Shown one piece after another: positions 1 through 40,943 of a stretch of DNA of 40,943 nucleotides. The notes beneath the pieces were generated by a model that worked only from the letters and a program-made list of their open reading frames with translations, was not told where the DNA came from and searched no databases. The stretch lies in IMG/VR virus record IMGVR_UViG_3300022752_000151, positions 1 through 40,943 of that record; one strand, given 5' to 3'. Positions within the stretch are counted from its first letter, which is position 1; each line of letters starts with the position of its first letter. This DNA comes from a virus. Both the position numbers and the translations under genes were made by a program.

Positions 1-28
1 AAAAAAAATGGGGGAACTTAATCCCCCA
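1..28 (-). terminator. Rho-independent terminator of the 37-411 gene
   Basis: A GGGGG/CCCCC stem with the loop AACTTAAT is followed on the minus strand by eight T residues. It lies 9 bases past the stop codon of the minus-strand gene at 37-411. Confidence 0.8.
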
Positions 29-36
29 AATTTATT

Positions 37-411
37 TTAGTTAAAATACGGATTAAGAATCTCTGCACCATCTTTCTCTCTCATTGCCTTATCGTGTGCA
101 ACTGCCTTTGCATCAGTCGGGTCATACACAAAGGACACATCACTTGAGGCTATGAGGAAATCACCAAAGGCAATACCATAACGATAGTAATTGACCACAT
201 CATTCGGTTCAAGTGAATCCAATGCTTTTAGGCAAACCTCTTTTAATTCAGGAAAGAGTTTTACATTGCCATAGATGGAAGAAGCAATGGCAAGTTTCAT
301 ATTGCCTTTTGCGAATTGAACGGCTACTTTATCTTCGCCAATCTTGTTCAGTCCTTCAACAAGGACATTTTTGTAACTGCCTGAAGCGGCTCTTGGAAAT
401 GGATTTGACAT
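37..411 (-). CDS. Hypothetical protein, 124 aa
   Basis: I do not recognise this protein. It is a soluble 124-residue protein without membrane segments, signal peptide or metal-binding motif. The C-terminal half has a Tyr-rich helix (VVNYYRYGIAFGDFLIASS) and a charged end. The start is set by an ATG 10 bases after an A/T-rich leader and by a strong Bacteroidetes-type promoter at 427-472. It is a single-gene unit, since its own terminator lies at 1-28. Together with the neighbouring small genes it belongs to a probable early accessory block. Function unknown. Confidence 0.75.
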   Translation of the reverse strand: MSNPFPRAASGSYKNVLVEGLNKIGEDKVAVQFAKGNMKLAIASSIYGNVKLFPELKEVCLKALDSLEPNDVVNYYRYGIAFGDFLIASSDVSFVYDPTDAKAVAHDKAMREKDGAEILNPYFN

Positions 412-426
412 AACTTTTTTTAAAAT

Positions 427-472
427 GTGAAACGATATGCAAATGTAAAAATAAAATTTGAATTAACAACAA
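427..472 (-). promoter_or_regulatory. Bacteroidetes-type promoter cassette (copy 1)
   Basis: On the minus strand this reads TTGTTAATT, an A/T spacer, TACATTTGC (-7 box at 440-447, consensus TAnnTTTG), then ATATCGTTTCACATT. TTG lies about 22 bases before the -7 box. It drives 37-411. Near-identical cassettes occur seven more times up to 5,391. Confidence 0.85.
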
Positions 473-1240
473 TTATTTTTCAATTTGTTCTTTTGATTCT
501 ATTGCCTTCTTTACCTTATCAGCAAACTCATACTCTTCATCTGCCAAAGCAAGTGAAAGGAATTCATTTAATATTGGCAATGGCATATCATTGTCAATTA
601 CCTTGTCATTCTTATATGCAATCTTTACCATAGTCTTGAAAAAGGTATCTAATTCCTTATCTTCATCAGCATCGAAAAGAATATCCCAAGTATAATAATC
701 ATTACCACCTTGAATTTCAAAAGCAAGTTCATAAGCATCTTCTGTTCCACCTTCTGGAATATAGCAATCAATTTCCTCACCATCTTTAAGGATATATGTA
801 CCTACATTATACCCAAAATCTTCATCAGAGAATTTTATATCAAATTGAATGTCCGGGTATTTTCTTGACAAGGCAACAAGTAGTGCCATAGGATTACACC
901 AAGCAGTATTGAAAGTTATTTCATTATCAGAGATATGAACTTCATCAGAATTCCATTTGGTTCCCCAATTCTCATATCTCCAATCATACCAATTATCATA
1001 TCCGTATTTTGAAATTAATTCATCTGACATTGCTTGGGTAATTCCCTTTGAAGAATCTAAAGCATATTCTTCATCTGAAATAATCTTTGTCGGTGCTTTT
1101 GTTCCTTCTAATTCAGCGGGTTGTGGAACAATGTTATTGAAATCAAATTCAGATTCATCTGACTTGACTTGAGAAAGAATCTTCTCTACCATCTTTTCAT
1201 CAGCATTGATGGTAAGAATGTTTGTAATCCAATTAGGCAT
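473..1240 (-). CDS. YubB/Api92-like ferredoxin-fold protein
   Basis: A 255-residue protein whose N-terminus (MPNWITNILTINAD), FDFNNIVPQP motif (about residues 32-41), NWGTKWNSDEV motif (about 91-101) and FNTAW.P motif match the family of plasmid- and phage-borne YubB/DUF1281 or Api92-like proteins, which carry a ferredoxin-like domain and have no established biochemical activity. The Trp-rich centre is typical of the family. The C-terminal 60 residues are acidic and helical. It follows the 1252-1506 gene by 11 bases and shares its promoter at 1521-1567. Its stop codon directly abuts the promoter of the next unit (427-472). Family assignment is from memory of motifs. Confidence 0.75.
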   Translation of the reverse strand: MPNWITNILTINADEKMVEKILSQVKSDESEFDFNNIVPQPAELEGTKAPTKIISDEEYALDSSKGITQAMSDELISKYGYDNWYDWRYENWGTKWNSDEVHISDNEITFNTAWCNPMALLVALSRKYPDIQFDIKFSDEDFGYNVGTYILKDGEEIDCYIPEGGTEDAYELAFEIQGGNDYYTWDILFDADEDKELDTFFKTMVKIAYKNDKVIDNDMPLPILNEFLSLALADEEYEFADKVKKAIESKEQIEK

Positions 1241-1251
1241 AACTAATTTAT

Positions 1252-1506
1252 TTAAAATTTACCAATGTTATTGTAAACATACTCCTGAACAAATTCATCT
1301 AATTGGTTTTGCATATCATCCTGCTCCAATATGGAATCATCACCATCAACGACTTCCCAAGTAATATCGGTAGTGCCAAAGTTTGGCATATCTTCATACT
1401 TGACATTGAGTTCCAAATCGTATTCATTACCATCTTTTTCAATGGTTACATCAAGTCCAATGTTTACCATTGTGCTGATTACATCCTTTGCGGTTACTTT
1501 AAACAT
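1252..1506 (-). CDS. Hypothetical acidic protein, 84 aa
   Basis: A small acidic protein (many Asp/Glu, few Lys) with no motif I recognise. The central part alternates hydrophobic and charged residues as in a beta-rich fold (VTIEKDGNEYDLELNVKYED). It is the first gene after the promoter at 1521-1567 and is followed 11 bases later by the YubB-like gene, so the two are probably one transcript. Acidic small proteins are common in early phage regions, some of them as DNA mimics, but nothing here proves that role. Confidence 0.7.
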   Translation of the reverse strand: MFKVTAKDVISTMVNIGLDVTIEKDGNEYDLELNVKYEDMPNFGTTDITWEVVDGDDSILEQDDMQNQLDEFVQEYVYNNIGKF

Positions 1507-1520
1507 AGTATTTTTTTTAA

Positions 1521-1567
1521 TGTGAAACGATATGCAAATGTAAAAATAAAATTTGTATTAACAACAA
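1521..1567 (-). promoter_or_regulatory. Bacteroidetes-type promoter cassette (copy 2)
   Basis: The same cassette as 427-472, with the -7 box TACATTTG at 1535-1542 and TTGTTAAT at its far end. It drives 1252-1506 and 473-1240. It sits back to back with the terminator at 1573-1606, and this promoter-plus-terminator pair is repeated at 4530-4609. Confidence 0.85.
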
Positions 1568-1572
1568 AAAGA

Positions 1573-1606
1573 TAAAAAAAATCCTCCCAAATTTTGAGAG
1601 GACTTT
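1573..1606 (-). terminator. Terminator of the 1642-2022 gene
   Basis: On the minus strand, GTCCTCTC-AAAATTT-GGGAGGA forms a 7-bp stem with one G-T pair and is followed by eight T residues. The hairpin and its flanks are identical to those of the terminator at 4572-4609. Confidence 0.8.
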
Positions 1607-1641
1607 TATGACAATTAAAAAACCCAAAAACAAATCAAAGA

Positions 1642-2022
1642 CTAATCTTCTTCCTCTTCTGGAATATAAGGCCCAACACCACCACCAAGTTCTTCTGATT
1701 GAACAATGTAGTAGTTTTCCACCTCTAATGTTGTATTTTCCAAATCAATATGTACATAACCTCTTGAACCTTCATTGTTAAAGTCTGCATCTGATTTTTC
1801 TATTGCATCCCAAAGCAATCCATTCATTTCTGTTTCATTCAATAATGAAACCCTTTCCTTATAATCAAAAGAAAAATTGGGCGAAACTTCGCCTTCCTTT
1901 GTTTCAAAGTTAAGGTCATTGAATGATTCAAATGAATCACCTGCACCATAGTAATCAACGCTAATTTTTTTAACATTTGGAAAGCGTAAGGCCAAATCTT
2001 CGATATACTTTTTGTAAGACAT
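1642..2022 (-). CDS. Hypothetical protein, 126 aa, with YGAGDSFESF motif
   Basis: A 126-residue protein with an N-terminal helix, then a beta-rich stretch containing VDYYGAGDSFESF (about residues 21-34), a central helix, and a C-terminal beta strand before an acidic tail (PEEEED). The GxGDS motif with a later glycine-rich stretch (ELGGGVGPY) is loosely reminiscent of DUF6878-type small proteins, but that resemblance is weak and I do not claim it. It forms a single-gene unit with its own promoter (2039-2078) and terminator (1573-1606). Function unknown. Confidence 0.7.
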   Translation of the reverse strand: MSYKKYIEDLALRFPNVKKISVDYYGAGDSFESFNDLNFETKEGEVSPNFSFDYKERVSLLNETEMNGLLWDAIEKSDADFNNEGSRGYVHIDLENTTLEVENYYIVQSEELGGGVGPYIPEEEED

Positions 2023-2038
2023 AATTTTTTTTGTTTAA

Positions 2039-2078
2039 TGTGTATGCAAATGTAAAAAGAAAAATTGAATTAACAACT
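2039..2078 (-). promoter_or_regulatory. Bacteroidetes-type promoter cassette (copy 3)
   Basis: The -7 box TACATTTG lies at 2047-2054 with TTGTTAATT about 22 bases upstream. This copy has the shorter leader TGCATACACATTAAA in place of the ATATCGTTTCACATT leader. It drives 1642-2022 and overlaps the stop codon of 2077-2502. Confidence 0.8.
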
Positions 2079-2502
2079 AATCAACCAAAATTTTTGTTAC
2101 TTTTTTTTCCATTGCCAATTCATCAGTTACTCCATTGGGAAATATCTTTTTATATGAATCAGGAACTTCTTTGAATCCATTCTGCATCCAATTTTTCATA
2201 TCAATTTCTTGTAAGAAATCTTGTGCAGTAGGAATGAATTTCATACGATAATCCTCTAATATGTGTAACTCACATATATCCTTTACAGATACAGACCTAC
2301 CATCTTTATTGGTAATGTAATCACCAAACAATGGTATCATTACTTCATACACCCAAAAGAATGTATGTGTTAATGCTCTATGCCTGTTGTCAGGAAAATA
2401 TGCCTTTGAACAATCCATTTTAGAATGAATCTTAATGTAATCTTCAACTTCACCTCCCCATCTTTTAACCGATGATTGAGAATGTACTAAAGGGTTTGCC
2501 AT
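2077..2502 (-). CDS. DUF6915-like protein, 141 aa
   Basis: The N-terminal half, with MANPLVHSQSSVKRWGG, EDYIKIHSKMDCSKAYFPD and NRHRALTHTFFWVYEV, followed by a DGRSVSVKDICELHI segment (about residues 66-80), matches small proteins of bacteria and phages annotated as DUF6915, as I recall them. Conserved His residues (H31, and H41 and H46 in the RHRALTHT motif) and an HILED motif could form a metal site, but no function is known for the family. The C-terminal 40 residues are less typical. It is a single-gene unit with a promoter at 2522-2561; no terminator is visible before the next gene's promoter. Confidence 0.65.
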   Translation of the reverse strand: MANPLVHSQSSVKRWGGEVEDYIKIHSKMDCSKAYFPDNRHRALTHTFFWVYEVMIPLFGDYITNKDGRSVSVKDICELHILEDYRMKFIPTAQDFLQEIDMKNWMQNGFKEVPDSYKKIFPNGVTDELAMEKKVTKILVD

Positions 2503-2521
2503 AAATTATTTTATTTTAATT

Positions 2522-2561
2522 TGTATGCAAATGTAAAAAACTAATTTGAATTAACAACAAA
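2522..2561 (-). promoter_or_regulatory. Bacteroidetes-type promoter cassette (copy 4)
   Basis: The -7 box TACATTTG lies at 2528-2535, with TTGTTAATTC at the upstream end. It drives 2077-2502 and is back to back with the terminator at 2561-2594. Confidence 0.8.
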
Positions 2562-2594
2562 AAAATGGGGAATATTTCTATCCCCCAAATCTTT
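2561..2594 (-). terminator. Terminator of the 2599-3018 gene
   Basis: A GGGG-rich stem (TGGGGAATA paired with TATCCCCCA, one mismatch, loop TTTC) is followed on the minus strand by a T run. It lies just past the stop codon of 2599-3018. Confidence 0.75.
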
Positions 2595-2598
2595 TTAT

Positions 2599-3018
2599 TT
2601 AATTTTCCATTGCTTCTTTAAGTGCCTCATTCTCATTGAGTCTATCTTCTTCATTTTGAATCTCAATGATTTCATCCTCAATCTCACCAAAGGCATTTTC
2701 TATTTCATTTTCGATATAGGTTTTCAATGCACAAGCATTTACATCGAATGAATCTAATTCAACTTGATTTCCATACCTAATGCTATATTCAAAACTATCA
2801 AGTTCAAACATATCTGAATCATTAAAATCCACATTGCGAATGGCTTCCAAAACACTATCTTTAATTTTGTCCAACCATTGCTTTGATGGATAGTTAAGCA
2901 TTTTAGGTTTGACCTTCGGTTCTTCAACCACCATATTAAGGCAGTTTACCACATCATCTTTGGTGAATAGTGAACCCAAAGAACTTTGAACTTGCGAAAT
3001 AACTTCTTGCTTTGTCAT
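2599..3018 (-). CDS. Hypothetical acidic protein, 139 aa
   Basis: The reading frame is open further upstream, but the ATG at 3018 (MTKQEVISQVQSS) is chosen because the promoter at 3033-3080 would otherwise lie inside the gene. The N-terminal helix (residues 1-35) is followed by a Lys-rich linker and a long Glu/Asp-rich helical C-terminus (ENEIENAFGEIEDEIIEIQN) that may form a coiled coil. No family recognised. It is a single-gene unit with its own promoter and terminator. Confidence 0.7.
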   Translation of the reverse strand: MTKQEVISQVQSSLGSLFTKDDVVNCLNMVVEEPKVKPKMLNYPSKQWLDKIKDSVLEAIRNVDFNDSDMFELDSFEYSIRYGNQVELDSFDVNACALKTYIENEIENAFGEIEDEIIEIQNEEDRLNENEALKEAMEN

Positions 3019-3032
3019 TTTGTTTTTGTTTA

Positions 3033-3080
3033 AGTGAAACGATATGCAAATGTAAAAAAGAAAAATGAAATCACAACAAA
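3033..3080 (-). promoter_or_regulatory. Bacteroidetes-type promoter cassette (copy 5)
   Basis: The -7 box TACATTTG lies at 3047-3054 with TTGTGATTTC upstream and the leader ATATCGTTTCACTT downstream. It drives 2599-3018 and decides that gene's start. Confidence 0.8.
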
Positions 3081-3332
3081 TTATTCCCAAATTTTTAATA
3101 AAGTGCCATTGGGTACATAACTTGTTTTAATAAAGGTATTATTGGAATTGATTACCCAATCAGCAATCCCATGTCTTTTCATATAATTTAACATAAAAGG
3201 TATATCCTTTTCTCTTATTCTCATTGCATCCATCATTTTGGTTGTATATGAAAACCCTGTATCAGTTAAGGACTTTACCTTTTCGCCATCCTTATATTCC
3301 AAACCTTCTATCCAAACTATGTAGTATTTCAT
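3081..3332 (-). CDS. Hypothetical protein, 83 aa
   Basis: The start is placed at the ATG at 3332 (MKYYIVWIEG), which avoids overlap with the upstream gene and has the A/T-rich leader seen before neighbouring starts. It opens with a beta strand, continues with a basic helix (AMRIREKDIPFMLNYMKRHG) and ends with NGTLLKIWE. No family recognised. It is the last gene of a three-gene unit (3558-3782, 3343-3546, 3081-3332) driven from 3800-3840. Function unknown. Confidence 0.65.
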   Translation of the reverse strand: MKYYIVWIEGLEYKDGEKVKSLTDTGFSYTTKMMDAMRIREKDIPFMLNYMKRHGIADWVINSNNTFIKTSYVPNGTLLKIWE

Positions 3333-3342
3333 TTGAATTAAT

Positions 3343-3546
3343 TTAAATGTTACAAAAAAAGTCTTCATCAACAAAAGAATAATCTCTGTAATGGTCTTTA
3401 ATTAAGTCCATAGGTATTTCTTGTTCTGAATCAATTTCTTTACCCATAACTTCATCTAAAGAACCATCATCAAGTGCTTGATAGTAATATCTACCTCTTA
3501 ATTCTTCTAACTCATTTTGAGTTAATTCATCTACATTTCTGTACAT
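3343..3546 (-). CDS. Hypothetical acidic protein, 67 aa
   Basis: A very acidic 67-residue protein (MYRNVDELTQNELEELRGRY at its start) ending in DEDFFCNI. The Asp/Glu pattern and predicted helix-turn-helix-like spacing give no clear family. It is the middle gene of a three-gene unit, with 11-base gaps on both sides. Function unknown. Confidence 0.65.
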   Translation of the reverse strand: MYRNVDELTQNELEELRGRYYYQALDDGSLDEVMGKEIDSEQEIPMDLIKDHYRDYSFVDEDFFCNI

Positions 3547-3557
3547 AATTTTTTGTT

Positions 3558-3782
3558 TTAATAAAAGGTTGTTGTTGCTAAAAATACTCTTTCAAATTTA
3601 TTTAATTTCTTATTAAGAAATTGAACAAAATCATCTACATCAAGTGCATAGGAATTTAAGTATTCTTTCCAAGCATCTTCAACAAAGTTTTCTCTGATAG
3701 TTTCATCATTGGTATAAACTACACCAACTTCTTCATTATCAAAATCGTATAACTGAAATAATTGACCTTTGAAATTTTCCAT
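3558..3782 (-). CDS. Hypothetical protein, 74 aa
   Basis: The start is taken at 3782 (MENFKGQLFQLYDF) rather than further upstream, because the -7 box at 3806-3813 lies within the longer frame. A beta strand is followed by a central helix and an FERVFLATTTFY end. Proteins of this general layout recur as unnamed small proteins in Bacteroidetes phages and prophages, as I recall. It is the first gene of the unit that also holds 3343-3546 and 3081-3332. Confidence 0.65.
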   Translation of the reverse strand: MENFKGQLFQLYDFDNEEVGVVYTNDETIRENFVEDAWKEYLNSYALDVDDFVQFLNKKLNKFERVFLATTTFY

Positions 3783-3799
3783 TTTCTTGTTTTTAATTT

Positions 3800-3840
3800 G
3801 TTTTGCAAATGTAGGAAAGGTTTTTAACAATTCCAAAAAT
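3800..3840 (-). promoter_or_regulatory. Bacteroidetes-type promoter, divergent copy
   Basis: On the minus strand TTTG, 20 bases, TACATTTG (3806-3813) matches the host consensus exactly, but the flanks differ from the repeated cassette: no TTGTTAATT at the usual distance and no ATATCGTTTCAC leader. It drives the three-gene unit 3081-3782. Confidence 0.75.
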
Positions 3841-3854
3841 ATTTTTTGATTTAA

Positions 3855-4022
3855 TTAATTTTCAATATCCATTAAATAATCATCAGTTTTGCAATTAGGA
3901 CAACCTTTGAGAAATAATCTATCAAATCTTTCTTCTTTGAAAGTATCTTCAATAATTTCCAAATCATTTTCATAACCTTCCCAATCACAATTATTACATC
4001 TTACTTCAAATTTCTTTTCCAT
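3855..4022 (-). CDS. Small zinc-ribbon protein, 55 aa
   Basis: A 55-residue protein with two Cys pairs, RCNNCDWEGYE near the N-terminus and GCPNCKTDDY near the C-terminus, separated by about 30 residues. This is a classic CxxC...CxxC zinc ribbon. The start at 4022 (MEKKFEV) is chosen because a longer frame would run through the upstream gene. It ends three-gene unit 4316-4513, 4024-4314, 3855-4022. Such mini zinc ribbons often bind nucleic acid or a protein partner; the partner is not visible here. Confidence 0.75.
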   Translation of the reverse strand: MEKKFEVRCNNCDWEGYENDLEIIEDTFKEERFDRLFLKGCPNCKTDDYLMDIEN

Positions 4023-4023
4023 T

Positions 4024-4314
4024 TTAATTAATTTGAATTTTAGTTTTAATCCATTTAATGATATTATCTGCATAGTAAGCAGTAGTAAGGTCAGTAAGGA
4101 AGAAAAACATTTTCCTTTCAGCATCAGAATCATAGGAAGAATGAAATGTATCTCTTGTAAATTCCTTTGCATTACTTTGATTTGAACTTTTCTTATACCC
4201 CTGTGAACTATCCCATTCTTTACCAATGATAGTAATTACTTTACCATTGATTTCAACCGATATTACTCCACCTTTGGCATATTCGCCAATCTTCCAAGTC
4301 TTTTTAAATTTCAT
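4024..4314 (-). CDS. Hypothetical protein, 96 aa (WKIGEYAKGG family)
   Basis: Contains WKIGEYAKGGVISVEI near the N-terminus, KEWDSSQGYKKSSNQSNAKE in the middle and LTDLTTAYYADNIIKW near the C-terminus. I recall this pattern from unnamed proteins of Bacteroidetes phages and mobile elements, but no function is known to me. It is separated by one base from the next gene on each side, which suggests translational coupling in the three-gene unit driven from 4530-4567. Confidence 0.65.
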   Translation of the reverse strand: MKFKKTWKIGEYAKGGVISVEINGKVITIIGKEWDSSQGYKKSSNQSNAKEFTRDTFHSSYDSDAERKMFFFLTDLTTAYYADNIIKWIKTKIQIN

Positions 4315-4315
4315 A

Positions 4316-4513
4316 TTAATTTATTTCAATTATTGTACAATAAGATTCTAATTCATTTAAAGGTATTCTACCATAGTTTGTGGAAGAATAATACCCTTGT
4401 AATTTATATCTTTTCTTCCATTCATTGAAAGCCTTTTTTGCTTCCTTAATGGTATTGTAGGTTTCATCAAAAGTAATTGAAAAACCATCAGGTGAAATTA
4501 CATTGTATTTCAT
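4316..4513 (-). CDS. Hypothetical protein, 65 aa (ISPDGF family)
   Basis: Start at 4513 (MKYNVISPDGFSI) is preferred over the longer frame, which would include the promoter. The pattern ISPDGF, TYNTIKEAKKAFNEWKKRY, YYSSTNYGRIPLNELE is one I recall from many unnamed small proteins in Bacteroidetes chromosomes and phages. The start of the protein suggests a beta strand and the middle a helix with KEA repeats. First gene of its unit. Confidence 0.7.
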   Translation of the reverse strand: MKYNVISPDGFSITFDETYNTIKEAKKAFNEWKKRYKLQGYYSSTNYGRIPLNELESYCTIIEIN

Positions 4514-4529
4514 TTTAATTTTATTTAAT

Positions 4530-4567
4530 GTGTATGCAAATGTAAAAAAGAAAATTGTATTAACAAC
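4530..4567 (-). promoter_or_regulatory. Bacteroidetes-type promoter cassette (copy 7)
   Basis: The -7 box TACATTTG lies at 4537-4544, with TTGTTAAT upstream. It drives 4316-4513 and the genes after it. It is joined to the terminator at 4572-4609 in the same arrangement as 1521-1606. Confidence 0.8.
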
Positions 4568-4571
4568 AAAA

Positions 4572-4609
4572 AAATAAAAAAAAATCCTCCCAAATTTTGA
4601 GAGGACTTT
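4572..4609 (-). terminator. Terminator of the GP88-like gene
   Basis: The hairpin is the same as at 1573-1606: GTCCTCTC, AAAATTT loop, GGGAGGA, then a T run on the minus strand. It lies past the stop codon of 4627-5325. Confidence 0.8.
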
Positions 4610-4626
4610 TATTATCAAAACACAAT

Positions 4627-5325
4627 CTAAATTACCACAAAAGATTCAACCTTTGTTTTCTTTTGTCTGTTGCCTTTCAGCTTCAAACCTAATACTTTAC
4701 CTGTGTACTTGAACATTTCTTCATCAGAAACATCACCATCCACAACTTCATATCCATTCCAAACATTAGGCATTGTACCTTTGTAAACCATTGCAACATT
4801 GTTTCCTAATTCCAAAGCCTTTAAACATTCTTCTGTATTACTTCCTGAAAAAGAGAATGTCTGTTTATACTTCTCTGAACAATGTCCATACTTTAAAATC
4901 TTACCAAAAATCTTAGTGTAATCGTAAAAGAAAACATTGTCAGGAGTTTTCATGAAATCGAAATCTGCATACTTCTTTAGCATATACAGGAAATCTAAAT
5001 CACTTGTTCCATTCAATCTGAATAAAACTTCTTTGCCATCGGCCTCTAAAATAAATTCATTTATTTCTTTTGCCAACTGAATTATAAATTCTTTCTTTGA
5101 ATTAATATAAAATTCAGTTCTTCTTTGTCTTGCTTCATTTACGGATGCAAATACAGATGCGAAACCTGAATCATATAAACAAAGTAAGATACATTCTTCT
5201 GTTGCATTAGTGCAAAGATTAATACCTTTACTATTATTGGTATGTGGCGAAAGATACATAATGTATGATTCTCTTTCGTTCTTTGCTAACTTAGCATTGG
5301 TACTGCCTTTTGAAAGTAATTTCAT
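4627..5325 (-). CDS. GP88-family protein, 232 aa
   Basis: The layout matches the mycobacteriophage gene product 88 family: an N-terminal KLAKNERESYIMYLSP, a cluster NLCTNATEECILLCLYDSG (about residues 36-54), a helix with RRTEFY, then VLFRLNGTSDLDF (about 99-111) and a central FFYDYTKIF. The family is widespread in phages and plasmids, and has no proven activity; the Cys cluster suggests a metal or Fe-S site, which is inference. It is a single-gene unit between a promoter at 5345-5391 and a terminator at 4572-4609, and is the first gene of the minus-strand block. Confidence 0.7.
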   Translation of the reverse strand: MKLLSKGSTNAKLAKNERESYIMYLSPHTNNSKGINLCTNATEECILLCLYDSGFASVFASVNEARQRRTEFYINSKKEFIIQLAKEINEFILEADGKEVLFRLNGTSDLDFLYMLKKYADFDFMKTPDNVFFYDYTKIFGKILKYGHCSEKYKQTFSFSGSNTEECLKALELGNNVAMVYKGTMPNVWNGYEVVDGDVSDEEMFKYTGKVLGLKLKGNRQKKTKVESFVVI

Positions 5326-5344
5326 TTTGTTTTTAATGATTAAT

Positions 5345-5391
5345 GTGAAACGATATGCAAATGTAAAAAACTAATTTTAATTAACAACAAA
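5345..5391 (-). promoter_or_regulatory. Bacteroidetes-type promoter cassette (copy 8)
   Basis: The -7 box TACATTTG lies at 5358-5365, with TTGTTAATT upstream and ATATCGTTTCACATT downstream. It drives the GP88-like gene. Confidence 0.85.
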
Positions 5392-5498
5392 AAAATAAAA
5401 AAATCTAAAATCTTGAAATAATACAATTTTAAAAATTATTTTGCCACAGGATTTTTTTTTAATTTCCTTTGTCAATTTTCCTGTCATCCTGTTTTTAG

Positions 5499-5508
5499 AC
5501 TATTTATA
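5499..5508 (+). promoter_or_regulatory. ACTATTTATA element (probable late promoter)
   Basis: ACTATTTATA ends 14 bases before the chosen ATG at 5523. The same element precedes genes on both strands throughout the window. Confidence 0.5.
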
Positions 5509-5522
5509 TGAAATTAGTTTAT

Positions 5523-5948
5523 ATGGAAAACACAGGTTTAAAAGAAAGATTATACGAAGAAATTAAACAACAAAAAGAATCTAAATCATCCTTTGTAGTA
5601 TTAGTATCAAGACTTTTAGATTCTCAAAGACAAATTCATATCTTTCATCTTCAAACAAAGTCATTTGCAGAACATAAAGCATTAAAGGATTATTATGATG
5701 CAATAGGTGATTTGGTTGACAGTCTAGTTGAATCCTTTCAAGGTAAGTACGGTATTGTTACAGGTTGGAAATCCTTTCAAGCTGAAGATTATACAGGTGG
5801 TGAACAAGTTATCAGTTATTTAAAGTCATTGGTGGATTACAATGCTCAAGTCAGAACATCAATAAAAGATTCCTACATCCAAAATCAATTAGATGAAGTA
5901 GAAACTCTTTTACAATCCACAATCTATAAACTAAGATTCTTAAAGTAA
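5523..5948 (+). CDS. Ferritin-like/DUF5856-type phage protein, 141 aa
   Basis: An all-helical protein. Helix 1 carries SRQ-like IHIFHLQTKSFAEHKAL (about residues 38-54), then ALKDYYDAIGDLVDSLVES and a GKYG.VTGW motif. The H...E.H...YYD...D..E spacing is that of a ferritin-like four-helix bundle, and the whole resembles phage proteins annotated as DUF5856, as I recall them. I chose the ATG at 5523 (MENTGLKERLYEE) over the one at 5508, because the latter overlaps the promoter-like element. A role in DNA protection or metal handling is possible but unproven. It stands alone on the plus strand before the repeat region. Confidence 0.6.
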   Translation: MENTGLKERLYEEIKQQKESKSSFVVLVSRLLDSQRQIHIFHLQTKSFAEHKALKDYYDAIGDLVDSLVESFQGKYGIVTGWKSFQAEDYTGGEQVISYLKSLVDYNAQVRTSIKDSYIQNQLDEVETLLQSTIYKLRFLK

Positions 5949-6360
5949 CATTTTCACAATACTTTATATAAAATTGGGTAGCAAAACATTGTTACCCTTT
6001 TTTATTTTTTATACAATGTCATTTCAAACAATGTCTTCTTATTTAATTTAACATTGTTCAAAAAAACATTGTTCATACAATCTCACTTTATTTAAAAAAA
6101 CAATGTTGCTTTCTTCCAACATTGTCTAACACATTGTGCCTCAGAACATTGTCAATAGAATGTGGGGTTCAGAACAATGTCATTTGTTAATAAATGTTAA
6201 AAACAATTTGTTAATAAATGTTAAAAACAATGTGTTAATAAATGTTAAAAACAATGTGTTAATAAATGTTAAAAACAATGTTGCTTATAATGTATATTTT
6301 TTAACAAATATTTACAAAAAAGATTGTTTATTTCACCTCATTTTTAAACAATGTCATTAA
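5949..6360. other. Non-coding iteron-rich region
   Basis: There is no credible gene here. The region holds more than a dozen copies of ACATTGT or its reverse complement ACAATGT, many extended to AACATTGTT or AACAATGTT, scattered at irregular spacing, plus the tandem repeats at 6183-6278. It lies where gene direction switches. A replication or partition origin is the likeliest reading, but a regulatory array is also possible. Confidence 0.5.
6183..6278. repeat. Four 24-bp tandem repeats
   Basis: The unit reads TTTGTTAATAAATG followed by TTAAAAACAA. Copies 1 and 2 begin TTTG and copies 3 and 4 begin TGTG; otherwise they are identical. There are no spacers. The joint of two units creates the ACAATGT word found in the surrounding region. 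A related piece (TTGTTAATAAATGTTA) occurs at 13867-13882. Confidence 0.9.
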
Positions 6361-6366
6361 GAATGT

Positions 6367-6376
6367 ACTATTTATA
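6367..6376 (+). promoter_or_regulatory. ACTATTTATA element with no gene after it
   Basis: An exact ACTATTTATA copy lies just before a stretch with no open frame longer than a few codons but with several hairpins and a terminator-like hairpin at 6655-6682. Confidence 0.4.
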
Positions 6377-6379
6377 TAT

Positions 6380-6690
6380 GATTGTCAGCCACAAAAAATA
6401 AAAAAAATACAAATTGTGTGTTTTTATTGAAAATGTGTGGCTTACAACCTCAATAACATTCTCACATATAAAAAGGCTAATATCAATCAGTTATACATTC
6501 TCAATAGCCTTCATTCATAACTCATTGACAATCAATGTTGCCAACTCATTGTAAATAAACCATTTATAAAAGAACTTATTAAAACATTTATTTAATTATA
6601 AATGAGCATATAATTCCCCATTATTTTCCATTTTTCTCCACAATGAACCACAAATAAAAAAAGCCCCATAAAGGGGCATTTTGATTAAGT
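6380..6690 (+). ncRNA. Candidate structured non-coding transcript
   Basis: After the element at 6367-6376 there are inverted repeats AGCCACA/TGTGGCT (6387-6393 with 6436-6442, extended by A/T pairing), AGGCTA/TAGCCT (6474-6479 with 6505-6510), and a GCCCC/GGGGC hairpin with flanking A and T runs (6655-6682). No protein of useful length is encoded. The hairpins, promoter-like element and terminator-like end suggest an RNA, but expression is not shown by sequence alone. Confidence 0.3.
6655..6682. terminator. GCCCC/GGGGC terminator-like hairpin
   Basis: GCCCC-ATAAA-GGGGC preceded by seven A residues and followed by ATTTT. It can act in both directions; the longer U run would be made on the minus strand. 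It isolates the 6760 gene from the repeat region. Confidence 0.6.
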
Positions 6691-6740
6691 ATTATTGTAT
6701 GGTAAATTATTCTTTTCTATATTTTTTTTTTAATTCAAAT

Positions 6741-6750
6741 ACTATTTAGA
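6741..6750 (+). promoter_or_regulatory. ACTATTTAGA element before 6760
   Basis: A one-mismatch copy of ACTATTTATA ends 9 bases before the start codon at 6760. Confidence 0.45.
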
Positions 6751-6759
6751 TAAAAAGTT

Positions 6760-8145
6760 ATGAAAACAAATATAAAGGAGCATTTAAAATTCAGAAAGTT
6801 TGCAGGTTTAATAAATGAGAGTCAGTATAAGAGATTAATATTAGAGTCAGTAGAGGATGATTATAAGAAAAGGTTATTAAGTGATAATCCATATTTGGGG
6901 ATGAATGAGATTAATTATTATGTAAATGAATTTAATAAGATAAAGAATAATTTACCTATTGACCAAAGGGATATTACCAAATATGATTGGGATAAATTAG
7001 AAAGGGTAGTAGATTCAAATCAGTCTATTGAGAGGATAGAGAAATCAATAGATATAAATGTAGACAATAGTGATGTAATATATAATCAAAATAATTTAAA
7101 AGTTTTAAAAGCTAATACAAAAAAGGCTTGTGTAAAATATGGAACAGGATATGGATTTTGCATATCATCAAGGGGTGAAGGTAATCAGTATTATAATTAT
7201 AGATATGGTTTAAGATATAGTAGTGGTAGTTATTGGAAACCACAGACAATATATTTTGTAATAGATGAGGATAGGAGTAAAGAGATAAAGAGTAAGAATC
7301 CTGTAAAGTTTTTAGACCCAATACATATGTTAGTTATAATGGTTAGTTCAAACAATCAAAATAAATTAATTTATAAGGTAACGACAGCAGACAATGAGGA
7401 TGTAGAAGATACACAAAATATTTTTTCATGGGATGAGATAGTTAAAATGCAACCAAAGTTAAGTGGTAAAGAGAGTTTATTTAAGATATTAGATTATGAT
7501 AAGACTGAAAAACCTATAGTTGATACAATTGCTTCTTATCAGAATATATTAGACCAAAAAATATCTGATATATATGAATTAGTTGAAGATGATGACACTA
7601 GTCAATGGTATGGTTTAATGCCGGATTATGGTAAGAAAGGATTAATGTATAGGTTATATCATGAAGGTGAGCCTATAGTTTTTCATATTTATGATATAAA
7701 CAGTATATTAAAAGTATTTAAAGGGATTAAAAAATTAAAGGATATACAGGTTAATAATAAGGTTAAATTTTTTAAAGTAAATTATGATAATAGTTATGAA
7801 GAGGAGAGCATAATAGTAATGAATCCTAATGCAAAATCATTTGATTTAATTAATTTTATTAAAGAGAATAGGAGTTCATTAGTTGGTGATTCATATGGTG
7901 ATAATCCTATTGTAAAAGACAATGGTATAATATTAGAAACACATGTTTATGATGCTAGTTTATTAAATGATAATAATATAAATAAATTATCAACTCCAAT
8001 TGGTAGAGAAGAGATGTTACAGAGTGGGGTTATTTCATTAGACAATGAAGATGAAGAAATTTATTTTGATTTATTTTACAAATTTGTATCAGAGATGGCA
8101 TTAGGTTATTTAAATCAATTAAATAAAGCTAGAGCAAATATGTAA
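6760..8145 (+). CDS. Tagged type A protein, 461 aa
   Basis: The N-terminus is a basic helical tag (MKTNIKEHLKFRKFAGLINE and then SQYKRLILE) whose ends, LINE and LILE, fit the (L/I)xE pattern of T4-type prohead protease sites. From about residue 85 to 240 it aligns by eye with the first module of the 3,747-residue protein: ACVKYG (C124), GYGFCISS (C134), YYNYRYG, a TIYFVIDEDRSK strand and FSWDEIVKMQPKL. The C-terminal 220 residues lack IGGKEF repeats and have no family I recognise. It is convergent with 8177-9724. A packaged protein is an inference from the tag; the core domain's activity is unknown. Confidence 0.7.
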   Translation: MKTNIKEHLKFRKFAGLINESQYKRLILESVEDDYKKRLLSDNPYLGMNEINYYVNEFNKIKNNLPIDQRDITKYDWDKLERVVDSNQSIERIEKSIDINVDNSDVIYNQNNLKVLKANTKKACVKYGTGYGFCISSRGEGNQYYNYRYGLRYSSGSYWKPQTIYFVIDEDRSKEIKSKNPVKFLDPIHMLVIMVSSNNQNKLIYKVTTADNEDVEDTQNIFSWDEIVKMQPKLSGKESLFKILDYDKTEKPIVDTIASYQNILDQKISDIYELVEDDDTSQWYGLMPDYGKKGLMYRLYHEGEPIVFHIYDINSILKVFKGIKKLKDIQVNNKVKFFKVNYDNSYEEESIIVMNPNAKSFDLINFIKENRSSLVGDSYGDNPIVKDNGIILETHVYDASLLNDNNINKLSTPIGREEMLQSGVISLDNEDEEIYFDLFYKFVSEMALGYLNQLNKARANM

Positions 8146-8176
8146 TATTAGAATAATTTTCTATATTAGATATTAA

Positions 8177-9724
8177 TTAAGGGTTATAACCAAATTCATG
8201 TATTGAGTTTCCATCTGTATATAGTGTAGAGGCAGGAACTGTTTTTGTTATTATTTTATATTTATTATTAAGGTGTGCTTGTCCATGTCCTTTAGCATAT
8301 TGAAGAGTTGTTGTAACCCAATCACCATTATTAATGGTAAGTTTATTATTTTGTAATTTTGTTTTTAATTCATTTACTTGATTAAATATATCTGATAATA
8401 CTAACCTTGTTTGTTCATTATATGAATATTTATCAATTGGATATTTATCTTTTAAATTATCAATGATATGATTATTGATTGGTAAAAAATTAAATTTATC
8501 GTAGTATTGATTTATTTTCAATAGTTCTTTTATTTTTTTATTTATTTGATAATTAAAGTCAGGAACTGCTCTATATATTTTAATTAATTTATTTGGTTTA
8601 TTTCTTGCTGATTGCATTATTGCTATTGCTAGATTATCAAATGGATAACCATCACCATAGTATCTTACTGCATTGGATGTATATATATCATCACCATAGG
8701 CATTATATAAATCATACATTGGAGAATAACCTTGGTCTTTAGATGGTGCAGTATGTTCACCTTTATAATCTTCTAATTCTTCTTTTAGTTTTTTAACACA
8801 ATTAGGATATCTTTTTCCAAACATGGTTTTCATTCCTTTTTGTGTATAACCTTTCCAACATTTTTCATTTATAATATTAGGGTTATTATCATATCCACAT
8901 TTATGACATACATATAAATCTTTTCCACCATCCTTTATATTCCAAGACCAACTACAATTATCGCAAATGACTTTTGTTTTGGTTACTTTTTCATTTATTA
9001 ATTCCGTTATATTTTCTTGGGCATTAGAATCTATTAATTTTAATCTATCGGGTGAAATATTTTGTTTAATATAAAATGCATTATAATTTTCTTCATGGTC
9101 TTTATAGACATCAATATCTGTTACATCTACTTGATAAATCCAATAATTTTTTTTATTATGGAAACTATATTTTGCAAAGTGTCTACTAATATCTATATTA
9201 TCCCATAGATAAATTCTATTTTTATATTTGATAGTAGAATTGGTTTTGATTCCATCTTTTTCAACATTTGGGTTAAAAGTTACATGATAAAAGTTTTTAC
9301 CCATTGTATCTATTAATTCTTCATTTGGTTGAACGAATAGAATCATAGAAGTAGGGTCAATATATTTTTTTGAATTCTCATTATATTTAACATAATCTTG
9401 AATTCTTAAATATAGTTTAAGATTATTAGGATTGCCATCATCAATAATATCTTCTTTAAAAGATTCTGTTATATGAAAATTATATTTATTTGCAAAGTTA
9501 TTAATCTTTCTTAACAGGTTATTTTGATGTTTCTTATCAAAAATAAGAAAAATAAACCAAGGATTATTTATTGTGACTGAGTTATAATTACCATAAGGAA
9601 CATGAAATATTTTTGCTAATCCTTTCATGCTATTATTAAAAGCAATAATAATTTCATCTTTATTTTCTTTTTCAAATAATTTTTGAAATTCTTCCTTAAT
9701 TATTTTTTTAATATAATTTTTCAT
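8177..9724 (-). CDS. Double ADP-ribosyltransferase-like protein, 515 aa
   Basis: Tag MKNYIKKIIKEEFQKLFE at the N-terminus. Residues about 140-235 (FYHVTFNPNVEKDGIK, IYLWDNIDISRHFAKY, IYQVDVTDIDVY) have the layout of an ART/KptA-like fold. A zinc ribbon follows (CDNC at 254-257, CHKC at 273-276), then the phage module CWKGYTQKGMKT...YPNC (289-309). The C-terminal third is a second ART: DLYNAYGDDIYT, YYGDGYPFDN, IYRAVP (R385), GDWVTTTLQYAKGHG (467-481) and NSIHEFGY (506-513), the R-S/T-E pattern of arginine-type ADP-ribosyltransferases. T4 Alt is a packaged, injected ART, which suits the tag. The gene's ATG overlaps the TGA of 9721-11175 by four bases. Target unknown. Confidence 0.7.
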   Translation of the reverse strand: MKNYIKKIIKEEFQKLFEKENKDEIIIAFNNSMKGLAKIFHVPYGNYNSVTINNPWFIFLIFDKKHQNNLLRKINNFANKYNFHITESFKEDIIDDGNPNNLKLYLRIQDYVKYNENSKKYIDPTSMILFVQPNEELIDTMGKNFYHVTFNPNVEKDGIKTNSTIKYKNRIYLWDNIDISRHFAKYSFHNKKNYWIYQVDVTDIDVYKDHEENYNAFYIKQNISPDRLKLIDSNAQENITELINEKVTKTKVICDNCSWSWNIKDGGKDLYVCHKCGYDNNPNIINEKCWKGYTQKGMKTMFGKRYPNCVKKLKEELEDYKGEHTAPSKDQGYSPMYDLYNAYGDDIYTSNAVRYYGDGYPFDNLAIAIMQSARNKPNKLIKIYRAVPDFNYQINKKIKELLKINQYYDKFNFLPINNHIIDNLKDKYPIDKYSYNEQTRLVLSDIFNQVNELKTKLQNNKLTINNGDWVTTTLQYAKGHGQAHLNNKYKIITKTVPASTLYTDGNSIHEFGYNP

Positions 9725-11175
9725 TTATTAAAATCAATTTGTGGTATTGTTAGGTATTTAACTATATTTTTATAGTTAACAATACCTCTTTCTTTTTTAT
9801 TTTCCATCACATTACCATTACTATCATTTGGAGCAAAAGTTATCTCAATTAAACCTCTTTGAAAATCAACTATTTTATGTATTTTAACTTGCCCATATTT
9901 AGACATAAATAAATTACCTCTATTGGAATAATAGAATTTAGTTTTTAAATAATCTAAAGTATCTAATAAATCAGTATTTATATTTATTTCTTCTTCTTGT
10001 ACATATTTATTTAATAATTGATTACCATTTTCAAAATCTTGAACTATTTCAAATATTTTTTGAACTTCATCAACTTCATTAAAATTAACTTGTCTAAAGA
10101 TATCATCATAGTTATCTTTATTAATACCACCTAGATAATGAATAAACATTTTTGCATCATAATTTTCATCATCATAACTATTTTCTAATGAAGCTTCAAG
10201 AGCATATAAGAAATCTCTTTTAAAGTCATCTTCCATTCCTGTATAACCTAAATAATTTAAAGCATGAGATACGGTATAATAATTATCAGAATTTGAATCA
10301 CCCTCAAAAGCAGCAACTATTAGGCTACGTTTTTCATCATCTGTAAAATCTTTTTTATAATATTCATCAAATCCTTCTGTATCACCATTTTCTAATGCTT
10401 TTTGACATAATATAAAATGTAAGTTAGGAATTTCATCTGAGAAGAATTCATATACTTCATCATTATCATTAAAGAATTCACTTAAACTACGAATAGGTCT
10501 ATCCATTACATCCATAAATTGATTTGTTTCAAAATGGAATTGATATCTTTCAGATGGGTCTTCTTTATTAATTAAAATATATAATGTACCTTGTCTATTA
10601 TAATAATCAAATCTATTATGATATTTTGCTGCTGTACACCATTGAGTACCTTTACCATAATAACAAGCAGCTTCTTCAGTTTCAGGAACAACAATTAACC
10701 ATTCACTATTTTCAAATACTTTTTCAGCACCTTGTTTAATTTCTTTTTCTTTTTCTGTATTTGATTGTAGGTTTTGATTTTGTAATTCAAATGTCAAATC
10801 AAATAATGTATTAATATTAAATTTACCAATATCTTTTTTATCCATTGGTAATTGATTTACTCTTTTTGCTTTTTCAAATAAAGTTAAGGCTTCTTTTATT
10901 TTATATAAGTCTTCACCTCTTCTTGTTTTAATATTATTAAGAATCCATGTTAGGTTATCTTTCCTAAATATCCATTTGGTATATTGACCTAAATTTTCTG
11001 TATTTTCAATAAAGGTTGGGTCTAATCTTACGATTGTATTATATGTTGATAAATCTTTTTCTTCATTATCTTTATCAATTAAACCTTTATAATATTGATT
11101 ATAAGCATCAAGTGCTTTTATTTCATTAAGTCTTTGGAGTTCTTCTTTAATTATCTGTTTAATAACGTTTTTCAT
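9721..11175 (-). CDS. Tagged type B protein, 484 aa
   Basis: The tag MKNVIKQIIKEELQRLNE is followed directly by IKALDAYNQYYKG. Core: AACYYGKGTQWCTA (C171, W179, C180), DYYNRQGTLYILIN (190-203), YQFHFETNQFMDVMDR (211-226). All of these elements occur in the same order in modules 2 and 4 (type B) of the giant protein, and 484 residues equals the first of those modules. The C-terminal half is acidic and helical without IGGKEF repeats. The ATG at 11175 is preferred over a TTG six bases upstream. It is expressed from the TATAAATAGT element at 11193-11202 (read on the minus strand) and coupled to the ART-like gene by an ATGA overlap. Biochemical role unknown. Confidence 0.7.
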   Translation of the reverse strand: MKNVIKQIIKEELQRLNEIKALDAYNQYYKGLIDKDNEEKDLSTYNTIVRLDPTFIENTENLGQYTKWIFRKDNLTWILNNIKTRRGEDLYKIKEALTLFEKAKRVNQLPMDKKDIGKFNINTLFDLTFELQNQNLQSNTEKEKEIKQGAEKVFENSEWLIVVPETEEAACYYGKGTQWCTAAKYHNRFDYYNRQGTLYILINKEDPSERYQFHFETNQFMDVMDRPIRSLSEFFNDNDEVYEFFSDEIPNLHFILCQKALENGDTEGFDEYYKKDFTDDEKRSLIVAAFEGDSNSDNYYTVSHALNYLGYTGMEDDFKRDFLYALEASLENSYDDENYDAKMFIHYLGGINKDNYDDIFRQVNFNEVDEVQKIFEIVQDFENGNQLLNKYVQEEEININTDLLDTLDYLKTKFYYSNRGNLFMSKYGQVKIHKIVDFQRGLIEITFAPNDSNGNVMENKKERGIVNYKNIVKYLTIPQIDFNK

Positions 11176-11192
11176 AAACAAAATATGTTTAT

Positions 11193-11202
11193 TATAAATA
11201 GT
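11193..11202 (-). promoter_or_regulatory. ACTATTTATA element before 9721-11175
   Basis: Exact copy on the minus strand, 17 bases before the ATG at 11175. Confidence 0.5.
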
Positions 11203-11203
11203 T

Positions 11204-11482
11204 TTAAACCTTGTAATGTTCTGATAAGAAATTATATAATTTTCTTAATAGTTTATAAGGTGCATTATGTATTTTCATAATAGGTGTATTTTTAACTTCA
11301 TTATTCTTAATGAATTTTCTTATGTATATGTTTTCTGTATCAAACCCTTCAACTTGAATATAGTTTTTTAATCCATCCCAATATAGATAAACAATAGTTT
11401 TACCATCAACTTCAATGGTTGTATAAACCTTATAAGTTGAAATAATAATTCTAATTTTATCTACTAACTCCTCTCTTTTCAT
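11204..11482 (-). CDS. Hypothetical protein, 92 aa
   Basis: A small protein with an N-terminal helix (MKREELVDKIRIIIST), a beta strand region (YTTIEVDGKTIVYLYWDG) and a basic C-terminus (PYKLLRKLYNFLSEHYKV). No tag or known family. An exact ACTATTTATA element lies at 11488-11497, five bases before the start codon. The next element, for 9721-11175, sits just past its stop codon, so the two genes are separate units on one strand. Confidence 0.65.
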   Translation of the reverse strand: MKREELVDKIRIIISTYKVYTTIEVDGKTIVYLYWDGLKNYIQVEGFDTENIYIRKFIKNNEVKNTPIMKIHNAPYKLLRKLYNFLSEHYKV

Positions 11483-11487
11483 TTTAA

Positions 11488-11497
11488 TATAAATAGT
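11488..11497 (-). promoter_or_regulatory. ACTATTTATA element before 11204-11482
   Basis: Exact copy on the minus strand (TATAAATAGT on the plus strand), five bases before the ATG at 11482. Confidence 0.45.
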
Positions 11498-11510
11498 AAG
11501 TGAGAAGTGA

Positions 11511-11543
11511 AAAACCGCTATATTACAACAATATAGAGGTTTT
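11511..11543 (-). terminator. Terminator of the methyltransferase gene
   Basis: AAAACC-G-CTATATT / AATATAG-A-GGTTTT is a 13-bp stem with one internal mismatch and a 5-base loop (ACAAC). It lies just past the stop codon of 11553-12410 and can act in both directions. Confidence 0.75.
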
Positions 11544-11552
11544 GATTAATAA

Positions 11553-12410
11553 TCAAATTGAAATATTTTTAAATATATGAGCAATTACATCAACAGTCCA
11601 AGAATTACCAAGTGCTTTATATCTTTGAGTATTAGATACGCAAGAAGTATAGTTTATTGGAAATGTTTGAAGTATTTCACATTCCTCAACGGTCAATCTT
11701 CTTTTCTTTTCAATGATAATACCATAAGGAACACCTTTATACATATTAGCGGTAAGACAAGCAGCTTTACCATCAAGATAATTTGTATGATATTTCCATC
11801 TTGGTCTTCCATTGCGAAGACGATTCATATAATCAAATCCAATATCAGATAGTTTATAAATATCACTAATGGTTGAATCATCCATAAGAATATCTTTTAG
11901 AAGAATACCTTTATCTTCAGGTTGTGTAATATTAGGTATGTTAGTCCAATATAATCTTTTTCTATTTTGAGCAGACACTAAAGAACTATTAATTTTAATT
12001 GGGTTTACACCCATATATTCTGTAATAATATCTTCATATTCCTTTTTCATACCGACATTTTCTAGCATGAAAAATACATTAGGATTAAATGATTTAATAT
12101 GTTTTACCACATCAACAAAGGTGAAGAATAATTTACTTCTTTCATCATCAAAGTTTAGTTGCTTTCCTGCAATTGAAAATCCTTGACAAGGAGAACCACC
12201 AAAAACAAGGTCAATGGAAGACCAATCAATATCCCAAGTTTTCCATTCGGTTATTGAACCAAGTTGAATTGTGTTGGGGAAGTTGTTTTGTGTTACTTTA
12301 ATTGCGTATGTATCAATTTCAGATGCATAGTAGGTATCAACTTGAATACCTGCTTTTTGCAAAGCAACTTGACCTGCGGAGATTCCATCGAAGAGAGATA
12401 ATACTTTCAT
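11553..12410 (-). CDS. DNA (cytosine-5-)-methyltransferase, 285 aa
   Basis: All core motifs are present: motif I LFDGISAGQVAL (residues 6-17, AdoMet binding), motif IV GGSPCQGFS with catalytic C75, motif VI ENV (117-119), motif VIII QNRKRLYW (148-155), motif IX RRLTVEECEILQTFP, and motif X GNSWTVDVI (268-276). The target recognition region between VIII and IX is short, so the recognition site is probably short too. No restriction enzyme lies nearby, so the enzyme is an orphan; protection of the element's DNA from host restriction is the likely role. The 5' region has no ACTATTTATA element but a GACCTTTG box close to TAnnTTTG. Length is at the low end for the family and complete. Confidence 0.92.
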   Translation of the reverse strand: MKVLSLFDGISAGQVALQKAGIQVDTYYASEIDTYAIKVTQNNFPNTIQLGSITEWKTWDIDWSSIDLVFGGSPCQGFSIAGKQLNFDDERSKLFFTFVDVVKHIKSFNPNVFFMLENVGMKKEYEDIITEYMGVNPIKINSSLVSAQNRKRLYWTNIPNITQPEDKGILLKDILMDDSTISDIYKLSDIGFDYMNRLRNGRPRWKYHTNYLDGKAACLTANMYKGVPYGIIIEKKRRLTVEECEILQTFPINYTSCVSNTQRYKALGNSWTVDVIAHIFKNISI

Positions 12411-12486
12411 TTTTTAAAATTTAATGTTTAGCAAAGGTCGCAAAAAAAATCAAACCGCCAAAATTTTTTTAAAATTTTTAATTTAA

Positions 12487-12496
12487 ACTATTTAAG
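12487..12496 (+). promoter_or_regulatory. ACTATTTAAG element before 12506
   Basis: ACTATTTA is exact; it ends about 9 bases before the ATG at 12506. Confidence 0.4.
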
Positions 12497-12505
12497 GAAA
12501 AGTTT

Positions 12506-12952
12506 ATGATTGAGTTTAGTTTAAAAAATGTTATAAAAAGATTAATATTGGAAGCATATATTGATTCACAAGATGGCTTAAATGATTTTAATCCATCTCA
12601 TTATAATATGAATATTAATGATGATACATCACCATTTTATGACCCTTCATTACCAATAAGGAATAGAATGAAAGCACCTGATGGTGGTACATATTTAAAA
12701 TTAATTTTAAATGAACCATACCAAAAAAAGGCATTCAGAGTTGCATTAAATATTGCATTAAACAAAGGTGCTAAATCAGATTTTGGAAATTATAAATTAC
12801 CTAATTTTAAATTCAAAACATTTGGTAAAACAGAAGTATATGAATTCAATATTAAATTTTCAAATATGATTAAAGGTATATTTGATAATTTAGGAAAATC
12901 AAATGATATTGATAAAGAAATATATGATGAATTAAAGGAGATGATTCACTAA
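12506..12952 (+). CDS. Tagged hypothetical protein, 148 aa
   Basis: The tag MIEFSLKNVIKRLILEAY closely resembles that of 38716-39804 (SLKRILKRLILEKLGY): a basic amphipathic helix ending LILE. The rest (FNPSHYNMNINDDTSPFYDP, then AFRVALNIALNKGAKSDF and a KTEVYEFNIKF strand) matches no family I know. It is on the plus strand, and its last four bases overlap the end of the convergent gene 12949-13155. Packaging in the virion is inferred from the tag only. Confidence 0.65.
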   Translation: MIEFSLKNVIKRLILEAYIDSQDGLNDFNPSHYNMNINDDTSPFYDPSLPIRNRMKAPDGGTYLKLILNEPYQKKAFRVALNIALNKGAKSDFGNYKLPNFKFKTFGKTEVYEFNIKFSNMIKGIFDNLGKSNDIDKEIYDELKEMIH

Positions 12953-13155
12953 ATTGATACTGAATATTCACTTAATTTATCAACAAGATATTGTCTTAGT
13001 TCATCCAAAGAGATTGTTTCTTCTTCAGTATATTTTTCTTTTGAGCGAATCATTTGTCTAATATCATTAACTATTGCCCTATATTTCCAACCGTTAATAG
13101 CATTGTTATATTCTTCTTGCTCTTCAGAACCATCAAATTCTAGTATTACTTTCAT
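12949..13155 (-). CDS. Hypothetical protein, 68 aa
   Basis: A small protein starting MKVILEFDGSEEQEEYNNAI with a central helix that includes IVNDIRQMIRSKEKY and a C-terminal helix. The start (FDGSEE.EE..NAINGWKY) resembles small Bacteroidetes phage proteins of unknown role, as I recall. A TATATTTG -7 box lies at 13160-13167, four bases before the start, so the leader would be almost absent. Convergent with 12506-12952 with a 4-base overlap. Confidence 0.65.
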   Translation of the reverse strand: MKVILEFDGSEEQEEYNNAINGWKYRAIVNDIRQMIRSKEKYTEEETISLDELRQYLVDKLSEYSVSI

Positions 13156-13159
13156 ATTA

Positions 13160-13167
13160 CAAATATA
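13160..13167 (-). promoter_or_regulatory. TATATTTG -7 box before 12949-13155
   Basis: Matches TAnnTTTG and lies a few bases before the start codon. Confidence 0.45.
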
Positions 13168-13202
13168 AAAAAAATCCCCATCAAAAGACAGGGATTTTTA
13201 AA
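13168..13202 (-). terminator. Terminator of the secreted-protein gene
   Basis: AAAATCCC / GGGATTTTT stem with a 12-base loop. It lies between the start of 12949-13155 and the stop of 13218-13652, with A and T runs on both sides. Confidence 0.65.
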
Positions 13203-13217
13203 AATTTTATAAATATT

Positions 13218-13652
13218 TTATTTATAACCAATTCCAAATGCTATACATTTTCCATTTGGTTGGTTTGAATCCTTATTTTCAAAAATATATTCAATCATGT
13301 ATTCTCCTGAATTTTTTGCGGTAAAATCAAATATTATATTATTTGATTCATAAAAATTAGACATGAATATTTTATCTTTGGAATCATAAAGGTTAATCAT
13401 TATTTTACCTGTAAATCCTTGTGAAACATCTACTAATCTATATTGTTCACCTTTAAAAATTTCAAAAGTTGCTCTTACAACTTTTTTATCATTACAACTG
13501 ATTAACTCTTTATAAGCCAAAGATTCAAAATTATAATCATCCAAAGAAATAATGATATTTTTCTTTATTGTTTTTGTGTCGCACTGAGCGAAACAATTGC
13601 TAGACATTAGTGTAACAACACCAATGAAGCAAGTGATGATTAATTTTTTCAT
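13218..13652 (-). CDS. Secreted protein with Sec signal, 144 aa
   Basis: A clear Sec signal peptide (MKKLIITCFIGVVTLMSS) ends near NCFA, with likely cleavage before QCDTK. The mature part has two Cys pairs spread over about 120 residues (QCDTK, SCNDKK, GKCIAFG) and a beta-rich IIFDF/GEYMIEYIFE section. It may be a periplasmic or exported protein changing the envelope of the infected cell, but I recognise no family. An ACTATTTATA element lies about 150 bases upstream at 13808-13817; the stretch between is a long leader with no gene I can support. Confidence 0.65.
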   Translation of the reverse strand: MKKLIITCFIGVVTLMSSNCFAQCDTKTIKKNIIISLDDYNFESLAYKELISCNDKKVVRATFEIFKGEQYRLVDVSQGFTGKIMINLYDSKDKIFMSNFYESNNIIFDFTAKNSGEYMIEYIFENKDSNQPNGKCIAFGIGYK

Positions 13653-13807
13653 TTTGTTTTTTGTTTATTGTTTTTGTTATTATTGTTTTGTAATAAAACC
13701 ACAAAAACATTCTGCGATTATTTCGGATAAGAAATAATTTTATATAAACAATACAAAATGGGGAGATTAATTATAGAAACTATACCGAAAAGGTTATAGA
13801 TATTTAT

Positions 13808-13817
13808 TATAAATAGT
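13808..13817 (-). promoter_or_regulatory. ACTATTTATA element, distant from its gene
   Basis: Exact minus-strand copy. The next start codon on that strand is at 13652, so the leader would be about 150 bases, far longer than for the other copies. Confidence 0.35.
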
Positions 13818-13820
13818 ACA

Positions 13821-13858
13821 AAAAAATAAGGATGTCGATTAAAACACCCTTATTTAAT
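13821..13858 (-). terminator. Terminator of the 13890-14294 gene
   Basis: AATAAGG-A-TGT / ACA-C-CCTTATT stem with one mismatch; on the minus strand it is followed by seven T residues. Confidence 0.75.
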
Positions 13859-13866
13859 AATCTTTT

Positions 13867-13895
13867 TTGTTAATAAATGTTAATAAATGTTAATA
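13867..13895. repeat. GTTAATAAAT repeats at a gene end
   Basis: GTTAATAAAT occurs twice in a row, followed by GTTAAT. The first 16 bases match the 24-bp unit at 6183-6278. Confidence 0.6.
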
Positions 13896-14294
13896 TTCTA
13901 TTAATTCATAATAATCCACCACATCATTTTCTATTAAATCTGATAAAACACCTTCATCCTTTAATTCGTAAATTTTATTTTCAATATTATTGTAAATATT
14001 TTCACCATTTTCATCAACAGCATTTCTATTTCCTTTTATTAAAACTTCATCCAAATCAAAGTCAACACTAACTTTAGCTACTATTTTTTTATCGATATAA
14101 ACATCAAAAATTAATTTGTTATCATCACCATCTTCGTCATAACTAAAAGGGTCATAATTTTTATCTTTATTCCAAGGTGCATTTGGGTCTCTTTCAGTAC
14201 CGCTTGGAATGTTATCATCATAATTTTCATTGATAAAAGTTTTCATATACTTTCTCAATTTTTTTAATTGTGTTTCTGTAATTATTAATTTCAT
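13890..14294 (-). CDS. Tagged acidic protein, 134 aa
   Basis: The tag MKLIITETQLKKLRKYMKTF followed by INEN belongs to the ITxxQLxxL class also seen at 14314-14961 and 27015-28460. The rest is strongly acidic (NKDKNYDPFSYDEDGDDN, many Asp/Glu at the C-terminus, ENDVVDYYELIEY). No family recognised. It follows 14314-14961 by 19 bases and has an ACTATTTAAA element at 14305-14314 and a terminator at 13821-13858. An acidic packaged or scaffold-type protein is possible. Confidence 0.65.
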   Translation of the reverse strand: MKLIITETQLKKLRKYMKTFINENYDDNIPSGTERDPNAPWNKDKNYDPFSYDEDGDDNKLIFDVYIDKKIVAKVSVDFDLDEVLIKGNRNAVDENGENIYNNIENKIYELKDEGVLSDLIENDVVDYYELIEY

Positions 14295-14304
14295 AATTAT
14301 TTAT

Positions 14305-14314
14305 TTTAAATAGT
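14305..14314 (-). promoter_or_regulatory. ACTATTTAAA element before 13890-14294
   Basis: ACTATTTA is exact on the minus strand, ten bases before the start codon. Confidence 0.4.
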
Positions 14315-14961
14315 TATTTTCCGTAAACTAAATTATTCTTACCACCTTCTGCTCTTTGAATAGCAAAGTTAGAAGAATAGTCTTGTGTAACTTTATGCAA
14401 GAAATCTTTAATTACTTGTCTATCGATTTCAACTTCAGTTAAAGGTAATTCAAGAGATTTTACTTTTAAAACTTTTTTTAATTCTGATTTAAATGATGAT
14501 GATTTAAGTTTACCTGTATTATCTGTTTTATTTTTAGTTGTGATAAATACAGATTTTTTACCTTCATTAACATTGTGGTCAACTCCGCTAGTTGTTTTAA
14601 TAAGTTTTTCAAGTTTAGATTTTAAATCACTAATAATATCACTAGAAAATTTAATTTCTTTTTCAAATTTTGATTTGATTCTTGTTGGTACTTTTAAACC
14701 TTTATTATGTTCACCAACAACTTGTAATACCCTCTCTAATTGAGATACTGAATCAATCTTAAGAACACTTTTATCAATCTTTGGTTCTCTTTTTACAGGA
14801 GCAACTTCTTTCTTTTCTTCTTTTTTAACCACAGATTTTGTTTCCTTTGGTTGGATTTTATTTTTAATTTTTGATTCTAGTAGTTTTACCACTTCTTTCT
14901 TATTCTTTAAAAAGAATTTTAATTTTTCTAATTGTGCTTCAGTAAGTACGAACTTCATCAT
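14314..14961 (-). CDS. Tagged Lys-rich protein, 215 aa
   Basis: The tag MMKFVLTEAQLEKLKFFLKN is of the ITxxQLxxL class. Residues 20-80 are a Lys/Glu-rich, Pro-containing linker (KEEKKEVAPVKREPKIDKS), then a helical section with LERVLQVVGEHNKGLKVPTR, then a C-terminal beta-helix part ending NLVYGK. The basic composition would suit DNA contact inside a head, by inference. The start may be either of two adjacent ATGs (14961 or 14958). A variant element, ACTAATTATA, lies just upstream. Confidence 0.65.
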   Translation of the reverse strand: MMKFVLTEAQLEKLKFFLKNKKEVVKLLESKIKNKIQPKETKSVVKKEEKKEVAPVKREPKIDKSVLKIDSVSQLERVLQVVGEHNKGLKVPTRIKSKFEKEIKFSSDIISDLKSKLEKLIKTTSGVDHNVNEGKKSVFITTKNKTDNTGKLKSSSFKSELKKVLKVKSLELPLTEVEIDRQVIKDFLHKVTQDYSSNFAIQRAEGGKNNLVYGK

Positions 14962-15056
14962 TATTTATTTTATATAATTAGTATTTTTTTCACTAAAAAT
15001 AATTAGTCGCTTAAATCCCACAGGTCATTAAAAGAAATAGATTGGCTTAATATACA

Positions 15057-15090
15057 AAAAAAACCTGTCGGAATATCCAACAGGCTTTCT
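15057..15090 (-). terminator. Terminator of the lipoprotein unit
   Basis: CCTGT-C-GGA / TCC-A-ACAGG stem with an ATA loop and a seven-T run on the minus strand, past the stop codon of 15121-15363. Confidence 0.75.
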
Positions 15091-15120
15091 ACTCGTTTAA
15101 CACATTAAATTAAAATTATT

Positions 15121-15363
15121 TCACTTGCAGCTTGTTTTTGAAGTTGTAGTTGCGTTTAAACCACCAACAAATGTTTGACTAGTGATTGTTTTGCCATCTA
15201 CTTTTTCAATATCATCACCACAAAGTTCTTGTTTTGTTGTTGATGTTTGACTATTATAACCAGGAATTGATGTAGTTATAGTAGTTGTACATTGTTTGCA
15301 GGAATTATCCTCACAAGAAAATATTCCAATCAAAAGCGTTGAAAGTAAAATAAGATTTCTCAT
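15121..15363 (-). CDS. Surface lipoprotein, 80 aa
   Basis: A lipoprotein signal MRNLILLSTLLIGIFSC ends in Cys 17, followed by EDNSC. An acidic residue pair directly after the lipidated Cys is the Bacteroidetes export signal for outer-surface lipoproteins. The mature part is Thr/Ser-rich (KQCTTTITTSIPGYNSQTST) with a CGDD motif. Similar CKxCTTxTT lipoproteins are common in Flavobacteriia, as I recall. A TATATTTG box lies 5 bases upstream at 15368-15375. A phage-encoded surface lipoprotein could block superinfection; that is inference. Confidence 0.75.
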   Translation of the reverse strand: MRNLILLSTLLIGIFSCEDNSCKQCTTTITTSIPGYNSQTSTTKQELCGDDIEKVDGKTITSQTFVGGLNATTTSKTSCK

Positions 15364-15385
15364 GCTACAAATATAAAAGATTTTT

Positions 15386-15565
15386 TTAAAATATTACCAA
15401 AAATATTCCAAAAGAAAGCAAAATTAAATTCACTACTAAAACGATTTTCACCTGTTTTTTTACATTGCCCATATCCGATGGTACGTTTTTGTATTGCCAT
15501 ATCAAATGTGAAGTTGATAGTATCAAGTAAATGATTACTGCAAAATTAAAAATTGTCTGTAACAT
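15386..15565 (-). CDS. Small membrane protein, 59 aa
   Basis: This short frame starts MLQTIFNFAVIIYLILSTS and ends VVNLILLSFGIFLVIF. Two membrane segments (about residues 4-20 and 43-58) are joined by a polar 20-residue hinge with the WQYKNVPSD stretch and several Lys. It lies 17 bases past the tRNA end and has no promoter of its own, so it is probably carried on the tRNA transcript. It could be a holin- or superinfection-type membrane protein; no family recognised. Confidence 0.6.
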   Translation of the reverse strand: MLQTIFNFAVIIYLILSTSHLIWQYKNVPSDMGNVKKQVKIVLVVNLILLSFGIFLVIF

Positions 15566-15581
15566 AATGTATAAAATTTAG

Positions 15582-15655
15582 TGTTCCCTACAGGGCTTGA
15601 ACCTGTGACCTACTGATTATGAGTCAGTTGGTCAGAGCAACTCAGCTAAGAGAAC
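15582..15655 (-). tRNA. tRNA with CAT anticodon (Met or Ile2), aberrant D-arm
   Basis: 74 bases. The acceptor stem GTTCTCT pairs with AGGGAAC (one G-T pair), discriminator A; the anticodon stem ACTGA pairs with TCAGT around the loop CTCATAA; the T-arm ACAGG-TTCAAGC-CCTGT is perfect. No CCA is encoded. The D-arm reads GCTGAGTTGCTCTGACCA where GCTCAGTTGGTCAGAGCA is expected, so the D-stem cannot form. It is read from a TATATTTG box at 15668-15675. Confidence 0.65.
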
Positions 15656-15667
15656 TAATTGGTAATG

Positions 15668-15675
15668 CAAATATA
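15668..15675 (-). promoter_or_regulatory. TATATTTG -7 box before the tRNA
   Basis: Matches TAnnTTTG and lies 13 bases before the tRNA 5' end; no clear TTG box is seen at the right distance. Confidence 0.55.
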
Positions 15676-15722
15676 GGGATTTTTTTTGATATGTCACTTT
15701 TTTTTTAATTTTTTAGGTGTGA

Positions 15723-15732
15723 ACTATTTATA
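15723..15732 (+). promoter_or_regulatory. ACTATTTATA element before the giant gene
   Basis: An exact copy ends 13 bases before the ATG at 15746. Confidence 0.5.
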
Positions 15733-15745
15733 GGAAAGTTTCATT

Positions 15746-18700
15746 ATGCCTTTTAAGTCCGAAAAACAAAAGAAGTATTTTTTTGCCAAATTAAACAGTT
15801 TACCTAAAGGAAGTCCTGAATATAACAAGTGGAAAAAAGTTGTTGATAAATTTGTAGCACATAGTGTGGATGTGTCTAAACAATTTTTAGATGAAGATTT
15901 TAAATCCCAAGAACAAAATTATATCAAACAAGGTATTAGACCTCAAATTGTTAAATCTTATATTGAAAGATTTAAAACAATTAGAGATAAAAATTATAGA
16001 CAACTTAATGACCAAATTCATGGTCTTGAGAATGTTAAAGATAGAAAAAATATAGACTCTTATAAAACATTCAAAGAACTTGAAACTATTGTTGATTATG
16101 TTAGTGGTCAAGTAGATTTAGAAGGTACATCACTTGGTTCTGACATTGAAATTGATGCTAAACCAATTTATGAAGACAACATATTTGAAATATATTATGC
16201 TGATTCGCCAAGAGCATGTATAAAATATAAAGGTAACATACCTTATGGTTGGTGTGTATCAAGAAATGATTCTTCTAATATGTATTATACATATAGATTT
16301 AAAGAATATGAACCTGCATTTTATTTTGTTAAAATAAAAGATAGAACAAAAAAGGAATTAGGATTCTTTAGTATGGTTGGTAATGTATTTAATGGACAAT
16401 TTAAAGACAAATATCATTTCTTTGTTTTACAAACTTTAAAAGGTGCAAAAATAGGAGATACAACAACAAAACAATATGTTGTTACTTCAGCAATGAATGA
16501 TGGTGACAAACAAATGTCTTGGAATGATATAGTTGCAATAGAACCAAGAATTGCAAATTTACAAGAGATATTTAAACCTGTACCGTTAGCACCTAAAGAA
16601 AAAGAGTTTTATTATAAATATAAAAATGGAACAGATGATACAACTTTTTGCAAATTAGATTATACAAATAAAAGAAGATATTTAGATGTTTATGTTAGAC
16701 AAGAGCAATTATTATCAGACGTTCAATTTAAATGTTTACCTGAAGATTTAAAAAATTTATATGTTGGATTTGGTGTTGGGTTATCAGAGAATCAGTTAGA
16801 ATTAATCAAAACAAATAAAAACTTATTAAAAAGATATAGGCAAATAACAGAAAAAAAATATGAAGAATATTTAAAAGGAACAAGAGGTATAAAATTTAAT
16901 TATACAGAATTATTAGTATTACCTGAAGATAAAAGAAAAGAATTTATAATTAAATTAGGTTCTTCAGATGATATTAGTAGTTTATTTAAATATTCACCAA
17001 AAGAAAATCATGATAAAATTATAAATATATTATTTAATATTGGTGGCAAAGAATTCATAATGAATTTGAGTTCAGAGGGTATTGATGGTTTATTAGCATA
17101 TTCATTAAAAGAATATCAAGATAAAATTATAACCATGTTATTTAATATTGGAGGTAAAGATTTTGTAATGAAATCGGATAGAAATGTTATTTTTGATTTA
17201 ATAAGAAATGCATTAACTAAATATCATGATAAAATTATTAATTCATTAATTAATATTGGTGGTGAGGAATTTATAATGAATTTGGATTCAATTGGTATTT
17301 ATAATTTAGTAACATATTCATCAGAACCTGATAAAATTATTAATGAATTATTAGATAAGGGTGGTGAAGAATTTATAATGAAATTGAATTCGAATGGTAT
17401 TGATTATTTAGTAACATATTTATCAGAACCTGATAAAATTATTAATAAATTATTAGATAAGGGTGGTGAGGAATTTATAATGAATTTGGATTCAATTGGT
17501 ATTTATTATTTAGTAACATATTTATCAGAACCTGATAAAATTATTAATAAATTATTAGATAAAGGTGGTAAAGATTTTGTAATGAAATTGAATAATGATA
17601 TTATTGATGATTTATTACGAAAATCTAGAGAACCTGAAAAAATTATTAATAAATTATTTAATATTGGTGGTAAAGAATTTATAATGAATTTAGATTCATC
17701 TGATATTAGTTATTTATTAAATTATTCTAGTGAACCTCAAAAAATTAAACATATTAAACAAATATTACAAAAATATGGTAAACTACCAAAAGAAGCAATG
17801 AATGAAAATTTAATGAAAACACCATTAGATGAAATATTTAAATCATTAACTTCATTGCAAGAAGAATTGAATGAACAGAACAAACTAAACATTAAAGAAA
17901 AAAATTTAGAAAAGGTTAAGCAGTTCTTATTGGAGAAAGAAATGTTGAATGAGATTTCTATAGATGCTGCTTATGAACAACATTATAAGGAGAAAGGTAT
18001 TCCAAGAAATATATTTGACCAAATAGTTGCTGCTGACCCATTCAATAAACCTGATTTCTTAAGTCCTTACTCTAGATGGATTTTAAAAAGATATAAAGAA
18101 GGTCATATTAAATTAGAAGATTTACCTGCTTTTACTGAATATTTAACAACATATAATCGTTATAAAGATAACTATAAAAATGTAGATTGGAATAAATTAT
18201 TTACTAAGGCTGATTTGTATAATGTTGTTAAGGATGACATTGCTTATTCACAAGCTAAAACAGGTAATGTAAATTTATGCGAACCAATAGAAGGGTCTGA
18301 AAAATTTTATGAAAATGAGAATTGGTGTATAATTGTTCCTAAAACAGAATATGCAGCTTGTTATTATGGTAGAAGCACAGAGTGGTGTACTGCATGGGGT
18401 GAAAAATCTTTTGATGAAAGGCATAAAGGAAAGACAAATAGATTTAAAGGTTATAATAATCGAGAACCATTATATATTATAATAAATAAGAATAATCAAA
18501 ACGAAAAATATCAATTTCATTTTGTCGACATGGATAGAGAGTCTAATTATAATGAGTCTTATGAATTTAGGGATAAAAATGATAATCTAATTACTCAAAA
18601 TAGCAATTTATTTAAAAAACTTATTAAAATTTTTTATGATAATAATACTTTTTTATCTGATGAAGCAAGTAACAAAGTAAAAGTTATGTATAAATTAGCT

Positions 18701-21700
18701 GTAAATAATTTAAAAAGAAGTGATATAACAGATTTTATTTTAAATTCAGAAAATAAAAAAGAAAGTATTAATTTATTAGATAGTAAATATGATAATTTAG
18801 GAACGGATTTTCTAAATGATTTAACTTGGAAAGATTTAAATCATTTTAATGTTTTCGAAAGAATTAACGGTGTTATATCACATTCTAAGAAGAATGCTGT
18901 TTATGATTTTTTAGTAAAAAATAATAATGTTATAAACAATTTAGATGAAGTTGGACTAGATTTTATGCTTAATAATACATCAAATCGAATGGAAACCGTT
19001 AATATATTATTAAACAATTATAATATTGTAAATAATATTAGAAATATAAGGTCGATACTTATAAGGGTAAAAAATCCAAAAGAAGTTATTAATTTTCTAA
19101 ATAAAAAATATAATGGTTTAGGTACAGATTTTATTAATAGTCTTTCATCAAATAGTCCTGGATTAACATCTGAAGATAAGATAAAATATTTAATACGAGA
19201 TTCACCAAATCCTGAAGAAATTAAAGAAATATTACAACAATATGGTATACTTCCAAAAAATGATTCTAATTCTCCAATAAATGAAATATTTAAATCATTA
19301 ACTTCATTGCAAGAAGAATTAAATGAACAGAACAAAGTAAATGTTAAACAAAGAAACTTAGAAAAAGTAAAGCAATTCTTATTGGAAAGAGAACTTTTAT
19401 CTGAAAAAGACAATAGACAATTTATTGTGAATAAGTTAGGCATGACACAAGAAGTAGCTGACTTTGCTCATAAGATTTCAGATAAATATTCAATTTGGAT
19501 TGCTAATGTTATTAAAAATAACTTTCCAAGTGGTTATAATATTATTGAGAATGAATTAAAAAACGTTATTGAAATGTTTAAGGATGAGAATAAACCTGTT
19601 TTAGATATCAAAAATTTAAATTGGGATGATGCATTAAATTATTATAATCTTTATACATACATAAAAGATTGGAGAGATAGTCCTGATGTTCCTTCAGTAA
19701 ACCTTAAAAATATGTCTTGGGAAGAGGCTGAAAGATTATCAAGAGAATGGCATTCATCTTTAGGTGGTGGTGGTAAAGTAAGTGATATATTAGACGAAAA
19801 AGATAAAATTATTCATAAATTTAGTAATGGTTTTTATTGGGTATTAAGAGAAGATAGTCGTTGTGAGAAATCAAGACAATCAATGGGTCATTGTGCTACT
19901 GCGTCAAAAAGTGATATGTATTTGTTTAGATTAATTAAAAATGATGAAGAGTTTATTACCGCTGATTGGCATCCAACCGATAGGTACATAATGCAATTAA
20001 AAGGTAAAGCAAATACAAAACCAAAAGAAATATATTATCCATATATAATGTGGCTAGTAGCAGATTCAGGATATATTGATGAATTAAGAACGAATAAAGG
20101 ATATAGCACAGAAACTAATTTTCATTTGTCGGATTTAAATCAACAGCAATTAAAACATGTTATATCTAAAAATCCAAATATTATAAACTTATTAGACATA
20201 TTAAGTATGTCAGAAGATAAAATTAAAAATATAGTAAATCTTTTAGGTGATGATTTAAATAAAGTTGTTATTAAATTAGCTACAGAAAAATTTGATGATT
20301 TATCTAATATTTTAATAATTAAAGATAATGCTTATAGTAAAAATTTAATTTCATTATTATTTAAATTTTTTGGTAAAAGTTTTATAAACAACTTGAATAG
20401 TAAAAATTTAAATTCTTTAATTTACAGACTAGTTGATTTAGAAGATGTGAAATTTGATGATGAGGATAAAGTTAAGGATAAAATCAAGTCTAAAATCATT
20501 GATTATATTTTAGAAATTGGTGGTGAAGAACTTTATTATAGATTAACCACAAAGGAGTTTTTAAATAATACTACTATGGGTTTTATGTATATTAAATCAA
20601 AAACAAAAGGAGTTAATAAATTTATTTTGAATTTATTAAAAAAAAATGGAAAAGAAATGTTAATGAATTTTAATGAAAACGAAATTCAATATTTATTCTC
20701 ATATATGAAGGAAACAAGTATTATTAAATTTATTAGACTTTTTATTAAAATTGGTGGTGAAGATTTTTTAAATAAAATAGCTAAAAATGAAAGTTTCTTT
20801 AATAGTTTGTATGTTTACATATATAAAATACAAAATAAAGATAAAATCATTAATGATATGATTACGATTGGTGGTAAAAATTTTCTAATGAATTTAAATG
20901 AAGAAAATATAAAGATAATTTTATGGCTTACATCAAATCGTGATGAATTAATCAATAAAATAATTAATATTGGTGGTGAAGATTTTATAAAGAGTTTAAG
21001 TGTTAATACTGTTTATGATTTTATTAGTGGTTCAAGTTATGAAAATAAAAATCAAATAAAAAGTTTATTTCAACAATATGGTAAACTTCCAAAAGAAGAA
21101 CCAAGAACACCTATGAATGAAATATTTAATTCATTAACTTCATTGCAAGAAGAACTTAATGAACAGAATAAAGTAAATCTTAAACAAAAGAATTTAGAAA
21201 AGGTTAAGCAATTCTTATTAGAAAAGAAAAATCTTTTAAATGAGATTTCCATTCAAGATGCTTATAATCAATATTATAAAGAAAAAGTATCTCAAGAAGA
21301 TTTTAATGAAATTGTTAAAGCCGACCCTTTTTCTAAACCTAATTTTTTAAGTAAATATTCTAGATGGATGATAGGGAGGTATATACAAAAACATATTAAA
21401 TTAGAAGATTTACCTGCTTTTACTGAATATATTAAAACTTATGAAAGATATAAAGATAAGTATAAAAATGTAGATTGGAATCAATTATTTACTAAAGATG
21501 ATTTATTTAATGTTGTTAAGGATGATTTAGCTTATTCACAAGCAAAAACAGGTACAGTAAATTTATGTGAACCTATTGATGGTTCAGAAAAGATTTATGA
21601 AGACTCTAAATGGTGTATAATTACCCCTAAAACTGAATATACTGCATGTTACTATGGAAGAAATACTGAATGGTGTACAGCATGGGGTGAAATGTCTTTT

Positions 21701-24700
21701 GATGAAAGACATAAGGGTAAAACAAGTAGATTTGAAAGTCATCATAGACAAGGACCATTATACATTATAATTAATCGAAATAATCAAGATGAGAAGTATC
21801 AATTTCATTTTGAAAGTAATCAATTTATGGATGTAAAAGATAGAGTAGTTAATAAAAATAGTGAAACATTTAAGGAGTTAATTGATATATTTTCAAAGGA
21901 TGAAATTTTAGATAAATTAAAAGGAGAAACAAGAGTTAAATTATTAATTTCAAGTGGTAGAATATTAGAAAAATTAACAAAAGAAAATATAATATATTTA
22001 AACGAATATGATATAAAACATATACTTAGTATAACACCAAAAGAAAATCATGAAAATATTATTATGAATTTATTATCTGTTGGTGGTAAAAAAATTGCTA
22101 TGAGTTTAGTAAACTTCCCTGATATTATAAGTTATATTTCAGAAGAAAATCGTCTTAAATTTATTATTAATTTATTAACTGTTGGTGGTAAAAACTTTTT
22201 AATGAAATTTTATTTTTTTAGTGATTTATTAAATTATTTTCGAGATACTAAAATTACTACAGATATTATAAATCTAATGATTAAAATTGGTGGTAAAGAA
22301 TTTTTAGTTGATAAATTACCTTTTTCAGAAGAACTTTTAAATATGATAATATATTATAAAGGTTTAAATTTTATTGATAAATTATTATCTATTGGTGGTA
22401 AAGAATTTGTAATGAATTTATCAAAAAATGATAAAAACATAGATAGAATAATGAAAGCAGGTGGAAGAAGTATTTCAGGAAATGAGCCTTCAAAAATTAT
22501 TATAGCTAAAAAATTATTATCTGTTGGTGGTAAAGATTTTATAATGAAATTAAGTAGGTATTATAAACCTCTTAATATTATATTAGATTATATAGGAAAA
22601 GGAAAAGTTGATAGTTTAATCAATTATATTATTAAAATTGGTGGTAAAGATTTTTTAATTAATTCAGACAGTCATGTTATATATAGGTTATTAAATTATT
22701 CATCAAATCCTGGAAAATTATTTATTAGTTTATTATTAATTGGTGGTGAAGAATTTGTAATGAATTTTAATTTTTTTCATTATAACAGTTTTACTACTCT
22801 TGAAAAAGAAAATGTATTTAAATATTTTGAAAATAGTAAAGTTTCTACAGATGTTATAAATATAATACTTAAAATTGGTGGTAAAGATTTTGTAATGAAT
22901 TTAAAAGAAAGAGAAGTATTAATAATATTACTTAATTCAGGATTTGGTAGTGATGCAAGGGATAAAATGATAAAAAAGTTAATATCTATTGGTGGTAAAG
23001 AATTAATATTAAAATTTAAAAATGTAAATTTAATAGTACCAAGTGGTGATTATCAACTTCTTAAAAAAACAATACAAATTGGTGGTAAAGAATATGTGGA
23101 AAAATTAGATTATAATGTCATGACTGATATTATAATAAACACACCAAAAGAAAAGATAAATGAATTATTTGTTATGATGCTTAATCTTGGTGGTAAAGAA
23201 TTTGTAAAAAATTTAGATGAAGAACTTTTAAAAGATATTTTTAGAACTGAATTTTTAAAAGATGAGACAAAAACAAAAATAAGAAATATAATTAAACAAA
23301 ATAATATTAAAATTAAAATTGATGAACAAATAAATTTAGAAAGAAAAGAATTATTATCTGAAAAAGATAATAGAGAGAATATTGTAAAGAAATTAGGATT
23401 ACCACAGGAAGTTGCTGACTTTGCTCATAACATATCAGATAAATATTCTTTATGGATTGCTAAAACTCTTAATGATATACCAAGAGCGAATAGTTTTATA
23501 AAAGCTTATCAATCAGGTTCTATCAATAGTGATAATTTAAAATTTAGACTTAGTGGTTACAGAGAAGGATATGAACAAATTATCAGAATGTTTAAAGATG
23601 ATAATAGACCACCTTTAGATATTAAAAATTTAAGTTATGGTGATGGATTGAATTTTAATAATGTTTATAATTATATAAAAGATTGGAGAGATAATCCGAA
23701 TGTTCCTACATTGAATCTTAGAAATATGTCTTGGCAAGAAGCTGAAAGATTATCAAGAGAATGGCATGAATCTTTAGAAGCTAGTGGAAAGGTTTCTTAT
23801 ATATTAGATGATAAAGATGAAATCATACATGAATTCAATGATGGTTTCTATTGGGTTTTAAGAAAAGATAGTTATTGTGAGAAATCAGAAAAATCTATGG
23901 GTCATTGCGCTACTGCGACAAATAGTAATATGTATCTGTTTAGATTAATAAAAGATGATGAAGAATTTATTACAATTGATTGGCATCCAAATGAAAAATA
24001 TGTAATTCAAATAAAAGGTAAAAAGAATTCAAAACCAAAAGAAGAATACTATCCATACATAATATGGTTAATAGCGGATTCAGGTTATATTGGAGAATTA
24101 AGAACAGATATAGGTTATAAACCTGAAAGTAATTTTCATTTAGAAGATTTAAAATCTGAAGAATTAATTTATGTTATATTTAAAAATCCAAAAATTAAAG
24201 GAATTGGAAAATTATTGGCTAATTCTTCAGAACCTGATAAAATTATTAATGAATTATTAGATAAGGGTGGTAATGATTTTATAATGAAATTAGGTGAAGA
24301 TAACATTCTTAATTTATTAGAATTTTCATCAGAACCCGAACAAATTTTAAATATTTTAGGTGAAAAGGGTAAAAACTTTATAATTAAATCACGCATGGAT
24401 GTAATTAGATTACTATTAAATGAATCAAAAGAACCTAAAAAAATTCTTAACGCATTATTAAATATTGGTGGAAAAGAATTTATAATGAATTTGGATACAA
24501 ATATGATTAATTGGTTATTACAAAAATCAGATAAATTATCCGAAACTGAAAAATTTATTAATATATTACTTACTATTGGTGGTAAAGAATTTATAAAATA
24601 TTTAACCGATGAAAATATTACTTATATGGTAAAAATTTCTAAAGGAATTGAAAACCTTTTTTATATGTTAGGTGATAAAGGTAAACAATTTATAATAAAT

Positions 24701-26989
24701 ATGATTTCAAATCCAAGTCTTATTAATTTTTTATTAGTCGTTTCCAAAGACCGTGATGCATTTATTAATATGTTATTTAATATTGGTGGCGAAGAATTTA
24801 TAATGAATTTGAATTCACAAGTTATTAATAGTTTATTAAAATATTCATCAGAACCTGAAAAAATTATTAATTTATTAGGTAAAAAAGGTAAAGAATATAT
24901 AAATGGACTTAAAAAACAATTGAGTACATATAGTGGGTATGAATATTTTATAGATACATATGTAGTTAATGTTATTGGACTTTCAAAATCACCTACAAAA
25001 CTTATTAATTTATTAGGAGAAGAAGTTGGAAATAAAATTATGGATATGTTACCTAATGTAGGAAATGAAAAGTTTTTTCATATAATTCAATTGAGTCCTG
25101 TACCAAAAGAGATTTTTAATTTATTAGGTGCTAAAGGAAAAAAATTCTTTCAAGAATTAGATAACAATAATAAAAATAGATTAATTCACGACTCAAAAAA
25201 TCCTAATGAAGTTAGAGAAATCTTACAAAAATTAAATACACCTCTAAATGAAATCTTTAATTCATTAACGTCATTACAAGAAGAACTTAATGAACAAAAC
25301 AAAGTAAACATTAAAAAAAAGAATTTAGAAAAAGTAAAACAATTCTTATTGGAAAAAGACAATAGAGATTTTATTGTAAAAAAGATGGGTTTACCACAAG
25401 AAATAGCTGATTGGGCGCATGAAATATCAGATAAGTATTCTTTATGGATTGCTAATCAAATTAAAAAGGAATTAGATAGATTAAATTTGGGAAGACCACT
25501 TACCCCATATGAAATTTATGCATTAACTGGTTGGGGAACAACATATAGAAATATAATTTCAATGTTTAAAGATGATAATAGACCACCTTTAAATATTAAA
25601 AATTTAAATTTAGATGATGCAGAAGATTTTTATAATATCTATACCTACATAAAAGATTGGAGAGATAATCCTAATACTCCTACATTAAATCTTAGAAATA
25701 TGAGTTGGGATGAAGCCGAAAGATTATCAAGAGAATGGCATGAATCTTTAAAAGCAGCAGGTAGAGTATCTTATATCCTAGATGATAAAGATGAAATCAT
25801 ACATGAATTTAATGATGGATTCTATTGGGTTTTAAGAAAAGATAATCGTTGTGTAAAATCAGCAGAGTCTATGGGTCATTGCGCTACTGCGTCAAGAGGT
25901 GACATGTATTTATTCAGATTAATAAAAAATGACGAAGAATTTATTACTGCCGATTGGCAACCAAATGAAAAATATGTAATTCAAATAAAAGGTAAAAAGA
26001 ACTCAAAACCAAAAGAGGAATATTATCCATATATTATATGGCTAATAGCTGAATCAGGATATATTAATGAATTAAAAACAAATACAGGATATAAACCTGA
26101 AACTAATTTTCATTTGTTGGATTTAAATAGTGAACAATTAATTTATGTTTTGAATAAAAATAAAAATATTATAAATCTTAGTTATTTATTATATAATTCT
26201 TCAGAACCTGATAAAATTATTAATGAATTAATAAATGTTGGTGGTAAAGATTTTGTAATAAAATTAAACGATAGTAACGCTAATGCTTTATTAACCTATT
26301 CATCAGAACCTGAAAAAATTATTAAATTTGGTGGTAAAGATTTTCTAATGAAAATAGCTAAAGATAGTATTAAATACATAATTGGCGATTTTACTTCTAA
26401 AGCATATAAAGAATATGATGAAGATAAGGATGAGAAAATATTAAATGATTTATATGATTATATATATGATTTTAAAAATACATTAATAAATATTGGTGGT
26501 AAAGATTTTATAATGAAATTTAAACCCCAATTTATTATTAATTATTTTATTAGTCATAATTCAGGAATAATAACTGACAATGATATTAATAGATTATTAA
26601 GTATTGGTGGTAAAGATTTTGTAATGAAATTAGACTATGACCAAATAACATATGGTTTAATAAAAAAAACATCAAAAGAAAATAGAGATAATATTATAAA
26701 TAAATTATTAACTATTGGTGGTAAAGATTTTATAGAAAATTGGAGTTTAAATAATTTTGATATTAATTATAATTTTTCATTAGCATACTCATCAGAAAAA
26801 AATCGTGAAAATGTTAAAAATTTAATACAAAAATATACAGGTGGAGAACCTACAACGCCAATGAATGAAATCTTTAATTCTTTAAGTTCATTGCAAGAAG
26901 AATTAACAGAACAAAGAAAAATAACCATAAAGGAAAGTAATTTAATGAAGGTTCAAAATTTCATTAAAATGAAGAAAAATAATCATTAA
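15746..26989 (+). CDS. 3,747-aa modular protein, probable effector polyprotein
   Basis: The N-terminus MPFKSEKQKKYFFAKLNSLP resembles short phage proteins (SEKQRRYL type). Six modules follow: 0 (type A, residues 1-736), 1 (type B, 737-1220), 2 (type C, 1221-1833), 3 (type B, 1834-2539), 4 (type C, 2540-3203), 5 (type C, 3204-3747). Cores: type A ACIKYK...GWCVSR; type B AACYYGRSTEWCTA, LYIIIN, YQFHF; type C SMGHCATA, MYLFRL, QIKGKKNSKPKEEYYPYI. Type C recalls the HC motif and QxKGxxN end of PcfJ-like domains. Most modules then have about 33-residue repeats with IGGKEFIMNL. Linkers LTSLQEELNEQNK...NLEKVKQFLLE separate modules. There is no signal peptide or membrane segment. No stop or frameshift occurs in 11.2 kb. 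A tape-measure role is unlikely given the modular cores. Confidence 0.75.
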   Translation: MPFKSEKQKKYFFAKLNSLPKGSPEYNKWKKVVDKFVAHSVDVSKQFLDEDFKSQEQNYIKQGIRPQIVKSYIERFKTIRDKNYRQLNDQIHGLENVKDRKNIDSYKTFKELETIVDYVSGQVDLEGTSLGSDIEIDAKPIYEDNIFEIYYADSPRACIKYKGNIPYGWCVSRNDSSNMYYTYRFKEYEPAFYFVKIKDRTKKELGFFSMVGNVFNGQFKDKYHFFVLQTLKGAKIGDTTTKQYVVTSAMNDGDKQMSWNDIVAIEPRIANLQEIFKPVPLAPKEKEFYYKYKNGTDDTTFCKLDYTNKRRYLDVYVRQEQLLSDVQFKCLPEDLKNLYVGFGVGLSENQLELIKTNKNLLKRYRQITEKKYEEYLKGTRGIKFNYTELLVLPEDKRKEFIIKLGSSDDISSLFKYSPKENHDKIINILFNIGGKEFIMNLSSEGIDGLLAYSLKEYQDKIITMLFNIGGKDFVMKSDRNVIFDLIRNALTKYHDKIINSLINIGGEEFIMNLDSIGIYNLVTYSSEPDKIINELLDKGGEEFIMKLNSNGIDYLVTYLSEPDKIINKLLDKGGEEFIMNLDSIGIYYLVTYLSEPDKIINKLLDKGGKDFVMKLNNDIIDDLLRKSREPEKIINKLFNIGGKEFIMNLDSSDISYLLNYSSEPQKIKHIKQILQKYGKLPKEAMNENLMKTPLDEIFKSLTSLQEELNEQNKLNIKEKNLEKVKQFLLEKEMLNEISIDAAYEQHYKEKGIPRNIFDQIVAADPFNKPDFLSPYSRWILKRYKEGHIKLEDLPAFTEYLTTYNRYKDNYKNVDWNKLFTKADLYNVVKDDIAYSQAKTGNVNLCEPIEGSEKFYENENWCIIVPKTEYAACYYGRSTEWCTAWGEKSFDERHKGKTNRFKGYNNREPLYIIINKNNQNEKYQFHFVDMDRESNYNESYEFRDKNDNLITQNSNLFKKLIKIFYDNNTFLSDEASNKVKVMYKLAVNNLKRSDITDFILNSENKKESINLLDSKYDNLGTDFLNDLTWKDLNHFNVFERINGVISHSKKNAVYDFLVKNNNVINNLDEVGLDFMLNNTSNRMETVNILLNNYNIVNNIRNIRSILIRVKNPKEVINFLNKKYNGLGTDFINSLSSNSPGLTSEDKIKYLIRDSPNPEEIKEILQQYGILPKNDSNSPINEIFKSLTSLQEELNEQNKVNVKQRNLEKVKQFLLERELLSEKDNRQFIVNKLGMTQEVADFAHKISDKYSIWIANVIKNNFPSGYNIIENELKNVIEMFKDENKPVLDIKNLNWDDALNYYNLYTYIKDWRDSPDVPSVNLKNMSWEEAERLSREWHSSLGGGGKVSDILDEKDKIIHKFSNGFYWVLREDSRCEKSRQSMGHCATASKSDMYLFRLIKNDEEFITADWHPTDRYIMQLKGKANTKPKEIYYPYIMWLVADSGYIDELRTNKGYSTETNFHLSDLNQQQLKHVISKNPNIINLLDILSMSEDKIKNIVNLLGDDLNKVVIKLATEKFDDLSNILIIKDNAYSKNLISLLFKFFGKSFINNLNSKNLNSLIYRLVDLEDVKFDDEDKVKDKIKSKIIDYILEIGGEELYYRLTTKEFLNNTTMGFMYIKSKTKGVNKFILNLLKKNGKEMLMNFNENEIQYLFSYMKETSIIKFIRLFIKIGGEDFLNKIAKNESFFNSLYVYIYKIQNKDKIINDMITIGGKNFLMNLNEENIKIILWLTSNRDELINKIINIGGEDFIKSLSVNTVYDFISGSSYENKNQIKSLFQQYGKLPKEEPRTPMNEIFNSLTSLQEELNEQNKVNLKQKNLEKVKQFLLEKKNLLNEISIQDAYNQYYKEKVSQEDFNEIVKADPFSKPNFLSKYSRWMIGRYIQKHIKLEDLPAFTEYIKTYERYKDKYKNVDWNQLFTKDDLFNVVKDDLAYSQAKTGTVNLCEPIDGSEKIYEDSKWCIITPKTEYTACYYGRNTEWCTAWGEMSFDERHKGKTSRFESHHRQGPLYIIINRNNQDEKYQFHFESNQFMDVKDRVVNKNSETFKELIDIFSKDEILDKLKGETRVKLLISSGRILEKLTKENIIYLNEYDIKHILSITPKENHENIIMNLLSVGGKKIAMSLVNFPDIISYISEENRLKFIINLLTVGGKNFLMKFYFFSDLLNYFRDTKITTDIINLMIKIGGKEFLVDKLPFSEELLNMIIYYKGLNFIDKLLSIGGKEFVMNLSKNDKNIDRIMKAGGRSISGNEPSKIIIAKKLLSVGGKDFIMKLSRYYKPLNIILDYIGKGKVDSLINYIIKIGGKDFLINSDSHVIYRLLNYSSNPGKLFISLLLIGGEEFVMNFNFFHYNSFTTLEKENVFKYFENSKVSTDVINIILKIGGKDFVMNLKEREVLIILLNSGFGSDARDKMIKKLISIGGKELILKFKNVNLIVPSGDYQLLKKTIQIGGKEYVEKLDYNVMTDIIINTPKEKINELFVMMLNLGGKEFVKNLDEELLKDIFRTEFLKDETKTKIRNIIKQNNIKIKIDEQINLERKELLSEKDNRENIVKKLGLPQEVADFAHNISDKYSLWIAKTLNDIPRANSFIKAYQSGSINSDNLKFRLSGYREGYEQIIRMFKDDNRPPLDIKNLSYGDGLNFNNVYNYIKDWRDNPNVPTLNLRNMSWQEAERLSREWHESLEASGKVSYILDDKDEIIHEFNDGFYWVLRKDSYCEKSEKSMGHCATATNSNMYLFRLIKDDEEFITIDWHPNEKYVIQIKGKKNSKPKEEYYPYIIWLIADSGYIGELRTDIGYKPESNFHLEDLKSEELIYVIFKNPKIKGIGKLLANSSEPDKIINELLDKGGNDFIMKLGEDNILNLLEFSSEPEQILNILGEKGKNFIIKSRMDVIRLLLNESKEPKKILNALLNIGGKEFIMNLDTNMINWLLQKSDKLSETEKFINILLTIGGKEFIKYLTDENITYMVKISKGIENLFYMLGDKGKQFIINMISNPSLINFLLVVSKDRDAFINMLFNIGGEEFIMNLNSQVINSLLKYSSEPEKIINLLGKKGKEYINGLKKQLSTYSGYEYFIDTYVVNVIGLSKSPTKLINLLGEEVGNKIMDMLPNVGNEKFFHIIQLSPVPKEIFNLLGAKGKKFFQELDNNNKNRLIHDSKNPNEVREILQKLNTPLNEIFNSLTSLQEELNEQNKVNIKKKNLEKVKQFLLEKDNRDFIVKKMGLPQEIADWAHEISDKYSLWIANQIKKELDRLNLGRPLTPYEIYALTGWGTTYRNIISMFKDDNRPPLNIKNLNLDDAEDFYNIYTYIKDWRDNPNTPTLNLRNMSWDEAERLSREWHESLKAAGRVSYILDDKDEIIHEFNDGFYWVLRKDNRCVKSAESMGHCATASRGDMYLFRLIKNDEEFITADWQPNEKYVIQIKGKKNSKPKEEYYPYIIWLIAESGYINELKTNTGYKPETNFHLLDLNSEQLIYVLNKNKNIINLSYLLYNSSEPDKIINELINVGGKDFVIKLNDSNANALLTYSSEPEKIIKFGGKDFLMKIAKDSIKYIIGDFTSKAYKEYDEDKDEKILNDLYDYIYDFKNTLINIGGKDFIMKFKPQFIINYFISHNSGIITDNDINRLLSIGGKDFVMKLDYDQITYGLIKKTSKENRDNIINKLLTIGGKDFIENWSLNNFDINYNFSLAYSSEKNRENVKNLIQKYTGGEPTTPMNEIFNSLSSLQEELTEQRKITIKESNLMKVQNFIKMKKNNH
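16990..17740 (+). repeat. IGGKEFIMNL repeats, module 0
   Basis: Seven in-frame repeats of about 99 bases. Each encodes EPDKIINxLLDKGGEEFIMNL-type helix pairs. Some copies are nearly identical at DNA level (for example around 17345, 17430 and 17535), so expansion here is recent. Confidence 0.85.
22060..23230 (+). repeat. IGGKEFIMNL repeats, module 3
   Basis: Eleven copies of IGGK(E/D)F with irregular spacing of about 30-45 residues and much more divergence than in module 0. Similar arrays occur in module 2 (about 20510-21000), module 4 (24230-25190) and module 5 (26210-26750). Confidence 0.8.
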
Positions 26990-26991
26990 AA

Positions 26992-27001
26992 ACTATTTAT
27001 A
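26992..27001 (+). promoter_or_regulatory. ACTATTTATA element before 27015
   Basis: Exact copy, starting three bases after the giant gene's stop codon and ending 13 bases before the next ATG. Confidence 0.5.
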
Positions 27002-27014
27002 TAAAAGTCTTATT

Positions 27015-28460
27015 ATGAAAGCAGTTATAACAAAATCACAACTTGATAGAATTAAAAATTTCATCAATGAAACAAGAGAAATACCTAAATCTAAAGTATT
27101 AAAAGAAAAAGAACATTCTGATAAACAGTTAAAAGCATTTGATGTAGATAATGATGGTAAACCTTTTGAACCTGAAGATTTCGCTGCTTTAAGAGCAATG
27201 AAAAAGATTACAAAAGAAGAATTAAAAGGTGGTCAGAAAAAGTTAGATAAAAATAAAAATAATAAAATTGATGCTGATGATTTTAAACTTCTAAGAAAAC
27301 AAAAACAAATGGATGAAGGAAGTGATTGTGGATGTGGTGATTCTGAAGATTATAATGACACAAGATATATGTTCTTTTCAAACCTTGAGCAAATGATGCG
27401 TCAAGCAAGAATGCTTCTTCAAATGGATGAAGATATGCTTGAAGACCTTTTGAATAACGGTCATGATTGGGCTGCTGACCATATTGCTGAAGCAAAAAAT
27501 AATATGGACCAAGTATTTGATTTCATTATGGGTGAAATGCATGGTGAAGGCGAAGATGAATCTTGGCACAATGAAAAAGAAATGGTTTATGAAGCTGAAG
27601 CTTGGGCATCAGATGGTGGTTATTATAATAAACCTGAAAGAAGTATATCAGTAAGCAAACAAGAAGCGGATTTTATAAATAATACTATTGAAGAGTTTAA
27701 ACAAGACATACAAGACCAAGAAACAGTAATTAGAGTTGATAAGAGTAAAAGAGGACAAATTAATTGGAAAATCATCCAAGATTTACAAAAAAATTGGGGT
27801 ATTAAATTTGAAAATGATAATGAAGATATTGGGATAGATTTGTTTTGGTTAGCACCTAATCAAAATATGGAAGATGTGAATGATGGATTGGAATATGCTC
27901 ACCAATTATTTTATGATAGAATAATTAAGGAAGGAATGCGTTTAAAAAAAAAAGCATTCGTTTCTAAAGAACTAAAACATCATTTAGATGAAAATATTCC
28001 TTTATGTGAATCAGAATTTAGATATGGTTCTCAAAAACATATTGAACTTTTAAAAGAAGTTAAAGAACTTTACAATAAAGGTCTTATTAGCTTAAATGAA
28101 GCTGATGAGTTTATTGTGAATGAATTTGACCCAACTCCTGTTAAGATTAAAGGTGTTGGTGAAGTATATCTTGGTTTAATTCAAGAAGATTATGAATCTG
28201 ATGAAGAACTTTTATCTGAAGCAGTTTATCAAGGTAAAAAAGTTCAATTAGGTAAACCAAAGCGTGGTGGAAGTAAAAAATTCTACGTTTATGTGAGAAA
28301 TCCAAAAACAGGTAAGGTAAAGAAAATTACTTTTGGACAAAAAGGAGTAAAGATTAAAAAGAATAATCCTGAAAGAAGAAGAAGTTTTAGAGCAAGACAT
28401 AAATGTAGTCAACAAAAAGATAGACTTTCCGCAGCATATTGGAGTTGTAGGGCTTGGTGA
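27015..28460 (+). CDS. Tagged EF-hand protein with YWSC C-terminus, 481 aa
   Basis: Tag MKAVITKSQLDRIKNFINET. Two EF-hand-like loops follow: DVDNDGKPFEPEDF (about residues 44-57) and DKNKNNKIDADDF (78-90). A DCGCGD cluster comes next, then helical YMFFSNLEQMMRQARMLLQM and NNGHDWAADHIAEAKNNM. Residues 396-480 carry LLSEAVYQGKKVQLGKPKRG, FYVYVRNPKTGKVKKITFG and RRRSFRARHKCSQQKDRLSA then AYWSCRAW, a C-terminal module widely seen in marine T4-like and other large phages, usually unnamed and often near head genes, as I recall. LLSEA is another (L)xxE site that a prohead protease could cut. Calcium binding is inferred from the loops. Probably a head-associated protein. Confidence 0.7.
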   Translation: MKAVITKSQLDRIKNFINETREIPKSKVLKEKEHSDKQLKAFDVDNDGKPFEPEDFAALRAMKKITKEELKGGQKKLDKNKNNKIDADDFKLLRKQKQMDEGSDCGCGDSEDYNDTRYMFFSNLEQMMRQARMLLQMDEDMLEDLLNNGHDWAADHIAEAKNNMDQVFDFIMGEMHGEGEDESWHNEKEMVYEAEAWASDGGYYNKPERSISVSKQEADFINNTIEEFKQDIQDQETVIRVDKSKRGQINWKIIQDLQKNWGIKFENDNEDIGIDLFWLAPNQNMEDVNDGLEYAHQLFYDRIIKEGMRLKKKAFVSKELKHHLDENIPLCESEFRYGSQKHIELLKEVKELYNKGLISLNEADEFIVNEFDPTPVKIKGVGEVYLGLIQEDYESDEELLSEAVYQGKKVQLGKPKRGGSKKFYVYVRNPKTGKVKKITFGQKGVKIKKNNPERRRSFRARHKCSQQKDRLSAAYWSCRAW

Positions 28461-28474
28461 TAACTAATTGATAA

Positions 28475-29377
28475 TCAAATAATTACCCAACCTCTATAAG
28501 ATTTTAATTTACGTTTAATAACTTTTAAAATGTTTGAATAATCATATTTATTCTCAATACAGAAAGAATAAATATCATTCTTTAATATTTTTTTATGTTC
28601 TTTTGTTTTTTCATTATAAAAATGAATTTCAATATTTTCATTAACAAAGTGAGTTTCTAATTCATTAACTTTATTTAATATTTCAATATCAGTTTGATTA
28701 TTATCATAGAAGCAATAATAATCATGCAATCTTTTTATCATCAATCCTTTATCTAATTTTTGGGCAAGTCTAGTAAAACTAGAACTATCTAAACCTAAAT
28801 TTTGGAAAAATAAATCTTTAGATTCAATCCTTTGAATAATATTATTAGAATCAACAATAATCCATTTTTTTGAACAACTTTTATTAAAGTCTAATATTCT
28901 ATTCTTATTTTTTTCCCATATTTTTTCTTTATGTTCTTTAGTAAATTTTTTACCCTTGTTATGTAATGAAAAATTTTCTTTTCTTTTATTTTTATATTCT
29001 TCATTATTTTGTAATTTTTTCCATTTTTCTGAATTTTTTAAACCTTCTGATATTCGTTTACCAAATTCATTTGTACCTATTCTATTAAATTGTCCACCAC
29101 CTAAGAGGTTATAACCTATTTCATTATCTGTAGCATTATAAAAATTTATCCAATAAATTTCTTTTTCATCCAATTCATCAAATGTATCTGCTCTATCTAT
29201 TTCTTCAAATAAAAAATTATCAATACCATGTTTTTTTATTGATAATAAAAATGGTCTTTTTGTATTTTCATTTTTTGATTCTTTAATATGACCTTTTATT
29301 CTTTTTTCTATTTCATTTTTAGTTTGACCAATATAAATTTTGTTATTAACTAAATTTGTTGCTTTGTAAATAATCAT
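28475..29377 (-). CDS. GIY-YIG homing endonuclease, 300 aa
   Basis: The catalytic domain is at the N-terminus: YKATNLVNNKIYIGQTKNE (GIY-YIG variant, here IYKA...YIGQT), KRIKGH (Arg of the motif), FLLSIKKHGIDNF and EKEIYWINFYNA with the Glu of the active site, then GYNLLGGG. The middle has NUMOD-like SEGLKNSEKWKKL and GKKFTKEHKEKIWEKNK motifs, typical DNA-binding parts of freestanding homing enzymes. It is convergent with 27015-28460 and reads towards it, with an ACTATTTATA element upstream at 29388-29397. It is a mobile, selfish gene in an otherwise tagged-protein region. Confidence 0.88.
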   Translation of the reverse strand: MIIYKATNLVNNKIYIGQTKNEIEKRIKGHIKESKNENTKRPFLLSIKKHGIDNFLFEEIDRADTFDELDEKEIYWINFYNATDNEIGYNLLGGGQFNRIGTNEFGKRISEGLKNSEKWKKLQNNEEYKNKRKENFSLHNKGKKFTKEHKEKIWEKNKNRILDFNKSCSKKWIIVDSNNIIQRIESKDLFFQNLGLDSSSFTRLAQKLDKGLMIKRLHDYYCFYDNNQTDIEILNKVNELETHFVNENIEIHFYNEKTKEHKKILKNDIYSFCIENKYDYSNILKVIKRKLKSYRGWVII

Positions 29378-29387
29378 AATCTTTTTA

Positions 29388-29397
29388 TATAAATAGT
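29388..29397 (-). promoter_or_regulatory. ACTATTTATA element before the GIY-YIG gene
   Basis: Exact minus-strand copy, about ten bases before the start codon. Confidence 0.45.
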
Positions 29398-29449
29398 AAA
29401 AAACTATTGGAAATGTAAAACATGGTATGAAAAGAGTATAAAATATTTA

Positions 29450-29459
29450 ACTATTTACA
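29450..29459 (+). promoter_or_regulatory. ACTATTTACA element before 29478
   Basis: One-mismatch copy, 18 bases before the ATG at 29478; it is back to back with the minus-strand element at 29388-29397. Confidence 0.4.
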
Positions 29460-29477
29460 TTTATAGGTTTATAAACT

Positions 29478-30107
29478 ATGGAAATAACTAAAAGACAATT
29501 GCAGGAAAATTTAAATAATATAATTTATACTGCTGTATTTTTTGATACTAATGAAATTGTTTCAAAATATCCTCAAGTTCATCCTAATTTGTATTCTCAT
29601 CATTCTACAATACAATTTAAGCCAACAGATATATCCAATTTACCAATAGGTGAAGAAGTTAATATTAAAGTTATTGGTAGATTAACTAATGATAAAGTGG
29701 ATGCGCTTATTGTAAGTAATCCATTATCTAAAAATAAATTTCCACATATAACTTTATCAACCGCACAAGGTATTAAACCATTCCAAAGTAATGCTGAAAT
29801 AGAAAATAATCAAGATAAAATAAAACCTGTCAATGATAATTTAATTGGTACAGTTGGTTATTTTGATGGTAGAAATGAAGTTACAGAAAAACAAACACAA
29901 TTTGAAAGTATGGAAATAAGTAAAGGTGAATTAGAAGAAGGAAACTTTATGTTTGAAATTACTAAAGGTGAATTAGAAGAAGAAAAGAAAAAAGGTGATA
30001 GGTGTACTAGAATTGCTAAAAGAAAATATGATGTATGGCCCTCAGCTTATTCAAGTGGGGCTGTAGTGAGGTGTAGGCAAGGTAAGATTTGGAAAAAAGA
30101 AAAATGA
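29478..30107 (+). CDS. 2H phosphoesterase-like protein with internal tags, 209 aa
   Basis: Tag MEITKRQLQENLNN. Residues about 15-135 carry two HxT motifs, HHSTIQF (H42-T44) and PHITLS (H90-T92), at the spacing of a 2H phosphoesterase (the fold of tRNA-ligase cyclic phosphodiesterases and of the phage anti-CBASS enzyme Acb1). Two more tag-like starts follow inside the protein: MEISKGELEEG (from residue 145) and MFEITKGELEEE (from 158). The C-terminus GDRCTRIAKRKYDVWPSAYS-type module (Cys, then VVRCRQGK) is a common phage peptide. The TGA overlaps the ATG of the HNH gene. It looks like two or three small tagged genes fused in frame. Activity and substrate are inferred. Confidence 0.65.
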   Translation: MEITKRQLQENLNNIIYTAVFFDTNEIVSKYPQVHPNLYSHHSTIQFKPTDISNLPIGEEVNIKVIGRLTNDKVDALIVSNPLSKNKFPHITLSTAQGIKPFQSNAEIENNQDKIKPVNDNLIGTVGYFDGRNEVTEKQTQFESMEISKGELEEGNFMFEITKGELEEEKKKGDRCTRIAKRKYDVWPSAYSSGAVVRCRQGKIWKKEK

Positions 30108-30808
30108 TTACACAATTTGAAATAACAAGAAAAACTAAAACAGGTCATTCATACGGATGGTTTGTTTGCCCTATTTGTAATGAAAAAATAGATTCTAGAG
30201 TTAATAAAAGTTATTTGGATAAAATTAATTCATGTAAAAAATGTACACCAAAATTAAAATTAGAAAATTACAACAAACAAAATAAATTTAAAAACGGAAT
30301 TAAAAAATCAACTAATTGTAAAGATTGTAATTGTATCTTAACAGAACAAAATATACCAAAAAATGCTAGAGTTTATAATAAATGTTATTCTTGTTATTTA
30401 CAAAATATAAAAAAAAGAAGAAGTAAGCCTGAAAATAAAATTAAAACGAAAGAGTACTCTATAATTTTTAGGGAAAAAAATTGGCATAAAGTTTTATTTA
30501 CTAGATTAAAAAGAAGAACTAAAGATACTGATATAACTGCTGAATTTATTTTAGAATTATGGGAAAAACAAAATGGTTTATGTTATTGGTTTAATATACC
30601 TATGACAATAACATCAAAAAAGAAGTTTCCATCAAAACCATCAGTTGATAGACTAGATAATAGTAAACCATATTCAAAAGATAATTGTGTGCTTTGTTGT
30701 TATTCAGCAAATATTGGAAGAAATGAAAATAATACAGAAGATTGGTTGGATTTTATAAATACAATAAGAAAATCAATAATTAATGAATCTAAAAATGAAA
30801 ATATTTGA
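30104..30808 (+). CDS. HNH-type endonuclease with zinc fingers, 234 aa
   Basis: The ATG at 30104 (MITQFEITRKTKTG) overlaps the preceding TGA as ATGA. Two zinc-binding pairs (CPIC...CKKC, CKDC...CYSC) come first. The C-terminal HNH-like part has FILELWEKQNGLCYW, PSVDRLDNSKPYSKDN (about residues 176-191) and CVLCCYSANIGRNE. DRLDxxxPYSxxNC is the usual core of phage HNH homing enzymes. It lies inside a tagged-gene operon, overlapping both neighbours, so it looks like a later insertion that took over a start tag (QFEIT) from its neighbour. Confidence 0.8.
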   Translation: MITQFEITRKTKTGHSYGWFVCPICNEKIDSRVNKSYLDKINSCKKCTPKLKLENYNKQNKFKNGIKKSTNCKDCNCILTEQNIPKNARVYNKCYSCYLQNIKKRRSKPENKIKTKEYSIIFREKNWHKVLFTRLKRRTKDTDITAEFILELWEKQNGLCYWFNIPMTITSKKKFPSKPSVDRLDNSKPYSKDNCVLCCYSANIGRNENNTEDWLDFINTIRKSIINESKNENI

Positions 30809-31637
30809 AATAACTAAAAAAGAACTGTTGAGCGAAAAATGGTCAGAGAAATATAAAAGAAGCATTGATTGTAATAACCCAAAAGGATTTTCTCAAAAAG
30901 CACATTGCAAAGGTAGATTAAAAGAAGGTGAATTTTCAAAATTTGTAGGGTCTGAATTTGGTGATGAAGAAGGTAATATATTTTCAGTAGAGGAAGTTTA
31001 TGAATTTGTTGAAGCAAACAAAGAAAAATATTTTAAATCTAATTTTCCAATTTCAAAGTTAATACACAATTTAGAATGGTGGGATAAAAATTATGATATA
31101 AATAATAAAGAACATAAAAGAAGAATGATGAATTCTGATACATCATATCCTCTTTTAGTTGTAAAAGAAAAAAATAATTTATCTGTAGCAGATGGATTGA
31201 ATAGATTATATAAGGCTGTAAATATTGAAAATAAAAAAAATATTAATATTTATTTAATTAATAAAGAAGATATTATGTCTTTAAATAAAAAAAGTCTTAA
31301 TGAAAAAACTGATTTTTCAAAAGAGAAAAAGCAAGGTCTTCATGGTTGGTTTGCACGTCAAGGTGGAAAAGGTAAATCAAAAGGATGGGTTGATTGTAAT
31401 ACTTGTCGTGATGGTAAATGTAAATCTTGTGGTAGAAAGGAAGGTGAAAAGCGTTCTAAATATCCTGCTTGTAGACCAACTCCATCTGCTTGTAAGACAA
31501 AAGGTAAAGGAAAGTCATGGGGAAAGAAAAGTGCAAATGAAGATGTTTTTAATGAACAATCAAAAAAAGATATTGAAAATGAATTAAAATTGAATGAGAT
31601 TAAAAATTTATTCAAAAGACATATGGGGAAAATTTAA
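30795..31637 (+). CDS. Tagged ParB-like protein with Cys modules, 280 aa
   Basis: Start at 30795 (MKIFEITKKELLSEKW), overlapping the HNH end by 14 bases. Then SIDCNNPKGFSQKAHCKG (residues 23-40), a phage peptide module. Residues about 70-160 resemble a ParB/sulfiredoxin-like fold: FPISKLIHNLEWW, SYPLLVV, SVADGLNRLYKAV and an IYLI.K.D end. Residues 184-236 have GLHGWFARQGG, GWVDCNTC, CKSCGRK and YPACRPTPSAC, another Cys-rich phage module. The tag ends LLSE, as in linkers of the giant protein. Convergent with 31634-31867 by a 4-base overlap. DNA contact is likely from the basic Cys-rich end; the enzyme activity, if any, is unknown. Confidence 0.65.
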   Translation: MKIFEITKKELLSEKWSEKYKRSIDCNNPKGFSQKAHCKGRLKEGEFSKFVGSEFGDEEGNIFSVEEVYEFVEANKEKYFKSNFPISKLIHNLEWWDKNYDINNKEHKRRMMNSDTSYPLLVVKEKNNLSVADGLNRLYKAVNIENKKNINIYLINKEDIMSLNKKSLNEKTDFSKEKKQGLHGWFARQGGKGKSKGWVDCNTCRDGKCKSCGRKEGEKRSKYPACRPTPSACKTKGKGKSWGKKSANEDVFNEQSKKDIENELKLNEIKNLFKRHMGKI

Positions 31638-31867
31638 AAACCATAATAATGATTATAATTCCTTGTTAAAAAAACCACATTACCATATTTTGTATTAAAA
31701 TATTTATCAAAGTTTTCTGTATTCATATGTATACAAATAATATTTTCATCTCTTATTTTATTAAGAGTTTGATTAATTCTTTCAGTTTCAAATAAACATC
31801 TATTATAATTTTTTAACATATTTGGTTTCAATGTTGACTCAATGCTATAAGTCCTTTTTTCAATCAT
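31634..31867 (-). CDS. Hypothetical basic protein, 77 aa
   Basis: Start at 31867 (MIEKRTYSIESTLK), since the codon nine bases upstream is TTG. The sequence is NMLKNYNRCLFETERINQTL in the middle and ends VVFLTRNYNHYYGF. No family recognised. It ends a minus-strand run of small genes and overlaps the convergent 30795-31637 by four bases. No promoter-like element is clear directly upstream. Confidence 0.6.
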   Translation of the reverse strand: MIEKRTYSIESTLKPNMLKNYNRCLFETERINQTLNKIRDENIICIHMNTENFDKYFNTKYGNVVFLTRNYNHYYGF

Positions 31868-31891
31868 GATATTCAAAAGTTAGTTTTAATT

Positions 31892-32035
31892 TTAATCAAA
31901 TTCTGAAGATGAGTAATCAAAATTTTTAAATCGATTATTATTTGGTCTTTTTTCTTTTGTATTTAGTTTCTTGGATGCATTCTTATTAGAAATGTTCTTT
32001 TCTTTTGGTGTATTATTGCGGAAAGTTTTACTCAT
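31892..32035 (-). CDS. Small Asn/Lys-rich protein, 47 aa
   Basis: This short frame encodes MSKTFRNNTPKEKNISNK and ends NFDYSSSEFD, a basic and probably disordered protein. The clean ATG, stop and tight fit before 31867 support it, but no homologue comes to mind. It follows the RNA unit at 32112-32350 and its terminator, so its promoter is unclear. Confidence 0.4.
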   Translation of the reverse strand: MSKTFRNNTPKEKNISNKNASKKLNTKEKRPNNNRFKNFDYSSSEFD

Positions 32036-32110
32036 AATTATATCTCATGGATATAAAATACGCTATATTTTATTTCTTTTAACGTATCTACTTTTAAAAA
32101 ATTATTAAAT

Positions 32111-32137
32111 AAAAAAACCCGATTGATATCGGGTTTT
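32111..32137 (-). terminator. Terminator of the RNA unit
   Basis: AAAACCCGAT-ATCA-ATCGGGTTTT is a 10-bp perfect stem; on the minus strand it is followed by three further T residues as part of a seven-T run. Confidence 0.8.
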
Positions 32138-32350
32138 AAAAAGAAGTTGGAAAGTATGCTAGTGTTGTAGGTATCCGTGTAACGGATTGGTAGAATTTTA
32201 GGAGTAACTTTGCATTTAGCCAACTTTATATCTTATAAGAGAAAGGAAAGTGAGTGGGTGAGTTGTTTCCTATTTTTCAATTTATTAGAAGTAACCCTAT
32301 CTATGCCCTTAGACCATATGAACTCGTAGCCTTTTCTCTGATAATTATAA
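32112..32350 (-). ncRNA. Structured non-coding RNA unit of about 240 bases
   Basis: On the minus strand the unit has a consensus promoter at its start, two closed helical domains and a terminator. Domain 1: AGAGAAAAGG pairs with CCTTTCTCT over about 100 bases, with GAGTT/AACTC inside. Domain 2: AAGTTGG pairs with CCAACTT over about 80 bases and holds ATCCG/CGGAT. No protein is well supported in any frame, and no tRNA T-loop is seen. No known RNA family recognised. Confidence 0.5.
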
Positions 32351-32356
32351 CTAGTG

Positions 32357-32390
32357 CAAATATATAACTTTTTTTTAAAAAGCTTCAAAA
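32357..32390 (-). promoter_or_regulatory. Consensus promoter of the RNA unit
   Basis: TTTG, 21 bases, TATATTTG (-7 box at 32357-32364) on the minus strand matches the Bacteroidetes consensus. It overlaps the end of the 26-codon gene at 32375-32455. Confidence 0.7.
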
Positions 32391-32455
32391 ATTTTTGATT
32401 TTTTTTCTTTATAACATTTGGTTGCAAATTCTTTAATTTCTTCAAGAGTTTTCAT
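32375..32455 (-). CDS. Very small protein, 26 aa
   Basis: MKTLEEIKEFATKCYKEKK then SKIFEAF. One amphipathic basic helix. It lies between 32475-32732 and the RNA promoter with a 19-base gap. Codon use is like that of its neighbours, but at this length it could be chance. Confidence 0.35.
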   Translation of the reverse strand: MKTLEEIKEFATKCYKEKKSKIFEAF

Positions 32456-32474
32456 AAAATAAATATATTATTTT

Positions 32475-32732
32475 TTAATCAACTTCTTCAAGTTCAAGTT
32501 CTTTTTCTTTAACCAATTCTTCAAGGTCATTGACATCAATGCCAAATCTTTTTATATTATATCCACCCCAAGGTTGTGGGGGTTGTACTTCTTCCAAAAC
32601 AAAATATTTATCACCTGTTAATTTAGATGTACACATTTTAACAACTGTGTATTTATTACCCTTCTTAATCCATTGTGTTGAACTAATTTCGTTAGGTCTA
32701 TTAGTATCATCTGTGCAGATTACTTTATTCAT
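32475..32732 (-). CDS. Hypothetical protein, 85 aa (ICTDDTNRPNEI family)
   Basis: Starts MNKVICTDDTNRPNEISSTQ, then WIKKGNKYTVVKM, a YFVLEEVQPPQPWGGY segment and RFGIDVNDLEELV near the end. I recall this pattern from many unnamed proteins of Bacteroidetes phages. The predicted fold is a small beta barrel plus a C-terminal helix; no function is known. It follows 32743-32937 by ten bases and is the last but one gene before the RNA unit. Confidence 0.7.
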   Translation of the reverse strand: MNKVICTDDTNRPNEISSTQWIKKGNKYTVVKMCTSKLTGDKYFVLEEVQPPQPWGGYNIKRFGIDVNDLEELVKEKELELEEVD

Positions 32733-32742
32733 AATATTTTAA

Positions 32743-32937
32743 TTATTTCAAATGAGTTAATCTTTCATTAAGACATTTAAGATATGTTTGCATTGCAGAT
32801 AATTGAATTTGCAATAAACCTTGTTGTATAGTATCAAGGTTATTAAAAGGTTCAGTAAATAGAAAAGCTTCCAATTTATTAGTTTTTTCTTCTAATTGAA
32901 GTTTTTCTTCATTAAGTCTTGTCAGAAATGTTGTCAT
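32743..32937 (-). CDS. Small coiled-coil protein, 64 aa
   Basis: An all-helical protein: LTRLNEEKLQLEEKTNKLEA, then a short turn and LLQIQLSAMQTYLKCLNERL. The heptad pattern suggests a helical hairpin. The layout MTTF...RLNEEK...L..F......L...Q..LL..QL..M..Y...L..R is one I recall from Bacteroidetes phage proteins of the size and role of small regulators, function unknown. An ACTATTTATC element lies 8 bases upstream. Confidence 0.65.
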   Translation of the reverse strand: MTTFLTRLNEEKLQLEEKTNKLEAFLFTEPFNNLDTIQQGLLQIQLSAMQTYLKCLNERLTHLK

Positions 32938-32944
32938 ATTTTAT

Positions 32945-32954
32945 GATAAATAGT
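32945..32954 (-). promoter_or_regulatory. ACTATTTATC element before 32743-32937
   Basis: ACTATTTAT is exact on the minus strand, seven bases before the start codon. Confidence 0.4.
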
Positions 32955-32988
32955 TAATTATTTCAAGAGTTAATTTTTGCGAAAGGTA

Positions 32989-33390
32989 TCACTTTTCGGT
33001 ACTTTTTGCAAAAAATCTATTTTTTATATTTAAAATATAATCAAATGCTACTGAATATGCTTCTTGTGGTGTAGCTAAAGCACCTAAATCATCATTATGG
33101 TGTGGTTTAGGTTTACCTATTTCCCAAATAAATATTCTATAGCATAAATATTCTTCGCTAACACAGTTATCATCACCCCAACCATCTACAATTAATTCAA
33201 TTATTATACCTTTTTGTCTTAACCATTCCACTACTTGTTGGTAAAGTGGTGCTAAAGTAAAATCGGTTTTTTCTATAACTTCTTTTATTAAAGTTTTATC
33301 TGAGGCAAACCATCCAAAACAAGGTTCATCAAAACCTAATTCTTTAAGTTCTAATGCTTGTTCGTAAGGGATAAATTCTTTATTTTTCAT
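32989..33390 (-). CDS. Hypothetical protein, 133 aa (FIPYEQAL family)
   Basis: Begins MKNKEFIPYEQALELKELGF and DEPCFGWF, then APLYQQVVEWLRQKGIIIE, a Trp/Tyr-rich middle and a C-terminal helix with TPQEAYSVAFDYIL. I recall this as a very common unnamed protein of Bacteroidetes phages and prophages. The start overlaps the end of 33380-33988 by 11 bases, so it is translated by coupling within the operon. Function unknown. Confidence 0.75.
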   Translation of the reverse strand: MKNKEFIPYEQALELKELGFDEPCFGWFASDKTLIKEVIEKTDFTLAPLYQQVVEWLRQKGIIIELIVDGWGDDNCVSEEYLCYRIFIWEIGKPKPHHNDDLGALATPQEAYSVAFDYILNIKNRFFAKSTEK

Positions 33391-33988
33391 ATCTTGGTAT
33401 ATTTAAACCATCCATTATTGTATTATGAAACTCTTCAAATTCTTCTTGTGTAAGATAATTCTCTTTTTTCTTTTTAGATAATTCACCCATTAAATTTTCA
33501 ATATTAAATGGTGTGTAATTTCCAATCCTACATCTTTCTCTAAATGAAAGTTTATTTGCTGTTGTATTGGAAGTTATTTTATCAGCATTTGGATTGCTAA
33601 AGTCTACTTGTTGACTGTGCTTCTTTTCTATACCTTGATGAAATACATCTTCAACTAATGCTGTTTTATCACCTAATACAACTTGTTCAGGTGTTCTATT
33701 ATTACAATAAGTTATTTCATCGCCCTGACATATACAATTAGGATATGAACAACCTAAAACATCTTCATCAATTGTTTTAGCATAAGGTGTTTGACTATAT
33801 GTATGGTCAGGTTTATCCATTACAATTTCAAATTGCACTTCTTTACCTTCATATAAATGATATCCATCCATCCAAGTTTGACTATCAGGATGCAATGGAA
33901 TAGAATCATAACCTGATGTTATTTCATCTCTCATTACTTGGTATAACACAAACCAACCTGCTTTTGTATTTTTAAGAATTCCTTTCAT
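33380..33988 (-). CDS. Hypothetical protein, 202 aa, paralogue of 35340-35546
   Basis: The first 75 residues match the whole of the first operon gene: MKGILKNTKAGWFVLYQVMR, IPLHPDSQ, EGKEVQFEIV, YAKTI here; MKGTLHYIEDMGWVVRYIEM, DQLHPDD, EGMEVDFEIV, YAKIK there. Residues 80-105 hold four Cys (GCSYPNCICQGDEITYC), maybe a zinc site, and the rest is a polar extension with KLSFRERCRIGNYTP. Function unknown. It overlaps its neighbours by 17 and 11 bases. Confidence 0.7.
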   Translation of the reverse strand: MKGILKNTKAGWFVLYQVMRDEITSGYDSIPLHPDSQTWMDGYHLYEGKEVQFEIVMDKPDHTYSQTPYAKTIDEDVLGCSYPNCICQGDEITYCNNRTPEQVVLGDKTALVEDVFHQGIEKKHSQQVDFSNPNADKITSNTTANKLSFRERCRIGNYTPFNIENLMGELSKKKKENYLTQEEFEEFHNTIMDGLNIPRYEK

Positions 33989-34169
33989 CTTCTTTTTTTA
34001 TTTTAGGATAGATTGAATAATCTAATTCAATTGGACCGTTCATTGGTGTTACATCAGGTAATTCATTTGTAGGTTTCAAAACAATATATGTTTGCTTATC
34101 AGTACCTTCAAGAATCTGAGCAGCATTAACCCATTTGGTTAATAATTCTTTTTGTTTATCTTTTTCCAT
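33972..34169 (-). CDS. Hypothetical protein, 65 aa
   Basis: MEKDKQKELLTKWVNAAQIL, then GTDKQTYIVLKPTNELPDVT and KIKKEDERNS at the end. The KxKKEDxR end is shared with 35340-35546 (KIKKEDAR) because both contain the start site of the next gene. No family recognised. It overlaps both neighbours (14 and 17 bases). Confidence 0.65.
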   Translation of the reverse strand: MEKDKQKELLTKWVNAAQILEGTDKQTYIVLKPTNELPDVTPMNGPIELDYSIYPKIKKEDERNS

Positions 34170-34356
34170 AAATTTCTTCAGTAACTTGTTTAAATGTTCC
34201 TTCTCCTGTTAATTGATATTGTCTTCCACAATCAAAAAAGAATTTATTTTGTTTTTCTTCCATTTTAATTGCTTCTTCAATGATATGTGATGGAATACTT
34301 CTACAAGGTGCTTGTAGTTGTTCAATTAACCACTCAACAGTTGTTTTCATCTCCAT
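34156..34356 (-). CDS. Small VEWLIEQL-family protein, 66 aa
   Basis: MEMKTTVEWLIEQLQAPCRS, then IIEEAIKMEEKQNKFFFDCG and a VTEEIYGKR end. It shares the (V/T)EWL(I/K)E(Q/N)L start, the A..ME..Q centre and the Glu-Tyr-Gly-Lys end with 34493-34708 and 34698-34985. This family is frequent in Bacteroidetes phages as unnamed proteins. It starts 17 bases before the next block of the operon (34387-34503 ends at 34387). Confidence 0.7.
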   Translation of the reverse strand: MEMKTTVEWLIEQLQAPCRSIPSHIIEEAIKMEEKQNKFFFDCGRQYQLTGEGTFKQVTEEIYGKR

Positions 34357-34386
34357 TTAAAAGGGTTAGTAAAATCCATTTCATTT

Positions 34387-34503
34387 TTAATACCAACAAA
34401 TCAAATCCAATGGAGATGTATTTCTAACAGCACTTCTATATGCAGATTGATGTTTTAATAACAGTTCATACACTTCTTGCTCAGTATACATTTTATTTTC
34501 CAT
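34387..34503 (-). CDS. Small protein, 38 aa
   Basis: MENKMYTEQEVYELLLKHQS, ending PLDLICWY. The start is fixed by the overlap with the stop of 34493-34708 (ATGGAAAATAA contains both). YTEQEVYELL is a helix start often seen in small phage proteins of Bacteroidetes. Function unknown. Confidence 0.6.
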   Translation of the reverse strand: MENKMYTEQEVYELLLKHQSAYRSAVRNTSPLDLICWY

Positions 34504-34708
34504 AGTTTTCTTGATAATATTCTTCTGATTTATGCTCCTCCATATGCCATCCTTCTGTATAGCCGTAATCATAAGCATCAATTATCTGCTCTTCAAACAT
34601 TTTGTTGGCTTGTTCAAATAGTTTCTGATAATGACCTGAATCATCTTGAAACAAGGATGGTAGGTTTTCTTTTAACCACTCTACTACTGTTTCCTTTTTA
34701 TTTTCCAT
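34493..34708 (-). CDS. Small VEWLKENL-family protein, 71 aa
   Basis: Start at 34708 (MENKKETVVEWLKENLPS) within the stop region of 34698-34985. Then YQKLFEQANKMFEEQIIDAY, DYGYTEGWHMEEHKS and EEYYQENYGK. Paralogue of 34156-34356 and 34698-34985. The identical end ENYGK and start MENK come from the repeated overlap sequence ATGGAAAATAAAA. Confidence 0.7.
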   Translation of the reverse strand: MENKKETVVEWLKENLPSLFQDDSGHYQKLFEQANKMFEEQIIDAYDYGYTEGWHMEEHKSEEYYQENYGK

Positions 34709-34985
34709 AGTTTTCTTTATAGTATTGTTCAAATGCGTATTCTTGTTTTTCTTCATAATCTAATTTTTCAGGATAAATTATGTCAGGAACTAAATCATCA
34801 AATCTCTCTCTTGTAGTCCAACCAATAGAAAAGAATTTTCTTAACTCTTCCTTCTCCATTTCTTTTGCTTGATTTAAAATTTTTAATACTTTTAAACCAT
34901 TAATACTACTAGTTTCAGGTTTCTGTGTTAAACATCCTGTACCAAGTAGTTGTTCAATTAACCATTCAGTTGATGACTGTTTCAT
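34698..34985 (-). CDS. VEWLIEQL-family protein, 95 aa
   Basis: Start at 34985 (MKQSSTEWLIEQLLG), overlapping the upstream TGA as ATGA. LNQAKEMEKEELRKFFSIGW matches the A..ME..Q centre of the two shorter paralogues, and EQYYKENYGK ends it. The middle insert (RFDDLVPDIIYPEKLDYEE) is unique to this copy. Function unknown. Confidence 0.7.
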   Translation of the reverse strand: MKQSSTEWLIEQLLGTGCLTQKPETSSINGLKVLKILNQAKEMEKEELRKFFSIGWTTRERFDDLVPDIIYPEKLDYEEKQEYAFEQYYKENYGK

Positions 34986-35350
34986 TTTTTGCTTAACCAA
35001 AAATTTTCTTCTAATTTATTTAGAAATAATTTAAATTCTTTAATACCTTGCTCACACATACTTTCCCTTGCATCTTTCATAGCATCAGGGTCATCATTCA
35101 TTACACCTACCATCCAAGTATTATTATCCCAATATTCTTCTTTCCAAGGTTTAGTTCTTTTATCTGTAAACTTAATATCAATATCAGGATAATATGAAAA
35201 CTCACCATCTTTCATTAATCTTGTTGCTTCCCAAACATAATCATTATTTTCATAATGACAACTTTTTGAATATGTAACTTCAATATCTTTTTGTTCTGAT
35301 ATATCCTCCCTGACATACCAAACACCATTTATTTGAATTCTATCTTGCAT
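34982..35350 (-). CDS. Hypothetical protein, 122 aa
   Basis: Start at 35350 (MQDRIQINGVWYVRED), 11 bases inside the upstream gene. A beta-rich first half (YVWEATRLMKDGEFSYYPDI and IKFTDKR) is followed by EYWDNNTWMVGVMNDDP and a helical end. I recall INGVWYVRE proteins with a later W.N..W..G....... pattern from Bacteroidetes phages, unnamed. It is coupled at both ends in the operon. Confidence 0.7.
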   Translation of the reverse strand: MQDRIQINGVWYVREDISEQKDIEVTYSKSCHYENNDYVWEATRLMKDGEFSYYPDIDIKFTDKRTKPWKEEYWDNNTWMVGVMNDDPDAMKDARESMCEQGIKEFKLFLNKLEENFWLSKK

Positions 35351-35546
35351 CTTCTTTTTTAATTTTAGCATATGTTGCAACACCATCTAGTTTTTGATGT
35401 TCAACTATTTCAAAATCAACTTCCATACCTTCAGTTACACCTTCAGTATCATCAGGATGAAGTTGGTCTTCTTGATGAAATTCTCTCATTTCAATGTATC
35501 TGACAACCCAACCCATATCTTCTATGTAATGTAATGTTCCTTTCAT
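35340..35546 (-). CDS. Hypothetical protein, 68 aa, first full gene of the operon
   Basis: MKGTLHYIEDMGWVVRYIEM, then QLHPDDTEGV, EGMEVDFEIVEHQK and YAKIKKEDAR. A small beta-barrel-like protein of a type common in Bacteroidetes phages, unnamed. It is a paralogue of the N-terminal part of 33380-33988. Its ATG overlaps the TGA of a nine-codon leader (35543-35572), and a strong hairpin lies in the leader region. Confidence 0.7.
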   Translation of the reverse strand: MKGTLHYIEDMGWVVRYIEMREFHQEDQLHPDDTEGVTEGMEVDFEIVEHQKLDGVATYAKIKKEDAR

Positions 35547-35572
35547 ATAATCGGAGCGTCAAACCCATCCAT
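35543..35572 (-). CDS. Nine-codon leader peptide MDGFDAPII
   Basis: ATG at 35572, stop TGA at 35543-35545, overlapping the next ATG as ATGA like other junctions in this operon. Its first codons lie in the hairpin 35564-35586. It is short enough to be chance; the exact ATGA junction is the main support. Confidence 0.3.
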   Translation of the reverse strand: MDGFDAPII

Positions 35573-35586
35573 CTTTAGTGGATGGG
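35564..35586 (-). promoter_or_regulatory. Leader hairpin
   Basis: CCCATCC / GGATGGG, a 7-bp perfect G/C-rich stem with loop ACTAAAGAT in a very AT-rich leader, between the -7 box at 35599-35606 and the first gene. It is not followed by a T run, so it is not a simple terminator. Confidence 0.55.
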
Positions 35587-35598
35587 AGTTAAGCGATA

Positions 35599-35606
35599 CA
35601 AATATA
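35599..35606 (-). promoter_or_regulatory. TATATTTG -7 box of the coupled operon
   Basis: Matches TAnnTTTG on the minus strand, about 50 bases before the first full gene. Confidence 0.6.
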
Positions 35607-35620
35607 AGAATTTTTTTTAG

Positions 35621-35656
35621 AAAAAAAAATGCCCAAAGTTTTAAATTTGGGCATCT
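35621..35656 (-). terminator. Terminator of the metalloprotease gene
   Basis: ATGCCCAAA / TTTGGGCAT stem (9 bp) with an A/T loop and nine T residues on the minus strand, 26 bases past the stop codon. Confidence 0.85.
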
Positions 35657-35681
35657 TTAAATTTTAATATTTTTTTAAAAA

Positions 35682-38465
35682 TTATTTAATAAATTCAAAA
35701 AAGTTACTCCAATAAACCTGTGTACCTTGTGTTATTGATACTCTATAACACCAAATTCCTGAAGATGGAGGTGTTGGTTGAGGATTCATTAAGAACTCAT
35801 TATCACCAACTATAATACTAGGTGAGGTTCTACCTCCACAAGTAGGATTGCTTGCAGGATTACAAGGAGCTAATGTGTATCTACATACATTAGTAGAGAT
35901 ACTTTGAGTACTATTACTCTTAAAATTAATATACCAACGATTATCACTCTTCTTATATACTGTTACAGTAGGTGTAGAAGGAGGAGGAGTTGTACTAACA
36001 GTTATATAAGAAGTTCTAGTAAATGTATTACTTCCGGCAGAGTTAGTTGCAGTCAAACTAACCGTATAACTTCCACTTGTAGTATAAGTGGTGGTAGGAT
36101 TCTTTAAAGTTGAGGTCTGACCATTTCCAAAGTTCCAAAACCAAGAAGTGGGATTCCTACTTGAACTATCAATAAACTGTACAGTAAGTGGAGAAACCCC
36201 TGTAAGTGGAGTTGCTGAGAAATTTGCTACAGGAGCAAGTACTGTTGAAGGATTAACAGTTATATAAGCAGTCCTTATAAATGCATTATTACCTCCTGCA
36301 TTAGCAGCACTAAGAGTAACTGTATATGTTCCGGGTTGAGTATAAGTTACAGAAGGATTCTTAACTGTTGAGGTTACACCATTTCCAAAGTTCCAAAACC
36401 AAGAAGTGGGATTATTAGTAGTTAAGTCTGTAAAATTTACTGTCAATGGAGCAGTACCTGTAAGAGGAGTTCCTGTAAAGTTTACTACAGGTGGAAGAAC
36501 TGTTCCACTTACATTAATAAGATTAACCTTTTCTATTGTATTCTGACCATTCTTATTAATAGCCAATAGAGAAACTGTATAAACTCCTGCACTTGAGAAG
36601 GTAAATCTAGGATTTCTTTCTTGAGAAGTGCCTATTATTGTTCCACTACTATTCTTAAAGTTCCAAACAAATTGAAATGAATTAGTACTAGATAAATTAA
36701 CAAATTGTACTGGAACAGGTGCTGCACCGGTGAGTCTAGAAGCTTGAAACTCAGGTACGGGAATTCCATTATTACCAACAATCCATACATAATCATTTTT
36801 AGTAGCAGAACTAGTTCCAACTGCATTAGAGGCATTAAGGGTAACTCTATAAATACCTGCATTAGCATAAAGATTAGTAGGATTTTTTTGAGTTGAGGTT
36901 TGATTATCACCAAAATCCCAAGCCCAAGTATTAGGAATACCTGTACTCTTATCTTTAAATGTAACCGCTGTTGGACCTGTTAGATTTTGATATGTTTTAT
37001 ATTCAAAAGTACCTTCTACACCAGTAGAGTAAGTTGCTGCAAAATCAGCAATTGGTTGAGTGGGTGTTCCAGGTGATACCCAACAGGCTCTAGCAGTAGC
37101 CTCAAGTGGGTAACCTCTACACACATCAGTATTAGGTGTAGCAGTTCTTGTTTGATAACCATTTCCATCAGGATAAACTTCACCAAGATTATTAGGTATA
37201 CAAGAAGACCAAGGACCATAAGTCCAAGTACAATTATTTGTAGGACCACCTGCTACAGTAGAATTCATTAAGGTTCTTCTCATAACTTCCTTAATTTGAG
37301 GAAAAAAGAAACCTTTAGAGAGATTTATACCACCATTGTTTTGACAATAACTCATTATAGTTCCTTGTCCACCAGAAGATTTAGTAAGGAAAGAACAACC
37401 TGAGGTATATGCTGTACTCTCACCTTGCCAACAAGAATCTAATCTACCTATACTTCCATTAGGCTTATACCATCCACACCACTGAGTATGTCTAGAGCCA
37501 TATAAATGACCTTCCTCATGTGCTACTACATTAATAGTCCAACTGTAATTATTATTTAAGTTTACATTAGTAAATACTCCGCTAACACAAAATTTAATGT
37601 TGGATGTTGGTCCTATTCCTGAAAGATAAGCTAATCCTCCATAATTTTTAAGAGTCAAGAGATGAAGGAGGTCACCACTCTCATTTCTATAATCTGAGGC
37701 AAATTGCAATAATACTTGACTTGAGTTACAAATTAATGCATTATTTACTCCTGTACACATTCTAAAGTATGCACTTGTATCTGTATTAACTATTACCTTA
37801 AAAAGTGTATTAGTAATACCAAGTTCTTGATAATAAGGTAAGACACCTGCATGAACTGATTGCGCCCAATTAAGACAGTTTTGTACAGAACTTCCAAGTG
37901 CTTTGTAGAGGTCAAAGTCTACTACATATACCTTTCTAACTGATTGAGGAAGAATAGAACTAGATTGTGAGATTATATTCTCAGCAGTAGTAGGTAAGAC
38001 ACTTTGTGCTTGTCCAACGGGGCTATTATATTCTACAGGTGCATCTGTTTCTAGAACTTGCCCCTCATTAGATTGTAATACAAGACTATCATCAGTTATA
38101 TTAAGAGAGCCTATAGCACCAATAATTCCAGATTCTGTTACAGTTAAAACTCCAAAGGAATTACCACTCTTAAGACGATAATGTTTAGGTGCTTTAAGAT
38201 TTCTTACTTTTTTCCTACCACCTTTACCTTGAGTAAAGACTTCAGGAGTTGAAAGGAAGATTTCTTCAGCCTCTACATTAGCATATTGTTCATTAAACTT
38301 AAATTTAAGTTTTTTGTTTTTATTTCTAAAGCCATCTACAGACTTTTGAAATTCTTTGTTAAATTTTTTCTTTTTATAAATCTCTACAAATTCTTGTGAG
38401 AATGAATTAAAAGAAATTAAACTTAAACATGTTAGTAGTAAAATTATTTTTTTCATAGTTTTCAT
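35682..38465 (-). CDS. Secreted metzincin metalloprotease with PKD domains, 927 aa
   Basis: Sec signal peptide (MKTMKKIILLLTCLSLISFN, cleavage near SFSQ). A propeptide-like region follows to about residue 170. The catalytic domain (about 175-405) has HEEGHLYGSRH (residues 316-326, the HExxHxxGxxH zinc site), several Cys, and the Met-turn TIMSYC, as in reprolysin/adamalysin-like (M12B) proteases. Residues about 411-450 look like a thrombospondin type 1 repeat (CTWTYGPWSSC). Four PKD domains come next (about 490-825; WAWDFGDN, then two near-identical SWFWNFGNG copies), and a final 90-residue beta module. This is a typical Flavobacteriia secreted protease. An ACTATTTA element upstream (38470-38479) links it to the element's own late class. 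The DNA is richer in C and G than its neighbours, which suggests recent transfer from a host. Confidence 0.88.
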   Translation of the reverse strand: MKTMKKIILLLTCLSLISFNSFSQEFVEIYKKKKFNKEFQKSVDGFRNKNKKLKFKFNEQYANVEAEEIFLSTPEVFTQGKGGRKKVRNLKAPKHYRLKSGNSFGVLTVTESGIIGAIGSLNITDDSLVLQSNEGQVLETDAPVEYNSPVGQAQSVLPTTAENIISQSSSILPQSVRKVYVVDFDLYKALGSSVQNCLNWAQSVHAGVLPYYQELGITNTLFKVIVNTDTSAYFRMCTGVNNALICNSSQVLLQFASDYRNESGDLLHLLTLKNYGGLAYLSGIGPTSNIKFCVSGVFTNVNLNNNYSWTINVVAHEEGHLYGSRHTQWCGWYKPNGSIGRLDSCWQGESTAYTSGCSFLTKSSGGQGTIMSYCQNNGGINLSKGFFFPQIKEVMRRTLMNSTVAGGPTNNCTWTYGPWSSCIPNNLGEVYPDGNGYQTRTATPNTDVCRGYPLEATARACWVSPGTPTQPIADFAATYSTGVEGTFEYKTYQNLTGPTAVTFKDKSTGIPNTWAWDFGDNQTSTQKNPTNLYANAGIYRVTLNASNAVGTSSATKNDYVWIVGNNGIPVPEFQASRLTGAAPVPVQFVNLSSTNSFQFVWNFKNSSGTIIGTSQERNPRFTFSSAGVYTVSLLAINKNGQNTIEKVNLINVSGTVLPPVVNFTGTPLTGTAPLTVNFTDLTTNNPTSWFWNFGNGVTSTVKNPSVTYTQPGTYTVTLSAANAGGNNAFIRTAYITVNPSTVLAPVANFSATPLTGVSPLTVQFIDSSSRNPTSWFWNFGNGQTSTLKNPTTTYTTSGSYTVSLTATNSAGSNTFTRTSYITVSTTPPPSTPTVTVYKKSDNRWYINFKSNSTQSISTNVCRYTLAPCNPASNPTCGGRTSPSIIVGDNEFLMNPQPTPPSSGIWCYRVSITQGTQVYWSNFFEFIK
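36120..36413 (-). repeat. Direct repeat between PKD domains 3 and 4
   Basis: A 35-base stretch is identical at 36120-36154 and 36379-36413 (encoding NPTSWFWNFGNG), and the surrounding PKD codons are also very similar, so one PKD domain arose by recent duplication. Confidence 0.75.
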
Positions 38466-38469
38466 TTTT

Positions 38470-38479
38470 TTTAAATAGT
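38470..38479 (-). promoter_or_regulatory. ACTATTTAAA element before the metalloprotease
   Basis: ACTATTTA is exact on the minus strand, four bases before the first ATG or 13 bases before the second (38456). Confidence 0.4.
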
Positions 38480-38668
38480 ATGATAACTAAAAAAAGTACA
38501 AATTTACTTTAATATTTTTTAAAATTGTATTTGAATCATTTAAATTAAAATTGTACTTAATAGTTTCAGTAACAAGAAATTATATTTATTTTTCTATTTT
38601 TTAGTTATAATTCAAATTCATATATTATATTATTTAACTTAAAATTGTACAATTCTAAGTTTTTAATT

Positions 38669-38708
38669 AAAAAACTTTGAGTTTCCCCAAGGTTTAAAAA
38701 AGTTTTTT
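38669..38708 (-). terminator. Terminator-like hairpin after 38716-39804
   Basis: AAAAAACTTT / AAAGTTTTTT can form a 10-bp stem with a 20-base loop. The rest of 38480-38668 is A/T-rich with three copies of TAAAATTGTA and no gene I can see. Confidence 0.5.
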
Positions 38709-38715
38709 AAGATTT

Positions 38716-39804
38716 TTAATTATTTAAAGTTTTATAAAAATATTTTGTCCATTTTTTAAACCCTTCTGTCATCATAGGTGGATAATGTTGTCTAGAAATA
38801 TCATCCGCAGTAATATTACCAATATACTTTTTTCTAAACGCTGATGATGGATTAATATCAGCATCAGAAGTCTTTCTAGCATAATCATTTGGAACAACAA
38901 ATTTTTCACCTCCTGGCATTATAACATCAATATCATTTGGTTGATTAATTTTTAATTCTACTAATTTAACCCAAGAATTCCATAACATTTGTGAAATTTG
39001 TGCTTCACTTGATTTAGTTAATTCAGAAATTCTTTTTAAGAATTTTACATATTCTTTAGCCAATTTAACAGTACCTTTTGTAATATCAATAATCTTATTA
39101 TTACTATCTTTAATCTTATCAGGTGTTTTAAAACTACCTGATTTACCAATAATACTATTTTCTTTATCAAGGTCTTTATAAAGATTTAAATTAATTGAAT
39201 CAATACAACCTAATCTTCCAATAATAAGTTGAGTAGCAAATGCTGCTTTTGGATATCCAAGAGCAGGTATTTTTAAACATTCTAAATAAATACTAAACAT
39301 AGCATCTTCTTTTGCAATACCACTACTTTTATTATATTTATTAATTAATGGTTTTAATATGGAATAATATTGGTCTCTATTAGTCCAAACAGTATCAATA
39401 CCATCCATTCTAAAATTAAGTACCAATTGAGAAAATGCTTTTGGTATATCTTGATAATCAAGCGATGGGTCTATTAATCTACCATTTTTTCTTAAAAATG
39501 TCATTAATATTGGAAATTTAGGTACAACATCATACCATCTTTGTTGTTGAGTTGCAATAACAAAAATAATCATTTCCGCTAATTCATCAGGACCTGATTG
39601 TGCATATTGGTTGATTAGTGGGTTGTATTTACAAAAACTATTATCAAGAGGTTTAGTTAAATCAAGTAGATTTGCTTGATTCGGTGATATGATAGGTACT
39701 CTTGGTTTATCTACATCTGTATCATATGGTGATGTAATTAATCCTTCTTCTGTATAACCTAACTTTTCAAGAATTAATCTTTTTAATATTCTTTTTAAAC
39801 TCAT
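38716..39804 (-). CDS. Tagged helix-hairpin-helix-like phage protein, 362 aa
   Basis: Tag MSLKRILKRLILEKLGY, nearly the same as at 12506. An Asp/Pro-rich linker leads to an all-helical domain from about residue 70. Its centre, YLECLKIPALGYPKAAFATQ and then LIIGRLGCIDSINLNLY (about 173-210), looks like a helix-hairpin-helix (IPALGYPKA) of the DNA-glycosylase type. I recall related proteins (IPGLG.VKAAF..QL....GCLDTHN) from T4-like phages without assigned function. The last part is polar. A 13-bp inverted repeat covers the sequence just before its start codon, and a variant ACTAATTACA element lies in it. Confidence 0.65.
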   Translation of the reverse strand: MSLKRILKRLILEKLGYTEEGLITSPYDTDVDKPRVPIISPNQANLLDLTKPLDNSFCKYNPLINQYAQSGPDELAEMIIFVIATQQQRWYDVVPKFPILMTFLRKNGRLIDPSLDYQDIPKAFSQLVLNFRMDGIDTVWTNRDQYYSILKPLINKYNKSSGIAKEDAMFSIYLECLKIPALGYPKAAFATQLIIGRLGCIDSINLNLYKDLDKENSIIGKSGSFKTPDKIKDSNNKIIDITKGTVKLAKEYVKFLKRISELTKSSEAQISQMLWNSWVKLVELKINQPNDIDVIMPGGEKFVVPNDYARKTSDADINPSSAFRKKYIGNITADDISRQHYPPMMTEGFKKWTKYFYKTLNN

Positions 39805-39835
39805 TTTAAACTAATTTATTGTAATTAGTTTAAAA
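39804..39835. repeat. 13-bp perfect inverted repeat at a start codon
   Basis: TTTTAAACTAATT and AATTAGTTTAAAA around the loop TATTGT. The left arm begins at the last base of the start codon complement of 38716-39804. Confidence 0.75.
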
Positions 39836-39864
39836 TAAAAAACCCATCGAATTTGATGGGTTTG
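39832..39864 (-). terminator. Terminator of the TerD-like gene
   Basis: AAACCCATC-AAATTC-GATGGGTTT stem of nine pairs; with a six-T run on the minus strand, past the stop codon at 39886. Confidence 0.8.
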
Positions 39865-39885
39865 AAAGATGTTAAACTTTATTAT

Positions 39886-40943
39886 TTAAAGCATCATCTT
39901 TGCTATATCTTCATAGGAATTTGTAAAGTCCTCAAGCATAAAGCAAGTATCTGCATCTTCCTTGTTCTCAACAAGTAATCCCCTTGCTTCTGTGTGTAAT
40001 AAAAGTATATCAAATACTGATACAGCAGGTAATTTACTATAATGATTAATCACATCAATCACATTAGATGAATCAAGTGATGCAACAGGTCTGCCATTAC
40101 TATCTTCATCAATAAAGATATACTCTTTGTTTTCCAAATCCAAGATAGTTACAAGAGTATTAGTTGATTCCGACTGTAACATCTGTGTATTGGTAATCGT
40201 TTGAGGATACCACAATTTATTTGACTCAGGGTATTCTCTTTCCATTAAACCAAATACTGATTCAACAGATGCTAATGAACGACCATTGAAGTTCCTTACA
40301 TCAATCATTACATATCTGTAACCTTTTGCAAGTGTATCATCAATATTAATATCAACATATTCAGCACATGGTCCTTGATGGTGTCTTACATCACCTGAAT
40401 GAAGGTTGTTTTCAAACTTTAAGTTTTGGAATGATAACAAACCTGTTTTCTTATCACCAACAAATGTTGCTGACAAATCCAAATCTTCACTACCATTTTC
40501 ATCCATCCAATAAACAAATGCACGAATAATCTTTGCATCAGGATTATCAAATGCAATTCTTTGTCCTCTAATCCTTGGCTTCAAAGACATATTCAATGAA
40601 CGCATATTTGTTGGTAATGGAATCTTCCTAAGTTCATCATCAATATAAACTTTACCAAGTTTATCAAGATTTGAAAACTTAGTTCTAAGAATATCCCAAA
40701 TTGATTGCTGAATAGCACCAATTGTTCTAACAGGAAGTGCTTCAAGAATAGGAAGAGGGTATGCGGTTCTAGAACCTTTTATTGTTACTCTTCTATAATC
40801 TTGTTTTTTTGCTCTTGATTCAAAGTGAGTATATACTTCAAACAATACTTTATTGGAAGTCTTTGCTGCTGCTGATGCAAAATATTCCATAATCATTTTA
40901 ATATTGTTTGGGTTATTCCTAACCAATGCATCCATTTTTCTTG
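39886..40943 (-). CDS. MXAN_6230/TerD-like protein, C-terminal part (incomplete)
   Basis: Open to the right edge with no upstream stop, so the start is not in the window. The pattern LVRNNPNNIKMIMEYF, then KVLFEVYTHFESRAKK, YPLPILEALP, the segment IPLPTNMRSLNMSLKPRIRG and QRIAF, then VYWMDENGSEDLDLSATFVG, HSGDVRHHQGPCAEYVDI, GYRYVMIDVRNFNGRSL and GLMERE follows the C-terminal half of the MXAN_6230/SCO0854 family. In that family a TerD-like beta domain (calcium-binding, DLDLSA and SGDV loops) follows an alpha-helical part, and an N-terminal RING-type section is usual. Related ter genes are linked to stress and phage defence. It has a terminator at 39832-39864. The ACTATTTATA class is not seen, as the upstream region lies outside. 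Confidence 0.7.
   Translation of the reverse strand, partial: RKMDALVRNNPNNIKMIMEYFASAAAKTSNKVLFEVYTHFESRAKKQDYRRVTIKGSRTAYPLPILEALPVRTIGAIQQSIWDILRTKFSNLDKLGKVYIDDELRKIPLPTNMRSLNMSLKPRIRGQRIAFDNPDAKIIRAFVYWMDENGSEDLDLSATFVGDKKTGLLSFQNLKFENNLHSGDVRHHQGPCAEYVDINIDDTLAKGYRYVMIDVRNFNGRSLASVESVFGLMEREYPESNKLWYPQTITNTQMLQSESTNTLVTILDLENKEYIFIDEDSNGRPVASLDSSNVIDVINHYSKLPAVSVFDILLLHTEARGLLVENKEDADTCFMLEDFTNSYEDIAKMML

Follow-up and report, generated by a model that had tools for sequence, protein, structure and literature searches.

Metzincins, metzincins of phage origin and phage-encoded T9SS cargo proteins are already known. In Listeria, the phage-derived secreted metzincin Mtz, together with Tim, is associated with higher sensitivity to phage lysis and with virion release (PMC8235301). 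The protease examined here is likewise a secreted metzincin of phage origin; the Mtz/Tim locus differs in its Gram-positive host, in being domesticated and in pairing Mtz with a TIMP-like lipoprotein, and no TIMP-like partner was recognised beside our protease. The Cryophage T9SS cargo proteins (PMC7468147) are also phage-encoded secreted enzymes with a C-terminal tag, from Bacteroidota phages, but they bear the known T9SS type A domain, which our protease does not. Bacteroidota themselves have secreted reprolysin-like (M12) metalloproteases (Reprolysin_2 to _5) of the same catalytic family, with HExxHxxGxxH, MSYC, a signal peptide and a propeptide. In contrast to these, the phage protein falls in a separate clade, has an HTQWCGW...GRLDSC version of the active-site region and has a C-terminal domain that is not the T9SS tail. 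Finally, the ADAM/adamalysin proteases, including the snake-venom metalloproteinases, have the same predicted catalytic fold and the same layout of a pro-domain followed by a metzincin domain. With ~11-21% identity and no disintegrin domain in our protease, this is a likeness of fold and not family membership.

The window, meaning the whole 40,943-base IMG/VR virus record that was analysed, is AT-rich and carries one tRNA-Met. The ORF at 35682..38465 (-), whose coordinates were exact as first noted, encodes a pre-pro-metzincin of 927 aa, assigned from the ORF, Pfam and the closest relative. The N-terminus, MKTMKKIILLLTCLSLISFNSFSQ, is a Sec signal peptide by inspection (Sec/SPI type, residues 1-23, 38397..38465 (-)) that ends in FSQ and lacks a lipobox; the structural model has a helix at residues 3-20. 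The propeptide (residues 24-173, 37947..38396 (-)) is conserved in the L104 protein, a phage protease described below, and the model aligns with the ADAM17 pro/metalloproteinase structure 9o54, at low model confidence. The adamalysin/reprolysin catalytic domain was delimited by Pfam and Foldseek to residues 174-403 (37257..37946 (-)). Reprolysin_5 matched residues 180-376 with an E value of 5.5e-15 and 56.6 bits against a curated cut-off of 27, which identifies a reprolysin-like M12 metallopeptidase. In the zinc site HEEGHLYGSRH (residues 316-326, 37488..37520 (-)) the H, E, G, H and H columns are invariant in alignment A1, and the Met-turn MSYC (residues 371-374, within GTIMSYC, 37344..37355 (-)) is invariant in alignments A1 and A3. 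An HExxHxxGxxH zinc site combined with a Met-turn defines a metzincin, and the full secreted metzincin with signal peptide, zinc site and Met-turn described in the initial annotation is confirmed by the ORF, the motifs and Pfam. No PHROG family matched the protease.

A Cys/Trp-rich module (residues 411-461, 37083..37235 (-)), TSP1-like by eye, is common to the L104 and L113 phage proteases. The original TSP1-like label holds in so far as the pattern W..C..G.QTRT..C is present and conserved in these two other phage proteases, but the module run alone against Pfam matched no family at E≤1 and the name TSP1 is unproven. The four PKD domains first proposed are borne out (residues 466-825, 35991..37070 (-)); PKD_4 matched in four stretches above its cut-off (4.3e-52). 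The C-terminal β-sandwich domain (CTD; residues 829-927, 35685..35981 (-)), which was overlooked in the initial annotation, is common to other phage-encoded secreted proteins.

The structural model covers residues 1-466 and is coarse, with a mean pLDDT of 59. Foldseek with the model of the catalytic domain retrieved snake-venom metalloproteinases and ADAMs (E about 1e-8 to 1e-7, TMt ≤0.76), and the predicted fold of the domain is that of the adamalysin/ADAM proteases. The disintegrin and cysteine-rich domains are absent after the protease domain, where PKD domains and the unnamed CTD are found instead, so the protein is not a member of the ADAM family proper.

Neither the whole protease nor its N-terminal half gave matches as a single query against viral contigs. 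Viral relatives came up only when the viral contigs were scanned with a family alignment, which returned 44 loci. Most matches on genome contigs and plasmids were set aside because they covered PKD only. The closest relative found, the L104 protease, is encoded on a 464-kb phage contig and is 41% identical over residues 32-461 (blastp, E 2e-88). This contig has a terminase, and reading of its ORFs revealed nucleotide-metabolism and DnaJ/GrpE-like genes beside the protease. Searches of 50,697 phage records by tblastn with four members of the clade described below produced no catalytic relative. Related proteases were found in 47/395 Bacteroidota genomes and, by profile search, in 174/399 genomes of a single order, that of the Chryseobacterium assembly G001 and thus Flavobacteriales.

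A tree was built from 71 catalytic domains, including the best bacterial (Flavobacteriales) matches. Fourteen phage proteases (window, L104, L105, L106, L108, L109, L110, two from L111, L112, L113, L117, L122 and L139) form one side of a branch (support 88/91, recovered in 89% of bootstrap trees), with all bacterial rows on the other side. So far the members of this group come only from uncultured phages. The initial annotation, which described the protein as typical of a free-living flavobacterium, had called for a phylogeny with bacterial homologues; the tree places the window protease with phage proteases to the exclusion of bacterial ones. It pairs with L104 (99/85) and then with L117 (100/97). 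Other viral metzincins are scattered among the bacterial ones. The close pairs of phage proteases are under purifying selection, with dN/dS of about 0.16 for L109/L110 and 0.09 for L105/L106. Within the clade, L108 (9500-11143) reads HELGHNFNSKH, with Asn in place of the usual Gly of the zinc motif, and in the L111/L122 record (G415, 106 kb) three secreted metzincins, 1338 to 2403 aa long and each with numerous Fn3-like repeats, are encoded in tandem.

The records that carry these proteases have terminase, endolysin, DNA polymerase, tape-measure, virion-structural and adenylosuccinate synthetase-like (PHROG) genes, and on this ground they are considered phages. Phage contigs with exported ADAM-like proteases span 9 kb to 464 kb, and those at the small end are fragments. 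The distance from the protease to an M15-type endolysin is ~1 kb in L105 and L106, that to an amidase ~1 kb in L108 and L109, and that to an endolysin-like ORF ~0.8 kb in L104. The L117 protease is found between the tape-measure and other large structural genes. L113 is the exception; its protease adjoins a DNA polymerase and not a virion module.

We consider it quite improbable that the protease is carried in the particle, where it would digest surface protein layers at adsorption. PKD and similar modules are known from phage tail proteins, and there are phage contigs with metzincins that lack a signal peptide (L140, L145) and are possible virion parts. However, those metzincins lie elsewhere in the tree, no tail gene adjoins the protease in the window, and a signal peptide plus propeptide indicates export, while particle assembly takes place in the cytoplasm. 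The metzincins without a signal peptide in L140 (9524-20266), L144 and L145 reach 2305 aa, have Thr/Pro-rich repeats and come from viral records of 107-215 kb; L140 and L144 each have three in tandem, and these proteins could be virion enzymes.

Base composition had been said to set the protease gene apart from its neighbours. This is correct for total GC, which is 0.34 compared with ~0.20-0.33 in most neighbours (one has 0.40). It does not extend to synonymous codon choice, which is phage-like; GC3 is 0.15 and GC at fourfold sites 0.09, values that match those of the neighbours. Codon position 2 (0.47) accounts for the excess, which therefore reflects the amino-acid composition of a Thr/Ser/Pro/Gly-rich protein. 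An intrinsic terminator directly after the stop codon (35625..35658 (-), 13-pair stem and T-run) is real, as first claimed. By its synonymous codons, the start element described below, its own terminator and a closest relative in a phage contig, the protease gene is a settled, resident gene of the phage genome. Recent capture of a host gene, or a mis-joined contig, would account for the higher total GC and for the bacterial-looking domain set, but is extremely improbable given that the synonymous codons are those of the neighbours, the start element is that of the phage and the closest relative is in another phage. The initial view of a cargo gene from a free-living flavobacterium is not supported, for these reasons and because the phage clade has no sampled bacterial member and the protein has no T9SS tail. 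The gene is thus no recent acquisition from a flavobacterium, and the same observations make mis-assembly of the window at the protease very unlikely.

The start-proximal element reported initially was recovered as ACTATTTA, located at 38472..38479 (-), 14 nt before the protease start. Among the 15 copies in the window, 12 are ≤28 nt upstream of ORF starts, and it is the most enriched upstream 8-mer in the window (binomial 1e-16). It precedes the protease and 11 other window ORFs, including a 3747-aa ORF and other large ORFs; further copies are at, for example, 15723-15730 (+) and 26992-26999 (+). Judged by the genes that bear it, ACTATTTA may be a late element. The ACTATTTA-bearing genes were tested for a shared LxE leader, and the result was not significant. 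A candidate promoter box, TAAATTTG, at 38499..38506 (-) and position -41, fits the Bacteroidota TAnnTTTG -7 box by pattern match. Another sequence of the Bacteroidota -7 box type, TACATTTG, precedes ORFs 37-411, 1642-2022, 2077-2502 and 4627-5325, and the ACTATTTA- and TACATTTG-bearing ORFs of the window make up two gene classes. Several window ORFs (6760-8145, 9721-11181, 12506-12952, 13890-14294, 14314-14961, 27015-28460 and 38716-39804) begin with a short amphipathic leader (e.g. IKRLILE, ITxxQLxxLxxFINE), possibly a capsid-targeting sequence.

These elements bear on the time of expression. If the protease were exported early to mid infection, it could strip the infected cell of receptors and so keep other phages from adsorbing. 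Such superinfection exclusion would suit an exported protease with binding modules and a CTD that may keep it on the producing cell, and the TAAATTTG box and the L113 relative beside a DNA polymerase also point that way. We nevertheless think it unlikely, as most relatives lie beside lysis or structural genes and ACTATTTA also precedes the 3747-aa ORF and further large ORFs.

The CTD has no Pfam or NCBIfam match. Nine other clade members have homologous C-termini, so that the domain is present on 10/14. A CTD profile found it in 9/38 viral records, the window and eight others, and in 0/395 Bacteroidota genomes, for which the viral search served as the positive control. It was also absent at the bacterial loci found by profile, where the sequence ends ~1.5 kb past the match, making this weaker evidence than the 395-genome search. 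The link of the window protein to the other CTDs is at its weakest with the window left out of the model (E 0.001 among 68 proteins), but it stands against L113 alone (4e-10) and as a full-length match placed exactly at the C-terminus. The CTD sequences in the alignment differ too much for a DNA-pattern scan. Five neighbouring ORFs of record G416 (91 kb) end in the CTD, and two of these are small secreted proteins without a protease. AlphaFold modelled the domain confidently as a β-sandwich (pLDDT 84.5), and no structure reached E≤0.001 in a fold search, where the resemblance was limited to generic Ig/Fn3-like sandwiches. The CTD was also considered as a relative of the T9SS type A tail and rejected, there being no profile relation (hhalign P 0.12-0.33).

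The window protease itself has no match to Por_Secre_tail (PF18962/TIGR04183) and so does not qualify as known T9SS cargo. Elsewhere, the viral-contig metzincins at L115 (9320-11728) and L121 (9527-11686) do have a T9SS type A sorting domain, and these phages likely use the T9SS of the host. The absence of a T9SS tail, the usual route out, counts against cargo that feeds the infected host with peptides from protein matter or that attacks neighbouring cells or grazers, as do the distinct phage lineage and its own C-terminal domain. The frequency of related secreted proteases in Bacteroidota genomes given above and the reported phage-encoded T9SS cargo enzymes (PMC7468147) would fit such a role, which on balance we regard as rather unlikely.

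The distribution of the CTD offers a clue to what it does. L105, L106 and L117, which are the clade members with a lipobox, all lack the CTD; it is found on 10/11 of the others, L104, the closest relative, being the one without. This alternation, in which two of the three lipobox members are sisters, is suggestive of an anchoring or sorting role for the CTD. Tentatively, the CTD could be a phage-made sorting or anchoring tag that directs exported phage proteins to the infected cell's surface without use of the known T9SS tail, although we would not put this above a possibility. Such a tag would span diverse Bacteroidota phages, and proteases as well as other proteins, including the five neighbours of the 91-kb virus.

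The window is linked to a described phage by the 3747-aa ORF (15746..26989 (+)), which bears ACTATTTA and whose N-terminal part is 50-53% identical over about 370-390 aa to the 595-kb phage LR756511.1. This phage, the closest by that ORF, has no protease of this family, and the gene is therefore accessory and not essential in that group. A PKD match in LR756511 was discounted as a protease relative, since it sits in a tail/baseplate-like region with no protease. The 3747-aa ORF has five similar linker copies (SLQEELNEQNKVN.K..NLEKVKQFLLEK) between repeated domains and may be a polyprotein or a fusion of proteins from inside the virion; other window ORFs contain related domains. Neither an endolysin nor a terminase was recognised in the 41-kb window, and the direct neighbours of the protease are ORFs without assigned function. 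The neighbours 38716-39804 and 39886-40935 (-), the latter matching phrog_33734, had no relatives when scanned against viral contigs, so there is no wider synteny. Small ORFs at 13218-13652 (-) and 15121-15363 (-) each have a signal peptide or lipobox. The TAnnTTTG boxes and the protein family are the grounds for assuming a host from the Bacteroidota. A large uncultured tailed phage of Bacteroidota is the best explanation for the window, a 41-kb fragment of what is likely a huge genome.

The reading we prefer, with a probability of about 0.5, is that the protease is a resident phage zymogen, exported to cut host surface or envelope proteins late in infection, aiding release and preventing re-binding. 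The zymogen-type, adamalysin-like metzincin would be exported by the infected host via the Sec system and, on losing its propeptide, would act outside the inner membrane, probably on the surface layers or outside of the infected cell. Binding to polymer or protein targets may be provided by the Cys/Trp and PKD modules, and the β-sandwich may sort it to the envelope or cell surface or keep it there. Expressed together with the late genes of the phage, it would cleave surface or envelope proteins of the host towards the end of infection; the envelope would then fail more easily and progeny would escape re-binding to host debris. Export, activation, timing, place of action, substrate and benefit are all proposed here as parts of one scheme. 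Late action in release and against re-adsorption is favoured because relatives lie near endolysins and tail genes and because of the start element, and the precedent of Listeria Mtz makes the release idea reasonable.

A phage-only exported adamalysin-like lineage with its own CTD was not found in the families, records and partial literature searched. Phage biology does not count exported ADAM-like proteases among its recognised components, but they turn up repeatedly in phage contigs and form partly their own lineage. Should they work at the host surface, it would mean that phage proteins reshape infected Bacteroidota cells from the outside. The CTD profile serves to find more such proteins, and the CTD allows a direct test of whether, in a phylum known for the T9SS, phages bring an export or anchoring tag of their own.
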